Positions 1 through 64,000 of a stretch of DNA of 64,000 nucleotides are shown piece by piece. The translations under genes and the position numbers were made by a program. The notes beneath the pieces are model-generated. The model did no database searches. It was not told the origin of the DNA and was given only the letters and a program-made list of their open reading frames with translations. The DNA comes from Meghimatium bilineatum (lineage: Eukaryota > Mollusca > Gastropoda > Stylommatophora > Philomycidae). Position 1 is the stretch's first letter, and each line of letters starts with the position of its first letter. The stretch is taken from NCBI GenBank assembly GCA_034231615.1, contig CM067309.1, forward strand, positions 22,873,965 to 22,937,964, read 5' to 3'.

Positions 1-115
1 CTTTATTTTCTTTAATAGTTCTATTTTTATATGAGTGTTGTTAGAGCCTCTTTGATTGTTTTCTTCTCTTTCCATGAAGTTCTCCCTATTCTATTACATA
101 CCCATGGTTCTTATG
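1..115 (-). mobile_element. RTE-type LINE fragment, 3' part of reverse transcriptase ORF
   Basis: Read on the minus strand, this matches the C-terminal region of the LINE copy at 21892-22696: a [12 protein letters not shown]-like stretch followed by KEAL and ELLKK-like residues, with stops. It is truncated at the window edge. Confidence 0.6.
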
Positions 116-515
116 TATACAGAATGTTCATTACCACAATAAATAATTTTATACTGAAAATCGTTGCTTTAATAGCTGCCTCAATATGTGCTCTAGATGG
201 CATACAAAAGAAAATATGGCCAAAGAAGAAAAAAAACAGGAAACTGCAGAAGCAGAATACCAAAATCATTATCTCTATGATACACAGTGAAGAATAGCCA
301 TAAAAGATGTCTGAAGATGAAGTATCTTGTCTTAGAATGTTACTGGTGACTATCATGTGAGGGTTCTCTTTTCATCAGAGATGTTGGTCATCATTTGTAA
401 CATATTCAGCTATGAATTGTATGACTTTCTTCGGGTCATACACCAGGTATTCAAGGTATAAATATTATATATAATGATTGTAATTTTCACTCAGTATTTT
501 ACAAATATTCCTTAG
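116..515. other. Spacer upstream of ADAT2
   Basis: AT-rich sequence with no recognisable gene. The last bases are a pyrimidine run ending in TTAG directly before the ADAT2 ATG. This could be a 3' splice site of an intron in the 5' UTR. The same TAG is an in-frame stop if the transcript is unspliced. Confidence 0.4.
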
Positions 516-1079
<564 letters not shown>

Positions 1080-1266
1080 CAAGACAATTGGAAAACTAAA
1101 ATAGTAGATATTAGATATTTCTAGTTATTAGTACTATGAATTAGAGAAAAAAATAGCAGAAGAGTAGATAATTACAAAATATATATAAATTAGAGATTGA
1201 AAAAGATAGAGATTTCTGGTTCTTAGTTCTGTCAATTAGAACAAAAGAATAAATATAGAAGATTAT
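1080..1266 (+). repeat. ADAT2 3' flank: decayed minisatellite with an AATAAA signal
   Basis: An AATAAA hexamer at 1248-1253 is a plausible polyadenylation signal about 170 bases after the ADAT2 stop. The interval also holds degenerate repeats built on TTAGTTCTGTCAATTAGA-like words. The same words continue at 4319-4770, so the LINE at 1267-4305 split one array. Confidence 0.5.
1254..1266 (+). repeat. Target-site duplication of LINE, copy 1 (TATAGAAGATTAT)
   Basis: The 13-base word TATAGAAGATTAT occurs here and again at 4306-4318, exactly bracketing the minus-strand LINE. This is the expected trace of target-primed reverse transcription. Confidence 0.85.
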
Positions 1267-4200
1267 TCTTCTTCTTCTTTCGTTCACTTGAAACATGTCT
1301 ATATCTGTAATTCTGTCTCCTTAATAAAACTCGCTGTCTTTTGTAGTTCATACACTGTCCCATAGAGTTTTGATTCCAGTGTTGTTTCCTCTGGCCAATA
1401 TGTCCGCCTCAGCGTTTCATGCTCAGAACACTCTTGAAGTATATGTTTGGCACTCTGTGCTGCCTGTCCACATGTACACATGGCTGTGTTGCCAATCTTG
1501 AACTTTGTATACATGTGACTGCGGAGTCGGTTGTGTCCTGTTCTGAGACGTAGAATTATAACTTGTTCTGGTCTGTTCATAATATGATAGTCATCTTGTG
1601 TTGGTGTTTGTGGCTTTCTTATTGACTTGATCATCTGTTTTTTCTGATGGTAGGTGATTGGTATATCTGGTTGGTCTTCGGCAGCACCTTCCTTAGCCAG
1701 TTGGTCTGCTTTTTCATTTCCTGGTATTCCACAGTGAGAGGGTATCCACTGCATTGTTACCCTATACTGGTAAGACAATTCGCTAAGTAGTTTTTTCAAG
1801 TCTGTTAGTTTTTCAGACTGGAGAGCTTGAAGCACTGACCTTGCATCTGTCAGGAATACCACAGGCTGTAGGTCAGAGTTGGAGTTCAGCAGTTTTTTTA
1901 GCTGCCACACTAATTGCCTGGATTTCTGCATCATAATTATTGCAGAATTTTCCTGTCTGTGTTCTGATTGTATCTCTAGGCTTGTGTGGATATTCTATAT
2001 ATACACCTGCACCTCCATTCCTCACTGCATTCTGTGCTGACCCATCTGTGTATACTCTGACCCATATATCTTGTGGATATTCCTCATCCAGGAAACTGAG
2101 GGTAACTGTCCTTTGCTGCACACTGTTCTGTTCGTCCTCGCTTAGTATTCCTTTCACATGGGTCCGAATGTATATTGGCATTCCATGCCTTTCACTCCAT
2201 GGGGTTTGTTCTGGTACAGGCCTTAAGGGGCTGTCAACTTCAGGTAGGTCTGTAAGTTGTCTGCGGATGGATAAAGCTGGATGGATAAAGTTGTTTAGCT
2301 TGATGGATAAAGCTGCTTCTTTTCAGTCGTCCCATTGCTAGATTTTGGAATCTTTCCTTCATTGGATGACTTGGCATACACTGAAACTTTTCTGCCTGAA
2401 TTAGTACTTTTGTGTCTCTGTGTTCGCCAAGTGTTTGCATTCTTCCAATTTTCTGCATCTCTGCTATGGGTGTTGATTTCATTGCTCCCAACATTATTCT
2501 AAGTGCCTGGTTTTGCACTTTATCTAGATCTTGTAATGTGGTGTTTGATGCAGGACACCATGCTGCTGAACCATATTCCAGGTGTGGTCTTATGCCTTGC
2601 TGGTAAACTTTACTGAGTATATTCCCACTGGCTCCCCATGTGGTTCCACTTAGTTTTCTCAGGATAGCTAACTTCATCCTGGCTTTTGTTGTTGCTTTGT
2701 TTATGTGCTGCTTCCATGTCAGTTTATCATCAAAAGTAACTCCGAGGTATGTGGGTTGTTTGTCTTCTTTCAAGAGCTCTCCATCTATTTTGATATGACC
2801 GGCTTTTTGTTTTGGTGAGAGGGTAAAAAGTGTAGTGCTGCACTTATCTGTGTTAATGCTGACGCACTATCTATTAGCCCATAAGGTTAGGGCATCAATA
2901 GCTCTTTGTATTTGTTTAGTGGCCACTGTCGCATGTTCTTCTGTGCACCAGAACACCAGGTCGTCAGCATACATTGCCACTTTGTTCCCGTGTGGTAGTT
3001 CAGCAACTAGGTCATTGATGTAAACCAAGAAAAGTGTGGGCGACAGGACTCCTCCCCGGGGGACTCCATGACGCAGTAGAACTTTCTTGCTCTTGCGACC
3101 ATCTAATTGTACCCTGGCTCTTCTATTATGCAGGTATGTTTTTACCCATTTGTACATTCTTGAGCTAACTCTGCAATTTCGCAATTTCTTTAGGAGCCCT
3201 TCTTTCCAGACCTTATCAAATGCTTTCCTGAGGTCTATCCATGCTGCTAGTACCAGTTTCTTTTCTTGGAAGGCATCCTCAATCTCTTGGGAGAGGTAGG
3301 TTGCCTGATCTTCAGTAGAGTAGCACTGTCTGAAACCTGCTTGCTGTGATACCAGAAGGTTTTCACTTTCAAGGTACCACTGCATCCTAAGATTGATAAT
3401 GCGTTCCATTGTTTTGCATAGACAGCTTGTGAGGCTGATGGGCCTGTAGTTGGAGACTGTGTTGCCATCTTTTCCTGATTTGAGGAGTGGTATCATTATT
3501 GCTTCTCTCCACGCCTGTGGTACATTACCCGTGGACCAGCTTGTGTTAAAGATCTGCAGTAGCTTTGCTCTTGCTGCAATTCCCAGGTTTCTAATCATTT
3601 CATTGGACACTCCATCAGCTCCAGGGGACTTTTTCATTTTCAATTTGGATATTGCATGCTCCAGTTCTCTCATTGTGATTGGTGCCTCCATGACTTCAGG
3701 TATAGGTTCGCCTTGTCCAATGTTTTGCTGGTTCTCTCGAACCTCCTGTTGTTTGTCTGGGCTGACTTTGACGTTATTGTCTTCTGCAAAGGAATCTGCA
3801 AAGTAATCAGCTGCATGTTTACCTGTTAAAATGTCTCTATCTTTATAAAGTGTGATCCTGGTATTTCTCCCTGTACCTTCATCATTTAGTTGTTTTACAA
3901 GTTTCCATAATTTCCTAGTATCTCTTTCTAGGTTCAGCGACTCTGTTTTTTCTTTCCAGCTACTCCGTCTGGCTTGTAACTTGGTTCTTTGAAATTTAGC
4001 CTTTGTTTGCTGATATTTGTTGTGATGTTCTTGGCTAGGTCTGTTCTCAGCCTGCTGTCTAGATGTTTCCATCTCATTTTGCAGCTTTTCCAGTTCATCA
4101 CTCCAGTAGGGTTTGTAGTTTTTGCGTGCCCCCCTGGGTATGGTTTTACTAGCAGCATGTAGTATACATCTATTAAATTCACTCACTGCTCTATTGATGT

Positions 4201-4305
4201 CTTTGTCCAAGTTCATGTCCTTAGCTAGAACACTGGTTAAATGCTGGTACATTTTCCAGTCTGCCCTCTTATAGTTCCACCTAGTAAGCGTGCTGCTGTC
4301 CTTGG
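1267..4305 (-). mobile_element. 5'-truncated non-LTR retrotransposon with RNase H (I/Nimb-like)
   Basis: A 3.0-kb minus-strand insertion bounded by a 13-bp target-site duplication. Its 3' end is a short GAA-repeat tail (CTTCTTCTTC on the plus strand at about 1268-1277). The apurinic-like endonuclease that should precede the reverse transcriptase is missing, so the copy is 5'-truncated. Domain order RT, connection, RNase H, then a Cys/His knuckle places it with RNase H-bearing LINEs such as I or Nimb; exact clade assignment needs a tree. It lies directly downstream of the candidate ADAT2 poly(A) signal. Confidence 0.9.
1299..4300 (-). pseudogene. LINE polyprotein: reverse transcriptase - RNase H - zinc knuckle, frameshifted
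   Basis: From about 4300 to 2867 the frame is open and contains reverse transcriptase motifs: YRPISL, AGFR, the catalytic WIDLRKAFDKV (motif A), GVPRGGVLSP (motif B) and MYADDLVFW (motif C). After a break, 2773-2240 encodes the thumb/connection region (YLGVTFDDKLTW, LEYGSAAW) and ends in a short internal duplication. The next frame, 2181-1873, begins RNase H with VYTDGSAQNA. The last, 1934-1299, completes it with LTDARSVL and WIPSHCGIPGNEKADQLA, then RTGHNRLRSHMY and a CTCG...H...C knuckle. At least three frame breaks make the copy non-autonomous, although the catalytic Asp residues survive. Confidence 0.88.
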
Positions 4306-4770
4306 TATAGAAGATTATAAATAGTTGGTTCCTAGTTATGTCAATTAGAAAAAAGTAGCAGACAGATTTGTGATTATTAGAAAAAATTGTCAATTAGTAA
4401 CAAATTAATACATTAGAAATTCCTAGTTCTTAGATCTGGAAAGATCAAACGGAGAAGGAACAGAGTAAGAAAATTTCAGATAAATTTCTGGATGGGTTAT
4501 CATTGTGATACAAAAGATGTCACCATCTGAATTTATTAAAAACACAAGAGACAAAGAGTTGTGGAGAAACATGATCACCTACGCCACTCAGATGTCACTA
4601 GATTGATTGATTGATTTAAGTTCTGCCAATTAGAAAGAGAAAAAAAACCAAATAGAAGATTTGAGATTTTTGGTTCTTAATTCTGTAAATTACAAAAAAA
4701 CAAAAAAGCTACAAATAGAATATTAGAGATTTATGGTTCTTAATTCTGTCTGTTTTTTAAAATGATTTCC
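4306..4770. repeat. Second half of the split minisatellite and target-site duplication copy 2
   Basis: Begins with target-site duplication copy 2 (4306-4318). It continues the degenerate array of GGTTCTTAGTTCTGTCAATTA-type words seen at 1100-1260, interrupted around 4440-4600 by unrelated sequence. Confidence 0.5.
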
Positions 4771-5584
4771 ACATATTTAAGTAAATAAATGTATGTTGTT
4801 TTTTTGTCTTTGTGACATTTTGCTTGACATAGTTTCACACATGTATATGCATCGGCATATGTAGTTATATTGTTCAATGTATCCATACAACTATCTAATG
4901 TCACATATTTGTATGTGTACATATCTATATAGTATTGCATATTTTATTTTTAATGCATGTAAATATCTCCATGTTAATTAGTTAGTTATTCCTCTAGGGC
5001 CAAAGATGGCACATAGGGCGGGTGTCATAGATTTCCATGTCTCTTGTTTATCTTCATGTGGGTGAATATTTATGTTAAAATATATGCATATATCATCATA
5101 TGAGTGAATGTTTATGTTAAAATATTTGCATATATCATCATGTGGGAGGAATATTTATGTTAAAATATATGCATATATCATCATGTGAGTGAATGTTTAT
5201 GTTAATCATGTGGGTAAACGCATCTTATGCTAATGCATGTGTATATCTTTATGTGGGCGAATGTTTACGTGAGCAAATGTTTATGCTGGTGCAGGTATAT
5301 ATATATATATATCTCTCTTTATATAGGTAATTGTTTATGTTAATTCTGTGAATTGAGAATCTTTCTATAAAGGCTGATTTTTGAGTGATGATGTGCACTT
5401 ATTGTTATGTTGATGCATTTATGTTCTTGTACATATATGTGTGGGTACATTTCATACATCTATGTATTGCCTTGTGAATGTTCATATGTGTGTATATGTT
5501 TATGTATGTGTACATTTTACATTTGTGGGTGTGTGTATATGTATGTATATACACACATACATATATACATACATACATATATGA
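4771..5584. repeat. AT-rich spacer with a 47-bp minisatellite (about 5054-5215)
   Basis: Three to four imperfect copies of a unit containing TTTATGTTAAAATAT and GCATATATCATCATGTG occupy about 5054-5215. They are followed by simple TG/TA-rich sequence, including a near-palindrome of ATGTATATACACACATACAT type near 5540-5580. No gene is seen. Confidence 0.55.
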
Positions 5585-5830
5585 TAAACAGGAAGCTACA
5601 GTATTTTGGACACTTATAAAGATATGATAGTATCAAAATGCTGATTCTGAGGGCCAGAAAAGATCAGAATAAACAGAGAAAACGATGGGCCAGCAACATC
5701 AAAGAATTTATGAGCATGTCTCTGGCCATTGCAGGCTCACTTGCCTGGCACAGAGAGGTGCTCAGAGTATCCACGATGAAGACAGTGTTCTTGAAAGAAT
5801 ACGTCACTTTATGTACATTTGTGTATATAT
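5585..5830 (+). mobile_element. LINE 3'-end fragment
   Basis: Translates to RKLQYFGHL ... [20 protein letters not shown], the C-terminal signature of RTE-like endonuclease-reverse transcriptases (FGHIKRH ... GR.R..W..DI). It is related to the fragments at 28250-28915 and 52440-52700. Stops are present. Confidence 0.65.
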
Positions 5831-5833
5831 GTT

Positions 5834-6869
<1,036 letters not shown>

Positions 6870-6870
<1 letters not shown>

Positions 6871-7330
6871 ATGGACATGATCGGAAAATACAAATGGAAA
6901 GTATTTGTGAGCAGTAGCTTGATGCTGTGGGGAATTCAAAGTTGGAGGATGTCACATTTATTTTTGTACCTGGTCATTCAAGGCAGTGAGAGATCAGATA
7001 GATTGGCCTGTTCTGCCACTGTATCGAATGGTAGGGCAATGGATTGTGCCGTTATATTGAACTCTTTGAGAGATACTGCACGATCAAATGAAATTAATGA
7101 AGATGATGATTCCTTTTCCATGTCCAAAATAAAAGAACCTGGGTTTGAAATATGGCGCGGCAAGAAATGAACATTATTATGGACTGCACTGAATGTTTGT
7201 TAACCCACAGAGAACTGGAGCTGTCAGCCATCGTGTAATTGCAGATATACTCAGAGGGAGATTGAAACACCTATGAATGTGTCCTGTGTGCAGTGATAAT
7301 GATCTCTCAACTAACTATTTGAGCATGTTT
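6870..7330 (+). pseudogene. Orphan RNase H-domain repeat, copy 1
   Basis: Translation gives SHLFLYLVIQGSERSDRLAC, matching FIFVPGHAGVRGNERADRLA of the copy at 31480-32070, then the family-specific VILNSLRDTARS and a DEDDDSFSM-like stretch, followed by a decayed Cys-rich tail. No reverse transcriptase is seen upstream. Broken. Confidence 0.65.
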
Positions 7331-8265
7331 TGAGTGAAACATGTTGAAATTCTGGTCAACAATGCAGTTGATTTCATCTCGATTTGAGATAAGTGCAGTA
7401 GCCTAATTGATAGTGAGCTTGCTTACTCTCTTTGCTCATGACTAAATTTCATTTTTATCTCAACAGTTGAATACTGTTCAAAATGATTTCTGTTGCAAGA
7501 GCCAAATGTAATTGTAATATTCATGTCCTGAGCAGGCGGTTAATACTTTTATGGAGGTAATGTTAATTTGTATTATTACTACTTTGTTGTAATTTAATGT
7601 TCAGATATTTTGTATACATTTATTTAAACATAGCTGTTAGTTTTCTAAAATGAAATATTTAGTATTGATACCACTGCAGTTTATTTATTCATTCAGTTTT
7701 GGCCAAATAAACTTCTCCAAATGCACATTATCAATAATGGGTACCACACCCATAGCAACATTAATACACAACTTTTTCTAATTCTCTTTACGTATTATGC
7801 ATACCTAAAGCTAACACACTAGAAATATTCAATAAACATTTCAATTGTTAAACTGCTTGTAGTTAAACTGGCTTCGTGTACTGTTCTTCCTTGTGATCTG
7901 GCAGTAAAGACGCATCACTGGTGGTAGATAACCGACCTGTCCATACAAATCACAACACCTGTGTCATCTGTGCTCACAGAGCTACTTTATTGAGGTAAAC
8001 CCAGCTCTATTGAGTAGCTCTGTGACTATTGAGTGTTCTCAGGATCATCAACGAATTCTATCCACGATTTTGCTCTCTTGAGCCTACTTCCCTTCACACG
8101 AGGGAGCCCACTGTGTAGTGGGTGATCTGTGTCAGAACTAACTCTGAGATATGCATGGGCATGCCACATATCAATTTTTTGAAATATGCTTGGAAAATCA
8201 AGGAGGACCCTCAGAGTCACACAAAATGTGTCCCTGGTGCAACCAAGCATCACTTTATTTTTAAT
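7331..8265. other. Spacer upstream of the NADH dehydrogenase exons
   Basis: AT-rich, no gene seen. A 12-bp inverted repeat, TCACAGAGCTAC (7974-7985) and its complement at 8014-8025, can form a hairpin. The missing 5' exon of the NADH dehydrogenase could lie here or further upstream but was not recognised. Confidence 0.4.
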
Positions 8266-8575
8266 TGTTTGCAGCAACCCAGGTACTAAACTGGCTGGAA
8301 TCGTAAGCCTATTCCCATGAATGCATACTAAGTGACTCAATGAATATGATTCAGCAAGTCCAAGCAGGTGATGTAAGTATGGAACTGGTGGAGACATTAG
8401 AGAGAGCTAAAATGTGGGCCTCATTGAAAAATCACGCTTATCTTTGTCGGGCTCCGGGTCTGGAAGGAAAGAAACAAGCCGACCAATTAGTCAGCCTTGC
8501 CACCATAACAGATGGTCAGCCTATGAACTGAGCAGACATGCTCAGTGCTCTTCGTGTGTCTGTGCGATCAGAGGA
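8266..8575 (+). pseudogene. Orphan RNase H-domain repeat, copy 2
   Basis: Contains ILSDSMNMIQQVQAG, matching ILSDSMSMIAKVQTG of the copy at 31480, and ADMLSALRVSVRS, matching GDILNALRESARA. The catalytic and ERADRLA region is mutated to KKQADQLV. Frame breaks present. Confidence 0.6.
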
Positions 8576-8604
8576 TTTTTGAGATACATGAGCATGAGTC
8601 AATG

Positions 8605-9004
8605 CGTTGTGTCCCAATATACCATGTACTTAACGTTCCGTTTTGTTTTTGCAGGCAGTGTCCCAATATACCATGTACTTAACGTTCTGCATTTCGTTTT
8701 GTTTTTGCAGGCAGTGTCCCAATATACCATGTACTTAACGTTTTGCATTCCGTTTTGTTTTTGCAGACAGTGTCCCAAAATACCATGTACTTAATATTCT
8801 GTTTTGTTTTTGCAGACAGTGTCCCAATATACCATGTACTTAGCGTTCTGCATTCTGTTTTGTTTTTGCAGACAGTGTTCCAATATACCACATATTGAAT
8901 GTTTAGTTTTACAGTGTCCCAATATACCACATATTGAATGTTAAGTTTTACTGCGTCCCAATATGCCACATACTGAAAGTTTTGTTTTGTTTTGCAGACA
9001 AAAT
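8605..9004 (+). repeat. Tandem array of 3' splice-site units ending at the first visible NADH dehydrogenase exon
   Basis: Eight imperfect units (spacings 39, 49 or 56 bp) share GTGTCCCAATATACCA. Five end in a GTTTTGTTTTTGCAG tract, with AG at 8654, 8710, 8766, 8815 and 8871; one ends in GTTTTACAG at 8914. The authentic acceptor TTTTGTTTTGCAG ends at 8997, and the exon begins ACAAAATGTCCAATAC, an alignable version of the repeat's ACAGTGTCCCAATAT. The array is therefore a tandem amplification of the intron end plus exon start. In the NADH dehydrogenase frame a TAA at 8942-8944 would stop translation from any upstream acceptor. Confidence 0.85.
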
Positions 9005-9198
9005 GTCCAATACAGCACACATTCAGATGTCACTAACAACAGAAAGAAATTAGTAATAATGGGAACTGGTTGGAGTAGCTACAGTGTTTTGAAATCTATT
9101 GACAAAAAGCTGTATGATGTCATTGTGGTCAGCCCCAGGAACCACTTCCTTTTTACACCTCTCTTAGCTAGCACAACAGTTGGTACTTTAGAATTCAG
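8998..9198 (+). CDS. NADH dehydrogenase exon: FAD-binding N-terminus
   Basis: Encodes ...[20 protein letters not shown] and ends GTLEF plus AG, with donor GTGAGT. It starts on the third base of a codon, so an upstream exon is required. An in-frame ATG at 8963 lies just upstream of the acceptor, inside the splice-site array. Confidence 0.93.
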
Positions 9199-12100
9199 GT
9201 GAGTGGACAGTATCATAATGATTATTGATTTTGTTCATATATGATAAGTTATTGAAGTCTTAGTAGGCTGAAATCTTGTATTGCAAAAGTTGAAATATAT
9301 ATCAGTTATAAGTTGGCAGAATAAGATGCAGAATAGGACAGGCAAAAACAACATTCAGAAAAATATACTGTGTAATACTTCGTTGGACTTACATTGGCCG
9401 TGTTCTCAGAATGAACAGCCTAAGAATTCCCCAGCAGTCACTATATTGGGTGCCACCCGGAATAAGAAGAGGGAGACCTAGAGAAACTCTACGAAGAACC
9501 ATTAATAGAGAAGTCATGTCAATGAACCTAAACAACACATAAGAATTGAAAGACCTGACAATACAAAGACAGAAATGGGAAGCTATGGTTTCTGCCCTAT
9601 ACCGCCTATGGCCCTGGAGGAACATAACATAACAATATGACCTTGTCATTAGAGGTGAGAAAGAGAGTTCTGCAGTGCTATATAACCCCTATACTAACAT
9701 ATGGGTGCGAGTCTTGGGCAATAAACAAACTGGAAAGTGGGAAATTAGAGGCAACAGAGATGTGGTTCTACAGAAAAATGCTGAGAATATTATGGACTGC
9801 CAGAAAAACTAATTTAGAGGTGTTAAAAGAGTCAAATGCGAAACGGACCTTAATCAACAATATAAGGAAAAGGCAATCTTCTTTTTTTGGCCACTTCATG
9901 AGACAGACAGGTTTCGAGAACATAGTCATTACAGGCAAAATTGAAGGCAACAGAGACAGAACGTGAGAAAATATTAGACAGTTTGACAACCTGAAGTACA
10001 GTTTGACAACAGACAGTTTGGCAAGGAAACAACAACGACTTTGATACATAATACTGTGGACAGAGAGCTGTGGGGAACCATGACCGCCTATGCCACCCGA
10101 CATGGCACCTGATGATGATGATTATGTAAGTTGGCCACAATTTTAAAAAAACATGGAATGAAAATAACTGAGACATATGATGTGGTAAAGTTATTGAGTT
10201 GTACCATTATTGTAAACATATTTAATATTCAAGAAGATAAATTGTTTTACAGTAAATGAATTCTGAAGATTACTGATTACTTTGTATGTAATTAGAAGGA
10301 ATTTAATGTCATTTTTTTTATTCGTCTGGTTACTGTTTAGATCAATAATTGAGCCTATTCGGAACTCTGGATTTCGAGATTCTGCACACTTTCATCTTTC
10401 ATATGGCACAGAACTGGACATGAACAAACAAGAGCTGCATTGTACCAGTGTATTGAATCCAGATCTTAAGTATTTAGTGTCCTACGATAAATTGATTATT
10501 GGAGTAGGAGCTTTTACAAACACATTTGGGGTTCCAGGAGTCACTGAATATGCATTCTTTTTGAAGGTAAATATGAGTTTAAGAATTAGTGATTTTACAG
10601 TAATATTTTACATGTCTGTGTGTGTGCATTAAAAGTTATGAGAAAGCTTTATTCATAATTGAGTGAACAGGAGATTGCAGTAAAACTGTGCACAGTATGG
10701 TAAGTAAATATTGAAGAAAAATATGTAAATGTTAAAATAGCAGTTTTACATTGACATGATTGATGTTTTGACCAAAAAGATCTTGATCAAGAGAGAGACT
10801 TTGTTGTTTTCCAGACCTGTCAACTTCCACTATATTGCTTGCATGTAGTCTCCGTTTGATTGTGAGGTTCTGTTTTCTGTTTATTCATCCCTAGCTTTTG
10901 ATCTTAATGTTGATCCTGTGCATTGATCAACAAAAAACTTCTACTTTAACCCTTTCTAGACCGCCTAAGATGAATGTGTTTGGCCATTTGTGCAATTAAA
11001 ATGGTGACAATGCATTTCCACTCTCTGGACTACACCCTGCTGGAAATATAGTAAGACCATTGTCCTATTACAAGAGATATCTAGCGGGAATTTGAGAATG
11101 GCTGTGAAAAAGTACCCTTCTTAGAAATATTTGTCAATATTTACTTATCATAATCATCATAAGTTATTGTATGACATTACTTTTTCTTATGGTCCATTCC
11201 ATGTGGCGTAGGTTATTATATCTTTCCACATCCTTCTATTTTGTAAATAACCCAAATATCGGAGGATGTCCGACAAAATGGAAGTGCCGCAGTAACCAGA
11301 CAGAGGTAAATACAAATAAGGTTGTATGGTTACTGAAGAAAACTGTCAATATAAAATAATAAAATATAGAAAATAACAATAAAACAAAGAACAAATACAA
11401 TTGTTAACGTGTCGGTCCAATTGGGACCTTTATCAAGACAACAATAACAGTTAAGAACACAAAACCATAACGAATATAAACAGAATGGCTGAGAGACGGA
11501 TTTCTCTCACCAGGAAATCGTCACCCAGTAACCCAGTAATTGTGTTGCGGTGGATCTGTCGTTACTGGGTGATGATTTCCTGGTGAGAGAAATCCTCCGT
11601 CTCCCAGCCATTCTGTTTATATTCGTTATGGTTTTGTGTTCTTAACTGTTTTTGTTGTCTTGATAAAGGTCCCAATTGGACCGACACGTTGACAATTGTA
11701 TTTGTTCTTTGTTTTATTGTTATTTTATATATTTTATATTGACAGTTTTCTTCAGTAACCTTCCTACCGTATTTGTATTTACTTCCAGTTTGTATGATGT
11801 CAATAATGTCATCTTAGAGTTCATGCCATGTGACATAAGTTATTATGTCTTTCCACTGCCTTGTATTTCGTGTGATGTCAATCATTTCTGATACAGATGT
11901 TCTCAAATGTCACAATGCCAGCCTGTCAAGCTTCTTCTCTCTTGGTCTTTCCCTACCCCTCTATAGTTATAGCTGTCAATTCCTGGCATTGTAATGGAAT
12001 TATTATATTGTCATTGTTATAGCTGTCAATTTCTGGCTTTTTAATGGAATTATTATATTGTTATTATATATTATATTATAGGTATTTATACATCCGGTCA

Positions 12101-15100
12101 AGATGGCGGGCATGTTGGATATCTTTCGGCCATCCTCTAGACCGGATAATAGTTTTTGGTGTTTCAGTGTAATTCTGATGGAATATGTGATTTCTACATC
12201 TGAATGTGATAGATTAGAACACGGTTTAACCATTTAGAAACTCTGAAATAACGCTGTGACAGATCTAGCAAATCGACAGCGACGAAACACACTGCTCATA
12301 GAAAAATGAAGAGTGATCAGGAGACAACTAAATGTAAAACGATCATATTTGGAACCATTAATATCTGCGGATTAAAAAATAAAGCTGTAGATCTAATAGA
12401 AGAGATGGAAAAACGAAAGATAGTACTACTAGGATTAGCAGACACACGAATAAAAGGCCAAGGAAACAAAAAACTACACAAAGACTACACATTAATATAC
12501 TGTGGTGTACACAAGAATGCGAAAGCAAAACATGGTGTAGCTTTCCTCCTTGACCACGCACTGTCCAAAAATGTCATTAACTCGACCTTTGTGAGCGAAA
12601 GGCTGATAGCGATAACAGTTACAATAGACAACGAGAACACATCATTCTTCCAAGCATATGCACCCTGCAATGCACACAACAACGAAACGGAAAGGGAAGA
12701 ATTTTTTGAAACCGTAAATTATATGATAAATAAGAATAACACAGAAGAAAACGTATTTGTACTTGGAGACTTTAACTCCCACTTGGGACCAGAAAGATAC
12801 GGTATAGATGAGTACATTGGACCATTCAGAGATAAAATAAACAAGATAAATGACAACAGCTACAGATTAATTGAAATGTGCATCCAGAACAACTTATTTA
12901 TAACTAACACATTTTTCAAACACAGAGAATCTAAAGTTCACACCTGGTACAAGTGGAACGATTTAGACTGCAAAAGCCAGATAGACTTTATATTAACAAG
13001 AAGAACCAACAGAAGGAAAATAACAGATGCAAGAACCATACCAAACATGTGTGTAGACACCGACCATAAAGCAGTAATAGTATCTGTAAAAGCAAAAAGA
13101 AAGAAGAAAGACAAAAACAAAGATAACAAACCAACAACAATTAAAATGCACAAGCTGAAGGACGACACGGTACGTGAGCAATACGCACAAAAAATCACAG
13201 AAAAATTACCAGTAGATACTACAACAACAGAAGAAGAATGGAAATCATTCAAAGAAGCTATAACATAAGCAGCAGGATAAGCATGCAGATACAAGAAAAA
13301 TAGTGTAAAGAAACCAAAAATAACAGCATAGTGGAATGAAGACGTCAAAAAAGCCACAAAAGAAAAGAAACAACAATATAAGAAATGGGTCAAAAGCAAA
13401 AACCAAGTAGATTACATAGAATACAAGACAGCAAAAACAAATGCCAAGAAAGTCATTAAAACTGCCAAAATCAACTCATGGAAAGAATATGGAGACATGC
13501 TCAACGCAGATTATAAAAATGCACAGAAGAGGTTCTACAAGAAAATCAAGAACATGAGAAACAAAGATGATATATATGAACCGACAGAAATAATAAATGA
13601 TGAAAACGGTAATGCACTAAAAGAACCGAAGCAAATAATGGAAAGATGGCAACAATATTTCAAGGAACTACTAAATCTAAAAGAAGGAGACGAAGACACA
13701 ACAATAAACACTACAGCAGCGAACCTAGAACCAAATATACTACTATCGGAAATAGAAAATGCAATAAACAAAGCACCAATAAACAAGGCAGCAGGCTCTG
13801 ATAACATACAAACAGAACTTATAAAAGCAGCAGCAGAGAGTGGAAAAAAATGGTTACACAGACTTTTTAATGTGGAAGAAACAAGAAACACCAGAAGACT
13901 GGAGGAACGCGATAATCATTCCCATATGGAAGAAAAAAGGCAGTAAGAGACTGTACAAAATACAAAGTGATATCCTTACTAAGCCACACAGGAAAGATTT
14001 TTAGCAAAATATTAGAGCAACGACTACGAACATATATTGAACCACAACTTCAAAACACCCAAATGGGCTTCCGTAAGAACAAAAGCTGTACGGATGCTAT
14101 CTTTACACTTAGACAACTAACAGAAAGAGCCACAGAAAACAACAAAGAATTATACATCGCATTCGTAGACCAAGAAAAGGCATTCGACAGAGTAGACAGA
14201 CAACAACTATGGAACAACACTATCAATATACGGAGGACCAGAATATTTAATCAACTTATGCAAGGGCATTTATGCAAATAGCCAATGTGCAGTAAGAACA
14301 AATGCAGGTGTGTCCAATAAGTTCCAAATTCAATCAGGAGTTCGCCAGGGATGTGTCCTATCCCCTCTACTTTTTATAATATATATCGACCACATCTGTA
14401 AACTAACAAGTACCAACGAAGAAGATAACATAAAAGACAAATTGAACGAACTACTCTTTGCAGACTACCAAGTACTAATAGCGACATCAGAAGAACAATT
14501 GCAAGACCATATGAACAAATTCCACACAACGTCAAAAAATTCAACATTTAATATTGAAAAGACTGAAATAATGGCAATAGCAAAGAAAGAAAGAAATATC
14601 ACTATCTCCATCGATGATAAACACCTTAAACAAGTAAATGAGTTCACTTACTTAGGAAGCATTATATCGAGTGAAGGGAAAACAAGTAAAGAGATACAAA
14701 ATAGATGCAACAAAACATACCAGACCCTAGGACAGATGACACGCATTTTCAAGAACAAAAATGTAAAATAAGACACTAAAGTTGCATTATACAAGACTAT
14801 CGTTATTCCATCACTATGCTACCATGGCCAAACCTGGACAATGACAGCACAAGACAAAAGAAAAATAGTGACACCAGAAATGACATGTCTACGAAGAATA
14901 CTCAGAGTGTCATTAAGAGATAGAATTAGAAACAATAACATCAGACAGATAACCAAAACAATACCAGTATTGGAACACATCAAAAGACAACAGATCAAGT
15001 GGTTTTCACACGCTTCCAGACTACCACAATATAGCATGCCACAAATGGCCATGACACATAGACATAACGGTTATAAAGCCATAGGCAGACCATGTAAAAG

Positions 15101-18100
15101 ATGGATCACAGAAATCAAAGAAGCCACAGGAACAAACTTACAAACAGCGCACAAGAAGGCCATCTCTAGAGAACTCTTCCACCCCCTGACGCCGCAAGGC
15201 AAAAAGGGACACAGCGTTTAGATAGATAGATTGTTATAGCTGTCGATTCCTAGCTTTTTAATGGAATTATTATATTGTTATAGCTGTAAATTCCTGGCTT
15301 TTTAATGGAATTATTATATTGTCATTGTTATAGCTGTCAATTAGGCATTGTAATGGACTTAATGTTTATTATAATTAGCATATTGTTTTTTGTTGGACAT
15401 TCTTTGTATAGGAAATAGCGGATGCAAGAAAGATAAGAAATCGAATTTTGTGCAACTTTGAGTTGTCTGTTCAGCCATCGATGGATGTCAATGAGAGCAC
15501 AAGACTGCTGCATACTGTTATTGTAGGAGGTGGACCCACTGGTGTAGAGTTTGGTGCAGAGCTGTATGACTTTGTGGAACAGGTTTGAGCATTTCTTCTG
15601 AAAAATTCTAAATTTTGATCTCGTTTGTTGCCGGGCTCGAAAAGGGAGCAAATAATAGTGACAGTGTTACCTGCCATGCATGTCGTAAAAGCTGACTGAG
15701 GATGATTTTTTGTGGAATTGGCTGTCCCATGCCATAGAAGATTAAAGTGATCCAGAAGCTTGCATCAAGATGGTTGTGTCAGGCTGAAAAGCACAGAACT
15801 GTAAATCATAGCACAATGCATTCAGTTCTATGTAAATCATAGCACAATGCATTCAGTTCTATGTAAATCATAGCACAATGCATTCAGTTCTATGTAAATC
15901 ATAGCACAATGCATTCAGTTCTATGGACTACATCCTGCTTCTCTTTCTGAGTTTGTTCTCAAACCTGCAGTTTATCAGAATGTAGTCCGGAGAACAAAGT
16001 CATGGTTTACAGCTTGAATTGTATCATGGTTTACAGCTTGAATGCGATAACTTAGCCTTTTGGCCTGACTTCAACATGGCTTCTGGTTCACTTGATCCTA
16101 TATAGGATGGGACAACCAACTCCAAGGACATCCTTACTTGCCTTTTACAACATGCATGGTAGGTAACAGTGTCACTATTCTTTAGACCCTACGCGTAAAT
16201 CCTGCTAATCTGCAGGAATTTTAGAACAAACAAAGGGAAAAAAATAAGATAAATATAGTTATATAGTTTAAAATGTGGTGACATCATCACGACAATATGG
16301 CGTTGTGTTTTCATTCTGTGAAGCAGGGATCTGTGTTATGTATTATATTCAGTGAATTAATTACTGCAGGGAACTGTCGAGGGTGGAAGAAGCAGAGGAG
16401 GACAAATAAAGACATGGACAGACAACATCAAGGAATGGACAGGGCAAGATATTTCCACACTCATCCGCATCGCTGAGGATAGAATTCGCCAGAAGACTCT
16501 GTGTGCTGAGGCATCCATTGTGGTACCCCTATGACCCTGAAGGGTTATGGTTTTTTTAATATTTAAATTGATTGTGGTCAATAATGCTGCTATCAACCCT
16601 ACACCACCTATCTGACGTTTGGCAGGCATAGAAATTATTATTTATCACTGTCATGACAAGTAATGCTCGTCTCAGTAGGGAAAATCCTAATTCACCTGCA
16701 CCTATAAGATGTGCAACACGCATAAATATAAATCCTCACAACTCTGGTGCTTACAGTTAACAGTACATTATCTGCAAATTTGAAAGAAAATGTGAAAAAG
16801 AAAACTATAGTTTTTTTCCCCCTTTTAATCCTAGTGATACACAGCCTTAAATTTTTTTTTAAATGTTCAACTCTAATTATTTGATTCTTTTTTCACTGTT
16901 CATTTCATTTAGAACAATGATGTCTTCTTTGATTTTTCATTGCTGTTGATTTCATTTAGAGCAATGATGTCTTTTTTTATTCTTTGTTACTGTTCATTTC
17001 ATTTAGAGCAATGATGTCTTTTTTTATTCTTTGTTACTGTTCATTTCATTTAGAGCAATGATGTCTTTTTTGATTCTTTGTTACTGTTCATTTCATTTGG
17101 AACAATGATGTCTTCTTTGTTACTGTTCATTTCATTTAGAGCAATGATGTCTTTTTTGATTCTTTGTTACTGTTCATTTCATTTGGAACAATGATGTCTT
17201 CTTTGTTACTGTTCATTTCATTTAGAACAATGATGTCTTCTTTGATTTTTCATTGCTGTTGATTTCATTTAGAGCAATGATGTCTTCTTTGTTACTGTTT
17301 ATTTCATTTAGAGCAATGATGTCTTTTTGTATTCTTTGTTACTGTTCATTTCATTTAGAGCAATGATGTCTTCTTTGTTACTGTTCATTTCATTTGGAAC
17401 AATGATGTCTTCTTCTCAAACTCCTGCTTATTAGCAGATGTAGTCTGGAGAACAGTATCAGTTGTGTCATGGTTTACAGCTTTACAGGGTTTGAGCCATG
17501 ATATCTGCACCTTTCAGTGCCTCCTTAGTCACCTCTTACAGCATGCATGGCAAGCAATAGTGTTCCTATTTTGTTTCTCATTGTCAAAATAATTAATTAA
17601 AATCTTGCGATCTAAATATTATAAATGCTTATTCTTCTTTTAAACAGGATGTGGCCAGAATTTATAAGCAACAGCAGAAAGATGCGAGAGTGACTTTAGT
17701 TGAATCAAACAAAATATTGTCATCATTCGATGCCAGACTCAGCGCTTATGCTGAAAAGAAAATTAAACAGAGGAAGGGGTTTGAGCTTGTTCGATCTACT
17801 GTTGTTGGTAAGAAACTAATGTAACTCACTTAATGCATTGTTAGCATCATACCCTAATATCCTGCAGTTGGTGAAATTCTAGTATAGATGTCTCATCTGC
17901 TGTACTGTTATTGTTGAAGTTCTAGTCTGGATATTGAAGGCCGCATAGCGCAGTGGTTTTCACAACGGCTTCTTCACATATGAGTGGTCTTTGGTTCATT
18001 CCCCAGTTGAGGCGAAAATGTTTTTCAGACCGCGACAGGCTCCAAGTTCGACCCAGTCTGAAATGGGTACTGAATCAGTCAGAGAAGTAAAGACTGCAAG

Positions 18101-21100
18101 GGAGAGGATATGGCTACCACCCTCATATAGCAGAGATTCTGAAATGTGAGATCGCTAACATCTCACACCCCTACAGCAGTTAAATGCAATGGGTGAACTT
18201 TACTGTTACTTTATGCATATCACAATCATGTATTAGTTTTGTATGCTGATTTTATGTTATCATTTCATTTTTATGTTTCGTGCATGCAACATTTACCACT
18301 ATTATTATTTTTTCTTATTGCAATTATGTGGGCACCATCCGGTTATTTATATTGTCTGTATGGCATCCAGGGTTTGAACTTCTTCTTCTTCAGCGTTCGC
18401 TCTCAAATAACCACAACGAATATTTCGTGTGATTTCCGCCGGGGAGCGTGAGGTACGTTGTGCTGCAAGTTCCACAGTAGAACTGTGATTATTTGCACCC
18501 CGGTTGGCCACTTGTGGTCAGGACGTCCGAGGTCCATCACATCCGTTTTCGTCATTCCTTTATTCGGGTTTGCCCCCTAGTTCGTGACAGTCTGCGTATC
18601 TGTCGCCAGGAACGCTGGTGTGTAGTGCCTCTTCGCCAAGACGCTTGTATTGAACTTCTATTTCAGGGTGCAAATAATAGGGCCACAGTCTTCTTTCCAG
18701 GCATGTCATATGAGGCAACTATGGAAAGTTAAAGATATGCTGACAACCTGTTGTCTGTGAATAATTTGTCACTGGATGTCTTGTCTGAATTTCTTACTTT
18801 TTGTGTTCGGTCACATGGTCCCCATGAATGAGGAAGAGATGCAGGCCAGCGAATATTGCATTTTTGTGGGAGACTCCTTGCTGGTGGGGAATGCTAGGTG
18901 TACTTTTACACAGATATGTCAACAGATCTGACAGAAGAATGATGATCTAGTCGGTCAAGAAATGTATGACACTGGAATGCCTCCCTTCAGGGGCTAAACA
19001 TGCATCCATAAACCCTCATAACATAACCATGTCTGTGAGACAACAAACCTTATACAAGTTCTGGTGTCACCTCGGTTACTCAACTGAGGAGGGCCTTTGC
19101 TTTTGTCAGAAAGGATATGTAATGAGCTACCTACCTGCTCACAGATAAAGGGATTATTTCATCATCATCATGAGTCAAGAGCCACCTGCTCACAGATAAA
19201 GGGATTATTTCATCATCATCATGAGTCAAGAGCCACCTGCTCACAGATAAAGGGATTATTTTATCATCATCATGAGTCAAGAGCCACCTGCTCACAGATA
19301 AAGGGATTATTTCATCATCATCATGAGTCAAGAGCTACCTGCTCACAGATAAAGGGATTATTTCATCATCATCATGAGTCAAGAGCCACCTGCTCACAGA
19401 TAAAGGGATTATTTTATCATCATCATGAGTCAAGAGCTACCTGCTCACAGATAAAGGGATTATTTCATCATCGTCAAGAGCTACCTAATCCCAGATAAAG
19501 GGATTATTTTATCATCATCATGAGTCAAGAGCTACCTGCTCCCAGATAAAGGGATTATTTCATCATCATCATGAGTCAAGAGCTACCTGCTCACAGCTAA
19601 AGGGATTGTTTCATCATCATCATTTACTCATATTTGTGTGGCACAGACAAAAGAGCACAATCTCTGTAACCAATTTTTATCAAGTCTATCAATCATTGAT
19701 TTTTACAGAAGTAACACCTACCAGTGTTAAACTTCAAGATGGCAGTGTGATCCCCTGTGGTCTTGTAGTTTGGAGTACTGGTTTATCCCCAAGAGACTTT
19801 ACTCGATCTTTGAACTGTCAAAAAAACAAAGCTGGACAGGTCAGTTTCATGTTTTTCATGCAAAGTATTTCATACAATAAAGCAATCTGTTAAGTGCTAC
19901 TAATAAAATAAGTAAAAAAAATTGGTCTGTAAAGTGTTAAACATAATATCCAAATTTAAAAAAATAAGTAACAAAAACAGCTGTAGGTTGCTGGGGCCAA
20001 AAGTCAAGTAAAGAATAGCAACACTGTTTACCCTCCATGCATGTCATAAGAGGCGACTAAAGAAGTTCTGGAGTGAAGTTGGCTGTCCCATTCCATAAAG
20101 GGTCAAAGTGATCTAGAAGTCATGCTGAAGTTGTATGTGTCAGGCCTAAAGGTGCAGATACTGAAGTAAAGCTGTAATTCATGCCACAATGCAGTTTAAG
20201 AATGAACACAGAAGAAGTAACATAATAATAAGAAGGGGCAAAATATTAACAGTAACAGAGTTTTATAAATTTAAAAAAAACTGACACATTCAATGTTTTA
20301 ACCAATCTGTCTTTATCAAAGGTTTTTTTTGCTCATATCATCTGTCTATGCCTTCATCAGCTTTGTGTATGTGTACTTACAGATTTGGCTTTCATCAGAA
20401 CCTCAATATCTGATATTTTATCCCACCAAAAATATGTTTTAGCATCTTGCGGAGACAGCTTAGATGAAAATAATTGTGAATCTCAGAATAGCTGACATAT
20501 ACTGTCCATGTTTCACAGGCATAAAGAAGTAATGGTAATACTGCTGCATGACAAGCGCTGGATATGAATTTGGTGGTAGTTTTTATTCCTCTTCTGTCCC
20601 ATACGTTTTTGCACAGTCTTCCAAATATGACACCAGCTTTAGCGATTCTGGTGTTACTTCATCAATAATAACCAAACCATCAGAGGATATCCGGCAAGGT
20701 GGAGAATGAAAAGTAACAAAGCTAAGAAGCAATAACAACTATGATAAAATATTCTTGTTACTGGTAACTAATATAACTAATAAATAGCAAAAATAGTGTG
20801 AGAGAGAAATAACAAAGGAACAAGGACGTTTTCCACATTATGGTCCAATAGGGACCTATATCAAGAAACAACCACGTACTAGAAATAAACACAAACAATC
20901 AATACAACAGACATTCATTTTTGTCTATCGATGGTGCTTTGATGCATAAAATTCAAATAAGCTATTCCCCATCAAGGCCAACAGAGGCTAGAAACTAAGA
21001 CTGGTCAGGCCAACCCAATAACGAGCAGGACCACAGTCCTGTTCAGGCAAACACAGGTGCTGAAGTCAGAGATACCAGGTTGAGAGACTGTGCCAGCAAC

Positions 21101-24100
21101 CATATTATCATACAACTCAATGTTGACATTAGTACTACAGTGGATACCATCCCAATGTGGCATACCAGGAAATGAGGAGGCAGTTATGCTGGCAAAGAAT
21201 TGAGTAAAACAGAAATGAAGAGGCAGACTGGCAAAGGATGGAGCAACACAGGAACAAAAAGACCAATAAATCACCTACCAAGAAAAGAGAACCCTATAAA
21301 AGCTATGAGGAAAGTTTACCTCTCAAAACACAACTATTAATATCTAGACAGAGTTGAGCAGGTTATTATCTTCCGCATCAGAACTGGATACAACGGATTA
21401 GAAAGCTTAAATAGACTTCTTCCATCACCTCTGTGTCTATGTAGGCAAGCAGCACATATCCTGCAGGACTGCATTACACTAAACCATTTAAGGGAGGAAC
21501 ACTGGCCCACAGGTGCAGATATCCACAGAAAGCTGTATGGGAGCAATGAGGAGCTCTCAAATACAGTAGCGTACATTAAGAAAACTGGACTTGCTTTGTA
21601 GACATGTCAAACTGCGAACGAGAAATAACATCGATATTGCGTAGACATGATTTTATTTTTGTTCTTCAAGTACAATGGGATGCAACTGTAAGACTATTCC
21701 AATGTATTGATATTATTGTTTGTGTTTGTTACTAGTTCATGGTTGTATCTTTATATAGGTCAGTATTCATACCAATATTGGACCTTAATGTATATGTCCT
21801 TGTTCCATAGTTTTTTATTTCTCATTGGCATTACTGTACATTTTGTATTTTTGCTATTTATTAGTTTCATTAGTAAATAGTGGCAGCAATAAATAATAAA
21901 CAACATTAGATATACAGATGACACTGTTCTTTTAGCAGAAAGTGAACATGAACTACAAAGACTAATAGATCAAGTCAATAAATCAAGTAATGAATATGGA
22001 CTGGATATAAACATTCAAAAAACAAAAACCATGATAATCAGCAAAGACACAGAAGAACAGGAGGTAAACATAAACATACAGGGAGAGAAACTACAACAAG
22101 TAAAACAGTATCAATATCTTGGACACATAGTCACAAATGATGGCAGATGTGAAACAGAAGTTAAAAGGAGAATAGGAATGGCTAAAAGTACCTTCAATGA
22201 CATGAGGAAATTATTAATATCTAAACAAATTACAAACAAGTTAAAAATGAGAATTATAAAATGCTACATCTATTCCATATTAATGTATGGCTCAGAAACA
22301 TGGACACTAAATAAACAATTAGAAGACAAAATTGATGCCTTTGAGATGTGGGTATATAGAAGAATAGGGAGAACATCATGGAAAGAGAAGAAAACAAATA
22401 AAGAGGTGCTAAAGACACTTAATATGAAGAAAGAACTATTAAGAGAAATAAAGATCAGGCAAATAAAATACTTTGGACACATTAAAAGACATGACACCCT
22501 ATTGAAGACCTTACTTGAGGGTAAAGTCAAAGGGAAGCGAGCAAGAGGTAGGCAGAGATACAAGTGGGAGAGTAACATTACACGATGGACAGGTTACAGT
22601 CTAGCAGAGTGCACCACCAAGACAAGAGACAGGAGATGTTGGAGATACGTTGCAGCCAACCTTCGTTGCGGAGACGGCACTTGATGATGATGATGATGGC
22701 AGCAATACATTATCATAGTGATTACCATAGGTGTTACACTCCTTACTACATCATTAGTGTTTACAGCTTGAGATTGCTGTCTAGATAGGTGAAACTATCG
22801 ACTGTCTGAAGCTCTTCCCCTTTGGTTTTGAGACGAAGGTTGGAATGTGAAGTGTAAGATTTTAAAAAAAAGTAGGTTCAAAAGTTATAGAGGATTGACT
22901 TTGCTGTATGTGTTTCCCATATCTACTCTGTCACTCTCAACGCCTGCTAAAAGTACCACTCATAGCACGTAATGCTGTAGCTTCAAATGATAATTGACAG
23001 GAATCTCCAAAAATATCCACCTTGTAAACAAGACAACACAAGCCGAATTTGAACCTGTGACTTCTTGAACAGCTTAATCACTACACTAGGAAGATCCCAA
23101 AATGAGTGTAAGGTGCAGGCCTCTGTGTTGTTGGTGAAGCGAAAGTTGTTGCACCCACATATATGTTTAAAATTTGCTTTTGCTGTGACATGATCATTTA
23201 AAATACTTTCCATACCTTTTGAGAAAATGCTCTTTGGTTTGTTTTGTCTTTTTACTTAATGACTTTCTGCATGACAAAGTCAAATCATAACAACTTGGTC
23301 CAGACCAATGCAATATATATGTAATAACAGAAATAACTATATATAGTACAAACAATAAAGAGTAAATATGATTATTGATTTTGAAAAATGTTATTTAGTA
23401 GAGTTCGTTATAACAGGATGCACTATAGAGGGTCCCAGCATATATATATATGCACATAGGTTTACACACATTCCTAAGTGTTTCTGAATATGTTTTGCTC
23501 ATGAAAAAAACAGGGCTGCTCAGACACCCTTATTGCTTGCTTACATAATATAAAGATTAGGGGGAGTGTTGCCCAGCCTACATCCTGGTAACCAACAGGA
23601 GCATGAGAGAAAATGTAGAAGAATTTGTTTAAATATATGAATTTTGTGGTGAATCATCTTGAAAAAAATGGTAGTTTCTCAGTTTTTGAATTGTTTCACA
23701 GATTTTGACTGACCGGTTTCTTCGAGTAAAAGATGAACCGAGCAAGAATGTTTTTGCTATAGGAGACTGTGCCGATATATCAGATATGTCGCTGCCTTGT
23801 ACTGCACAGGTAACCCACTCAGATGTTGTGTGTCCTCACTTTTAATATCTTTTTGTTTGTGCATTCTCAAACTCCTTCAGATTAGCAAAGTCCAGAAAAC
23901 AGAATGTGTTAATTATGGAATAGAACATCCAGAATAGGATATGCTACCACTTTTTTTTTGTGGTGGGGAGGAGACTAAACACCTATGGGTATCCATAGTG
24001 TTTGAAGTCAGTTAAATATCGATTACATTTATTTGTATATCTTGTTTTGTACTTTCATCATCATTAAGTTCTGTCTCTGTAACTCAGGTTGGCTGCAGCA

Positions 24101-27100
24101 AACTTTGTGAACTTTTAGTTTTCCACAAGATGTCAATAAACCCCTAGAGCATTATCAATGCTCTGACAATAAACTAGAAGGAGGTATGCCCACTGACCAC
24201 ACAAGTGCCATTAGTAAAATTTAAGGGAGATAAGAGAGACCATTCAATTATCAGTAGTCTGATTCAGGAAGCAGAAGCAAGAAATTCCACAGGTAGACAA
24301 GAAGTGGCAAAATAAATGTGTAGGCCTATGGTGATGACCATTGTCACAACAGAAACATACAGACATATTAATTAAAATATAAACTAATAAATGTATTTAA
24401 TACTTGATCCTTATTAATTGTTTTGTGCGGCGGCTACTGGCAGAATAGTGACTGAATAATTTCCAACTGCAACTTATAAATTATCACACACAGAACAGAA
24501 CATGTTCGTTGCATGAATGTTAACAAAACATTAATCTTCTTACATGATCTAGACATGGTACATGTAAAATTCCAATCATATTAAAATACGTCACATGAAA
24601 GACATTAATGTAGAATAGATGTAGCATTTAATAATTCTAATTTTTAGCTTGTTTGTAATCTATTTAGATGTCAATATTATGCTCATGTCATTGAAAATAC
24701 TTTTAGCCATTCCTATTTTTCTTTTAACTTCTCTTTCACATGTACCATCGTTTGTGGTTTTGTGTCCAAGATATTGACAATGTTCTACTTGTTGTATTAT
24801 CTCTCCATGTATGTTTATATTTAGCACCTTAACTTCATCACCAGCAAAGTGAAAAATAAAATAGCAGCATTTGAAACAAAATGTTACAGAAAAATCCATG
24901 GAATACCACTGACCAAAATGAACGCCTGTGTAGCATCCTGGGAGAAATGAGTGTAAAAGAAAACTGGCTAAACAGCATGGTTCTTTCCAGAAAACTACAA
25001 TATTTTGGCCATATCAAATACCATGACAACCTTGAGAAAGACCATAATGTAGGGGATGATCCAGGGAGACGAACAAGAGGAAGATAAAGAAGAAGAAGAC
25101 ATTAACAGAAGCAAAAAGACAGGCCCAAGATCAACAGAAGTTTCGAAAGGCTGTGATGACTGCTACATCCTGTTCAGGATCTTCTACCTGATTAAAAAAA
25201 ACCTGATCTGCTGTGATTTTGCTGATTATCATGGTTTTTGTTTTTTGGATATTTATATCTCGTTCATATTCTTTACTCTTAATTCTCTACTCAAATATTC
25301 CATATTCTTTAAATATTAGTTTCCCACTGAAGATGGATGTGTTGGGCCATTGACGCAAATAAAACTGTGACACAATGCATTTCCATTCTCTGGACTACAT
25401 CCTGCTGAAAATCTTGTAGGACAATGGTCCTGCTACAAGGGAGATTCAGGAGGAGTTTGAAAATGAAAGCTGAAGAAGAAATGTTAGTTTTAGCAATTTT
25501 GAAGATCTCAATGCTCATGTAGTTTGAAACCAATATTTTCTGTTCATAAAAATATTTGTAGGTAGCCGAACGGGAAGGTCGTTATCTAGCAAAATTCCTC
25601 AATTCTGGTTGTGATGAAAGTAAAATTGGTCCATTCAAGTTTGAGAGCTTGGGAATGTTGGCTTATATAGGTCGATACGAGGGTGTCAGTGATACACCAC
25701 AACTGAAGTTTAAGGGTGAGTAGAAATGTTTGGTCATGGCAACAAATATTTGGATCTGAAAGCACATGTGATGTGTTTTATTTTGTTTAAGTTGGTTGTT
25801 AATAATTAACAATTCCAAGATGGCAGGCAGTGTGTTCGTGTAGTGGGAAATTCTTAGCAATAATTTGTGTAAATGGGTTAAAATTCAATGTTTCAAATTA
25901 TATAAGTACAAGAAAATTATCAGTTTATGTAGTTTTAGAACAGATCTAAAGTAGGTCTCAGAGCAAATATTTAGGAAGCGTCTTTACAGAGGATGGCAAA
26001 CGTGATAGAGAGATTGAAACAAGATGTCAGAAAGCCATGCTGTGACTTACCAGCTGTCGCCAATACCCAAAACACCCATCAATCTGCATGGCTACAAAAT
26101 GACAATTGATAAACAGTATTTTTACACTAACTCTGACATGGACCTTGACAAAGACACTAGTGAAAAATATTACAGTATGAAATGAGATGCTTGAGGAAAT
26201 TATAAATGTCATCAGAAGAGATCAAAGGAAAACTGAAGATAATCTCAAGCCAAAACTACATTGAAAGACGGTAAACTAGGTGGTTTCGTCATGTCTAGAG
26301 AATGGAACAAATGCAACTAGCCCTTCGTGCATATAATAGCAGAAGATTGGGCTACAAGGCACAAGGAAGACCAAGAACTAGATGAATAGAGATAATCAAA
26401 GAAACCTTAAAGAGACACGGACTGACCATGACCAGTGCGACCCAAGTGGCCAACGATAGACAACTCTAACTTTCCCCCCACAATGCTTAACAGCACAAGT
26501 GGAAAGGAGAATAGGTTGTAGATAGAAGTTTGTGCTCCCTTCTTGCTTAGCCAGACTAGTGATGCAGTCCGTTATCAGGGCCACCACAAGAAGTAGATTC
26601 TTCGTTGCTCTAGTAATCTGACGCAGGTGCTACTACATTTTAGACCCTTGTATAATAATAAGACCCATAACCAGCTATGGTCGTAGGGGTGCCACACTGG
26701 ACAGCACAAAAAGCCCTCCAAACATCTCTATCCTCAGCCATTCAGATTAGTGTATAATAATCACGCCCAAACCATGCGGCAAAATGTAAACATGACCAAA
26801 CTGTAAATATGACCTGAAGTACTGGTTTTGTTTAATGACGGACTAATACACCGACTACTTTAATATGCTGTTGCTGAAAAGCGTCATAGAAAAAAGCACT
26901 GCTGCATTTTAGTAGTATATGCAGCTTATTTTAGTAAAGGACCTAGTGAATTAAATTAGACTAGTTTGTGGATTTCTCTTTCAATAGTTGCATCTGCCAT
27001 TCATTTCAGTTGCATTCATTGGTCACAGTAAGTCTCTATCCATTGTCTTTTCTCTGCTTTTTCTGTGAGGCGTCGCAGTATTGAATTACAATAGGTGTTT

Positions 27101-30100
27101 GGACTATGGCACATTCCGTTGCTTGATATGCAGTAATACTATGTCCTGTCAGAATTTTGGTCGTAATACTGTGCTTGTCAGAATGTTGGTAACTCCTTTG
27201 ATCCACATTCTTCTTGGTCTTCTTCTGTATCTTAGTGTTTCCATTTCATGTTGTGTGCTCTTGTTGCTGGCCAATAAGGGTTCATTCTCATTAGATGGAA
27301 GAACCATTTCAATCTCTGTTTTTCAATATATTTGACCACTGATGTTGTTCCAACAGTTCTTGTAATCGCCTCATTTCTCACATGATCTCTTCTTGTTCTG
27401 TGTGCTGCTTTTCTTAGACATCTCATTTCACATGTAGTAAGCTTTCTCTCTTGTTCTTTACTTAGTGTCTATGTCTGACATTGATAAGACAATGTTGGGA
27501 TGAATATTGAATTAATGTTTTCCCTTTGGTTTCTTTTGGGATAGATGTGTGTTTCAAAATTTGATGTAGGTTCCGATAGCTGATAGATTTTCTAAATTTC
27601 TTGCATAATACCTAGAGCAGATTTCTGTAAACACTGAAGTCCCCAGTTTTCTGGGCCTGTCATAGTTTCATCCTTGAATGAGCATTTAAAATAACAATAA
27701 CAGTGATTGCTAGAAATGTAGAGTTTCAGAATGTATATGATATCAGAAACTTAGAACTGGTTTTTTCACAGCTCGCTGCAGCAGCAAAAATTAAAAAAAC
27801 ACACCCCTCAAAAGAACTAAACATGCACTCTAAAAACAAACTCTACCACATTCCCAAAATAAAGAAACACGCACTGCCCGCGTAATAATCTACTCGTATT
27901 CCAATGTAATTTCCGGTACAAGTTCTCTCCCTTTACATTGATTTCTATTTCGCAAAAACAACAGTTTTGTTAAATTAGTAGGACCCACGTTCTAGGAAAG
28001 TTCCCTAATTCTTAACAGATGTCTGTAGTACTTGTTTTCAAAAGCCTGAATCCTTTTTTCATGTTTGCTTTTTGTTTCTAACTTTCACATTCATATAAAA
28101 GTATACTTAGCACTAGCGATCTGAATGAATCATATTCAGCCTTGCCATGGCAGCCATTGCCATTCGTCTTAGCTTAATCTCATTTCCAGAGTTGCCATCA
28201 TCACATATTTGAGACCCACGATATTTGAAGGTGGTAATTTCCTCATGCTGACGACACAGTTCTCAAGAACAAATTGAGATGGTCTAAAGCAAATGTTACT
28301 TACTATCAACAAACACAGTGAAACCCAAAACCTGTTCTTAAATATGAAAAAAAAAATTATGATAACAGATAAAGTGAAAGTGCAACCAGTATTTGGGCAC
28401 AAACATATATAGCTCAAGAGACTACGCTGTAGACATCAAGAGAATTGCAATGGCGACATTGAAACTTGCCCAAGTGAAATCTCTCGGCAAGGTACCAGCA
28501 GCAGAGCCAAACTATGTATGATCAAAACATGCATATTTCCTGTGACAATATACGGTTGTGAGGAAAGGACAATAAAAAAATAAAACAGCAGGAAAGAGAA
28601 TTGCTGTTTTTGAAATGAGATGCTACAGAAGAATTTTATGTATACCATGGACAGCTAAAGACAAATAAAGAAATGTTAAGACCAATAGACGTCAAAGAGG
28701 ACTGACTCCTTAAACAAGAAAGCTGTGGTTTTTTTTGGTCATATAGAGATGTAACAGCATGGAAAGATTAATAGCTGAAGGCAGAGTTAACTCAACTGTG
28801 CGACGATGGCACAGTGACATATCAGATTGCTTAAACATGTCTCTAGCTGAAGCAGGTCAACTCTCCCAGAATCCATAAGGAAGACCAAGTTCTGTAAAGA
28901 GTATGTCCCATAATGATGATTATAAACTTCAAGTTTGTGACTGTTTAACCAGATATTTCTGGGATCTTGTTTGGCATCATTAGTCACCAATATTTTGTTG
29001 TTATCAATGCTAATTTCCATGCCGTATTTTCCAGTTGAAGTGAGTTCCAGGTGTTCAGATTCGGAATCAGCCAAGAGATCTATATCATTAGCATAACACA
29101 AGTTGCAAAGTGGCCTACCACCAATAGTTATTGATGTCTGGTGAACTTGTAATGCCTCCTGCATTATATATTCAAGATATATGTTAAAAAGTACTAGGGA
29201 AAGTATGCAATCCTGACACACTCCTATATCTGTCTTGAAAAATTCACCAATGTCATTATTTATGAAAACAGCACTGCTTGTACCTTTATACAATACTTCA
29301 ATAACGTCTATGGTGTATGTATAGACGTTATATTGCCTCAGTATCTACGGTAGACCATGGTGCCACAAACGATCAAATGCCTTTGTGAAATCAATGAAAT
29401 TATGATACAGAACATGTTGATGTTGTAAATCCTATTCTATTAATATTTTGAGGTTAAAAATCATGTTCTGTGGCACTTCTGTTTCTACAGAAACCAGCCA
29501 GTTCTTCTGCTAACAGTTCCTCTGATTAAGCATGTATGTTCTGTGGCACTTCTGTTTCTACAGAAACCAGCCAGTTCTTCTGCTAACAGTTCCTCTGATT
29601 AAGCATGTATGTTCTGTGGCACTTCTGTTTCTACAGAAACCAGCCAGTTCTTCTGCTAACAGTTCCTCTGATTAAGCATGTATGTTCTGTGGCACTTCTG
29701 TTTCTACAGAAACCAGCCAGTTCTTCTGCTAACAGTTCCTCTGATTAAGCATGTATTCTTTTAAGAATGATCTTTATCATCACCTTGTTAGAATGAGTGA
29801 TTAGATTCATAGTTCTGTAATTATGGCACAGTTTCAGGTTGTCTTTCTTAGATAGAAGAAGCACATAAGATTGTGTCATTTTCTAGGCCATGTTTTTTCG
29901 GGCAGATGGCTGTCATAGCAATGGTCAATTCTTTCCTGCTCATTTGTGCAGATACTCCAGTGTAACGTTTCCATGTGCAGAATTTTACTCTGTGGCACCC
30001 AAATCCTCTCCGAATCTTGACTTATCGACAATAAGAATAAGACACGGCTGTTATTCTACGCCATTTTGGCTGGAAGTCAATAATTTTTACAAAATGGTAG

Positions 30101-30327
30101 TGAGGGCAATGTTCTGTAAAGGATGTGTCACATAGATAGTTAAATATTTAGAATAGTAATGTTGATTTTGTTACATGCCAAATTAATATTTTACAGGGGT
30201 GCCATCTTGGTTTCTGTGGAGATCTGCATATCTGACTAGACTTGGAAGCTGGCGGTTGAGAATGCAAGTGCCACTTGACTGGACCAAGACAATTCTATTT
30301 GGCAGAGATATCTCACGATTTGAGTAA
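8998..30327 (+). CDS. Alternative (type II) NADH dehydrogenase, eight exons, 5' end missing
   Basis: A single-subunit, non-proton-pumping flavoprotein that passes electrons from NADH to ubiquinone at the inner mitochondrial membrane. Exons: 8998-9198, 10341-10566, 15412-15582, 17648-17807, 19709-19839, 23702-23809, 25562-25715, 30197-30327. All junctions are GT-AG and all phases agree, giving about 425 residues to a TAA. Domains: N-terminal FAD-binding GTGWSSYS, then [20 protein letters not shown]-binding [16 protein letters not shown] in exon 3; the second FAD motif [10 protein letters not shown] in exon 6; C-terminal membrane-anchor type [15 protein letters not shown]. The N-terminus and presumed mitochondrial targeting peptide must be on an upstream exon, because exon 1 starts in mid-codon. 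The family occurs in plants, fungi and several invertebrate phyla but not vertebrates. The introns total over 20 kb and are filled with repeats. No inactivating change is seen. Confidence 0.93.
9285..9636 (+). mobile_element. LINE 3'-end fragment (GHVLRMN type)
   Basis: Encodes YIGRVLRMN-like, then [19 protein letters not shown] and [17 protein letters not shown], the tail of a second LINE lineage also seen at 51035-51655 and, in part, 32645-32860. It lies in intron 1 of the NADH dehydrogenase. Confidence 0.65.
9637..10125 (+). mobile_element. RTE-type LINE 3'-end fragment with GAT tail
   Basis: Encodes [36 protein letters not shown] and FFGHFMRQ, ending in a GATGATGATGAT tail near 10110-10121. 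A related minus copy is at 59405-59620. Frame broken near 9966. Confidence 0.75.
10341..10566 (+). CDS. NADH dehydrogenase exon: FAD-domain middle
   Basis: Acceptor TACTGTTTAG, donor GTAAAT. The split Arg codon from the previous exon completes as R-SIIEPIR. It contains [19 protein letters not shown] and [12 protein letters not shown], typical of the family, and ends in phase 0. Confidence 0.93.
10567..10964. other. Intron segment with a hammerhead-like motif
   Basis: No gene. On the minus strand, about 10793-10749, CTTGATCAAGATC, a loop, GGTC, AAAAC and then ACAT-CAATC-ATGTC resembles a minimal hammerhead with a 4-bp stem III ending in GTC. A similar sequence is on the minus strand at about 20290-20332. 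Confidence 0.35.
10965..11110 (+). repeat. R150 interspersed repeat (diverged copy)
   Basis: Shares GATGAATGTGTTTGGCCAT, CATTTCCA, CTCTGGACTACA and GCGGGAATTTGAGAATG with the other R150 copies listed below. Confidence 0.7.
11165..11250 (-). mobile_element. Short LINE tail fragment
   Basis: GGTCCATTCCATGTGGCGTAG and the following words match the minus-strand LINE tails at 11810-11965 and 38490-38765. Confidence 0.45.
11297..11795. repeat. 0.5-kb near-perfect palindrome (foldback element)
   Basis: The left arm, about 11297-11532, is the reverse complement of the right arm, about 11561-11795, with few mismatches; the spacer is about 28 bp. Each arm contains GTCTTGATAAAGGTCCCAAT then TGGACCGACACGTT, a hammerhead-ribozyme-like core. 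Outer sequence just left of the palindrome (CGGAGGATGTCCGACAAAA) resembles the left edge of the foldback at 20690, so both belong to one family. Confidence 0.85.
11810..11965 (-). mobile_element. LINE 3'-tail fragment
   Basis: Related to the minus-strand tail at 38490-38765 (GCCATGTGACAT, TTTCCACTGCCTTGTATTT, GTCAAGC, CTCTTGGTC). Confidence 0.5.
11966..12064 (+). repeat. Minisatellite (about 50-bp unit), left half
   Basis: Two units of GTTATAGCTGTCAATT ... TTTAATGGAATTATTATATT. The array resumes at 15230, so the RTE element inserted into it. A duplicated ATTGTTAT at 12057 and 15230 could be the target-site duplication, but the repeat itself contains it. Confidence 0.75.
12306..13268 (+). CDS. 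RTE LINE endonuclease domain (APE-type)
   Basis: Intact 320-residue frame of the exonuclease-endonuclease-phosphatase fold, which nicks target DNA to prime reverse transcription. Motifs: [11 protein letters not shown] (Asn of motif I), [26 protein letters not shown] (catalytic Asp/Asn), DFILTRR and the closing [13 protein letters not shown] (catalytic Asp-His). It stops at 13268; in an intact element this frame should continue into the reverse transcriptase. Confidence 0.88.
   Translation: MKSDQETTKCKTIIFGTINICGLKNKAVDLIEEMEKRKIVLLGLADTRIKGQGNKKLHKDYTLIYCGVHKNAKAKHGVAFLLDHALSKNVINSTFVSERLIAITVTIDNENTSFFQAYAPCNAHNNETEREEFFETVNYMINKNNTEENVFVLGDFNSHLGPERYGIDEYIGPFRDKINKINDNSYRLIEMCIQNNLFITNTFFKHRESKVHTWYKWNDLDCKSQIDFILTRRTNRRKITDARTIPNMCVDTDHKAVIVSVKAKRKKKDKNKDNKPTTIKMHKLKDDTVREQYAQKITEKLPVDTTTTEEEWKSFKEAIT
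13269..15221 (+). pseudogene. RTE LINE reverse transcriptase, inactivated
   Basis: Pieces of one protein in successive broken frames: 13497-13946 ([14 protein letters not shown]), 13967-14281 ([13 protein letters not shown]; motif [15 protein letters not shown]), 14310-14771 ([19 protein letters not shown]; motif C reads FADYQ) and 14841-15221 (ETW-like region to GRPCKRW). The second catalytic Asp of motif C is replaced by Tyr (FADD to FADY). Several stops confirm loss of function. Confidence 0.85.
15230..15360 (+). repeat. Minisatellite, right half
   Basis: Continues the units of 11966-12064 (TTGTTATAGCTGT ... TTTAATGGAATTATT), ending about 50 bp before the next exon. Confidence 0.75.
15412..15582 (+). 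CDS. NADH dehydrogenase exon: NAD-binding motif
   Basis: 57 codons, phase 0 at both ends; acceptor TTTGTATAG, weak donor GTTTGA. Contains [20 protein letters not shown], the GxGxxG NAD-binding motif of type II NADH dehydrogenases. Confidence 0.93.
15628..15945 (+). repeat. R230 interspersed repeat with internal 31-bp tandem expansion (15800-15924)
   Basis: R230 landmarks: TGCCATGCATGTCGTAA, GTGTCAGGCTGAAAAGC, ATGGACTACATCCTGCTTC. In the middle, GTAAATCATAGCACAATGC ... TTCAGTTCTAT is repeated four times without change. Confidence 0.75.
15950..16190 (-). repeat. R230 interspersed repeat, inverted to its neighbour
   Basis: Minus-strand copy (CTCAAACCTGCAG, GAATGTAGTCCGGAGAACA, ACAACATGCATGG). 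It lies tail-to-tail with the plus copy at 15628-15945. Confidence 0.75.
16350..16545 (+). mobile_element. RTE-type LINE 3'-end fragment
   Basis: Encodes [20 protein letters not shown] then [20 protein letters not shown], the C-terminus of an RTE-like protein. Related pieces at 26645-26760 (-) and 50680-50795 (+). Confidence 0.7.
16546..16895. other. Intron spacer
   Basis: AT-rich; I see nothing recognisable. Confidence 0.4.
16896..17413 (+). repeat. Minisatellite with acceptor-like units
   Basis: Twelve copies of TTCATTTCATTTAGAGCAAT followed by GATGTCTTCTTTG and a variable T-rich spacer. Each copy contains a pyrimidine-rich TTTCATTTAG that resembles a 3' splice site. The next exon starts at 17648 with a different acceptor, TTTTAAACAG. 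Confidence 0.85.
17414..17580 (-). repeat. R230 interspersed repeat (partial)
   Basis: CTCAAACTCCTGC, GATGTAGTCTGGAGAACA, ACAGCATGCATGGCAAG. It directly abuts the preceding minisatellite. Confidence 0.65.
17648..17807 (+). CDS. NADH dehydrogenase exon
   Basis: Encodes [20 protein letters not shown], then [16 protein letters not shown], the helix and strand after the NAD motif. Donor GTAAGA; ends with one base (G) of a split codon. Confidence 0.92.
17938..18186 (+). repeat. tRNA-derived SINE
   Basis: A tRNA-like head has an A box (ATAGCGCAGTGGTTTTCACA) and a B box (GGTTCATTCCC), followed by a body with AGTCTGAAATGGGTACTGAA and GGAGAGGATATGG ... CCACCCTCAT. The body resembles deeply conserved SINE core domains; assignment to a named domain would need alignment. 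Confidence 0.75.
18367..18660 (-). repeat. R1100 retroposon, 3' fragment
   Basis: Minus-strand copy of the 3' end of the element at 35421-36520. On the plus strand it starts CTTCTTCTTCTTCAGCGTTC (the GAA tail) and continues through TGTGATTTCCGCCGGGGAGC and GGCCACTTGTGGTCAGGACG. Confidence 0.8.
18661..19121. other. R230 fragment (18668-18735) and spacer
   Basis: 18668-18735 shares CAGGCATGTCATATGAGGC with R230. The rest is unrecognised. Confidence 0.4.
19122..19620 (+). repeat. 51-bp minisatellite, about ten units
   Basis: Units contain ACCTGCTCACAGATAAAGGG, then ATTATTTCATCATCATCATG and AGTCAAG. The open frame of repeated [17 protein letters not shown] peptides is a by-product of a unit length divisible by three. 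Lies in the NADH dehydrogenase intron about 90 bp before the next exon. Confidence 0.92.
19709..19839 (+). CDS. NADH dehydrogenase exon
   Basis: Acceptor TTTTTACAG, donor GTCAGT. Encodes [20 protein letters not shown], then [15 protein letters not shown], corresponding to the family's strand carrying GLVVWATG. Joins in frame with both neighbours. Confidence 0.93.
19978..20210 (+). repeat. R230 interspersed repeat
   Basis: CCATGCATGTCATAAGAGGC, GGCTGTCCCATTCCATA, GTGTCAGGCCTAAAGGTGCA, ATGCCACAATGCAG. Confidence 0.75.
20211..20369 (-). other. Hammerhead-like motif within unclassified repeat
   Basis: On the minus strand (about 20332-20288): CTTTGATAAAGACAGATTGG, TTAAAAC, then ACAT-TG-AATGTGTC, which can pair as stem III before GTC. 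Related to the minus-strand motif at about 10793-10749. Confidence 0.35.
20370..20660 (-). mobile_element. LINE reverse-transcriptase fragment
   Basis: Encodes [20 protein letters not shown], then [14 protein letters not shown] and [18 protein letters not shown], the thumb region of a widespread animal LINE lineage. Broken at both ends. Confidence 0.8.
20950..21610 (+). mobile_element. RNase H-LINE 3' fragment (I/Nimb-like)
   Basis: Encodes [20 protein letters not shown] (RNase H), then [23 protein letters not shown] (Cys/His knuckle) and [20 protein letters not shown]. Frame-shifted. Same lineage as 1267-4305. Lies between the two foldback arms. Confidence 0.8.
21892..22696 (+). mobile_element. 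5'-truncated RTE-type LINE with 11-bp target-site duplication
   Basis: Bounded by TGGCAGCAATA at 21881-21891 and 22697-22707. Encodes reverse transcriptase from motif C onward ([16 protein letters not shown]) through [20 protein letters not shown] and [10 protein letters not shown] to the C-terminus, ending in a GATGATGATGATGAT tail. The frame from 22031 to 22684 is intact, so the copy is young. It interrupts the right arm of the foldback element. Confidence 0.9.
22910..23100 (-). repeat. tRNA-derived SINE (second family)
   Basis: On the minus strand the head reads CCTAGTGTAGTGATTAAGCT (A-box region) and CAGGTTCAAATTCGG (B box), then TGTTGTCTTGTTTACAAGGT and ATTACGTGCTATGAGTGGTA. Same family as 53398-53650. 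Confidence 0.78.
23101..23701. other. Intron spacer
   Basis: AT-rich with a short TATATATATA run near 23440. Nothing else recognised. Confidence 0.4.
23702..23809 (+). CDS. NADH dehydrogenase exon: second FAD motif
   Basis: 36 codons, acceptor GTTTCACAG, donor GTAACC. Encodes [20 protein letters not shown] and [21 protein letters not shown] is the conserved FAD-binding GD motif of the family. Confidence 0.94.
23810..24589. other. Intron spacer with short RTE tail (about 24048-24110, minus)
   Basis: The minus strand at 24048-24110 encodes [11 protein letters not shown] followed by a GAT repeat, like the RTE tails elsewhere. The rest is unrecognised. Confidence 0.4.
24590..25165 (+). mobile_element. 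RTE-type LINE with inverted 5' part (twin-priming structure)
   Basis: 24846-25165 (plus) encodes [20 protein letters not shown] ... [12 protein letters not shown] and the tail of the protein. 24845-24590 (minus) encodes the part that should precede it ([51 protein letters not shown]). Inverted upstream segment followed by a direct downstream segment is the classic outcome of twin priming. Confidence 0.75.
25325..25475 (+). repeat. R150 interspersed repeat
   Basis: GAAGATGGATGTGTTGGGCC, GACACAATGCATTTCCATTC, TCTGGACTACATCCTGCTG, ending in GAAGAAGAA. Confidence 0.85.
25562..25715 (+). CDS. NADH dehydrogenase exon: C-terminal region
   Basis: Encodes [16 protein letters not shown], then [19 protein letters not shown]. 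Acceptor ATTTGTAG, donor GTGAGT; leaves one base for the next exon. AxxxGxYLA and the F.F..G.LAYIG element are typical of the family's C-terminal part. Confidence 0.93.
25716..25964. other. Intron spacer
   Basis: Nothing recognised. Confidence 0.4.
25965..26470 (+). mobile_element. LINE 3'-end fragment
   Basis: Encodes [43 protein letters not shown] and [12 protein letters not shown], with stops. Lineage shared with 27050-27690 and 49640-50215. Confidence 0.65.
26645..26760 (-). mobile_element. RTE LINE tail fragment
   Basis: The minus strand encodes [19 protein letters not shown], matching the tails at 16350 and 50680. Confidence 0.6.
26761..27049. other. Intron spacer
   Basis: Nothing recognised. 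Confidence 0.35.
27050..27690 (-). mobile_element. LINE 3'-end fragment
   Basis: The minus strand encodes [50 protein letters not shown] and [13 protein letters not shown]. Broken by several frameshifts. Confidence 0.75.
27691..27999. other. Intron spacer
   Basis: Nothing recognised. Confidence 0.35.
28000..28247 (-). mobile_element. LINE reverse-transcriptase thumb fragment
   Basis: The minus strand encodes [20 protein letters not shown] and [15 protein letters not shown], a YLGSxITxDG-type thumb region. Confidence 0.65.
28250..28915 (+). mobile_element. LINE reverse-transcriptase C-terminal fragment
   Basis: Encodes [29 protein letters not shown] and [20 protein letters not shown], with a GATGATTAT end. 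Several stops. Confidence 0.7.
28918..29880 (-). mobile_element. LINE reverse-transcriptase fragment with internal tandem expansion
   Basis: The minus strand encodes [28 protein letters not shown], motif [26 protein letters not shown] (motif B region) and motif [14 protein letters not shown], where YADD has become YAND. Adjacent and tail-to-tail with the plus fragment ending at 28915. Confidence 0.8.
29464..29756 (-). repeat. 73-bp tandem repeat, four copies, inside LINE reverse transcriptase
   Basis: Four copies at exact 73-bp spacing (TGGCAC at 29471, 29544, 29617, 29690) with no mismatches seen. The unit encodes, on the minus strand, [20 protein letters not shown], the AGFR motif of the fingers domain. 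73 is not a multiple of three. Confidence 0.95.
29881..30196. other. Intron end before the last NADH dehydrogenase exon
   Basis: The first ~60 bases may extend the LINE. The rest is unrecognised up to the acceptor ATTTTACAG at 30196. Confidence 0.35.
30197..30327 (+). CDS. NADH dehydrogenase last exon
   Basis: Encodes [40 protein letters not shown] and FE, then TAA at 30325-30327. The [10 protein letters not shown]...LDW.K...FGRDISRF element is the conserved C-terminal membrane-binding segment. Confidence 0.95.
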
Positions 30328-30399
30328 ATTGTTACCTGTGTTCTGATTACCTACTTTTGTCTTATGGAGCAACAACAAACTATCACAGGGTTTATCGAC

Positions 30400-30605
30400 G
30401 TATTGCCGGTTATGTGTTACCAAAGTTCTGAAAAGGGACCAAAAAATTGTGAAACTGTTACCTGCAAGGCATTTTGTAAGAGGCGACGAAGGAGATAAAG
30501 GTTGGGTAGTATTGACTTCCCCATGCTGTGAAGGAGGCAATGCTGAAGTCAGGTCAAAATGCACAGATATTTCAACTAAGTTGTAAACCAAAGTCTGCAA
30601 CATTT
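30400..30605 (+). repeat. R230 interspersed repeat in the NADH dehydrogenase 3' flank
   Basis: GAAACTGTTACCTGCAAGGC, TTGTAAGAGGCGACGAAGG, GAAGTCAGGTCAAAATGCAC. Confidence 0.65.
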
Positions 30606-31480
30606 TATGGTCAAATATACAGCGGGCCAGACAAAATAAAAAGGTAACCTGAAAGTTTAAGTACACGTTATATTTATATAAATGTTATATTGAGCTCAAT
30701 TTCCACTAGATTACGAAAAGAACCAGCAATGAAAAAAATGCCAACCGTAACCACAAAGAGCAAGGTCTGCTAGTTTCTAGAACTCTATTAATATTACTAA
30801 ATATTCATTACTATTATTTTTTAACTTGCTGATATTTACATATTTAGCCATTATTTAGGTGCAGACAAACTGATATAATTTGTTAGACTCGAAATAAGCA
30901 CATGGATTATGTTTTTGGAGCACTGTGCATCAGCAGTCACAACTTTTATTTGAGTACTGGCGGGCCATGTAATTTGAGCGGGTGGGTCACCCTCAGGTTG
31001 CCAACCCATGCTGTAAACTATGACACAATGCATTCTGGGTTACATTTTACTAATCTGTAGAAGTTTGAAAACATATATCAACTGTTATGTTGTCTTGCTT
31101 TCTGTTTCATAATTGGTAATCAGCTATATCAGAATCTGTTTTCAGGGATCTATACTTGCAGATATTTATTTTTTCATGTGAATTTGTTTTTTGTGACATG
31201 AAAGATTTCCATACAGTACTACACGTGGCATTTTTTTAATGAAGAAAATGTTAACGAGTGGTATTGTTTTTATAAGTTATTACATATCAGTTGTTTGAAA
31301 TAAAAGTGTTAACATTGGTGTGTATTTTGTCTGTTCATCTTTTCTATTGTGTTATTACAGGGTGGAAATAGTTTCACATTGCTTTTGTGCGTCTCTTGGG
31401 TTTAGCAGATGACTCCTAATCAAGAGGCTGCGGGTTAAAATCCTGCCTGGATATGTTGTTTGTGGATTTTTTCTGAGATT
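30606..31480 (+). other. NADH dehydrogenase 3' flank, candidate poly(A) signals
   Basis: AATAAA occurs at 30635-30640 and at 31299-31304; the second is followed by a GT-rich stretch (GGTGTGTATTTTGTCTG). Either could end the transcript. 31385-31450 is a weak tRNA-like stretch (TTAGCAGATG ... GGTTAAAATCC), probably SINE debris. Confidence 0.4.
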
Positions 31481-32070
31481 TTTTGGATTATAAATTCAAG
31501 CTGTGCATCAGCAGTCACAACTTTTGCATGACAATGGAGATTTTGGCAGTAACCAAAACTTTGCAATGGATCTGCTCGAAGACTATCTGCGAGCATGCCT
31601 GGATACTCAGTGACTCGATGAGCATGATTGCGAAAGTTCAGACAGGATACATTTGGAAACAGTGGCTGGATGCAGTGAAGAATTCCTGTATGCGTAAAGT
31701 TACTTTCATTTTTGTGCCTGGACATGCGGGAGTCCGGGGTAATGAGAGAGCAGATAGGTTGGCCACACACGCTGCTACTACAGCTGTTGGTGGAGCTATG
31801 GTTCGAGGAGACATTTTGAACGCCCTACGGGAAAGCGCACGAGCAAAGGACTTCATAAGTGACGATGACTTGTTCCATGACTAGAATAATGGAATTTGGT
31901 TTGAAATGTGTTGCTAAAAAGGAGCGGTTTCGTGGGCAAGAAATAATGATGGTCAATCAACTGCATACTGGGACCATCAGTCAACGTGTAATGTCGGCTA
32001 CACTCAAGGAGAGATATAAGCACCTATAGACTTGTCCGGAGTGCAATGACGATGATCCAACGACTAACTT
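31481..32070 (+). pseudogene. Orphan RNase H-domain repeat, copy 3 (best preserved)
   Basis: Encodes EILAVTKTLQWICSK, AWILSDSMSMIAKVQTGY and VTFIFVPGHAGVRGNERADR, then GGAMVRGDILNALRESARA. After a frame break comes MMVNQLHTGTISQRVMSATL and TCPECNDDDPTTN, a likely Cys-knuckle tail. The first catalytic Asp region (YTDGS) is not seen, so the domain is incomplete. No reverse transcriptase adjoins it. Confidence 0.75.
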
Positions 32071-32084
32071 CAAGCTATAGATTT

Positions 32085-32280
32085 ATGTGCGGAGTCGTAC
32101 GCTCAGTGCTTCGTTGATAGGGACAGAGTACAATGGGATCAATCTTCTATCCCGTTTGAGCAGATAACCAAGATACTAAATGTACCTTCATGTGGTGCAT
32201 CCTAGAAACAGATGCACCATCGCTCGTGTGGCACATCAGGCTAAATACTTTTAGGGATTGTGTCTGGGTTTATGTAAGTT
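32085..32280 (+). repeat. R1100 5' fragment (diverged)
   Basis: AGCAGATAACCAAGATACTA, AATGTACCTTCATGTGGTGC and GAAACAGATGCACCATCGC match the 5' portion of the R1100 elements. Confidence 0.55.
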
Positions 32281-32644
32281 AAAGATGTAATGATGATTGC
32301 AACCAGATAAATATTCTCCAAATATCTCTCATCCTAAACAGCCAGCGGCACTGTTGCCACACAGCACAGCACAGCACTGCACTGCATTCTAGATTAGATT
32401 GATTAAATGTAATGCTGTAAGAATGAACGAAAATAGTAAAGCCCACTATATGAGAACACAAATTGAATGCCTCTGAAGCAGGCAACATATGCTAGAGGGC
32501 AGCGTTGTGTAAGGCAATAGCTACAATGTTCCCCCACACAAAACTGTCCAGAGTGGTACAGAGGAATCCCACTATAACAACTTGTTCCCGATCAACAAAA
32601 TTTGTATGTAATAACAGAAATTCGCTATGTACAGTACAAACAAT

Positions 32645-32860
32645 ATATCATCATCATTTTCCTTTTGCGCTGAAGTTAGTGCAGAGGTCAGACCTCTTCA
32701 ATTCTGTCTGTTCAAAGCTATTCTGTGCATTTCTTGAATAGTATGGATATCGATTGTTTTACTTTCTCTAGGTATTGTTCTTCTGAGTGTTTCTTTTGGT
32801 CAACACATGGCTCTTTTGCCTGTAGGTATCCATTAACTCCAGGCTAGCTTCCGCAAGACC
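32645..32860 (-). mobile_element. LINE tail fragment
   Basis: The minus strand encodes PKETLRRTIPRESKTIDIHT, IQEMHRIALNRQN and LTSAKGK-like residues, as in 51035-51655. Confidence 0.6.
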
Positions 32861-33237
32861 GGATGACTTGTTTTAAAAACTCTTAAAACATCACTTCTGA
32901 ATAGAGACAAATTTATGGGAGAGTCTTGCACAAGACAGATTCAACTGGCGTCACAGAAACAAGTGCAGTGCAGCAGTTGCAAAGAACCTCCGACATCATG
33001 TTGCACGGCAAAAACACGCTAGAATAAAGGCAAGAGCTGATAAATCTGTATGGTCATCGTAGACTTTGACGAAAAAACAACATATCACTAGTTCGGTCAA
33101 TTGGATAACAAAGTGACTGTCATGTGGCGTATGATTATGTGAAGTTTGTGCAATCAATGATTATGGTTATCGTGTGGTCCTATTTTTCCTAATTTGTTAA
33201 TGAGCTTATAAATTTCAAGTCATATTATGTTTACACA
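32861..33237. other. Spacer with possible LINE debris
   Basis: 32870-33055 may encode a decayed LINE tail (ESLAQDRFNWR-like). Otherwise unrecognised. Confidence 0.3.
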
Positions 33238-33392
33238 GCCAAAGACGGATGTGTTGGGCCAACGGCGCAAATAAAATGGCAACACAACGCATTTCCATTC
33301 TCTGGACTACATTCAACTGGAAATCTTGTAGGACCATTGTCTTGTTACAAGATAAATCCAGCAGGAGTTTGAGAATGAACGATGAAGAAGAA
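33238..33392 (+). repeat. R150 interspersed repeat
   Basis: AAAGACGGATGTGTTGGGCC, CAACACAACGCATTTCCATT, ending GATGAAGAAGAA. Confidence 0.85.
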
Positions 33393-33424
33393 TATTAGGT
33401 TTACAAATTGTTAATGGATTTCAC

Positions 33425-33530
33425 CCAATTGTTGCCAGGGCTGAAAAAGGAGCAACGAATAGACTTACCTACCAGGCATATCATAGGAAACAACTAATAA
33501 GTTTGAGGGAATGAAGTTGGTAACACACGT
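33425..33530 (+). repeat. R230 fragment
   Basis: TTGCCAGGGCTGAAAAAGGA and TACCAGGCATATCATAGGAA correspond to the 5' half of R230. Confidence 0.5.
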
Positions 33531-33544
33531 TTTAGTTCTACCTT

Positions 33545-33790
33545 ATTTTGTCACTACTCAAAGGGGTGTAGATAATTCTTCATGTACTAAGCCGCAGCAA
33601 CTATTAGGTGGGGTGGTCAGTTCCATTCATTGCTGTCTTTACCTCATGCACGAGGTACTCATTTACAACTGAGTCAACTGTAATGGTCGTGTCAAGCAAG
33701 AAATATTGTCCCTGATTTTTGTGTATCCAGACATAGTTTCAAACCTGGCACATTGTAATAGAGTGATGTCATATTTTCTCACGGAAACCC
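33545..33790 (-). repeat. tRNA-derived SINE (third family), diverged
   Basis: Same family as 41760-42050. On the plus strand, CTTCATGTACTAAGCC, GCAACTATTAGGTGGGG and TGAGTCAACTG; on the minus strand, CAGGTTTGAAACTATG marks the B-box region. Confidence 0.65.
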
Positions 33791-33924
33791 ATTTAACACA
33801 TGAAAGAGATCATTTTTGTTTTGTATTGCAACTGCCATAAGGGTAAGCAACACTATTTGATATATTTGGACATTAATCACTTAGTGTAAATTCCAGATGT
33901 GGGGACACTCACTAAAGAATGAGA

Positions 33925-34085
33925 TTCCGCCAAAGATGGATGTGTTGGGCCATTGGTGCAAATAAAACGGCACCAAAACACATCTCAATTCTCTGGACTA
34001 CATCCTGCTGGAAATCTAGTAGGACCATTGTCCAGCTAAAAGAGAGACCCAGTGGGTGTTTGATAATGAACACTAAAGAAGAAAA
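33925..34085 (+). repeat. R150 interspersed repeat
   Basis: CAAAGATGGATGTGTTGGGC, CTCTGGACTACATCCTGCTG, GAAATCTAGTAGGACCATTG, ending GAAGAAGAAAAA. Confidence 0.85.
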
Positions 34086-34470
34086 AATGAGATATTTAAG
34101 AAAAGCAACAAACTGAACAATAAACCATGTGAGGAATGAAGAGATTACAAGAACCAACCTATGTGGTTTAAAGAACTGTCAAACACAGCATGTTTCCCTT
34201 TAAGGAGTTGCAGCGACGGATTTTGTTGCTGTGTGATAACGGCTGCATGCTCTTGCTGTCGCCACGTCATGTACGGGGTGAATTAAATATATTGAATAAC
34301 AGAGACTGACACATTTAATTGAATCCATATTGGTCAGAAACAAGAGCAATACAACATGAGAATGGAAACACCAAGAGGTAGAGGGAGACCTAGAAGCAAG
34401 TAGATTTAAGAAGTTACCAACGTCCTGAAATAATACTGCGTATCAAGTCATCAAAAATGCTATATAGCTT
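34086..34470 (+). mobile_element. LINE tail fragment (decayed)
   Basis: Residues resembling RYLRKAT, HVRNEEITRT, then EYIE-QRL and a GRP-like stretch, as in 27050-27690 (read on minus). Interrupted by unrelated sequence at about 34170-34275. Confidence 0.45.
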
Positions 34471-34559
34471 AAAAACCAATCAGCATTCAATCATTTCCAC
34501 ACCTACTCACAAAAGCAGGAAAAAAAGACCATAGAATTTCTTAGAATAAACATCTTCTT

Positions 34560-34705
34560 CTTCATTCTCACACTCCTGCTGGATCTCCCTTGTAGCAAGA
34601 CCATGGTCCTACTAGATTTCTAGCATGATGTAGTCCAGAGAATGGAAATGTGTTGTGTCGTTGTTTTATTTGTGCCAATGGCCCGACACATCCGTCTTCG
34701 TCGGG
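34560..34705 (-). repeat. R150 interspersed repeat
   Basis: Plus strand begins CTTCTTCATTCTCACACTCC and ends GGCCCGACACATCCGTCTTC, the reverse complement of R150. Confidence 0.88.
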
Positions 34706-35334
34706 AGAATAAACAGTATGAAAGTGAGGATACTCATACCAGGGAAATATGACATTTATGATAACTTTCACAATGTAAACAATCTCGATCAGATACGAAT
34801 AAATGAGAATAAATCTTAATCAGAAAAATTTGCCAACTCAGTTTTAATTCTGTCTTATACAAGAGGTCATGACAACTGAATTACCAGAATGATGATCACA
34901 ATTTTTCTTTAAATGGTTAAAAGTTCTAATACAGTGGAATCCCTTCTTTTATAACATATTTCCCAGTATAACAACACTTTTCAAAATCCACATTTACTCC
35001 ATACTGTTTATACTGTATATAGCAAATCTCTGTTATTACATACATATTTTGTTGGTCTGGACCATGTTGTTATAACGGGATTCCACTGTACAACCAAACT
35101 GGATTAGCAGCCACGGTTGAATGCAGTGTGATGCACCATAAGATACATTTTACTTAACCAAAAATTTAATTCTATTTTAGAACAAGGACATAATTTGATC
35201 AGATTTCTAAGCATTTTAAAAGCAAAATAAATGCAGACCACTGTAACTATAAAACAATATAACATATACATAGTTTGTATGTTCACATACTCTCGTGATC
35301 TGAAATGTGAGCCACATAAGTGTTGCGCTGAATA
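34706..35334. other. Spacer
   Basis: AT-rich; nothing recognised. Confidence 0.35.
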
Positions 35335-35420
35335 AATTAGCTTTAGTCATAGATTTCTTCCTGATCAGACATGAAACAATAAAGTCATAGGTATTCCATT
35401 TCTTCCTGATCAGACATGAA
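35335..35420 (+). repeat. Minisatellite, left part
   Basis: Two units with AGTCATAG, ATTTCTTCCTGATCAGACAT and GAAACAATAA. The array continues at 36521-36740 after the R1100 insertion. AGACATGAA at 35412-35420 and 36521-36529 is the target-site duplication. Confidence 0.85.
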
Positions 35421-36520
35421 GCGGGGTGCAAAGGGAACGCATTGCTCTAGGCGGACCCAGGGTTAGCAGATAACCAAGATCCCAAATGTACCTCCTCGCG
35501 GTGCACCCTGGAAACAGAAATACAGCAGCTCGAGTTGATTCTGGCCAAATCATTTGGGGATCGTGTCCGAGAGTGTGGAGGTAGCAGATGGAAAGAAATT
35601 TTTTTACTGCAAAAGAGACAGACAATATCTCCGACACCACTATCGACATACAGTGAAGCTAGTTAGTCCAGTCCGAATATTGGAGGGGCGGCCAATGAAA
35701 AGGTGAATGCATGGCGAAAGACAGATTTCATACTGAGTACTATGAAAAATGAAAGGGCAGTACAGCGCGAGAGGACAGCGCCAACTGCAAATAGAAAGTG
35801 AAAACTATTACGGAAATGGCAACTACAAGCTCTGTTAGCTCGTGACGAGCTTCTAGTTGCTTGATTTCCTTATAGGCAGAGACCTATACCCAATAATGGG
35901 CGTCCAGCAAAGCAAAAAGACCTGGCCTAACTTTAATGTCGAGCCTTCCTATACCGGAAATATGCTCGCAAAGAGAAAGGGTTCTGAACCCGATGGGCTT
36001 AGGCAAGAAAGGGACAACGATTTTAGCACTGGCCCAACTCTACTGTCAAGCTTTCCTATACCGGAAATACACTTGCAGAGAGAAAGGGTTCAGTACCTGA
36101 TGGGCTCAGGCGCTATTTGGACACGGTCGCACAAGCCAGGGTCCAACTCTTCTGGCAAGTTCTTCCTCATACGGAACCAGGCTCGTGGATGAGAAACGGT
36201 TCAGTACCCAATGGACACAGGCAGAGTTTGTCCAATTGCATGAGATGGATTCATAGACGGTGGAGCACCTCGGCCAGATAGACGCACTCGACAGGCGTCT
36301 GGTGAAGAGGCACTACGGACTAGGGACCAAACCCGAAATAAAGGAATGACGAAAACTGATGTGCTGGACCTCGGACGTCCTGACCACAAGTGGCCAACCG
36401 GGGTGCAAATAATCACAGTTCTACTGTGGAACTTGCAGCACAACATACTTCACGCTCCCCGGCGGAAATCACACGAAATATTTGTTGTGGTTATATGAGA
36501 GCGAACACAGAAGAAGAAGA
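35421..36520 (+). mobile_element. R1100 retroposon, complete copy
   Basis: A 1.1-kb element starting GCGGGGTGCAAAGGGAACGC and ending in a GAAGAAGAAGA tail, flanked by a 9-bp target-site duplication inside a minisatellite. Aligns end to end with 56510-57617. No reverse transcriptase or transposase is seen. Near the 3' half both copies share a reading of GTRL(V/T)DEKRFSTQW and VQLHE, broken by stops. Looks like a non-autonomous non-LTR retroposon. Confidence 0.8.
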
Positions 36521-36740
36521 AGACATGAATTAATAAAGTCATAGGTATTCCATTTCTTCCTGATCAGACATGAAACCATAAAGCCATAGGTATTCCATTT
36601 CTTCTTGATCAGACATGAAACAATAAACCTTAGTCATAGATATTCCATTTCTTCTTGATCAGACATGAAAAATCTATGACTGTTACACCATAAACTTTAG
36701 TCATAGGTATTCCATTTCTTCTTGATCAGATGCTGATGAA
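36521..36740 (+). repeat. Minisatellite, right part (about 48-bp unit)
   Basis: About four to five units of TAGGTATTCCATTTCTTCCTG and ATCAGACATGAAAC-type sequence. Confidence 0.85.
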
Positions 36741-37499
36741 ACAATGAATGTTAAACCAGATACCAATTCAGCTTCTGTATTTCATGGCTTCCTGCCTCAG
36801 ACTTCCGTATTAATTTTTTTAAATGAAACTTGATTGCCCACTGAATATCATTGTTTGCCTCAGGCGTATTTCTAGTGTGGTTCATTACAGACAGGGTCAG
36901 TGTTAGACCATCTGATAAAAGTGGGTATGTTTGAAGGATGGTATAAATTAATATAAAAGGCAGCAACAGTTCACTTTAAGTACTCTTTCCATAACAAGTG
37001 AATATTTTTAATGGATTTTGGACATATATTAAAACAATCAAGTGTGGCGAATGGCTGAGAGGTACAGAATTTGACTTCCGGTGAAGACTTGTTTTTTTGT
37101 GTTCTCTATCTATGTTCCCAGTCAAATACGGTGAATGCGGAAGAACCAGAACTCTCCAGTTCGAGCGATGTGATGCTACTGAATGTAATTCCTGCATGTT
37201 GTTGAGATCCAGTCACACTCTCTTTGATGGTTGTTCTGCGAAGTCTCTCTTGGTCTTTTTCTTTTGTCATCTGGTACCCGTTTTAATGTTTGTAGTGGCA
37301 GTCAGTTTTCATTCATGCTATGTACAATATAAGTTCATTTTTTTTTCCTCTTACTGTTGTAGAAAAGACATTTATTTCTGTTGTGAGTGGAGATTAAAAA
37401 GCTATCCTATAAATGTTGTGTGACAGCAAAGACATGCAACCTTTAACACACAGCCAACAAAGTCCTTCCTAACTGGAGAATATACAGTAATGAGAGTAC
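36741..37499. other. Spacer
   Basis: Nothing I can support. An open frame at 37097-37423 shows no domain, and its start and codon content give no reason to call a gene. Confidence 0.35.
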
Positions 37500-37750
37500 T
37501 TCTTTGTTCGTTCTCAAACTCCTGCAGATTCACAGGCTGTAGTATGGAGCACGAAATGCGCTGTGTCCTTGTTTTCAGCATTGCTGGGATATCTGTACCC
37601 TTCAGCCTGACACATCTGACTTCAGCATTGCTTTAGGATCACTTTGACAATATATTGGATGGGACAGACAATTCCACCCATAACTTCCTTAGTTGCTTCT
37701 TATGACTTGCATGAATATTAGAGTGTGCTTTTCTTTGTTCCCATTTTGGG
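37500..37750 (-). repeat. R230 interspersed repeat
   Basis: TTCTCAAACTCCTGCAGATT, GCTGTAGTATGGAGCACG, CCTTCAGCCTGACACATCTG, TGACTTGCATGAATATTAG. Confidence 0.75.
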
Positions 37751-38489
37751 CCCCCTTCAACAATGACAGCTAAAACCACAAATATATATGCTTTGCATTG
37801 TAACCAATTGTAATTTCAAGCAATACATTATTTGTGATACAATTGTGCTAGATGCAGTTGAATGATCTTAGATTTACAAGGCAAACACCAACAATACACA
37901 CATATATATATATATACACACAAGGCAGAAAGAAATGCAAGATATTAAAACATGAAGTATTTACAGATTGCAACGAAAGAATAAAATAACATTGTTAACC
38001 AAAAGGCCTATATTGAGTAAATGATGCTAGAGATCCAATCCATTTCCCCAGATCAGGAGACAACAGGTATACTTTCTAGCCGACTGTATGTTGTCTTGAC
38101 TGACATTTTGTGTGTTATTTAATTGGTAGGATGTTCCATTCAGGTATGGCTAAAGTTATTTTCTTTGCAGTATTTACATTCAGTAGTTTGTCATTTCTTT
38201 GGAATGATCAGGATGCACAAATGCCTATGGCAGGAATTAATATGACTGGTGTGTAAATCTACTAAATGTAAATATTTCACCTCCTGGCATGCAATTTTTA
38301 AAGTAATCTTTATTATCCATGTCCTAGAAATCTGGATCTTTCAATTCACTATCAATTCTTTCATTCTCTGAGAATATATATCGTCTCATTTAGCCTCCTG
38401 TTCATCTCTTTGTGGTGTATCCATGATTAATGAGCTAAGCTGTCTCTGCTGCATACAGAAGCCAGGATCACTCTGGGCTCTCTTCTTCT
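37751..38489. other. Spacer
   Basis: Short TATATA run near 37905. Nothing else recognised. Confidence 0.35.
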
Positions 38490-38765
38490 TCTTATAGTCC
38501 ATGCCATGTGACATTGGTTATCATCTTTCCGCTGCCTTCTGTTTTGTGTGCTGTCCATCATTTCTGATAATCTCTCATGCAACATTGCTAGGTTGTCAAG
38601 CATCTTATCTTTTGGTCCTTTCTCTACCTCTCTTGCTCTTCAACTTGCATATTATCACGATATGTTCCATCTTTCCTCTTCTCATTATGTGTCAAAAAAT
38701 GTATCTTTCTAATTTGGGTGAGCAGCTCTATTTTTGAATTAACTTCTTTTAAGATATTATCATTA
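38490..38765 (-). mobile_element. LINE 3'-end fragment
   Basis: The minus strand encodes NDNILKEVNSKIELLTQIRK, KRKDGTYRDNMQVEEQER, RQRKDQKIRCLTT and ends near VTWHGL, the tail of a LINE also found at 11810-11965. Confidence 0.65.
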
Positions 38766-38809
38766 CACTTTTTATTTGTCCATGGTATTGTTAACACATG
38801 ACACATAGT

Positions 38810-38985
38810 TGAAAATCTTACCCGAAGGTAGAGTCGAGCAAGTGGTAACCAGATAACAAGCAGAGGAAAATATGAGATTGAAAGGATAGTCTAAAAGAGT
38901 GCTCAACCAAGACAGATACAGAATGTTGGAGGTATGTTACAGCCAACTTTTGATGTCAAGCTGGCACTTGATGATGAGGATTATA
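38810..38985 (+). mobile_element. RTE LINE tail with GAT end
   Basis: Words corresponding to GRQ, TKTDTECWRYVTANF, and a TTGATGATGAGG end. Confidence 0.55.
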
Positions 38986-39129
38986 AAACAAATAATTTTT
39001 AAATGCTGAAAAATAGATATCTCAGACTGAAAAGTGCAGATATTGCAGCCTTTTGTAAACTGCAACCTAAAAAGAAATATCCCATTTAGTGAGAATGATT
39101 GCGAAGTTAACAGGATAAGCACTAATCTT

Positions 39130-39275
39130 GTTTCCTGTGTTCCTCAGTTATATGCTGGACACGACCATACAATATCTTGCTTCCCGTGTTACTCTGCCAT
39201 GTGCTGGACATGGCCATACAATATCTTGCTTCCCGTGTTCCTCTGTCGTGTGCTGGACATGGCCATACAATAAGC
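39130..39275 (+). repeat. 49-bp tandem repeat, about three units
   Basis: TGCTGGACATGGCCATACAA and TATCTTGCTTCCCGTGTTCC recur at 49-bp spacing. Confidence 0.88.
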
Positions 39276-39284
39276 ATGGGAACT

Positions 39285-39530
39285 AAATTATTTTATACCA
39301 CGAAGTATGTTGCCACTCGGACTTTGGTCAGATCAATGACCATGTGGATCCGGAACCCACACTCCTGAACACATACTTCAAGACTGCCTTACATGCAGAG
39401 ACTGGACTCTGCCACTAATTATACAGAGGATACAAATTTGAGGTAAAAAACTATGGGGCAGCTGCTCTAACTTGGAGAAGCCTAGACTTCCCCTGACAAT
39501 ATAACATAACTGCAGATGCTGAACGCAGAA
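39285..39530 (+). mobile_element. LINE 3'-end fragment
   Basis: Encodes TRTLVRSMTMWIR then a Cys/His-poor tail ending AACGCAGAAGATG. Related to 6245-6350 (-). Confidence 0.45.
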
Positions 39531-39814
39531 GATGATTTCTTCTTTGGGTGTCTTACTTATAGATAGATTGTCATACTGTACTGAGTTAAAGTGTTCTATC
39601 TACACTTCTAGTGTCTACTATCCAATTGTGCCCGGTTTGCATCCTGTATCAACACTGTGGCTGATTGATAGGCGATCCCTGCCACCTGTTGACTAGCTGT
39701 GAATACTATATACATGTCTGTAAAAATATTCAATCATCCAAATATAGCAATCCTTTCATACATGTCTACATGTTGTCCAATTCTGTCTCTGGTCATAAAT
39801 AAATCATCACATAT

Positions 39815-39972
39815 TGCCGAAGATGAATGCATCCGGTCTTTGGTGCAAATAAAATGGAGAAACACAATGTATTTCCATTCTCTGGATACATCCTGCTGGA
39901 AATCTAGAAGGATCAATATCCTGCTACAAGAGAGATCCATCGGGAATTTGAGAATGAATGATGAAGAAGAAG
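39815..39972 (+). repeat. R150 interspersed repeat
   Basis: CGAAGATGAATGCATC, ACAATGTATTTCCATTCTCT, ATGATGAAGAAGAAGAA. It ends 25 bp before the tRNase Z stop codon (gene on the opposite strand). Confidence 0.85.
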
Positions 39973-39996
39973 AATTATCAAATTAAAATAGTAAAA

Positions 39997-40229
39997 CTAT
40001 GAATAAGTGGTGGCGATCGTAGCTTTAGCTACCACAGCTGGCGTGACCTTTTCTCTAAGCTGAGCAGGAAGTGCATTCCGAATTGAATCATGGATGTACT
40101 TTGGTGAGTATTTATTAGAAAAGTGGACCAAAACAATATGTCCCACATCCTTGAAAATCTCTGCATTTTGTGCAATCTCCAAAAGATGTGTATGACCAAA
40201 GTCTTTTGCCTTCTGAATCATATTTTTAC
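39997..40229 (-). CDS. tRNase Z-like exon 5 (last)
   Basis: Acceptor CCTTTAG. Encodes KNMIQKAKDFGHTHLLEIAQ and HIVLVHFSNKYSPKYIHDSI to a TAG at 39997-39999. HFSNKY carries the motif V metal-ligand His. Confidence 0.93.
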
Positions 40230-43200
40230 CTAAAGGACAGTAATAAAAATGGATTAATAAAGCAATAAATAACTGCTGGTTTAAACTTACATTTCTAATT
40301 TAATCCTGTTACAACGAATCCGGCTTTAACACGTTTCTTTAACGACACTTTTCAAAACCCATGATTATTTTCATCTTTGCCCCATTTTTTTTTTAACCAT
40401 TATAAAAAATTCATATAAACGAAATATCTCTCTATAGTGCATGAAATTTGCATCCAAATATAAAAAAAGGCTCTGGACTTGCTCTCTTGAAATTTGCATC
40501 TACAAAAAAAGTACAGGCTCTCGACTTGTGACCAGCATGTGTGTTTCAAAAGTTGCTTCTTGAGATATTCAACCGCAAACAGTGTGGCAATTGTTACTGG
40601 TGGCAGTGCATGTAGGCTGTTTTTTGTCAATTATACTTTTCACTTCGCGGTTTGTGTCCACGACAGGTTGGGCCAGGGTGACAGATTGGGACATTTGACT
40701 GTTCCTGTAATTTTCATTGGTCACTGTGTATAATTTGTGCCGAAAGCCAATAAAAATCACAGGAATAGGTAGAATTAGTAATTTTAGAATGTTTACTGAA
40801 GCTTTTGTCATATGTGAGCATGAGTCTGGTATAAGAAAACCACAATAGTAGAGTTGGGCCCGGGTTTGTCCACCCTCTTAGTCAATGTACCATTCACCAA
40901 AATCGTGACGACTGTGTCCAAGTCTACACATATCTCGTAGCACCACAAGGGACTAGAAGCATGTTCTCGATCTGAACAGTACTTCAGTTCCGATTTCCAT
41001 GTATCGATTTCTCCATTCTATTTGCATGTGACGCTGCCCTCTGCCGTTTTGCTGCCAGCTCATTGTACTCACTATGTTATCCTTTGGGAAACTTGCGCAT
41101 GACTCAATATACGTGATCACATCTATCCATATCGGGACATCGACATTGGCTGCTCCTCCAATGCATCTGCATCACTGTGTGTCGACAGTGCCGCTGTCTG
41201 TTTTGCTGCAGAGGTGACAGAGATATTGTTTATTGTATTTCAGTCCATTCTCATTCCATCTGCAGCTTCCACATTCAAGGACATGATCTATAAAAGTGTT
41301 GGCCAGGAACACAGCATGAGCCGCTATATTTCTAGATCCAGTTATCTGCTAACCATGGGTCAACACGAGCGCAATGCAGATCCCTTTGCACCCCATGCTG
41401 ACAGTCAGCTATGACCTCTCTGACCAATATAGTTCTGTTCATCATATAGATTGGATCCAAATAGCACTTACAATTACTTTGCTTTCCTCAATTGACAAAG
41501 AACTATTACTTAGGATACCCATGACCTTCGGATTATTGAAATACAGTAGTAGGATCGTGTTCATCTCTAGTTCACTGACCGTCTTATGCAGTTAAGTCCC
41601 ATTTAGGGGTTAAGTTTCTAACTTCCACCGAAGCATTCTTGTAGCAGTACAATGGCCCTACTAAATTTCAGCAGGATGTATTCCAGAAAACAGAATTGTG
41701 TTGTGTCAATATTTTATGCAAAGGTCCAATATCCTACTTCATCGGTACTACAGTAAAGGTAGATCCCATGGCAACAAACTTCCGTCGGGGATGAATATAA
41801 CTCTTTATGTACTAAGCCATAGCAACTATTAGTTGGGGTAGCCAGTTCCTGTCCTTGCTGTCGTTACATCCCGTAACTAATGCACCAGGTACACATTTAC
41901 AGCTGAGTCGACTGGAGGAGTGGAGTGGTTGTGTCAAGTGAGAAATCACAACGTGGATTTTTTGTTTTTGTTTGACATGGTTTCGAACCTAGCACGTTGC
42001 AGCCCGGTGATAACAAGAAATCTCACTATCAACTACGCAACAGCACTTTTCCATTGGTACTAAACCCCATATAAATTCAAATTAATTCTTACAAGCTTCT
42101 ATAATAAATTTTTTACTATTCTAAGCTCATTGTGTCTACAGATAATGGCAACATTTCATAATAACAAACATACCAATATGGTCATCCAGGTAGGTAGCCT
42201 CTGTTATCAGAAGTTTGACTTTAAGAAGATCTGGGTTTGGTGGGTTTGTGAAAATATCAAAAACAGTATCTCCTGAAAAAAATAAAATAACATGTAGGTA
42301 ACTGTTTTAATGTCATGACTAGCTGTAGATCCTTACAAGTGATAATACAGAACTTGAAGTAATATAGTTTATATTTACGATTCACTCCCTACGGAGCAAA
42401 GGTTTTCAATCTCTTCCATCTTGTTCTATCCTTTCTGCTGAAGACAGATGTGTCAAGCCATTGGTGCAAATAAAACAGTGACACATTGCATTTCCATTCT
42501 CTGGACTACATCCTGCTGGAAATCTAGTAGGATCATGGTCCTGCTTATAGGGAGATCCAGCGGGAGTTTGAGAATGTATGCTGAAGAAGAAGATATTATC
42601 AAAAATAGAAAAGTTAAGTTAACTGAGACAAGCACATATTTCTTAGTTGTTATTTTTTTTTTCAACATTAATTCAAGATTCTAGACAGCATTTTTTAAAA
42701 ATAAATTAGGATCCTACAAGTTAAGACTCATATAGTGGGCATCTGTGGTTATGTCGATAGTGACGCAAGACAGCGGTAAACGGTCAAGTACTTGTTACCA
42801 TGGTTTGCTTTGAGCTTGGTGGCCAGCATGTAAGTGCGAGAACCAGTTTTCCCAAGTGACTGGCCTACTCTACTAGCGATATGATTACTGATATCCACCA
42901 TTTGGTTCAAGTATTAAAAACTGTGATCGCATTTATTACTAATGATGAAATCGGATGTGTCAGACCATTAGCACTAATAAAATTATGACAATACATTTTC
43001 ATTCTATGGAATACATCCAGCTGAAAACCTAGTAGGACTATATTGTCCTGCTATAAGAGAAAGGAGAGCTGGTGGGAGTGTGAGAGTGAACGAATAAAAA
43101 CAACTCATACGTTATTTATGGACCTCTTTATGCGTCTTCTGACAAAATGTATTTTTCAGCATAACTTACTTCTGGTACATACAGCACTCACCACAATAAG

Positions 43201-46200
43201 CTACTTCTGGTACATACAACACTCACCACAATGAGCTACTTCTGGTACATACAGCACTTACCACAATAAGCTACTTCTGGTACATACAGCACTCAACACA
43301 ATAAGCTACTTCTGGTACATACAGCACTCAACACAATAAGCTACTTCTGGTACATACAGCACTCAACACAATAAGCTACTTCTGGTACATACAGCACTCA
43401 ACACAATAAGCTACTTCTGGTACATACAGCACTCAACACAATAAGCTACTTCTGGTACATACAGCACTCAACACAATAAGCTACTTCTGGTACATACAGC
43501 ACTCAACACAATAAGCTACTTCTGGTACATACAGCACTCACCACAATAAGCTACTTCTGGTACATACAGCACTCAACACAATAAACTACTTCTGGTACAT
43601 ACAGCACTTACCACAATAAGCTACTTCTGGTACATACAGCACTTACCACAATAAGCTACTTCTGGTACATACAGCACTTACCACAATAAGCTACTTCTGG
43701 TACATACAGCACTCAACACAATAAGCTACTTCTGGTACATACAGCACTCACCACAATAAGCTACTTCTGGTACATACAGCACTCAACACAATAAGCTACT
43801 TCTAGTACATACAGCACTTACCACAACAAGCTTCTAGTACATACAGCACTTACCACAACAAGCTTCTAGTACATACAGCACTTACCACAATAAGCTACTT
43901 CTGGTACATACAGCACTCAACACAATAAGCTACTTCTGGTACATACAGCACTCAACACAATAAGCTACTTCTGGTACATACAGCACTCAACACAATAAGC
44001 TACTTCTGGTACATACAGCACTCACCACAATAAGCTACTTCTGGTACATACAGCACTCAACACAATAAGCTACTTCTAGTACATACAGCACTTACCACAA
44101 CAAGCTTCTAGTACATACAGCACTTACCACAACAAGCTTCTAGTACATACAGCACTTACCACAATAAGCTACTTCTGGTACATACAGCACTCAACACAAT
44201 AAGCTACTTCTGGTACATACAGCACTCAACACAATAAGCTACTTCTGGTACATACAGCACTCAACACAATAAGCTACTTCTGGTACATACAGCACTCAAC
44301 ACAATAAGCTACTTCTGGTACATACAGCACTCAACACAATAAGCTACTTCTGGTACATACAGCACTCAACACAATAAGCTACTTCTGGTACATACAGCAC
44401 TCAACACAATAAGCTACTTCTGGTACATACAGCACTCAACACAATAAGCTACTTCTGGTACATACAGCACTCAACACAATAAGCTACTTCTGGTACATAC
44501 AGCACTCAACACAATAAGCTACTTCTGGTACATACAGCACTCAACACAATAAGCTACTTCTGGTACATACAGCACTCAACACAATAAGCTACTTCTGGTA
44601 CATACAGCACTCACCACAATAAGCTACTTCTGGTACATACAGCACTCAACACAATAAACTACTTCTGGTACATACAGCACTCAACACAATAAACTACTTC
44701 TGGTACATACAGCACTTACCACAATAAGCTACTTCTGGTACATACAGCACTTACCACAATAAGCTACTTCTGGTACATACAGCACTTACCACAATAAGCT
44801 ACTTCTGGTACATACAGCACTCAACACAATAAGCTACTTCTGGTACATACAGCACTCACCACAATAAGCTACTTCTGGTACATACAGCACTCAACACAAT
44901 AAGCTACTTCTGGTACATACAGCACTCAACACAATAAGCTACTTCTGGTACATACAGCACTCACTACAATAAGCTACTTCTGGTACATACAGCACTCAAC
45001 ACAATAAGCTACTTCTGGTACATACAGCACTCACCACAATAAGCTACTTCTGGTACATACAGCACTCAACACAATAAGTTACTTCTGGTACATACAGCAC
45101 TCACCACAATAAGCTACTTCTGGTACATACAGCACTCAACACAATAAGCTACTTCTGGTACATACAGCACTCAACACAATAAGCTACTTCTGGTACATAC
45201 AGCACTCAACACAATAAGCTACTTCTGGTACATACAGCACTCAACACAATAAGCTACTTCTGGTACATACAGCACTCACCACAATAAGCTACTTCTGGTA
45301 CATACAGCACTCAACACAATAAGCTACTTCTGGTACATACAGCACTCAACACAATAAGCTACTTCTGGTACATACAGCACTCACTACAATAAGCTACTTC
45401 TAGTACATACAGCACTCATCACAATAAGTTACTTCTGGTACATACAGCACTCACCACAATAAGTTACTTCTGGTACATACAGCACCCAACACAATAAGCT
45501 ACTTCTGGTACATACAGCACTCACCACAATAAGTTACTTCTGGTACATACAGCACTCAACACAATAAGCTACTTCTGGTACATACAGCACTCAACACAAT
45601 AAGCTACTTCTAGTACATACAGCACTCATCACAATAAGTTACTTCTGGTACATACAGCACTCACCACAATAAGTTACTTCTGGTACATACAGCACTCAAC
45701 ACAATAAGCTACTTCTAGTACATACAGCACTCACCACAATAAGCTACTTCTGGTACATACAGCACTCAACACAATAAGTTACTTCTGGTACATACAGCAC
45801 TTACCACAATAAGTTACTTCTGGTACATACAGCACTTACCACAATAAGTTACTTCTGGTACATACAGCACTTACCACAATAAGTTACTTCTGGTACATAC
45901 AGCACTTACCACAATAAGTTACTTCTGGTACATACAGCACTCACTACAATAAGCTACTTCTAGTACATACAGCACTCATCACAATAAGTTACTTCTGGTA
46001 CATACAGCACTCAACACAATAAGCTACTTCTAGTACATACAGCACTCACCACAATAAGCTACTTCTGGTACATACAGCACTTACCACAATAAGTTACTTC
46101 TGGTACATACAGCACTTACCACAATAAGTTACTTCTAGTACATACAGCACTCAACACAATAAGTTACTTCTGGTACATACAGCACTTACCACAATAAGCT

Positions 46201-49200
46201 ACTTCTGGTACATACAGCACTTACCACAATAAGTTACTTCTGGTACATACAGCACTTACCACAATAAGCTACTTCTGGTACATACAGCACTCATCACAAT
46301 AAGTTACTTCTGGTACATACAGCACTCAACACAATAAGCTACTTCTAGTACATACAGCACTCACCACAATAAGCTACTTCTGGTACATACAGCACTCAAC
46401 ACAATAAGTTACTTCTGGTACATACAGCACTCAACACAATAAGCTACTTCTAGTACATACAGCACTCACCACAATAAGCTACTTCTGGTACATACAGCAC
46501 TCAACACAATAAGCTACTTCTGGTACATACAGCACTCAACACAATAAGCTACTTCTGGTACATACAGCACTCAACACAATAAGCTACTTCTGGTACATAC
46601 AGCACTCAACACAATAAGCTACTTCTGGTACATACAGCACTCAACACAATAAGCTACTTCTGGTACATACAGCACTCAACACAATAAGCTACTTCTGGTA
46701 CATACAGCACTCAACACAATAAGCTACTTCTGGTACATACAGCACTCAACACAATAAGTTACTTCTGGTACATACAGCACTTACCACAATAAGCTACTTC
46801 TGGTACATACAGCACTTACCACAATAAGCTACTTCTGGTACATACAGCACTCAACACAATAAGCTACTTCTGGTACATACAGCACTTACCACAATAAGTT
46901 ACTTCTGGTACATACAGCACTCACTACAATAAGCTACTTCTAGTACATACAGCACTCATCACAATAAGTTACTTCTGGTACATACAGCACTCAACACAAT
47001 AAGCTACTTCTGGTACATACAGCACTCAACACAATAAGTTACTTCTGGTACATACAGCACTTACCACAATAAGCTACTTCTGGTACATACAGCACTTACC
47101 ACAATAAGCTACTTCTAGTACATACAGCACTCATCACAATAAGTTACTTCTGGTACATACAGCACTCAACACAATAAGTTACTTCTGGTACATACAGCAC
47201 TTACCACAATAAGCTACTTCTGGTACATACAGCACTCAACACAATAAGTTACTTCTGGTACATACAGCACTTACCACAATAAGCTACTTCTGGTACATAC
47301 AGCACTCACCACAATAAGTTACTTCTGGTACATACAGCACTTACCACAATAAGCTACTTCTGGTACATACAGCACTCAACACAATAAGTTACTTCTGGTA
47401 CATACAGCACTCAACACAATAAGTTACTTCTGGTACATACAGCACTTACCACAACAAGCTTCTAGTACATACAGCACTTACCACAATAAGTTACTTCTGG
47501 TACATACAGCACTCAACACAATAAGTTACTTCTGGTACATACAGCAGTTACCACAACAAGCTTCTAGTACATACAGCACTTACCACAATAAGCTACTTCT
47601 GGTACATACAGCACTTACCACAACAAGCTTCTAGTACATACAGCACTTACCACAATAAGCTACTTCTGGTACATACAGCACTTACCACAATAAGTTACTT
47701 CTGGTACATACAGCACTCAACACAATAAGTTACTTCTGGTACATACAGCACTCAACACAATAAGTTACTTCTGGTACATACAGCACTCAACACAATAAGC
47801 TACTTCTGGTACATACAGCACTCAACACAATAAGATACTTCTGGTACATACAGCACTCAACACAATAAGCTACTTCTGGTACATACAGCACTCAACACAA
47901 TAAGCTACTTCTGGTACATACAGCACTCAACACAATAAGATACTTCTGGTACATACAGCACTCAACACAATAAGCTACTTCTGGTACATACAGCACTCAA
48001 CACAATAAGCTACTTCTGGTACATACAGCACTCAACACAATAAGTTACTTCTGGTACATACAGCACTTACCACAACAAGCTTCTAGTACATACAGCACTT
48101 ACCACAATAAGCTACTTCTGGTACATACAGCACTTACCACAATAAGTTACTTCTGGTACATACAGCACTCAACACAATAAGTTACTTCTGGTACATACAG
48201 CACTCAACACAATAAGCTACTTCTGGTACATACAGCACTTACCACAACAAGCTTCTAGTACATACAGCACTTACCACAATAAGCTACTTCTGGTACATAC
48301 ACCACTTACCACAATAAGCTACTTCTGGTACATACAGCACTCAACACAATAAGCTACTTCTGGTACATACAGCACTCAACACAATAAGCTACTTCTGGTA
48401 CATACAGCACTCAACACAATAAGTTACTTCTGGTACATACAGCACTTACCACAACAATCTTCTAGTACATACAGCACTTACCACAATAAGCTACTTCTGG
48501 TACATACAGCACTTACCACAATAAGCTACTTCTGGTACATACAGCACTTACCACAATAAGCTACTTCTGGTACATACAGCACTCAACACAATAAGCTACT
48601 TCTGGTACATACAGCACTTACCACAATAAGCTACTTCTGGTACATACAGCACTCAACACAATAAGATACTTCTGGTACATACAGCACTTACCACAATAAG
48701 CTACTTCTGGTACATACAGCACTTACCACAATAAGCTACTTCTGGTACATACAGCACTCAACACAATAAGCTACTTCTGGTACATACAGCACTTACCACA
48801 ATAAGCTACTTCTGGTACATACAGCACTCAACACAATAAGCTACTTCTGGTACATACAGCACTCAACACAATAAACTACTTCTGGTACATACAGCACTCA
48901 ACACAATACGTTACTTCTGGTACATACAACACTCACCACAATAAGCTATTTCTGGCGTAACAGTCAGATCATGAATCTCAGTGCCTTGCCGATGCAGGGC
49001 TGCAACCTCAAAGCCTTGTTTGCCTCGATATTCTTGTTTCAAAGTTTTCTCCTCCTTGTACACAATATATCCTTGACTGGCAATTCGGTGAATTGTTGGG
49101 AAAGCTTTCACAAAATACCGACTATTCAGCTGCAGATAAATATATGAAATGTGAATAATTAATTAAATTTACTCAGAATTCTGTAATGTTTCTTCCACAT

Positions 49201-52200
49201 TCATTTCTTCAGTGTATGGTGCTCTGGTATTAACATTTGCTTTTTTTGTGCATGAAAGGTCCTCGTTTTGTTTCATTCATGAGCCACTCAATTTTATACA
49301 GAAATCAGTCATGAGGATGGAAGTTGAGTTTGTTACTGCGACTTACATGACTGAAACTATTTACTAAGGCGCTCTTCTGCATTCGTTCTAAAACTCCTGC
49401 ATATTATCAGGATGTAGTCCGGAGAATGAAATTGCAACTTTGCTGCATTATCTGTACCTTTCGGCCTGACACATCCGACTTCCGCATGGCTTCTGTTTCA
49501 CTTTGGTCATGTATGGGATGGGAAAGTAAACCCCACATCATAACCTCCTTAGTCTCCTCTTATGACATGCATGGAAGGCAAGAAGTGTTGCTATTCTATA
49601 CTCCTCTTTTGGGCACTGGCAACACACCTATCTATTGTCTTACTGCAATCTATCTATCTATTGTCTTACTCTGTTTTTGCTGTAAGGCATCGCAGGACTG
49701 AATGACGATCAGTTTTCAGGCTATGGCATGTTTAGCTGCTTGATGTGCAGAAATATTGTGACAATTCAGAATGTCTGTAACTCCTTCAATCCACCTTCTT
49801 TTTGGTCTTCCTCTGTATCTTGCTATTTCCATTTTCATGTTGTATGCTCTTGTCGCTGGCCAATACGGGTTCATTATCATTAAGTGGTTGAACCATTTCA
49901 GTCTCTGTTCTTTAATATACTTGACCACAAACCTTCCAACAGTTCTTGTAATCCCTTCAGTCCTCACATAATCTTTTTTTGTTCTGCTTGCTGCATTTTT
50001 TTAAAATCTCATTTCACACATATTAAGCTACCGGTATCTGTCTTGTTCATTAGTTAGTCTTTGATAGATTTCCTATTTTCTGAAGCTCCTGCACAATATC
50101 TAGTGCAGTTTATGTGAACACTCAAATCCCCTACCAGTTCTTGCACAATAACTAGAGCAGGTTTATATGAATACTCAAAAACCCTACCAGTTTGTTAGAC
50201 CTGTCATAGTTTCATCCTTAATCATTCTCAAACTCCCACTGGGTCTCTCTTGTAGCAGGACCATGGCCCAACTAGATTTCCAACAGTATGTAGTCCAGAG
50301 AATGGAAATGCGATGTGTCGCTATTTTATTTGCGCCAATGTCCAGACACACCCATCTTGTGTGGTAATTTCAATTAAATTGAATGATTACTTAAAATATT
50401 CACCTAATAATCTGCATTAATTATATAAAATCTCTGGCTGTATTTTTTAAACTATTATTTGAACATATTTTTCGCCAACAGTTTTTCCACATGATTGATG
50501 CTGACAGAACTTGTGTGGCTGTTACTATCTACAATTCGCCACAGGAATGTTGCCATGAACCAGAAACATATGGGCTGAGCTAGCGGCATCTAACGTTCAT
50601 TCTCAAACTCTCGCTGGATCTCTCTTGCAGCAGGACATTGATCTTACTATATATTTCGGCAGAATGTAGTTCAGGAAATCCTGGATTGATAACATCAAGG
50701 AATGGTCTGGTTGTGGTTTTTCTATACTTCTCCGAATGGCTGAGGATTGAGTTGTTTGGACAGCTTTTTGTGCTGATATATCCAGTGTGATACATCAAAA
50801 TTCTACTAGCAATATAGTTACTGATATTCACCATTCAGTGCAAGTAGTATAGTAAAAATTGTGAACGCATTTATTACTAATGATGAAATCGGATGTGTCA
50901 GACCATTAGAGCAAATAAAATGATGACAACATATTTTCATTCTATGGAATACATCCAGCTGAAAACCTAGTAGGACTATATTGTCCTGTGAGTAAGACAG
51001 AAAGAGCTGGTGGAAGTGTGAGAGTGAATTTAGTTACACAAATTCTCCTATCTAGGAAGCAAATTAACACTCGACGGTGATGTCATGACAGAATTTACAA
51101 TTCGCATTGCAAGTGCCTTTAACAGGCTGTCTAATATCTGGAGTGCAAAGTCAATCAGCACACGCACGAAAATGCGCTTATTTAATTCCTGCGTTATTCC
51201 GGTGCTATCATATGGATGTGAGAGCTGGAAAAGCTCTTTATCTTCAGAAAAGAAATTACTGAGTTTCGAGAACAAATGTCTTTGTAGGATAACTAATACC
51301 CATTAGAGTGAATTCAAATCGAATGAAAAAATCAGAGAAGAGATAAATTTCATCACAGATATTATCAGAAAACGCTGTTGGTCCTACATCGGGCATGTCC
51401 TATGAGCAGACATCAACAGAATACACCACCATTCTCTTGAATGGATACCTACAGGCAAAAGAGTCAGGGGTAGACCAAAAGAAACACTCAAAGAACAATA
51501 CTTAGACAAAGTAAAATAATCAATATACATACTATTCAAGAACTGCACAGAATAGCTTTGAACAGACAGAATTGGAGAGATTTGACCTCTGCCCTATGCG
51601 CTTACTTCAGCGCAAAAGGAAAATGAATCCAGTGTGAGACCCTAACGGGTTATGGGTATTATTAGTTCAGAGAATGGAAATGTGTTGAGTCTCCATTTTA
51701 TTTGCGACAACAGCCAGACACATCTATCTTCGGTTAGGTTCTAGTATTAAAAACATTTGAAGATTAATAAATCACTAAAGATCTCTGACCACAAGAGACC
51801 AGTAGGTTATTTCATTCTTACCCGAACTGTATCTCCTTCAACCATTTCTTGTATGTTGGCACTGCCTAGAAGCTCTGGAGTCTGGGCCATCTCACAATAA
51901 GCTCGCACGATGGCTTGTAATGGCTGAACCATATATGGTGGCACAAAGTATCGAGCAGGTTTCATTCCAGCTAGTTCTCTTTTAGACATATGACTGGTAA
52001 CAGCTCCAACATGATCAATGTGCCCATGTCTGGGGGAAACATCAAAATAGTGAAGCAGCAAATTTTTTTCTGACGCAAAAAAAATGTGAGTTATGTCTAC
52101 TCCACAATTTAAACTCGTTTAAAATATATTTTAAACATGATATAGCTCCTCTTCTTCTGTATTCATTCTCAAACTCCTGCAGATTATCAGGATGTAGTCC

Positions 52201-55200
52201 GAAGAACATAATGCGTTGTGCCATGGTTTACAGCTTGGCTGCAGTAAATGCGCTTTTTCACTTGACACATCTGAGTTCAGCATGGCTTCTGTCTGGGTCC
52301 CTTTACCGTATATAGAATGGGACAGTCAACTCCATCCCACAGACCTCAAATCTTATGACGTGAATGGAAGGTAAACAGTTTTGCTATTCTGTACTCCCCC
52401 TTCAGGCCTAGCAACAATGCTGTGATAAGGACATTAAATTTCAAAGAGGGTTGACTCACGAGCAACATTATATCACTAACAAGAATGCCAAGGTCTTTTG
52501 GCCATATAAAGAGACAGCATGGAAATATTTATAATGGAAAGCATGGTAACAGAGCTAAGGGCACCCCAAAACGACAACGGATAAGAGATATCTCAGATTG
52601 TTTACATATACCCTTGGCTGCAGCAGGTCAACTCATCCAGAATCGTGAATCCAGAACATCCATAAAAGAAGACAATGTTCTGGAAAGAATATGTCTCATG
52701 AATCATGGCCTACAGTATGTCTGTGAGAAGCTGTGCCTTTCGGCCTGGCACATCTGTTTCAACCTGGCATCACTATGACCATCTACAGATTAGCACTATG
52801 CTACAACCTCCTCAGTCATCTCTTACGACATGTATGGCAAGTGACTTACTATTGACTTACTGCAGCAAAACTGACATCCAACAGGTAAAGCTTGGAACAG
52901 GGTAATGAAGTTTTGCTAATCAATGGATACATATAGTAAACATACAAATCGACATTTTGATCCGTTCTTGCTCATCTTTTTGTTGTTGCTGTATGCAGTA
53001 TTATTATGTGTGTTTCCAGTAATCAAAAAAACTTTATTACCCTGCTACCAAGCTTTGCCTACTTTTACAACATAGGTACAAGTGTTCTACTGTGTTTGTT
53101 CTCAAACTTCTACAAATTTGCTGAATGTTCCCTACAAAATACAGAATCTAATGTGTTATTGTTTGCAGTTCAGCAGTTATGTCTGCTTCTTTCTGCCCAA
53201 CACACCCCCTATGTCAGCACAAGATTTTGGGTGCAGAGTTAACCCTTTAACTGCTAACATTGTTCTCAGTAACAGATTCCAGCAGTGATAAATTCATTCC
53301 CCCATGTTAATTCCTTTTCTTGTCCTACAAAAATACGACAGCTTCAACGGTTCTGGTTTTTTTTGCTATTGACACCAGAAAACTATTTTTTTAAAGTCAG
53401 GGATCTCTCTAGCGTAGTGGTTAAACTGTTCAGCTTGTGTTCAAGAGGCCATGGGTTTGAATCCGGCTCATGTCGTCTTGTATACAAGGTGAATTTTATT
53501 GGAGATCCCTGTGGAGTATCGCTTGAAGCTATGGAGTTACGTGCTATGAGTGGTACTCTCAACAGGCGGCATGCCGCTTTGTTCAGAGTGATGGAGTACA
53601 TATGGGAAACCAAGTACAGTGAAGCCAATCCTCTAAGAATTTTGAACCCTTTTAAAAAGTTATTTACCCATTTTCATGCGTAATCATTTTCTTGGAATAT
53701 CATTTGGAGGTAACCCAGTACTAAATTTGATTTCCTGGAGGGGGGGTCTGAACACAGGTACTACTCCACTCCTTCAATCTATGAGCTCCTGGAGGAGGGG
53801 CGACCATCCCCTACCAGGCGCATCCATAGGCTGTGGATAGTGGAATGGCCTCCAGATATGGAGGATACCTACCCTCCATATCTGGTGGTTGGCTGCAATA
53901 TAAGCCCTATCTCTGGACAAACAAGCAGTCGCAAAAAAACTGGCGATGTTGCCCACTAGGACGGAGTAGGAAATCAGGTGGCACTGATATCTCCACTGAA
54001 ATACCCCAAATGTCTCATAATGGGCAGCATCAAGCAAGTATGAATCGCTATACGCTCAAGCCCACCTGCTATGACCCCTCTCTGATGTATCCCCCAGGGA
54101 GAAAGCCTTTAGATAGCGGAACATAGGAAATAACTTTCAAAATACACAAAGAGAGAAATCAGCAAAAAACCCCTTAGGCCCTTATCTTGTAAGGGAAAAA
54201 GGCAGGAAAAAGAGAAAATTCCTCTAACCAACTTCGCTGGCTAAGTGGCGCTCAAGAGTCCAGAAAGACAGGCCACAATTGAATGCAAGGGGCACTGCAC
54301 AAACTAGAAAGCTGGACTGAGAAATGGCTGCTCACCATTAATGAGAAGAAAACCACAACACAATATTCACCCTATCCAACAAGGTATAAACAACAACACT
54401 AAAAATAAACAATCACTTACTCCCACTAGAGCAGAACCCAACATACCTCAGAATTACCACAGACTCCCGAATGATATGGGCAAAACAGACAGAAAAGGCA
54501 GAGAAAAGATCCAGAAACACAATAGACATAATGAAAAAGTTAGCAGGCACAAACTGGGGAGCGGACAGCAAAATCTTTAAAAGCCTATATACAGGTAGAG
54601 TTAGGCCAGCACTAGAGTATGGCATCGCAGCCTGGTGCACATCATCTAAAACACAATTCAACAAAATAAACAAAACTCAGAAATAAGCTACGTGTATTAT
54701 TACTGCATCTATGAAATCTACACCCAAAAATACATTAGAAACAATAACTAGACTTCAGTCAATGGAAGACAGAAAAGACATGAAAGTAGTTCAACAAGCA
54801 GAATAATACAAGAGACTCCTGAACCATCCTATGCACCAAAGATTTAATGACTATAGTAGAAGCAGGTTGGAGAGGAGCAACTTCTCAGCAAACGCAAAGA
54901 AACAGATACAGAAGGCATCAACTCTAGGATAAGCGAAACCAAGGCCCATACAACCAGTCACTACCATCCCCCCAGAACTAAAGGAATAAATAGAAGGTAT
55001 AGAAAAGAAAGGAACTCAAGACAGACTTGGAGAGAAAGCATATCAAAGAACATCACATCACAGTTAACTACCCACAGGATACATGGACTCGTGCCTATAC
55101 AGATGGCTCGGCCACAAATGCAATTGAGAATGGAAGAGTGACCACAGACTAAAACACAGAGATGATACTCTAGCCATAGCTACAGGCAAGCTCTCAACCA

Positions 55201-58088
55201 ATTTTAAGCCAGAAATGGAAGCTCTCAAGAAAGCAGCAGAAACTATCTTACAACACAAAGAACATGTACATAGGAATATTGTACTACTAACAGATGCACT
55301 CTCTGTCATAACAGCACTGAAGCTACACAAGAACACCAAACTGAATGAATTGAGGGCAGTTCTAGTTCAGTTTCACAATAATTTCCAGAGAGTGGTGACC
55401 CAGTGGATATGTAGCATTGAACATTGCGACAACACTGTAACATTGAAGGAAATGAAGTTAATAGATAGACTGGCCAAAGAATGAGGGAATTTACCTCAAG
55501 AAGACTATCTGGTCAGTTATGAAGAAGTGAAGACTATCATTAAAGGCAACTGTAACAAAAAGTGGAAAGAAGACCACACCAAATATAATGTAGATAATCT
55601 ACCAACTATGGGTATTACCAACTATCAGGAAAAGACCAAGTTATTCTGCTGTGCCTCAGAAATGGTCACAACAAAATGAGACATCACCTGTACATCAAAT
55701 TCAAAATAGGTATAACTGGCCGTTGCCATTGAAACGTTGCAAATATGACAGCAGAACATATCTTACAAGTATGTCCGCAGTATGCATACCTGACGAACAA
55801 GACATGGCCCACCCCATCGAAGAGAAACTGTATGGCACAGCAAAAATTCTAAAACAGACAGCAGCCTTCTTCTTCTTCACTGTTCTTCAGTCAGATCTCA
55901 GGTTACAGTGCCAATAGCTTCAATGAATTGTTATTTGTTTCAGTTCATCCATGGAACCCCTCAGGTCTGGAAGTAGGCCATATTTTCTCCCTCTCTTCTT
56001 GGTAGAGTTGACAGGCATGTTTTCTGCAGTCTTTGGGCTCAGTCCACAGGTCTGTCTCGCCAATCTTCAGCTTTTGGAACATGTGACTTCTCAGTCTGTT
56101 GTGGCCAGTTCGTAGTCTGAAGATGATGGTTTGTTCAGACAGCAGCCTAAATCATAGAATCCAGAGTCCCAACCTGACTGAGTGATGATCGCAGAAGAAA
56201 AAGAAGAATCTATGAGCTTTACTACAGAAAATTCATGATTTGAGATGTCACTTTCAATTTTTTTTTAGTGAAAAGAGATCCACGGAAAAGAATTGCTAAT
56301 CTTTACTCTCTCTTTAGACCCTGAAAAGAGTTGTTCTCACGCTGGTTTATTGTGACAGGTTATCAGCCCATTCTCCAACTTGTCCTTAGTCGTGACATGC
56401 CTGGAAAGAAGAGGTGGCCTCATTCTTTGCACCCTGAACTAGAAGCCCAAGCCCCAGTTGCATCGTTGGTCATGAAAGATAAGTATAATTGTAGATTATT
56501 GTTAATTGAGGGGTGCAAAGGGAACGCATTGCTCTAGGCGGACCCAGGGTTAGCAGATAACCAAGATCCCAAATGTACCTCCACGCGGTGCACCCTGGAA
56601 ACAGAAATACAGCAGCCCGTGCTGATTCTGGCCAAATCATTTGGGGATCGTGTCCGAGAATGTGGAGGTAGCAGATGGAAAGAGATTTGACTGCACAAGA
56701 GACAGACAATATCTCCGACACCACCAGCAGCACCACATATAGCGACACTGTCGACATACAGTGAAGCTAGTCAGTCCAGTCCGAACATTGGAGGGGCGGC
56801 CAATGTAAAATGCACGTAAAAGTAAATGCATATCGAGAGACAAATATATTTCATACAGAGTACAATGAAACGGCAGAACAGCGCTAGAGGGCAGCGCGAA
56901 CTGCAAATAGAAAGTGAAAAGTCCCTAGGAAAGGGGAACTACAAGCTCGAGACGGGCTTCTAGTTACCAGAGTTCCTTACAGGCAGAGACCCAGACCCAT
57001 CCATTGGCGTTTGGTAAAGCAAGAAGACCTAACCCAACTCTACTGTCAGGTTTTCCTACACCGGAAATACACTTGAAGAGAGAAAGGGTTCAGTACCTGA
57101 TGGGCTCAGGCGCTATTGGGACAAGGACGCTCAGCTCGAGAACGCCTTGCTCTCAAACGCGTGGTGTGAGACTCGAACTTGGACAAGGGGTACACGATGT
57201 CGGTGAATGACTCCTCGGCTAAGAGGGCGAAAGAGCCAGGGTCCAACTCCTCTGCTGAGTCTTCCCCTTAAGGAACCAGGCTCACGGATGAGAAACGGTT
57301 CAGTACCCAATGGGCACAGGCACAGCACGTCCAATTACATGAGGCAAGTTCATAGACAGTGGAACACCTCGTTCGAGTCAGACAAGAGCAAAAAATCGTC
57401 TGGGCGAAGAGTCTCCACTACGCGTGCCTGGAGACAGATATAGAGGCTGTCACAGGCTAAGGGTAGCCCACCCGAATTGTCAAGGCATGCCGAAATCGGA
57501 TGTGCTAGGCCTACAAGGCGCATAACGGTGGCACAACGTAATCGCGCTCCCGGCGGAAATCGCACGGATATCCGTGATGGTTACAATGGAGCGAACGAAA
57601 AAAAAACAAACAAACAAATTGTTAATTGAAAAAATAAGTAATAATTAATCAAACAAAAGAAAAGCTTACGTGATGAAGATATTTGGTGCCCGAACACTCT
57701 CTGTAACTGCTACACCCATGTCAAACGCCAGTTGTACATCTTCAGACTTGATAATAATACAACTTTCTACCCCTGAAACACTCCATGCAAAAACACTATA
57801 CTGTCCAATGTGCAGCCATCCATCAGTTTCTCCTACACTATACAGATGGGATTCTCTCGGCATGAGATCATCTTTCGCCTGAAGTTCATTCATAGCTGTA
57901 ACAGCTAACGTTGGGGTGGACAATTTCCACCTTCTCAATTGAACTAACGGTAACGTATTCCTTTGCGGTCTCAAACAGGATACCACATCCCTACCACTAA
58001 TTCTGACACATGAAAAATTGCGAGATCTGGTGAACAATATTCCACATGTCTTCAAGAAATTATGTAACTGATGTAATCCAGAACTCAT
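39997..58088 (-). CDS. tRNase Z-like metallo-beta-lactamase protein, five exons, complete
   Basis: Exons in transcript order: 58088-57670, 52029-51822, 49129-48937, 42272-42174, 40229-39997, giving 383 residues; all junctions are GT-AG and in frame. The MBL fold is complete: FITHGHIDHVGA (HxHxDH at 141-146), TIHRIASQGY with His223, AYCGDT with Asp275, LLITEATY at 295-301, and HFSNKY with His342. This is the layout of short-form tRNase Z, which removes 3' trailers from pre-tRNAs, and it most resembles the plant nuclear/organellar type (the FVPP and PSQGY-like elements). The N-terminus is rich in Arg and poor in acidic residues (MSSGLHQLHNFLKTCGILFT), suggesting mitochondrial import. A TTG lies in frame just upstream, but the ATG at 58088 is the natural start. 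Introns total about 17 kb. Catalytic residues are intact. It could act on another RNA or a small molecule; the HFS and GDT motifs favour tRNase Z. Confidence 0.9.
40230..40899. other. Intron 4 spacer
   Basis: AT-rich; nothing recognised. Confidence 0.35.
40900..41405 (-). repeat. R1100 retroposon, 5' part (diverged)
   Basis: Reverse complement of the 5' half of 56510-57617: TTTGCACCCCATG at the outer end, AGTTATCTGCTAACCATGGG, TGACGCTGCCCTCTGCCGTT. The 3' half is missing or too diverged. Confidence 0.65.
41640..41745 (-). repeat. R150 fragment
   Basis: GTACAATGGCCCTACTAAAT, AGCAGGATGTATTCCAGAAA, GTGTTGTGTCAATATTTTAT. Confidence 0.65.
41755..42050 (-). repeat. tRNA-derived SINE (third family)
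   Basis: On the minus strand the head reads GCTGTTGCGTAGTTGATAGT (A-box region) and GCTAGGTTCGAAACCATG (B box). The body continues through CGACTCAGCTGTAAATGTGT and TGGCTTAGTACATAAAGAGT to GTTGCCATGGGATCTACC. Confidence 0.8.
42174..42272 (-). CDS. tRNase Z-like exon 4
   Basis: Acceptor TTTTTTTCAG, donor GTATGT. Completes the split Gly of the GDT motif and encodes DTVFDIFTNPPNPDLLKVKL then LITEATYLDDHI. The motif IV metal-ligand Asp is its first full codon. Confidence 0.93.
42435..42592 (+). repeat. R150 interspersed repeat
   Basis: GAAGACAGATGTGTCAAGCC, TTTCCATTCTCTGGACTACA, GCTGAAGAAGAAG. Confidence 0.85.
42593..42867. other. Intron 3 spacer
   Basis: Nothing recognised. Confidence 0.35.
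42868..43095 (+). repeat. R150 plus flank, duplicated at 50804-51030
   Basis: TCTACTAGCGATATGATTAC, GCATTTATTACTAATGATGA, AATCGGATGTGTCAGACC and the R150 body agree with 50804-51030 beyond the R150 boundaries. The unit is therefore larger than R150, or the segment was duplicated between two introns of one gene. Confidence 0.7.
43163..48955 (-). repeat. 5.8-kb minisatellite of a 35-bp 5' splice-site unit (about 165 copies)
   Basis: On the gene's strand the unit is CCAGAAGTAGCTTATTGTG (exon-like, 19 nt) followed by a GTGAGTGCTGTATGTA-type 16-nt intron start. The unit at the exon edge is the real one: CCAGAAATAGCTTATTGTG ends exon 3 at 48937 and GTGAGTGTTGTATGTA begins the intron. Units differ mainly at the donor: GTGAGT (original), GTAAGT (stronger consensus), TTGAGT (first intron base G to T; the commonest class by eye) and ATGAGT (G to A). 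Some units are 32 bp. The array makes up most of the 6.66-kb intron 3. There are no unique spacers, so it is not a CRISPR-like array. Confidence 0.97.
48937..49129 (-). CDS. tRNase Z-like exon 3
   Basis: Acceptor TTTATCTGCAG, donor GTGAGT. Encodes LNSRYFVKAFPTIHRIASQG ... TVTPEIAYC and the first base of Gly274. Its last 19 bases are the seed of the 35-bp array. Reading through the donor meets TAA after eight codons. Confidence 0.94.
49130..49377. other. Intron 2 spacer
   Basis: Nothing recognised. Confidence 0.35.
49378..49625 (-). repeat. R230 interspersed repeat
   Basis: CTAAAACTCCTGC, GGATGTAGTCCGGAGAATG, CTTTCGGCCTGACACATCCG, TATGACATGCATGGAAGGCA. Confidence 0.82.
49640..50215 (-). mobile_element. 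LINE 3'-end fragment
   Basis: The minus strand encodes [39 protein letters not shown] and MEIARYRGRPKRRWIEGVTD. The 3' end has no clear tail. Confidence 0.78.
50216..50360 (-). repeat. R150 interspersed repeat
   Basis: TCATTCTCAAACTCCCACTG, GTCTCTCTTGTAGCAGGACC, GAGAATGGAAATGCGATGTG. Confidence 0.85.
50361..50590. other. Intron 2 spacer
   Basis: Nothing recognised. Confidence 0.3.
50591..50680 (-). repeat. R150 fragment
   Basis: GTTCATTCTCAAACTCTCGC, TGGATCTCTCTTGCAGCAGG. Confidence 0.65.
50680..50800 (+). mobile_element. RTE LINE tail fragment
   Basis: Encodes SWIDNIKEWSGCGFSILLRM and AED-like residues, matching 16350-16545. Confidence 0.6.
50804..51030 (+). repeat. R150 plus flank, partner of 42868-43095
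   Basis: See 42868-43095; identical words include GCATTTATTACTAATGATGA and AATCGGATGTGTCAGACCAT. Confidence 0.7.
51035..51655 (+). mobile_element. LINE 3'-end fragment
   Basis: Encodes YLGSKLTLDGDVMTEFTIRI, SCVIPVLSYGCESWKSSL, ENKCLCRITNTH, then after a stop SYIGHVL and HHSLEWIPTGKRVRGRPKET, RTE- or CR1-like. The tail reads CCTAACGGGTTATGG. Confidence 0.78.
51656..51740 (-). repeat. R150 fragment
   Basis: AGAGAATGGAAATGTGTTGA, CATTTTATTTGCGACAACAG. Confidence 0.6.
51822..52029 (-). CDS. tRNase Z-like exon 2: HxHxDH active-site exon
   Basis: Acceptor TTTCCCCCAG, donor GTAAGA. Opens with the second part of Thr140, then HGHIDHVGAVTSHMSKREL and PARYFVPPYMVQPLQAIVRA, ending EGDTVR in phase 0. 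Confidence 0.95.
52160..52415 (-). repeat. R230 interspersed repeat
   Basis: CATTCTCAAACTCCTGCAGA, GGATGTAGTCCGAAGAACAT, CTTATGACGTGAATGGAAGG. Confidence 0.82.
52440..52700 (+). mobile_element. LINE 3'-end fragment
   Basis: Encodes FGHIKRQHGNIYNGKHGNRA, PKRQRIRDISDCLHIPLAAA and GQLIQN, related to 28250-28915. Confidence 0.7.
52705..52850 (-). repeat. R230 fragment
   Basis: GTGCCTTTCGGCCTGGCACA, CTTACGACATGTATGGCAAG. Confidence 0.6.
52851..53397. other. Intron 1 spacer
   Basis: Nothing I can support. A CGACATTTTGATCCGTTC word near 52950 loosely resembles the reverse of the hammerhead-like motifs. Confidence 0.3.
53398..53655 (+). repeat. tRNA-derived SINE (second family)
   Basis: Head: CTCTAGCGTAGTGGTTAAAC (A box) and GGGTTTGAATCCGGC (B box). 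Body: GTCTTGTATACAAGGTGAAT, TGGAGATCCCTGTGG, GTGCTATGAGTGGTACTCTC. Minus partner at 22910-23100. Confidence 0.85.
53700..54269 (+). other. GC-richer segment with a 13-bp hairpin, possible LINE 5' region
   Basis: CCAGATATGGAGG (53852-53864) and its exact complement (53873-53885) form a hairpin with an 8-base loop. The segment precedes the RNase H LINE and may be that element's 5' untranslated region with the coding middle deleted. No conserved protein is seen. Confidence 0.4.
54270..56200 (+). mobile_element. RNase H-LINE (I/Nimb-like), 3' half, with a nested LINE
   Basis: Encodes LHKLESWTEKWLLTINEKKT (after reverse transcriptase motif C), KLAGTNWGADSKIFKSLYTG, RPALEYGIAAWC, then RNase H pieces (LLTDALSVITALKLH, KLIDRLAKE) and KLYGTAKILKQTAA. 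Many stops. The last bases resume after the nested insertion at 56136 and end in a GAAGAAAAAGAAGAA tail near 56192-56206. Confidence 0.82.
55868..56135 (-). mobile_element. Nested LINE 3' end with 13-bp target-site duplication
   Basis: CAGACAGCAGCCT at 55855-55867 and 56136-56148 brackets a minus-strand fragment encoding TIIFRLRTGHNRLRSHMFQK and LKIGETDL, with a GAAGAAGAA tail at its 3' end (TTCTTCTTC on plus). Same lineage as its host element. Confidence 0.85.
56207..56497. other. Intron 1 spacer with possible R230 debris
   Basis: 56325-56430 contains weak R230-like words (GACATGCCTGGAAAGAAGAG). Otherwise unrecognised. Confidence 0.3.
56510..57617 (+). mobile_element. R1100 retroposon, complete copy with 12-bp target-site duplication
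   Basis: Flanked by ATTGTTAATTGA at 56498-56509 and 57618-57629. Starts GGGTGCAAAGGGAACGCATT and ends in an A-rich AAACAAACAAAC tail. Aligns with 35421-36520 over its length. Shared translated stretch GTRLTDEKRFSTQWAQ.. near 57270-57330 with stops nearby. No recognised protein domain. Confidence 0.88.
57670..58088 (-). CDS. tRNase Z-like exon 1
   Basis: 139 codons plus two bases; donor GTAAGC. N-terminal 55 residues are Arg-rich (RSRNFSCVRISGRDVVSCLR), then the MBL N-terminal strands (YSVFAWSVSGVESCIIIKSE, VQLAFDMGVAVTESVRAPNI). Start ATG at 58088-58086. Confidence 0.92.
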
Positions 58089-59404
58089 GTTGCTCAATCA
58101 TACAGTTAGGGCCTATTGATCAATTTAGGTTTGGCTTCTTAGTAGATAGATTATCACCAGTTCAAGTAGTTTCAAATTTAATAAACTAAAACTCAGTAAA
58201 ACTGTTTATTGAAGTTTGAATAAAATTATATAATTTACACAATTGACAAACATTAAAGTGTGGCAAAGAACATATGATGTAATGATGATGTTCGTATGTA
58301 GGCCTACGTAAAAGTATTATAATTGATATTAGCGTACTTAACTTATAATAATATAGCTAATGACTAATACTAATGGTCTTAGATCTTGAGTTATGTAATG
58401 TCCGCTACAATATTAGTACCGGTACCGTTATCATCACACGACACGTGTTTCGGATTTCCTAGTTACAAATTTAACAAATATAAATGAAAATGGTTTTCCT
58501 TGTGAATAGCAGCAGTGGTAAAAGGTCAACTATAAATGTGAAACTATTGGTAAGACACACACTTGGTAATCCCATCTGACAGTCAATTTAAATTTTAGGC
58601 ACTGGACTATCCTAATATAAAAGCGAAACTAGGACTACTATTACTTATTACTTTACTAAGATTATTTAAAGATCCTTCAGTCACACTACTCACAGATGGA
58701 ATAAATTACTAATTACGACAAAACTCACTGTATGATCAATATTTTCCAAGCACGGTTCTAAGATCCTAGACTTAAAAACACGTTGTACGCTAAAATTAAA
58801 TTCAACACTATCATGACAAATACTTTGTATTTTTATCGATTCAGAGTTGATCACTCATGTAAAAGTGAGGCCATTGAACTTGACCTCCCTCATCTGGACA
58901 AGTTCGGGTCAACGTGATTGCAAACAGAACTGGGTCAAAGGTTAAACACGTGAACAATTGGTGATATGTCCACGTTTTCGAATATTGATGATTTTACATA
59001 TTTTTTAAACACTTTTTTCTGCCAGTAACAGTATACATTTCGTAAACAAATATAATCATATATAATTAATAAGTGTATAAATATACATGCCATATATATA
59101 TATACTTATAAATGTACGTTTAGTGTATCTATATTAATTTTACAATTGAAAGTTGAACAAAAAAGTAGATTCTCACATAATCCAAAGTGGCACGTTGGCA
59201 GGACGTGACTAAATTAAGAATACAAATGTTTGATTATCTTTGAAGTACGTGATCGATCCGAGTGGTTCCCAAATATGATGATTAATAGAAACAGTTCAGC
59301 TGCAGTTCATGCTCAGATTGCATTTTATTGAAATATACTACTACAATATTTTCTCCTCACTTCCAAAAATGGGATAGTACACCGATAGGGAAGTGGCCAC
59401 CCTA
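58089..59404. other. Upstream region of tRNase Z-like gene
   Basis: Presumed promoter and 5' UTR of the minus-strand gene. No TATA box or other element can be fixed. Nothing else recognised, apart from a TATATATATATA run near 59090. Confidence 0.35.
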
Positions 59405-59620
59405 CATAATAGTTGCTGTGGCTTGTCATCATCAGGTGCCATGCCGACTGGCGTAGGCTGTCATGGCTCCCACAGCTCTGTCTCCAGTATTATGTATCAA
59501 GATAATTATTTCCTGCCGCACCAAGTTTTCAAGCTGTCTAATATTTTATCACGTTGTCGCCCTCTATCTCTGTTGCCTTCAATCTTGCCTGTTGTGGCTA
59601 TTGCAATATTAACACTAACT
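59405..59620 (-). mobile_element. RTE LINE tail fragment
   Basis: The minus strand encodes GNRDRGRQRDKILDSL, ELWEPWQPTP and MAPDDD (GAT tail), matching 9637-10125. Confidence 0.72.
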
Positions 59621-60449
59621 GTATGCCTACTTCTGTGTGTCGCATGACTTTCTTCTTGGGAGAATAATGTGGTAGTTTCCCGTTGCTTTCGACGTCCATA
59701 TGGGGGATATCCATTTATATCCGCTACCTATGACAATACTTTATGTCGGGACAAATGGGTGCCCTGCCTTGTTGCAACGCTACCACTTATACCGGTGGCT
59801 ATCGGTCGCTTCCTTGTTTGCGTCTAGCGAAAATCACGACGGCACTATTGACGTCTAAACTCCGACTCCCCTCCAAAAATTATCAAATTTACACAGTAGA
59901 AAACATAGGCATATAAGGAATTTTCCGCGCATTTCAGTTGTTAGACATTCACTTTAAATAACACATACTACGATATTAAATGGTCCTCAAGTGACGACTG
60001 AGAGAATAACGTTCAAACTTGCGCCATGCATGAAGAGTTATCTTCATCCCCGATGGCAGGTTGCTGCCATGGGACCTACTTTTACCTTTTTCATCGACAG
60101 GGCCGTGCCGTTCTATGATACAGAGAGACGGTGCGGCATAAGCAGCGACATCAAAATACAATTTGAACCGTTAATTAAAAATCCTTACCCGGCGCTTTTC
60201 TATATTGGTCTTTGTTATTCTGATATTGAAAAAAAAACGGTTAAAGTAGCGGAATTTCGAAGACTTGCATCATACTGAGAAAATCTACCGCACGTTGCTG
60301 TCATCGATGCACTCCACTCATTTTTTCTATGTCACCATATCGGCCTATGTCTAATACTTGCAGAATTATCAAATATTTCTACGTAATAAGGGGATTTGTG
60401 GCTTACCTTTATCACAAACGCTAAAATAATGTTTTAATCAAAATGTTAG
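59621..60449. other. Spacer with SINE 3' fragment (60020-60090)
   Basis: 60020-60090 (plus) matches the 3' end of the third SINE family (CATGAAGAGTTATCTTCATC, GCTGCCATGGGACCTACTTT). An open frame crossing it is therefore not a gene. The rest is unrecognised. Confidence 0.5.
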
Positions 60450-60830
60450 TTAGTTAGTCGTCGGATCATCATCACTGCAAACTGGACACATCCATAGTTG
60501 CTCCGATCTCTCCTTGAGTGTATCCGCCATCACACTTCTGCTGACAGTACCGGTCCTATGCTGGTTGACCATCATTCTTCTGCGCCCTCCAAAATGTTCA
60601 CCTCTAGCAACACCGCATCTCAATCCCTGATCTTTAATCCTAGCCATTGAAAAGGAATCATCATCCACATTCGTCTCACTCTCGCGTGTTATATCTCTTA
60701 AGGAGTTCAAAACGTCAGCGCTATCCATTGCCCCATCGCCCTTTGCCACAATCGCACACGATGCCAGTTGATCCGCTCTTTCATTGCCTCGAACGCCCAC
60801 ATGTCCATTTATATGTATTATTGTGTTCAT
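60450..60830 (-). pseudogene. Orphan RNase H-domain repeat, copy 4
   Basis: The minus strand encodes NGHVGVRGNERADQLASCAI, ADVLNSLRDITRESETNVDD, VNQHRTGTVSRSVMADTLKE and CPVCSDDDPTT. This is the C-terminal half of RNase H plus the family's Cys tail, open throughout. It lacks the N-terminal half. Confidence 0.75.
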
Positions 60831-60934
60831 ATAATCAAAATGTATTATTGTGAAAACAATCATAAATACCACATTCAGCACTAGTTTGTTAAGCTATTGT
60901 TATGACAACACTGCGCATTAAAAAAATTATTATT

Positions 60935-61425
60935 AAAAGAAATAAAATAAAACAAGTGACATACTTCGGACTTATTAAAAAAAACATGACGACTTGTTGA
61001 AACACTTAATATTGGAAAGTAGAGGCGAACAAGAGGTACAAAACTTAACATTTTTAGTATTAGGAACATGATCAAAAGATCGGTAAAAATCTCTCCGTTG
61101 GCGATTTCTTATAAAAACGTCTTCAAATTTCCCGTCAAATAGTGAAATTGACACACGTAAACGGAGAAATGACCTTTTTTTGCTAAAAAATAACCTCCTT
61201 AAGGTAATGATATCTATGGTTCTGGTAGGAGGTAAACATCATGAGCTGGGCAGATTGCAGTCTGTGGGGCCTATATAATGACCATAAAGCCTGAGAAGAT
61301 CCAACAAACAGGTATAGTCATAGTAGCTTCAATAAACAGTATAGCAGAGTGCACCACTAAGGCAAGAGACAGAAGATGTTGGAAGTCCATTGCAGCCATT
61401 CTTTGATGCGGAGGAGGCACACGAT
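60935..61425 (+). mobile_element. RTE LINE pieces
   Basis: 60935-61030 encodes IKQVTYFGLIKKNMTT, and 61315-61425 encodes IAECTTKARDRRCWKSIAAI with a tail. Both match the C-terminus of the LINE at 21892-22696; the middle is decayed. Confidence 0.55.
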
Positions 61426-61607
61426 GTTACTTCCTATTGAAAGGTCTTTCATTATGGTCTTAGCCTTACATATATCTTTTTATCTCAGGAGTGGCCCAGG
61501 AAATATCTGCTTTGGGAAAGGGTTGTTAATTCTTAGCACACTATCCAGCCGTCTCAGTCGTGTAATGCTCATTATTCAAATTATTCATGGTAATCAACTT
61601 CTTCCTC

Positions 61608-61655
61608 AGCGTTCATTCTCAAACTCCCGCTGGTTCTCTCTTGTGTATGTATGTT
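61608..61655 (-). repeat. R150 fragment
   Basis: GCGTTCATTCTCAAACTCCC, GCTGGTTCTCTCTTG. Confidence 0.55.
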
Positions 61656-61924
61656 CGACAATCACAAGTGATGATGACCATTTTTAAAAAAATCCATTTT
61701 CGAAAATTCTGTTAGAATTACGACCATGCTTAATAGCTTGTAAATGGCAAATGAGCCCTATTCGAGCTGTCAATGAGCACATGTCCTATTCGGACATGGA
61801 ATGACCACCGTAGGCGGAATTTGGTTTTTTCATGACTTGTTAGTCTCTGCTGTTGGACTGCAGCATTTCTCTTCTTTTCACAAAAACAAAGTATTTAAAA
61901 TGCTTTTTTATGCTACAAAGATAA
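61656..61924. other. Spacer
   Basis: Nothing recognised. Confidence 0.3.
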
Positions 61925-62045
61925 TATCTCTTGTAGCAGAACAATGGAACTGTTAGATTTGATGTCAAGCAGGGCGTAGTCCAGAGAATGGAAATGTATT
62001 GTGTCGCCGTTTTATTTGCGGATATGGCCCGGCACATCCATATTC
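61925..62045 (-). repeat. R150 interspersed repeat
   Basis: ATCTCTTGTAGCAGAACAAT, GAGAATGGAAATGTATTGTG, CCGGCACATCCATATTCGGC. Confidence 0.8.
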
Positions 62046-62199
62046 GGCTGGTTCATGGTAATCATTGACGTATATACGCCTTCAGTAGGAAAGTGGTTGC
62101 CTCACCATCTATTACACCATTTAAGGTTTTCCATAATAAAAATATGATCACTGGATATTTCAAGTGTCTTATGTTCAAGTATGCACAATAAACCAAATG

Positions 62200-63300
62200 A
62201 ACCAAAGAATAAGCAGACCTACAAAGAGCGACTCAAAGGAAGTAGCTTCCTACACTCTGCTAAACAGCTCCAGAAATTACTCACAGATACAGATCTACAA
62301 AACCTAAAACCACTAAAACTACTTTAACACATATCCAACCTGGGACAGGAAAAACTTCCCAAGAATTATGGACAATATACCAAGCAGTATTTCAGAAACT
62401 ACTATACAAGTACTAAATGAGACAACTAAGAATCACATGCAGAAAACATATCCAAAGGACATATGGACACATGTATATACAGATAGATCAGCGAAAGAAG
62501 CAGTATTAGATAGAGGATCGGGAATAGCCTATATATAGTAACACCAGATGGAAAATAAATAGAAAAATCCATACCCACGAGCAAACATTCCACAAATTTA
62601 AAAGAAGAAATGGAAGCCATATAAGATGCAGCCAAAATTCTCATAATTTGCTTGCCGCGTCACAACAGTCATGTAGTTTTTCTAACTGATGCAAAGTCAG
62701 TATTGCAGGCAGTGAGAGATTCAAAGAACACGAGCATGAATAAACTTATGGCCTGCTTACTACACTTCAGCAGTACTACCAAAGCAACAGTACTGTAGTG
62801 GATCACTGGTCATTACGGCATACATGTAAATGAAAACGCTGATCTCCTGGCAAGGAAAGGGGGATCAGTAGAACAAATAGAAAGTAATAATACGTACTGT
62901 GAATATAAGACTATGTTGAAAGCAGAATATAAGAAAAAGTGGAAGCAGATACACCCAACTGCAGATCCAAATGACCCCTACCATCAAATGTCACTCAAAA
63001 ATAAACAAACCAACATCTTCAGACTACGAACTGGCTACAACAGACTGAGAAGTCACATGTTCCGAAAGATTAAAATTTGTGAGACAGACCTGTGCAACTG
63101 TGGACTGAGCCCAGAGACTGCAGAACACATTCTTCCTGCCTGTCAACTCTACCAAGAAGTGAGGGAGAAAATATGGCCTGCTGAGACGGCACTATTTTCA
63201 GACTTGAGGGATTCCATGGATGACCTGAAGCGAATCACACAATTCATTGAAACTATTTGCGTTGTAACATGATATCTGACCGAAGAACGATGAAGAAAAA
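62200..63300 (+). mobile_element. RNase H-LINE (I/Nimb-like), 3' end
   Basis: Encodes DIWTHVYTDRSAKEAV (RNase H start, catalytic TDGS mutated to TDRS), VVFLTDAKSVLQAVRDSKNT and NADLLARKGG. An intact 119-residue tail follows with FRLRTGYNRLRSHMFRKIKI and the knuckle CNCGLSPETAEHILPAC. 3' tail GATGAAGAAAAAA near 63290. The same lineage as 1267-4305. Confidence 0.85.
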
Positions 63301-64000
63301 AAATGTATGCATAATATGTAAACACAAATTTGCAAAGTTGTATGATTCTATGGGCGTGGTACTTTTTTGTCTATAATGTAAGTTTTGGAGGAAAAGAGTA
63401 TGTTTTTACAAAATATAAATGCCGAAATAAGCTGAAGTGGTATCAATACTGAATATTTCATTTGAGAAAACTAACTAAAGTGAAGTTAAATAAGAAAAAA
63501 TATAACCTACCATGTAAAACTGCACAAAAATGTTTGATTTTAACAATTATTTAGAAAAATATCACTTTGAGATGTAGATATATAACGACAATCAATAAAA
63601 GATAATGCTGCTATGAAAATAGTACTCACGTGGGAAACAGGTAATGAAGCTTTACTAACGACGATTAACACACTATCACTATCGGATAGTCATTTCTACT
63701 TGTCGTCTTTTTATGTTATGTGCGTATCTTGATAAAGGCCTTCTGGTTCCAAACGTCGATTATGTCCTGTGTATTGTTATTTCTATGATTTGCGCATGCG
63801 GTTGCGTCTGTGGATCTCACCAATGGCTCACTAGACAAACCAACCATGCAACAAAAAACCTTAGTAGATGGCATGCCTTTATATTGAGGTTATCTTCTTA
63901 TAGAAGCTTCATGGCACGTCATCTATACAATCCCGTAGTCGTAACCTTCGATAACAGTTACCATGTTGTTCCGACAGGCCGACTTTGTACTTGAACTAGT
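63301..64000 (+). other. Spacer with hammerhead-like motif (63728-63767)
   Basis: CTTGATAAAGGCC, TTCT, GGTTCC, AAACGT-CGATT-ATGTCC: hairpin-capable stem II, then a 4-bp stem III (ACGT with ATGT, one G-U pair) ending in GTC. No gene is seen to the window end. Confidence 0.35.

Follow-up and report, generated by a model that had tools for sequence, protein, structure and literature searches.

Intron 3 of a tRNase Z-like gene in the mollusc Meghimatium bilineatum is filled largely by a 35-bp minisatellite of 166 units, and the unit is a copy of the 5′ splice site of that same intron. The array lies in a 64,000-nucleotide stretch of DNA, analysed here as a whole and called the window. Haemocyanin genes found in the genome agree with its molluscan origin. 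Minisatellite-like tandem duplications of exon–intron boundaries are described under the name of mirages in two reports on amphioxus, for Adh3, the globins BflGb6 and BflGb9, troponin C, and PGBD5 (PMC3087553, PMC3902484). We consider it probable (about 0.85) that the mollusc array is a mirage that grew by slippage or unequal exchange inside the intron, that it has no function of its own, and that the outermost donor is the one used. It looks like an outsized case of a repeat type that is little known, though described before, and is most likely harmless. Its unit comes from a real junction and is confined to one place in the genome, the gene on both sides is intact, identical units are clustered, ancestral states persist at the array ends, and like arrays occur at other splice sites.

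Host gene and array

The gene and the array are on the minus strand of the window and comprise the following features.
57670..58088, minus strand: exon 1, its start set at the first ATG in the open frame, with donor ATCAC|GTAAGC
51822..52029, minus strand: exon 2, which together with the end of exon 1 encodes the HGHIDH metal-binding motif
48937..49129, minus strand: exon 3, supported by homology across its junction; the outermost unit takes in the final 19 bases of the exon (48937-48955)
48931..48939, minus strand: true 5′ splice site of intron 3, GTG|GTGAGT
42273..48936, minus strand: intron 3, 6,664 bases, 86.6% array
43167..48955, minus strand: 35-bp minisatellite (mirage) of 166 units, each of 19 exon-3 bases and 16 intron bases, from TRF, unit splitting, donor classes, and per-position variation
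43167..43236, minus strand: two distal units, both in the GTGAG donor state that the exon-side unit has; the penultimate one has that unit's GTGTTG state as well, from the unit split
42174..42272, minus strand: exon 4, which opens with the remainder of the GDT motif, with acceptor TTTTTTTCAG|GAGATACTG
39997..40229, minus strand: exon 5, including the stop codon

The spliced model encodes 383 amino acids and matches rice RNase ZS1 (PDB 7xgt) with E=1.9e-47. This homology and the metallo-beta-lactamase HxHxDH motif, present as HGHIDH, place the gene in the tRNase Z/RNase Z family, and the product scores 28.2 bits with PF12706 (cut-off 27). Exon 3 is bordered by the acceptor TCTGCAG|CTGAAT and the donor GCTTATTGTG|GTGAGT. 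The alignment to 7xgt runs through the latter junction (PEIAYCG|DT against PEIAFTGDT), and exon 3 therefore truly ends there. The initial annotation had placed the start of the GDT motif at this junction, in agreement with the alignment. Codon 274 is split by the junction. Reading on from it yields GECCMYQK (eight codons counting the glycine) and then TAA, ahead of the first inner donor register, so that use of any inner donor would bring in an in-frame stop, as had been predicted. A genome search for the gene gave five matches, one per exon of this same gene; a second copy was not found, and a paralogous intron could not serve as a control.

TRF reports the array at 43167-48955 with a period of 35, 166.3 copies, and 94% matches, and splitting of the minus strand yields 166 units, which fall into 22 types; 156 measure 35 bp and the other 10 measure 32 bp. 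The unit CCAGAAATAGCTTATTGTG|GTGAGTGTTGTATGTA, 19 exon and 16 intron bases, is also the outermost copy, in which 3 of the 35 positions depart from the array consensus. Thus the unit holds the real exon end and the adjoining intron end, and the copies run head to tail with the authentic junction at the edge; the array accounts for 5,770 of the 6,664 bases of intron 3. The proposed derivation of the unit from the last 19 bases of exon 3 and the first 16 of the intron, its amplification about 165-fold over 5.8 kb, and the position of the true junction in the outermost unit are all borne out by the unit split and the gene model, with exon 3 at 49129-48937.

Neighbouring units are often identical (lag-1 identity 0.30; maximum over 500 shuffles 0.27), a clustering that is predicted for array turnover. 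The interior is homogenised and the cluster ends lie outside this homogenisation: the GTGAGTGTTG state occurs only in the exon-side unit and the penultimate distal unit, and C stands at +8 in 163 of 166 units. Positions +9 to +17, considered as a conserved variant-free block, were rejected, as a run of equal length arose in 8% of simulations, which is not significant. No Rfam match was obtained at the gathering threshold. The longest exact repeats within the array measure 419 bp if overlap is allowed and 347 bp if it is not, and short reads alone are therefore unable to size the array.

An exact-pattern search for the main unit types returned 141 matches in the 1.61-Gb genome, all 141 of them in the window, and a dispersed satellite family can be set aside. 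The next-longest array in the window spans 535 bp (TRF), and the largest in 211 kb of sampled loci spans 1,193 bp, ended by the edge of its locus. Neutrality by itself leaves unexplained a length of 5.8 kb, far above the other window and sampled arrays, which counts against our preferred explanation.

State of the donor site across the units

GT is kept at the donor register in 73 of the 165 extra units and is absent from 92, so most extra units are not donor decoys. The earlier picture of a ladder in which each copy reproduces a 5′ splice site thus stands for the 73 and fails for the 92. Position +1 is the most variable of the 35 (G in 74, T in 86, and A in 6 of 166 units). The extra GT units comprise 50 with GTG|GTAAGT, 18 with GTG|GTGAGT, and five others. 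Scored with a human matrix, 68 of these 73 live donors equal or exceed the true site and five fall below it. Leakage into inner donors is plausible because the 50 GTG|GTAAGT units slightly outscore the true GTG|GTGAGT in this matrix (9.62 vs 9.16), but U1 pairing ranks the true site as the stronger (−11.1 vs −10.2). Live donors show no gradient toward the exon, with four among the first 10 units and 69 among the other 155 (Fisher P=1), and the three units closest to the true donor are all dead.

Origin and function of the array

We propose that the array would have started when a 35-bp segment lying across a 5′ splice site was duplicated in tandem, and would then have grown to 166 units within the intron via slippage or unequal exchange. 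Splicing presumably uses the exon-attached outermost donor, since transcription reaches it first, exon definition with this donor gives exon 3 its usual length, and no other choice keeps the frame. Inner copies would leave with the intron and drift freely, which would explain the loss of GT from the donor site in over half of them, and the array may be tolerated since the exon can still rely on the copy attached to it. Beyond possible splicing noise cleared by nonsense-mediated decay, it would have no function; judged from the intact reading frame only, regular splicing would be undisturbed by it. Among the roles offered in the initial annotation, neutrality is the best supported. The U1 sink, the modulator of splicing kinetics, and the source of decay isoforms found no support, with +1, a base that a donor cannot do without, the most variable of the unit and live donors neither enriched nor thinned near the exon. 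That arrays of this kind had been described before, and that they recur in this genome, went unmentioned in the initial annotation.

A multiple-donor minisatellite like that of human IFI6 (6-16) is the alternative with most in its favour, though unlikely. Some inner units would then be alternative 5′ splice sites, and array length or type could set gene output; use of an inner donor would create substrates for nonsense-mediated decay, because every inner donor lies past the TAA after eight codons. The 73 live units, 68 of them scoring at least as high as the true site in the human matrix, agree with this, and two downstream repeat units of IFI6 are reported to be used as donors (PMC4526556). 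However, 92 extra units are dead, as are the three next to the true donor, neither per-position variation nor the distribution of live donors carries a pattern of selection on donors, and the amphioxus mirages of Adh3 and the globins are reported to leave regular splicing unhindered (PMC3087553, PMC3902484). An open frame into the inner units, which would allow protein variants and is expected of the IFI6 type, is excluded by the stop that follows GECCMYQK. That the array serves to hold U1 snRNP or to slow splicing is scarcely credible. One intron does carry a long run of U1-complementary sites, but a cell contains roughly a million U1 particles, against which a few transcripts of a single locus with ~73 sites each are negligible, and the site is lost from more than half of the units.

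An assembly artefact, in copy number or in the whole array, is highly improbable. Exact internal repeats of up to 419 bp would favour it, but the 22 unit types stand in non-random order, ten units are shorter, both ends have states in common, the assembly consists of large contigs (32 contigs, 1.61 Gb), and smaller arrays of the same kind occur at other loci. We also regard it as very doubtful that duplication was directed to splice sites, by repair at stalled spliceosomes or R-loops, and so seeded arrays preferentially at junctions. Two of the 18 window arrays end at a junction, more than random placement gives (P=0.039, on a list of 22 junctions that includes two approximate ends of exon G). 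In the pooled sample, TRF arrays cover 7.5-11.8% of the sequence 25-200 bp past donors versus 4.5% beyond 250 bp, a comparison between different genes, as only CCT loci reach beyond 250 bp. Against this, coverage in the CCT loci is lowest beside exons (2.7% within 50 bp, 4.1% at 50-250, 3.5% at 250-700, and 5.9% at 700-1450 bp). The coverage figures count some arrays twice because some CCT loci overlap (L035/L061 and L046/L050 share arrays). Junctions were not enriched over intronic control points either: duplications scoring ≥50 were found at 3/200 junctions and 8/299 control points (Fisher P=0.54), and those scoring ≥30 at 8/200 and 9/299, where the control points come from 50 CCT loci only and the junctions from all three families. 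The hint from the window was not upheld in the larger sample.

Other junction arrays in the genome

A further candidate lies in the window, on the plus strand.
8609..8997, plus strand: probable second mirage, five units with TTTTGTTTTTGCAG|(A/G)CAGTG together with 39-bp variants; they repeat the acceptor and the opening bases of exon A of the NDH-2 gene
8998..9198, plus strand: exon A of the alternative NADH dehydrogenase (NDH-2) gene, whose true acceptor forms the outermost unit, a diverged one, of the 8609..8997 array

The NDH-2 acceptor array is probably a mirage and is a weaker case than the rest. Its junction alignment was equalled by 0/2000 shuffles, and the in-register exon similarity of the best of the five units in 2/19,827 random placements. 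The exon bases without the acceptor were equalled by 9/2000 shuffles and 39/2,966 random stretches, and only one unit in five has clear exon similarity. Among 20 window junctions, self-similarity scores were 71 for the exon-3 donor, 36 for the NDH-2 acceptor, and 13-20 for the rest. Here, as in the list of 22 window junctions and in the donor scoring, exon A of NDH-2 was taken to end at 9199 rather than 9198, and its donor score is discarded. Two window arrays with acceptor-like units (16880-17414 and 29463-29756) were compared by eye, and homology to a known junction was not found.

Outside the window, we sampled 201 junctions with a site score above 4 (91 donors and 110 acceptors), and arrays lie over four of them (TRF; 95% CI 0.5-5.0%, calculated on 4/200). 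In CCT exon L071, 40 exon and 22 intron bases are repeated four times, and the true and the first extra junction are identical at 48/48 bases. The other three concern myosin: a junction array of 5.4 copies at exon L095, one of 14 bp in 2.1 copies at exon L126, which counts among the TRF cases and falls below the self-similarity score levels, and one of 3.9 copies at acceptor L133. TRF arrays cross automatically placed junctions at seven loci; L073, L101, and L137 (two arrays) were left out with site scores ≤4 (−0.3, 0.2, and 3.2), and the remaining four are the cases counted above. The acceptor of L124 was removed from the self-similarity test for low complexity, which gives the 200 junctions used there. 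An array lies within 70 bp of 22/201 junctions. In 27 of the 120 exon intervals the matched stretch contains an in-frame stop; these intervals were retained. Six other metallo-lactamase exons (L001-L006) were scanned outside the 120; L006 has arrays close to both exon edges.

Significance

It is quite possible, and we advance it tentatively, that mirages are not peculiar to amphioxus: about 2% of the splice junctions of this mollusc may be tandem-copied, 166-fold at most. Should splicing always take the exon-attached copy, even among copies identical at 48/48 bases as in L071, the choice would be positional (transcribed first, or exon definition) and not sequence-based, and leakage at inner copies may give decay isoforms by which expression is tuned. 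The choice of the spliceosome among identical neighbouring sites is mostly known from studies of engineered duplications. This genome offers natural duplicated donors and acceptors in ordinary genes, with 1 to 165 extra copies, live and dead, which would be useful for separating positional from sequence-based choice. The array also illustrates kilobase-scale intron growth by way of a tandem repeat instead of a transposon.

Comparison with known systems

The minisatellite of human IFI6 (6-16/G1P3) reportedly provides multiple splice donors (Turri 1995). The mollusc array resembles it in being tandemly repeated at the edge of an exon and in carrying 5′ splice sites within its units, which in IFI6 measure about 12 bp. 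Use of two downstream units of IFI6 is described as giving three mRNA species (PMC4526556), whereas use of an inner donor in the mollusc gene would truncate the protein. Internal tandem repeats in human segmental duplications likewise have minisatellite units of ~30 bp at exon–intron boundaries and may yield new introns; they average ~4 repeats in recently duplicated genes (PMC2812944), in contrast to 166 units in a gene of which a second copy was not found. Intron gain by tandem genomic duplication shares an origin in tandem duplication with splice signals, but it concerns a new intron from exonic AGGT (PMC3443670), and the mollusc case lengthens an existing intron. In C. elegans, intronic minisatellites, CeRep25B among them, have been linked to multiple alternative splicing and also lie beside exons with a suggested effect on splicing; CeRep25B is a dispersed family, not reported there to derive from a splice junction of its host (PMC4039745), while the mollusc unit is confined to one locus.

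The closest likeness is to the amphioxus mirages. In both, a real splice junction lies within the repeated unit, the authentic copy is the one attached to the exon, and the copies run into the intron; the splice signal is kept in some copies and lost in others, cluster ends escape homogenisation, and 5′ and 3′ boundaries can both be affected. The amphioxus cases come with RT-PCR and length differences, and the mollusc array is known from the sequence of one assembly. The systems differ most in scale: BflGb6 has, depending on the haplotype, six or three units of 150-160 bp, BflGb9 a 157-bp duplicate, and Adh3 units of 10-72 bp (PMC3087553, PMC3902484), whereas the mollusc array reaches 166 × 35 bp, or 5.8 kb.

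The host gene and its 35-bp array

The spliced model of the tRNase Z-like gene comprises the following exons.

58088–57670, minus strand, tRNase Z-like exon 1
52029–51822, minus strand, tRNase Z-like exon 2
49129–48937, minus strand, tRNase Z-like exon 3
42272–42174, minus strand, tRNase Z-like exon 4
40229–39997, minus strand, tRNase Z-like exon 5

Every exon join has GT/AG, and a single reading frame encodes 383 amino acids. Rice RNase ZS1 (7xgt, E=1.9e-47) aligns with the protein across the exon 3/4 junction without a break; the protein also contains the HGHIDH motif and scores barely above the Pfam PF12706 cut-off (28.2 bits vs 27). A paralogue search of the same genome returned five matches, one for each exon of the present gene, and no second copy.

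TRF places an array of period 35 and 166.3 copies at 43167–48955, and 5,770 of the 6,664 bases of intron 3 belong to it. Splitting the array yielded 166 units (156 of 35 bp and 10 of 32 bp) of 22 types, and bears out the unit origin given in the initial annotation, namely the 19 terminal bases of exon 3 plus the 16 initial bases of intron 3, with the real junction as the outermost unit. A pattern covering the main unit types has 141 matches across the 1.61-Gb assembly; all 141 lie inside the window, and the array is therefore a locally amplified repeat. GTGAGTGTTG is shared by the unit next to the exon and the penultimate unit at the distal end, the interior units being derived, and identical units cluster more than in any of 500 shuffles; both features are typical of minisatellite turnover. 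An interspersed repeat (like GAAGACAGATGTGTCAAGCCATTGGTGCAAATA) is present at about 42440–42590 and 42945–43100, with one copy adjoining the distal end of the array, and also in L035, a sampled exon locus outside the window.

Donor state of the units

The donor register (slash, junction) reads GTG/TTGAGT in 85 units, GTG/GTAAGT in 50, GTG/GTGAGT in 19 (true site counted), GTG/ATGAGT in 6, GTA/GTGAGT in 4, and GTG/GTAACT and GTG/TTGGGT in one each. GT is thus kept in 74 of 166 units, true site included, and absent from 92. The proposed ladder of decoy donors stands for 73 of the 165 extra units and fails for the remaining 92. The most variable base within the unit is +1 of this register, the opposite of the pattern expected under selection for donors. 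Live donors do not thin out near the exon either (4 in the first 10 units vs 73/165 overall, P=1), which gives no sign of selection against them. On a human splice-site matrix, 5 of the 73 live inner donors score below the true donor and the other 68 equal or exceed it; the 50 GTAAGT units pair with U1 slightly less strongly than the true donor does. Judged by sequence alone, the true donor does not stand out. Read-through translation agreed with the early stop predicted upon inner-donor use: any inner donor adds GECCMYQK and then a stop.

Junction arrays in the window and elsewhere

A second array (8609–8988) consists of units reading TTTTGTTTTTGCAG/ACAGTGTCCC, which are probably tandem copies of a 3′ splice site and initial exon bases. 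The acceptor (8998) of exon A of the alternative NADH dehydrogenase (NDH-2) gene, on the plus strand, probably represents the outermost unit of this array in diverged form, making the region 8609–9030 a probable acceptor-side mirage (a minisatellite-like tandem duplication of an exon–intron boundary). None of 2000 shuffles equalled the junction alignment. Exon bases on their own discriminate less well, being matched in 9 of 2000 shuffles and by 39 of 2,966 random stretches. With the register fixed, 2 of 19,827 random placements did as well as the best of the 5 units. Minisatellite units resembling 3′ splice sites (TTCATTTCATTTAG, CTTCTGTTTCTACAG) also occur at 16880–17414 and 29463–29756, with no known exon directly adjoining.

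Outside the window, 120 exons were sampled (CCT/Cpn60, 50 of 51 matches; myosin, 60 of 67; kinesin, 10 of 123), and junctions were counted only if the site score exceeded 4 (n=201). Arrays span 4 of these 201: one donor in CCT and, in myosin, two donors and an acceptor. The CCT donor locus L071 (contig C1, ~10.772 Mb) has four near-identical copies of 40 exon and 22 intron bases around 1307–1556, and its first extra junction is identical to the true one at 48/48 bases. At the myosin locus L095 (397–602), the array comprises 5.4 copies of the exon end SNYLLEK/gtaatc, with nested units of 35 and 43 bp. All 3 inner copies at L071 are live, as are four at L095 (an additional partial copy is dead) and one at L126, the second myosin donor; at the myosin acceptor L133, all 3 inner copies have lost AG at the register. 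A second, 37-bp array in the L071 intron is at least 1.19 kb long. In L035 (1715–2012), L110 (393–596), and L123 (458–649), arrays begin about 25–50 bases into the intron beside the donor, and the L035 units contain GTAAGGATGAT, resembling the true donor; these three are possibly older mirages.

Other elements

An intronless, deaminase-like open frame of 187 amino acids (516–1079; PF14437, PF00383) is probably a tRNA adenosine deaminase. Non-LTR retrotransposon remnants with an endonuclease or reverse transcriptase domain are located as follows.

2867–4393, minus strand, non-LTR retrotransposon remnant
12252–13268, plus strand, non-LTR retrotransposon remnant
21893–22684, plus strand, non-LTR retrotransposon remnant

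The haemocyanin domain PF14830, which is typical of molluscs and marks this genome as molluscan, has 50 genomic matches in two clusters on different contigs (C15, 48.69–49.24 Mb; C22, 44.15–44.27 Mb), an arrangement that a large duplication might leave.

Discussion

A genome with many intronic minisatellites that occasionally include a junction suffices to account for these arrays. Targeting of splice sites received little support when 48 bases centred on junctions or intronic control points were compared: self-similarity ≥50 was found at 3/200 junctions vs 8/299 control points (Fisher P=0.54), and ≥30 at 8/200 vs 9/299, showing no enrichment. In the CCT loci, arrays cover the smallest share of sequence beside exons (2.7% within 50 bp vs 5.9% at 700–1450 bp). 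Pooled loci give 7.5–11.8% at 25–200 bp from donors vs 4.5% beyond 250 bp, where the far zone consists of CCT loci only. The window alone, with two arrays at junctions, gives P=0.039, to which we attach little weight.

Most likely, the array does nothing. The exon-attached donor would be the one used, because it emerges first during transcription, yields an exon 3 of normal size, and is the sole donor that keeps the reading frame; the other units would be removed with the intron and drift. A U1 sink, as earlier suggested, is implausible because the array is confined to one locus. Splicing may also leak to inner donors, the resulting transcripts being removed by nonsense-mediated decay.

Among the literature matches listed, mostly titles and abstract openings with subscription journals largely outside, we recognised no report of a mollusc mirage or of one this long. 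Repeats that lie at exon–intron boundaries have also been listed in human segmental duplications (PMC2812944). In amphioxus such arrays go by the name of mirages, and two reports describe them in Adh3, the globins BflGb6 and BflGb9, troponin C, and PGBD5, with unstable lengths and cluster boundaries spared homogenisation (PMC3087553, PMC3902484). Adh3 data and globin RT-PCR are reported there to suggest that regular splicing is undisturbed, even though many copies keep AG/GT (PMC3087553, PMC3902484). Human IFI6 provides the opposite case: its inner units do serve as donors (PMC4526556).
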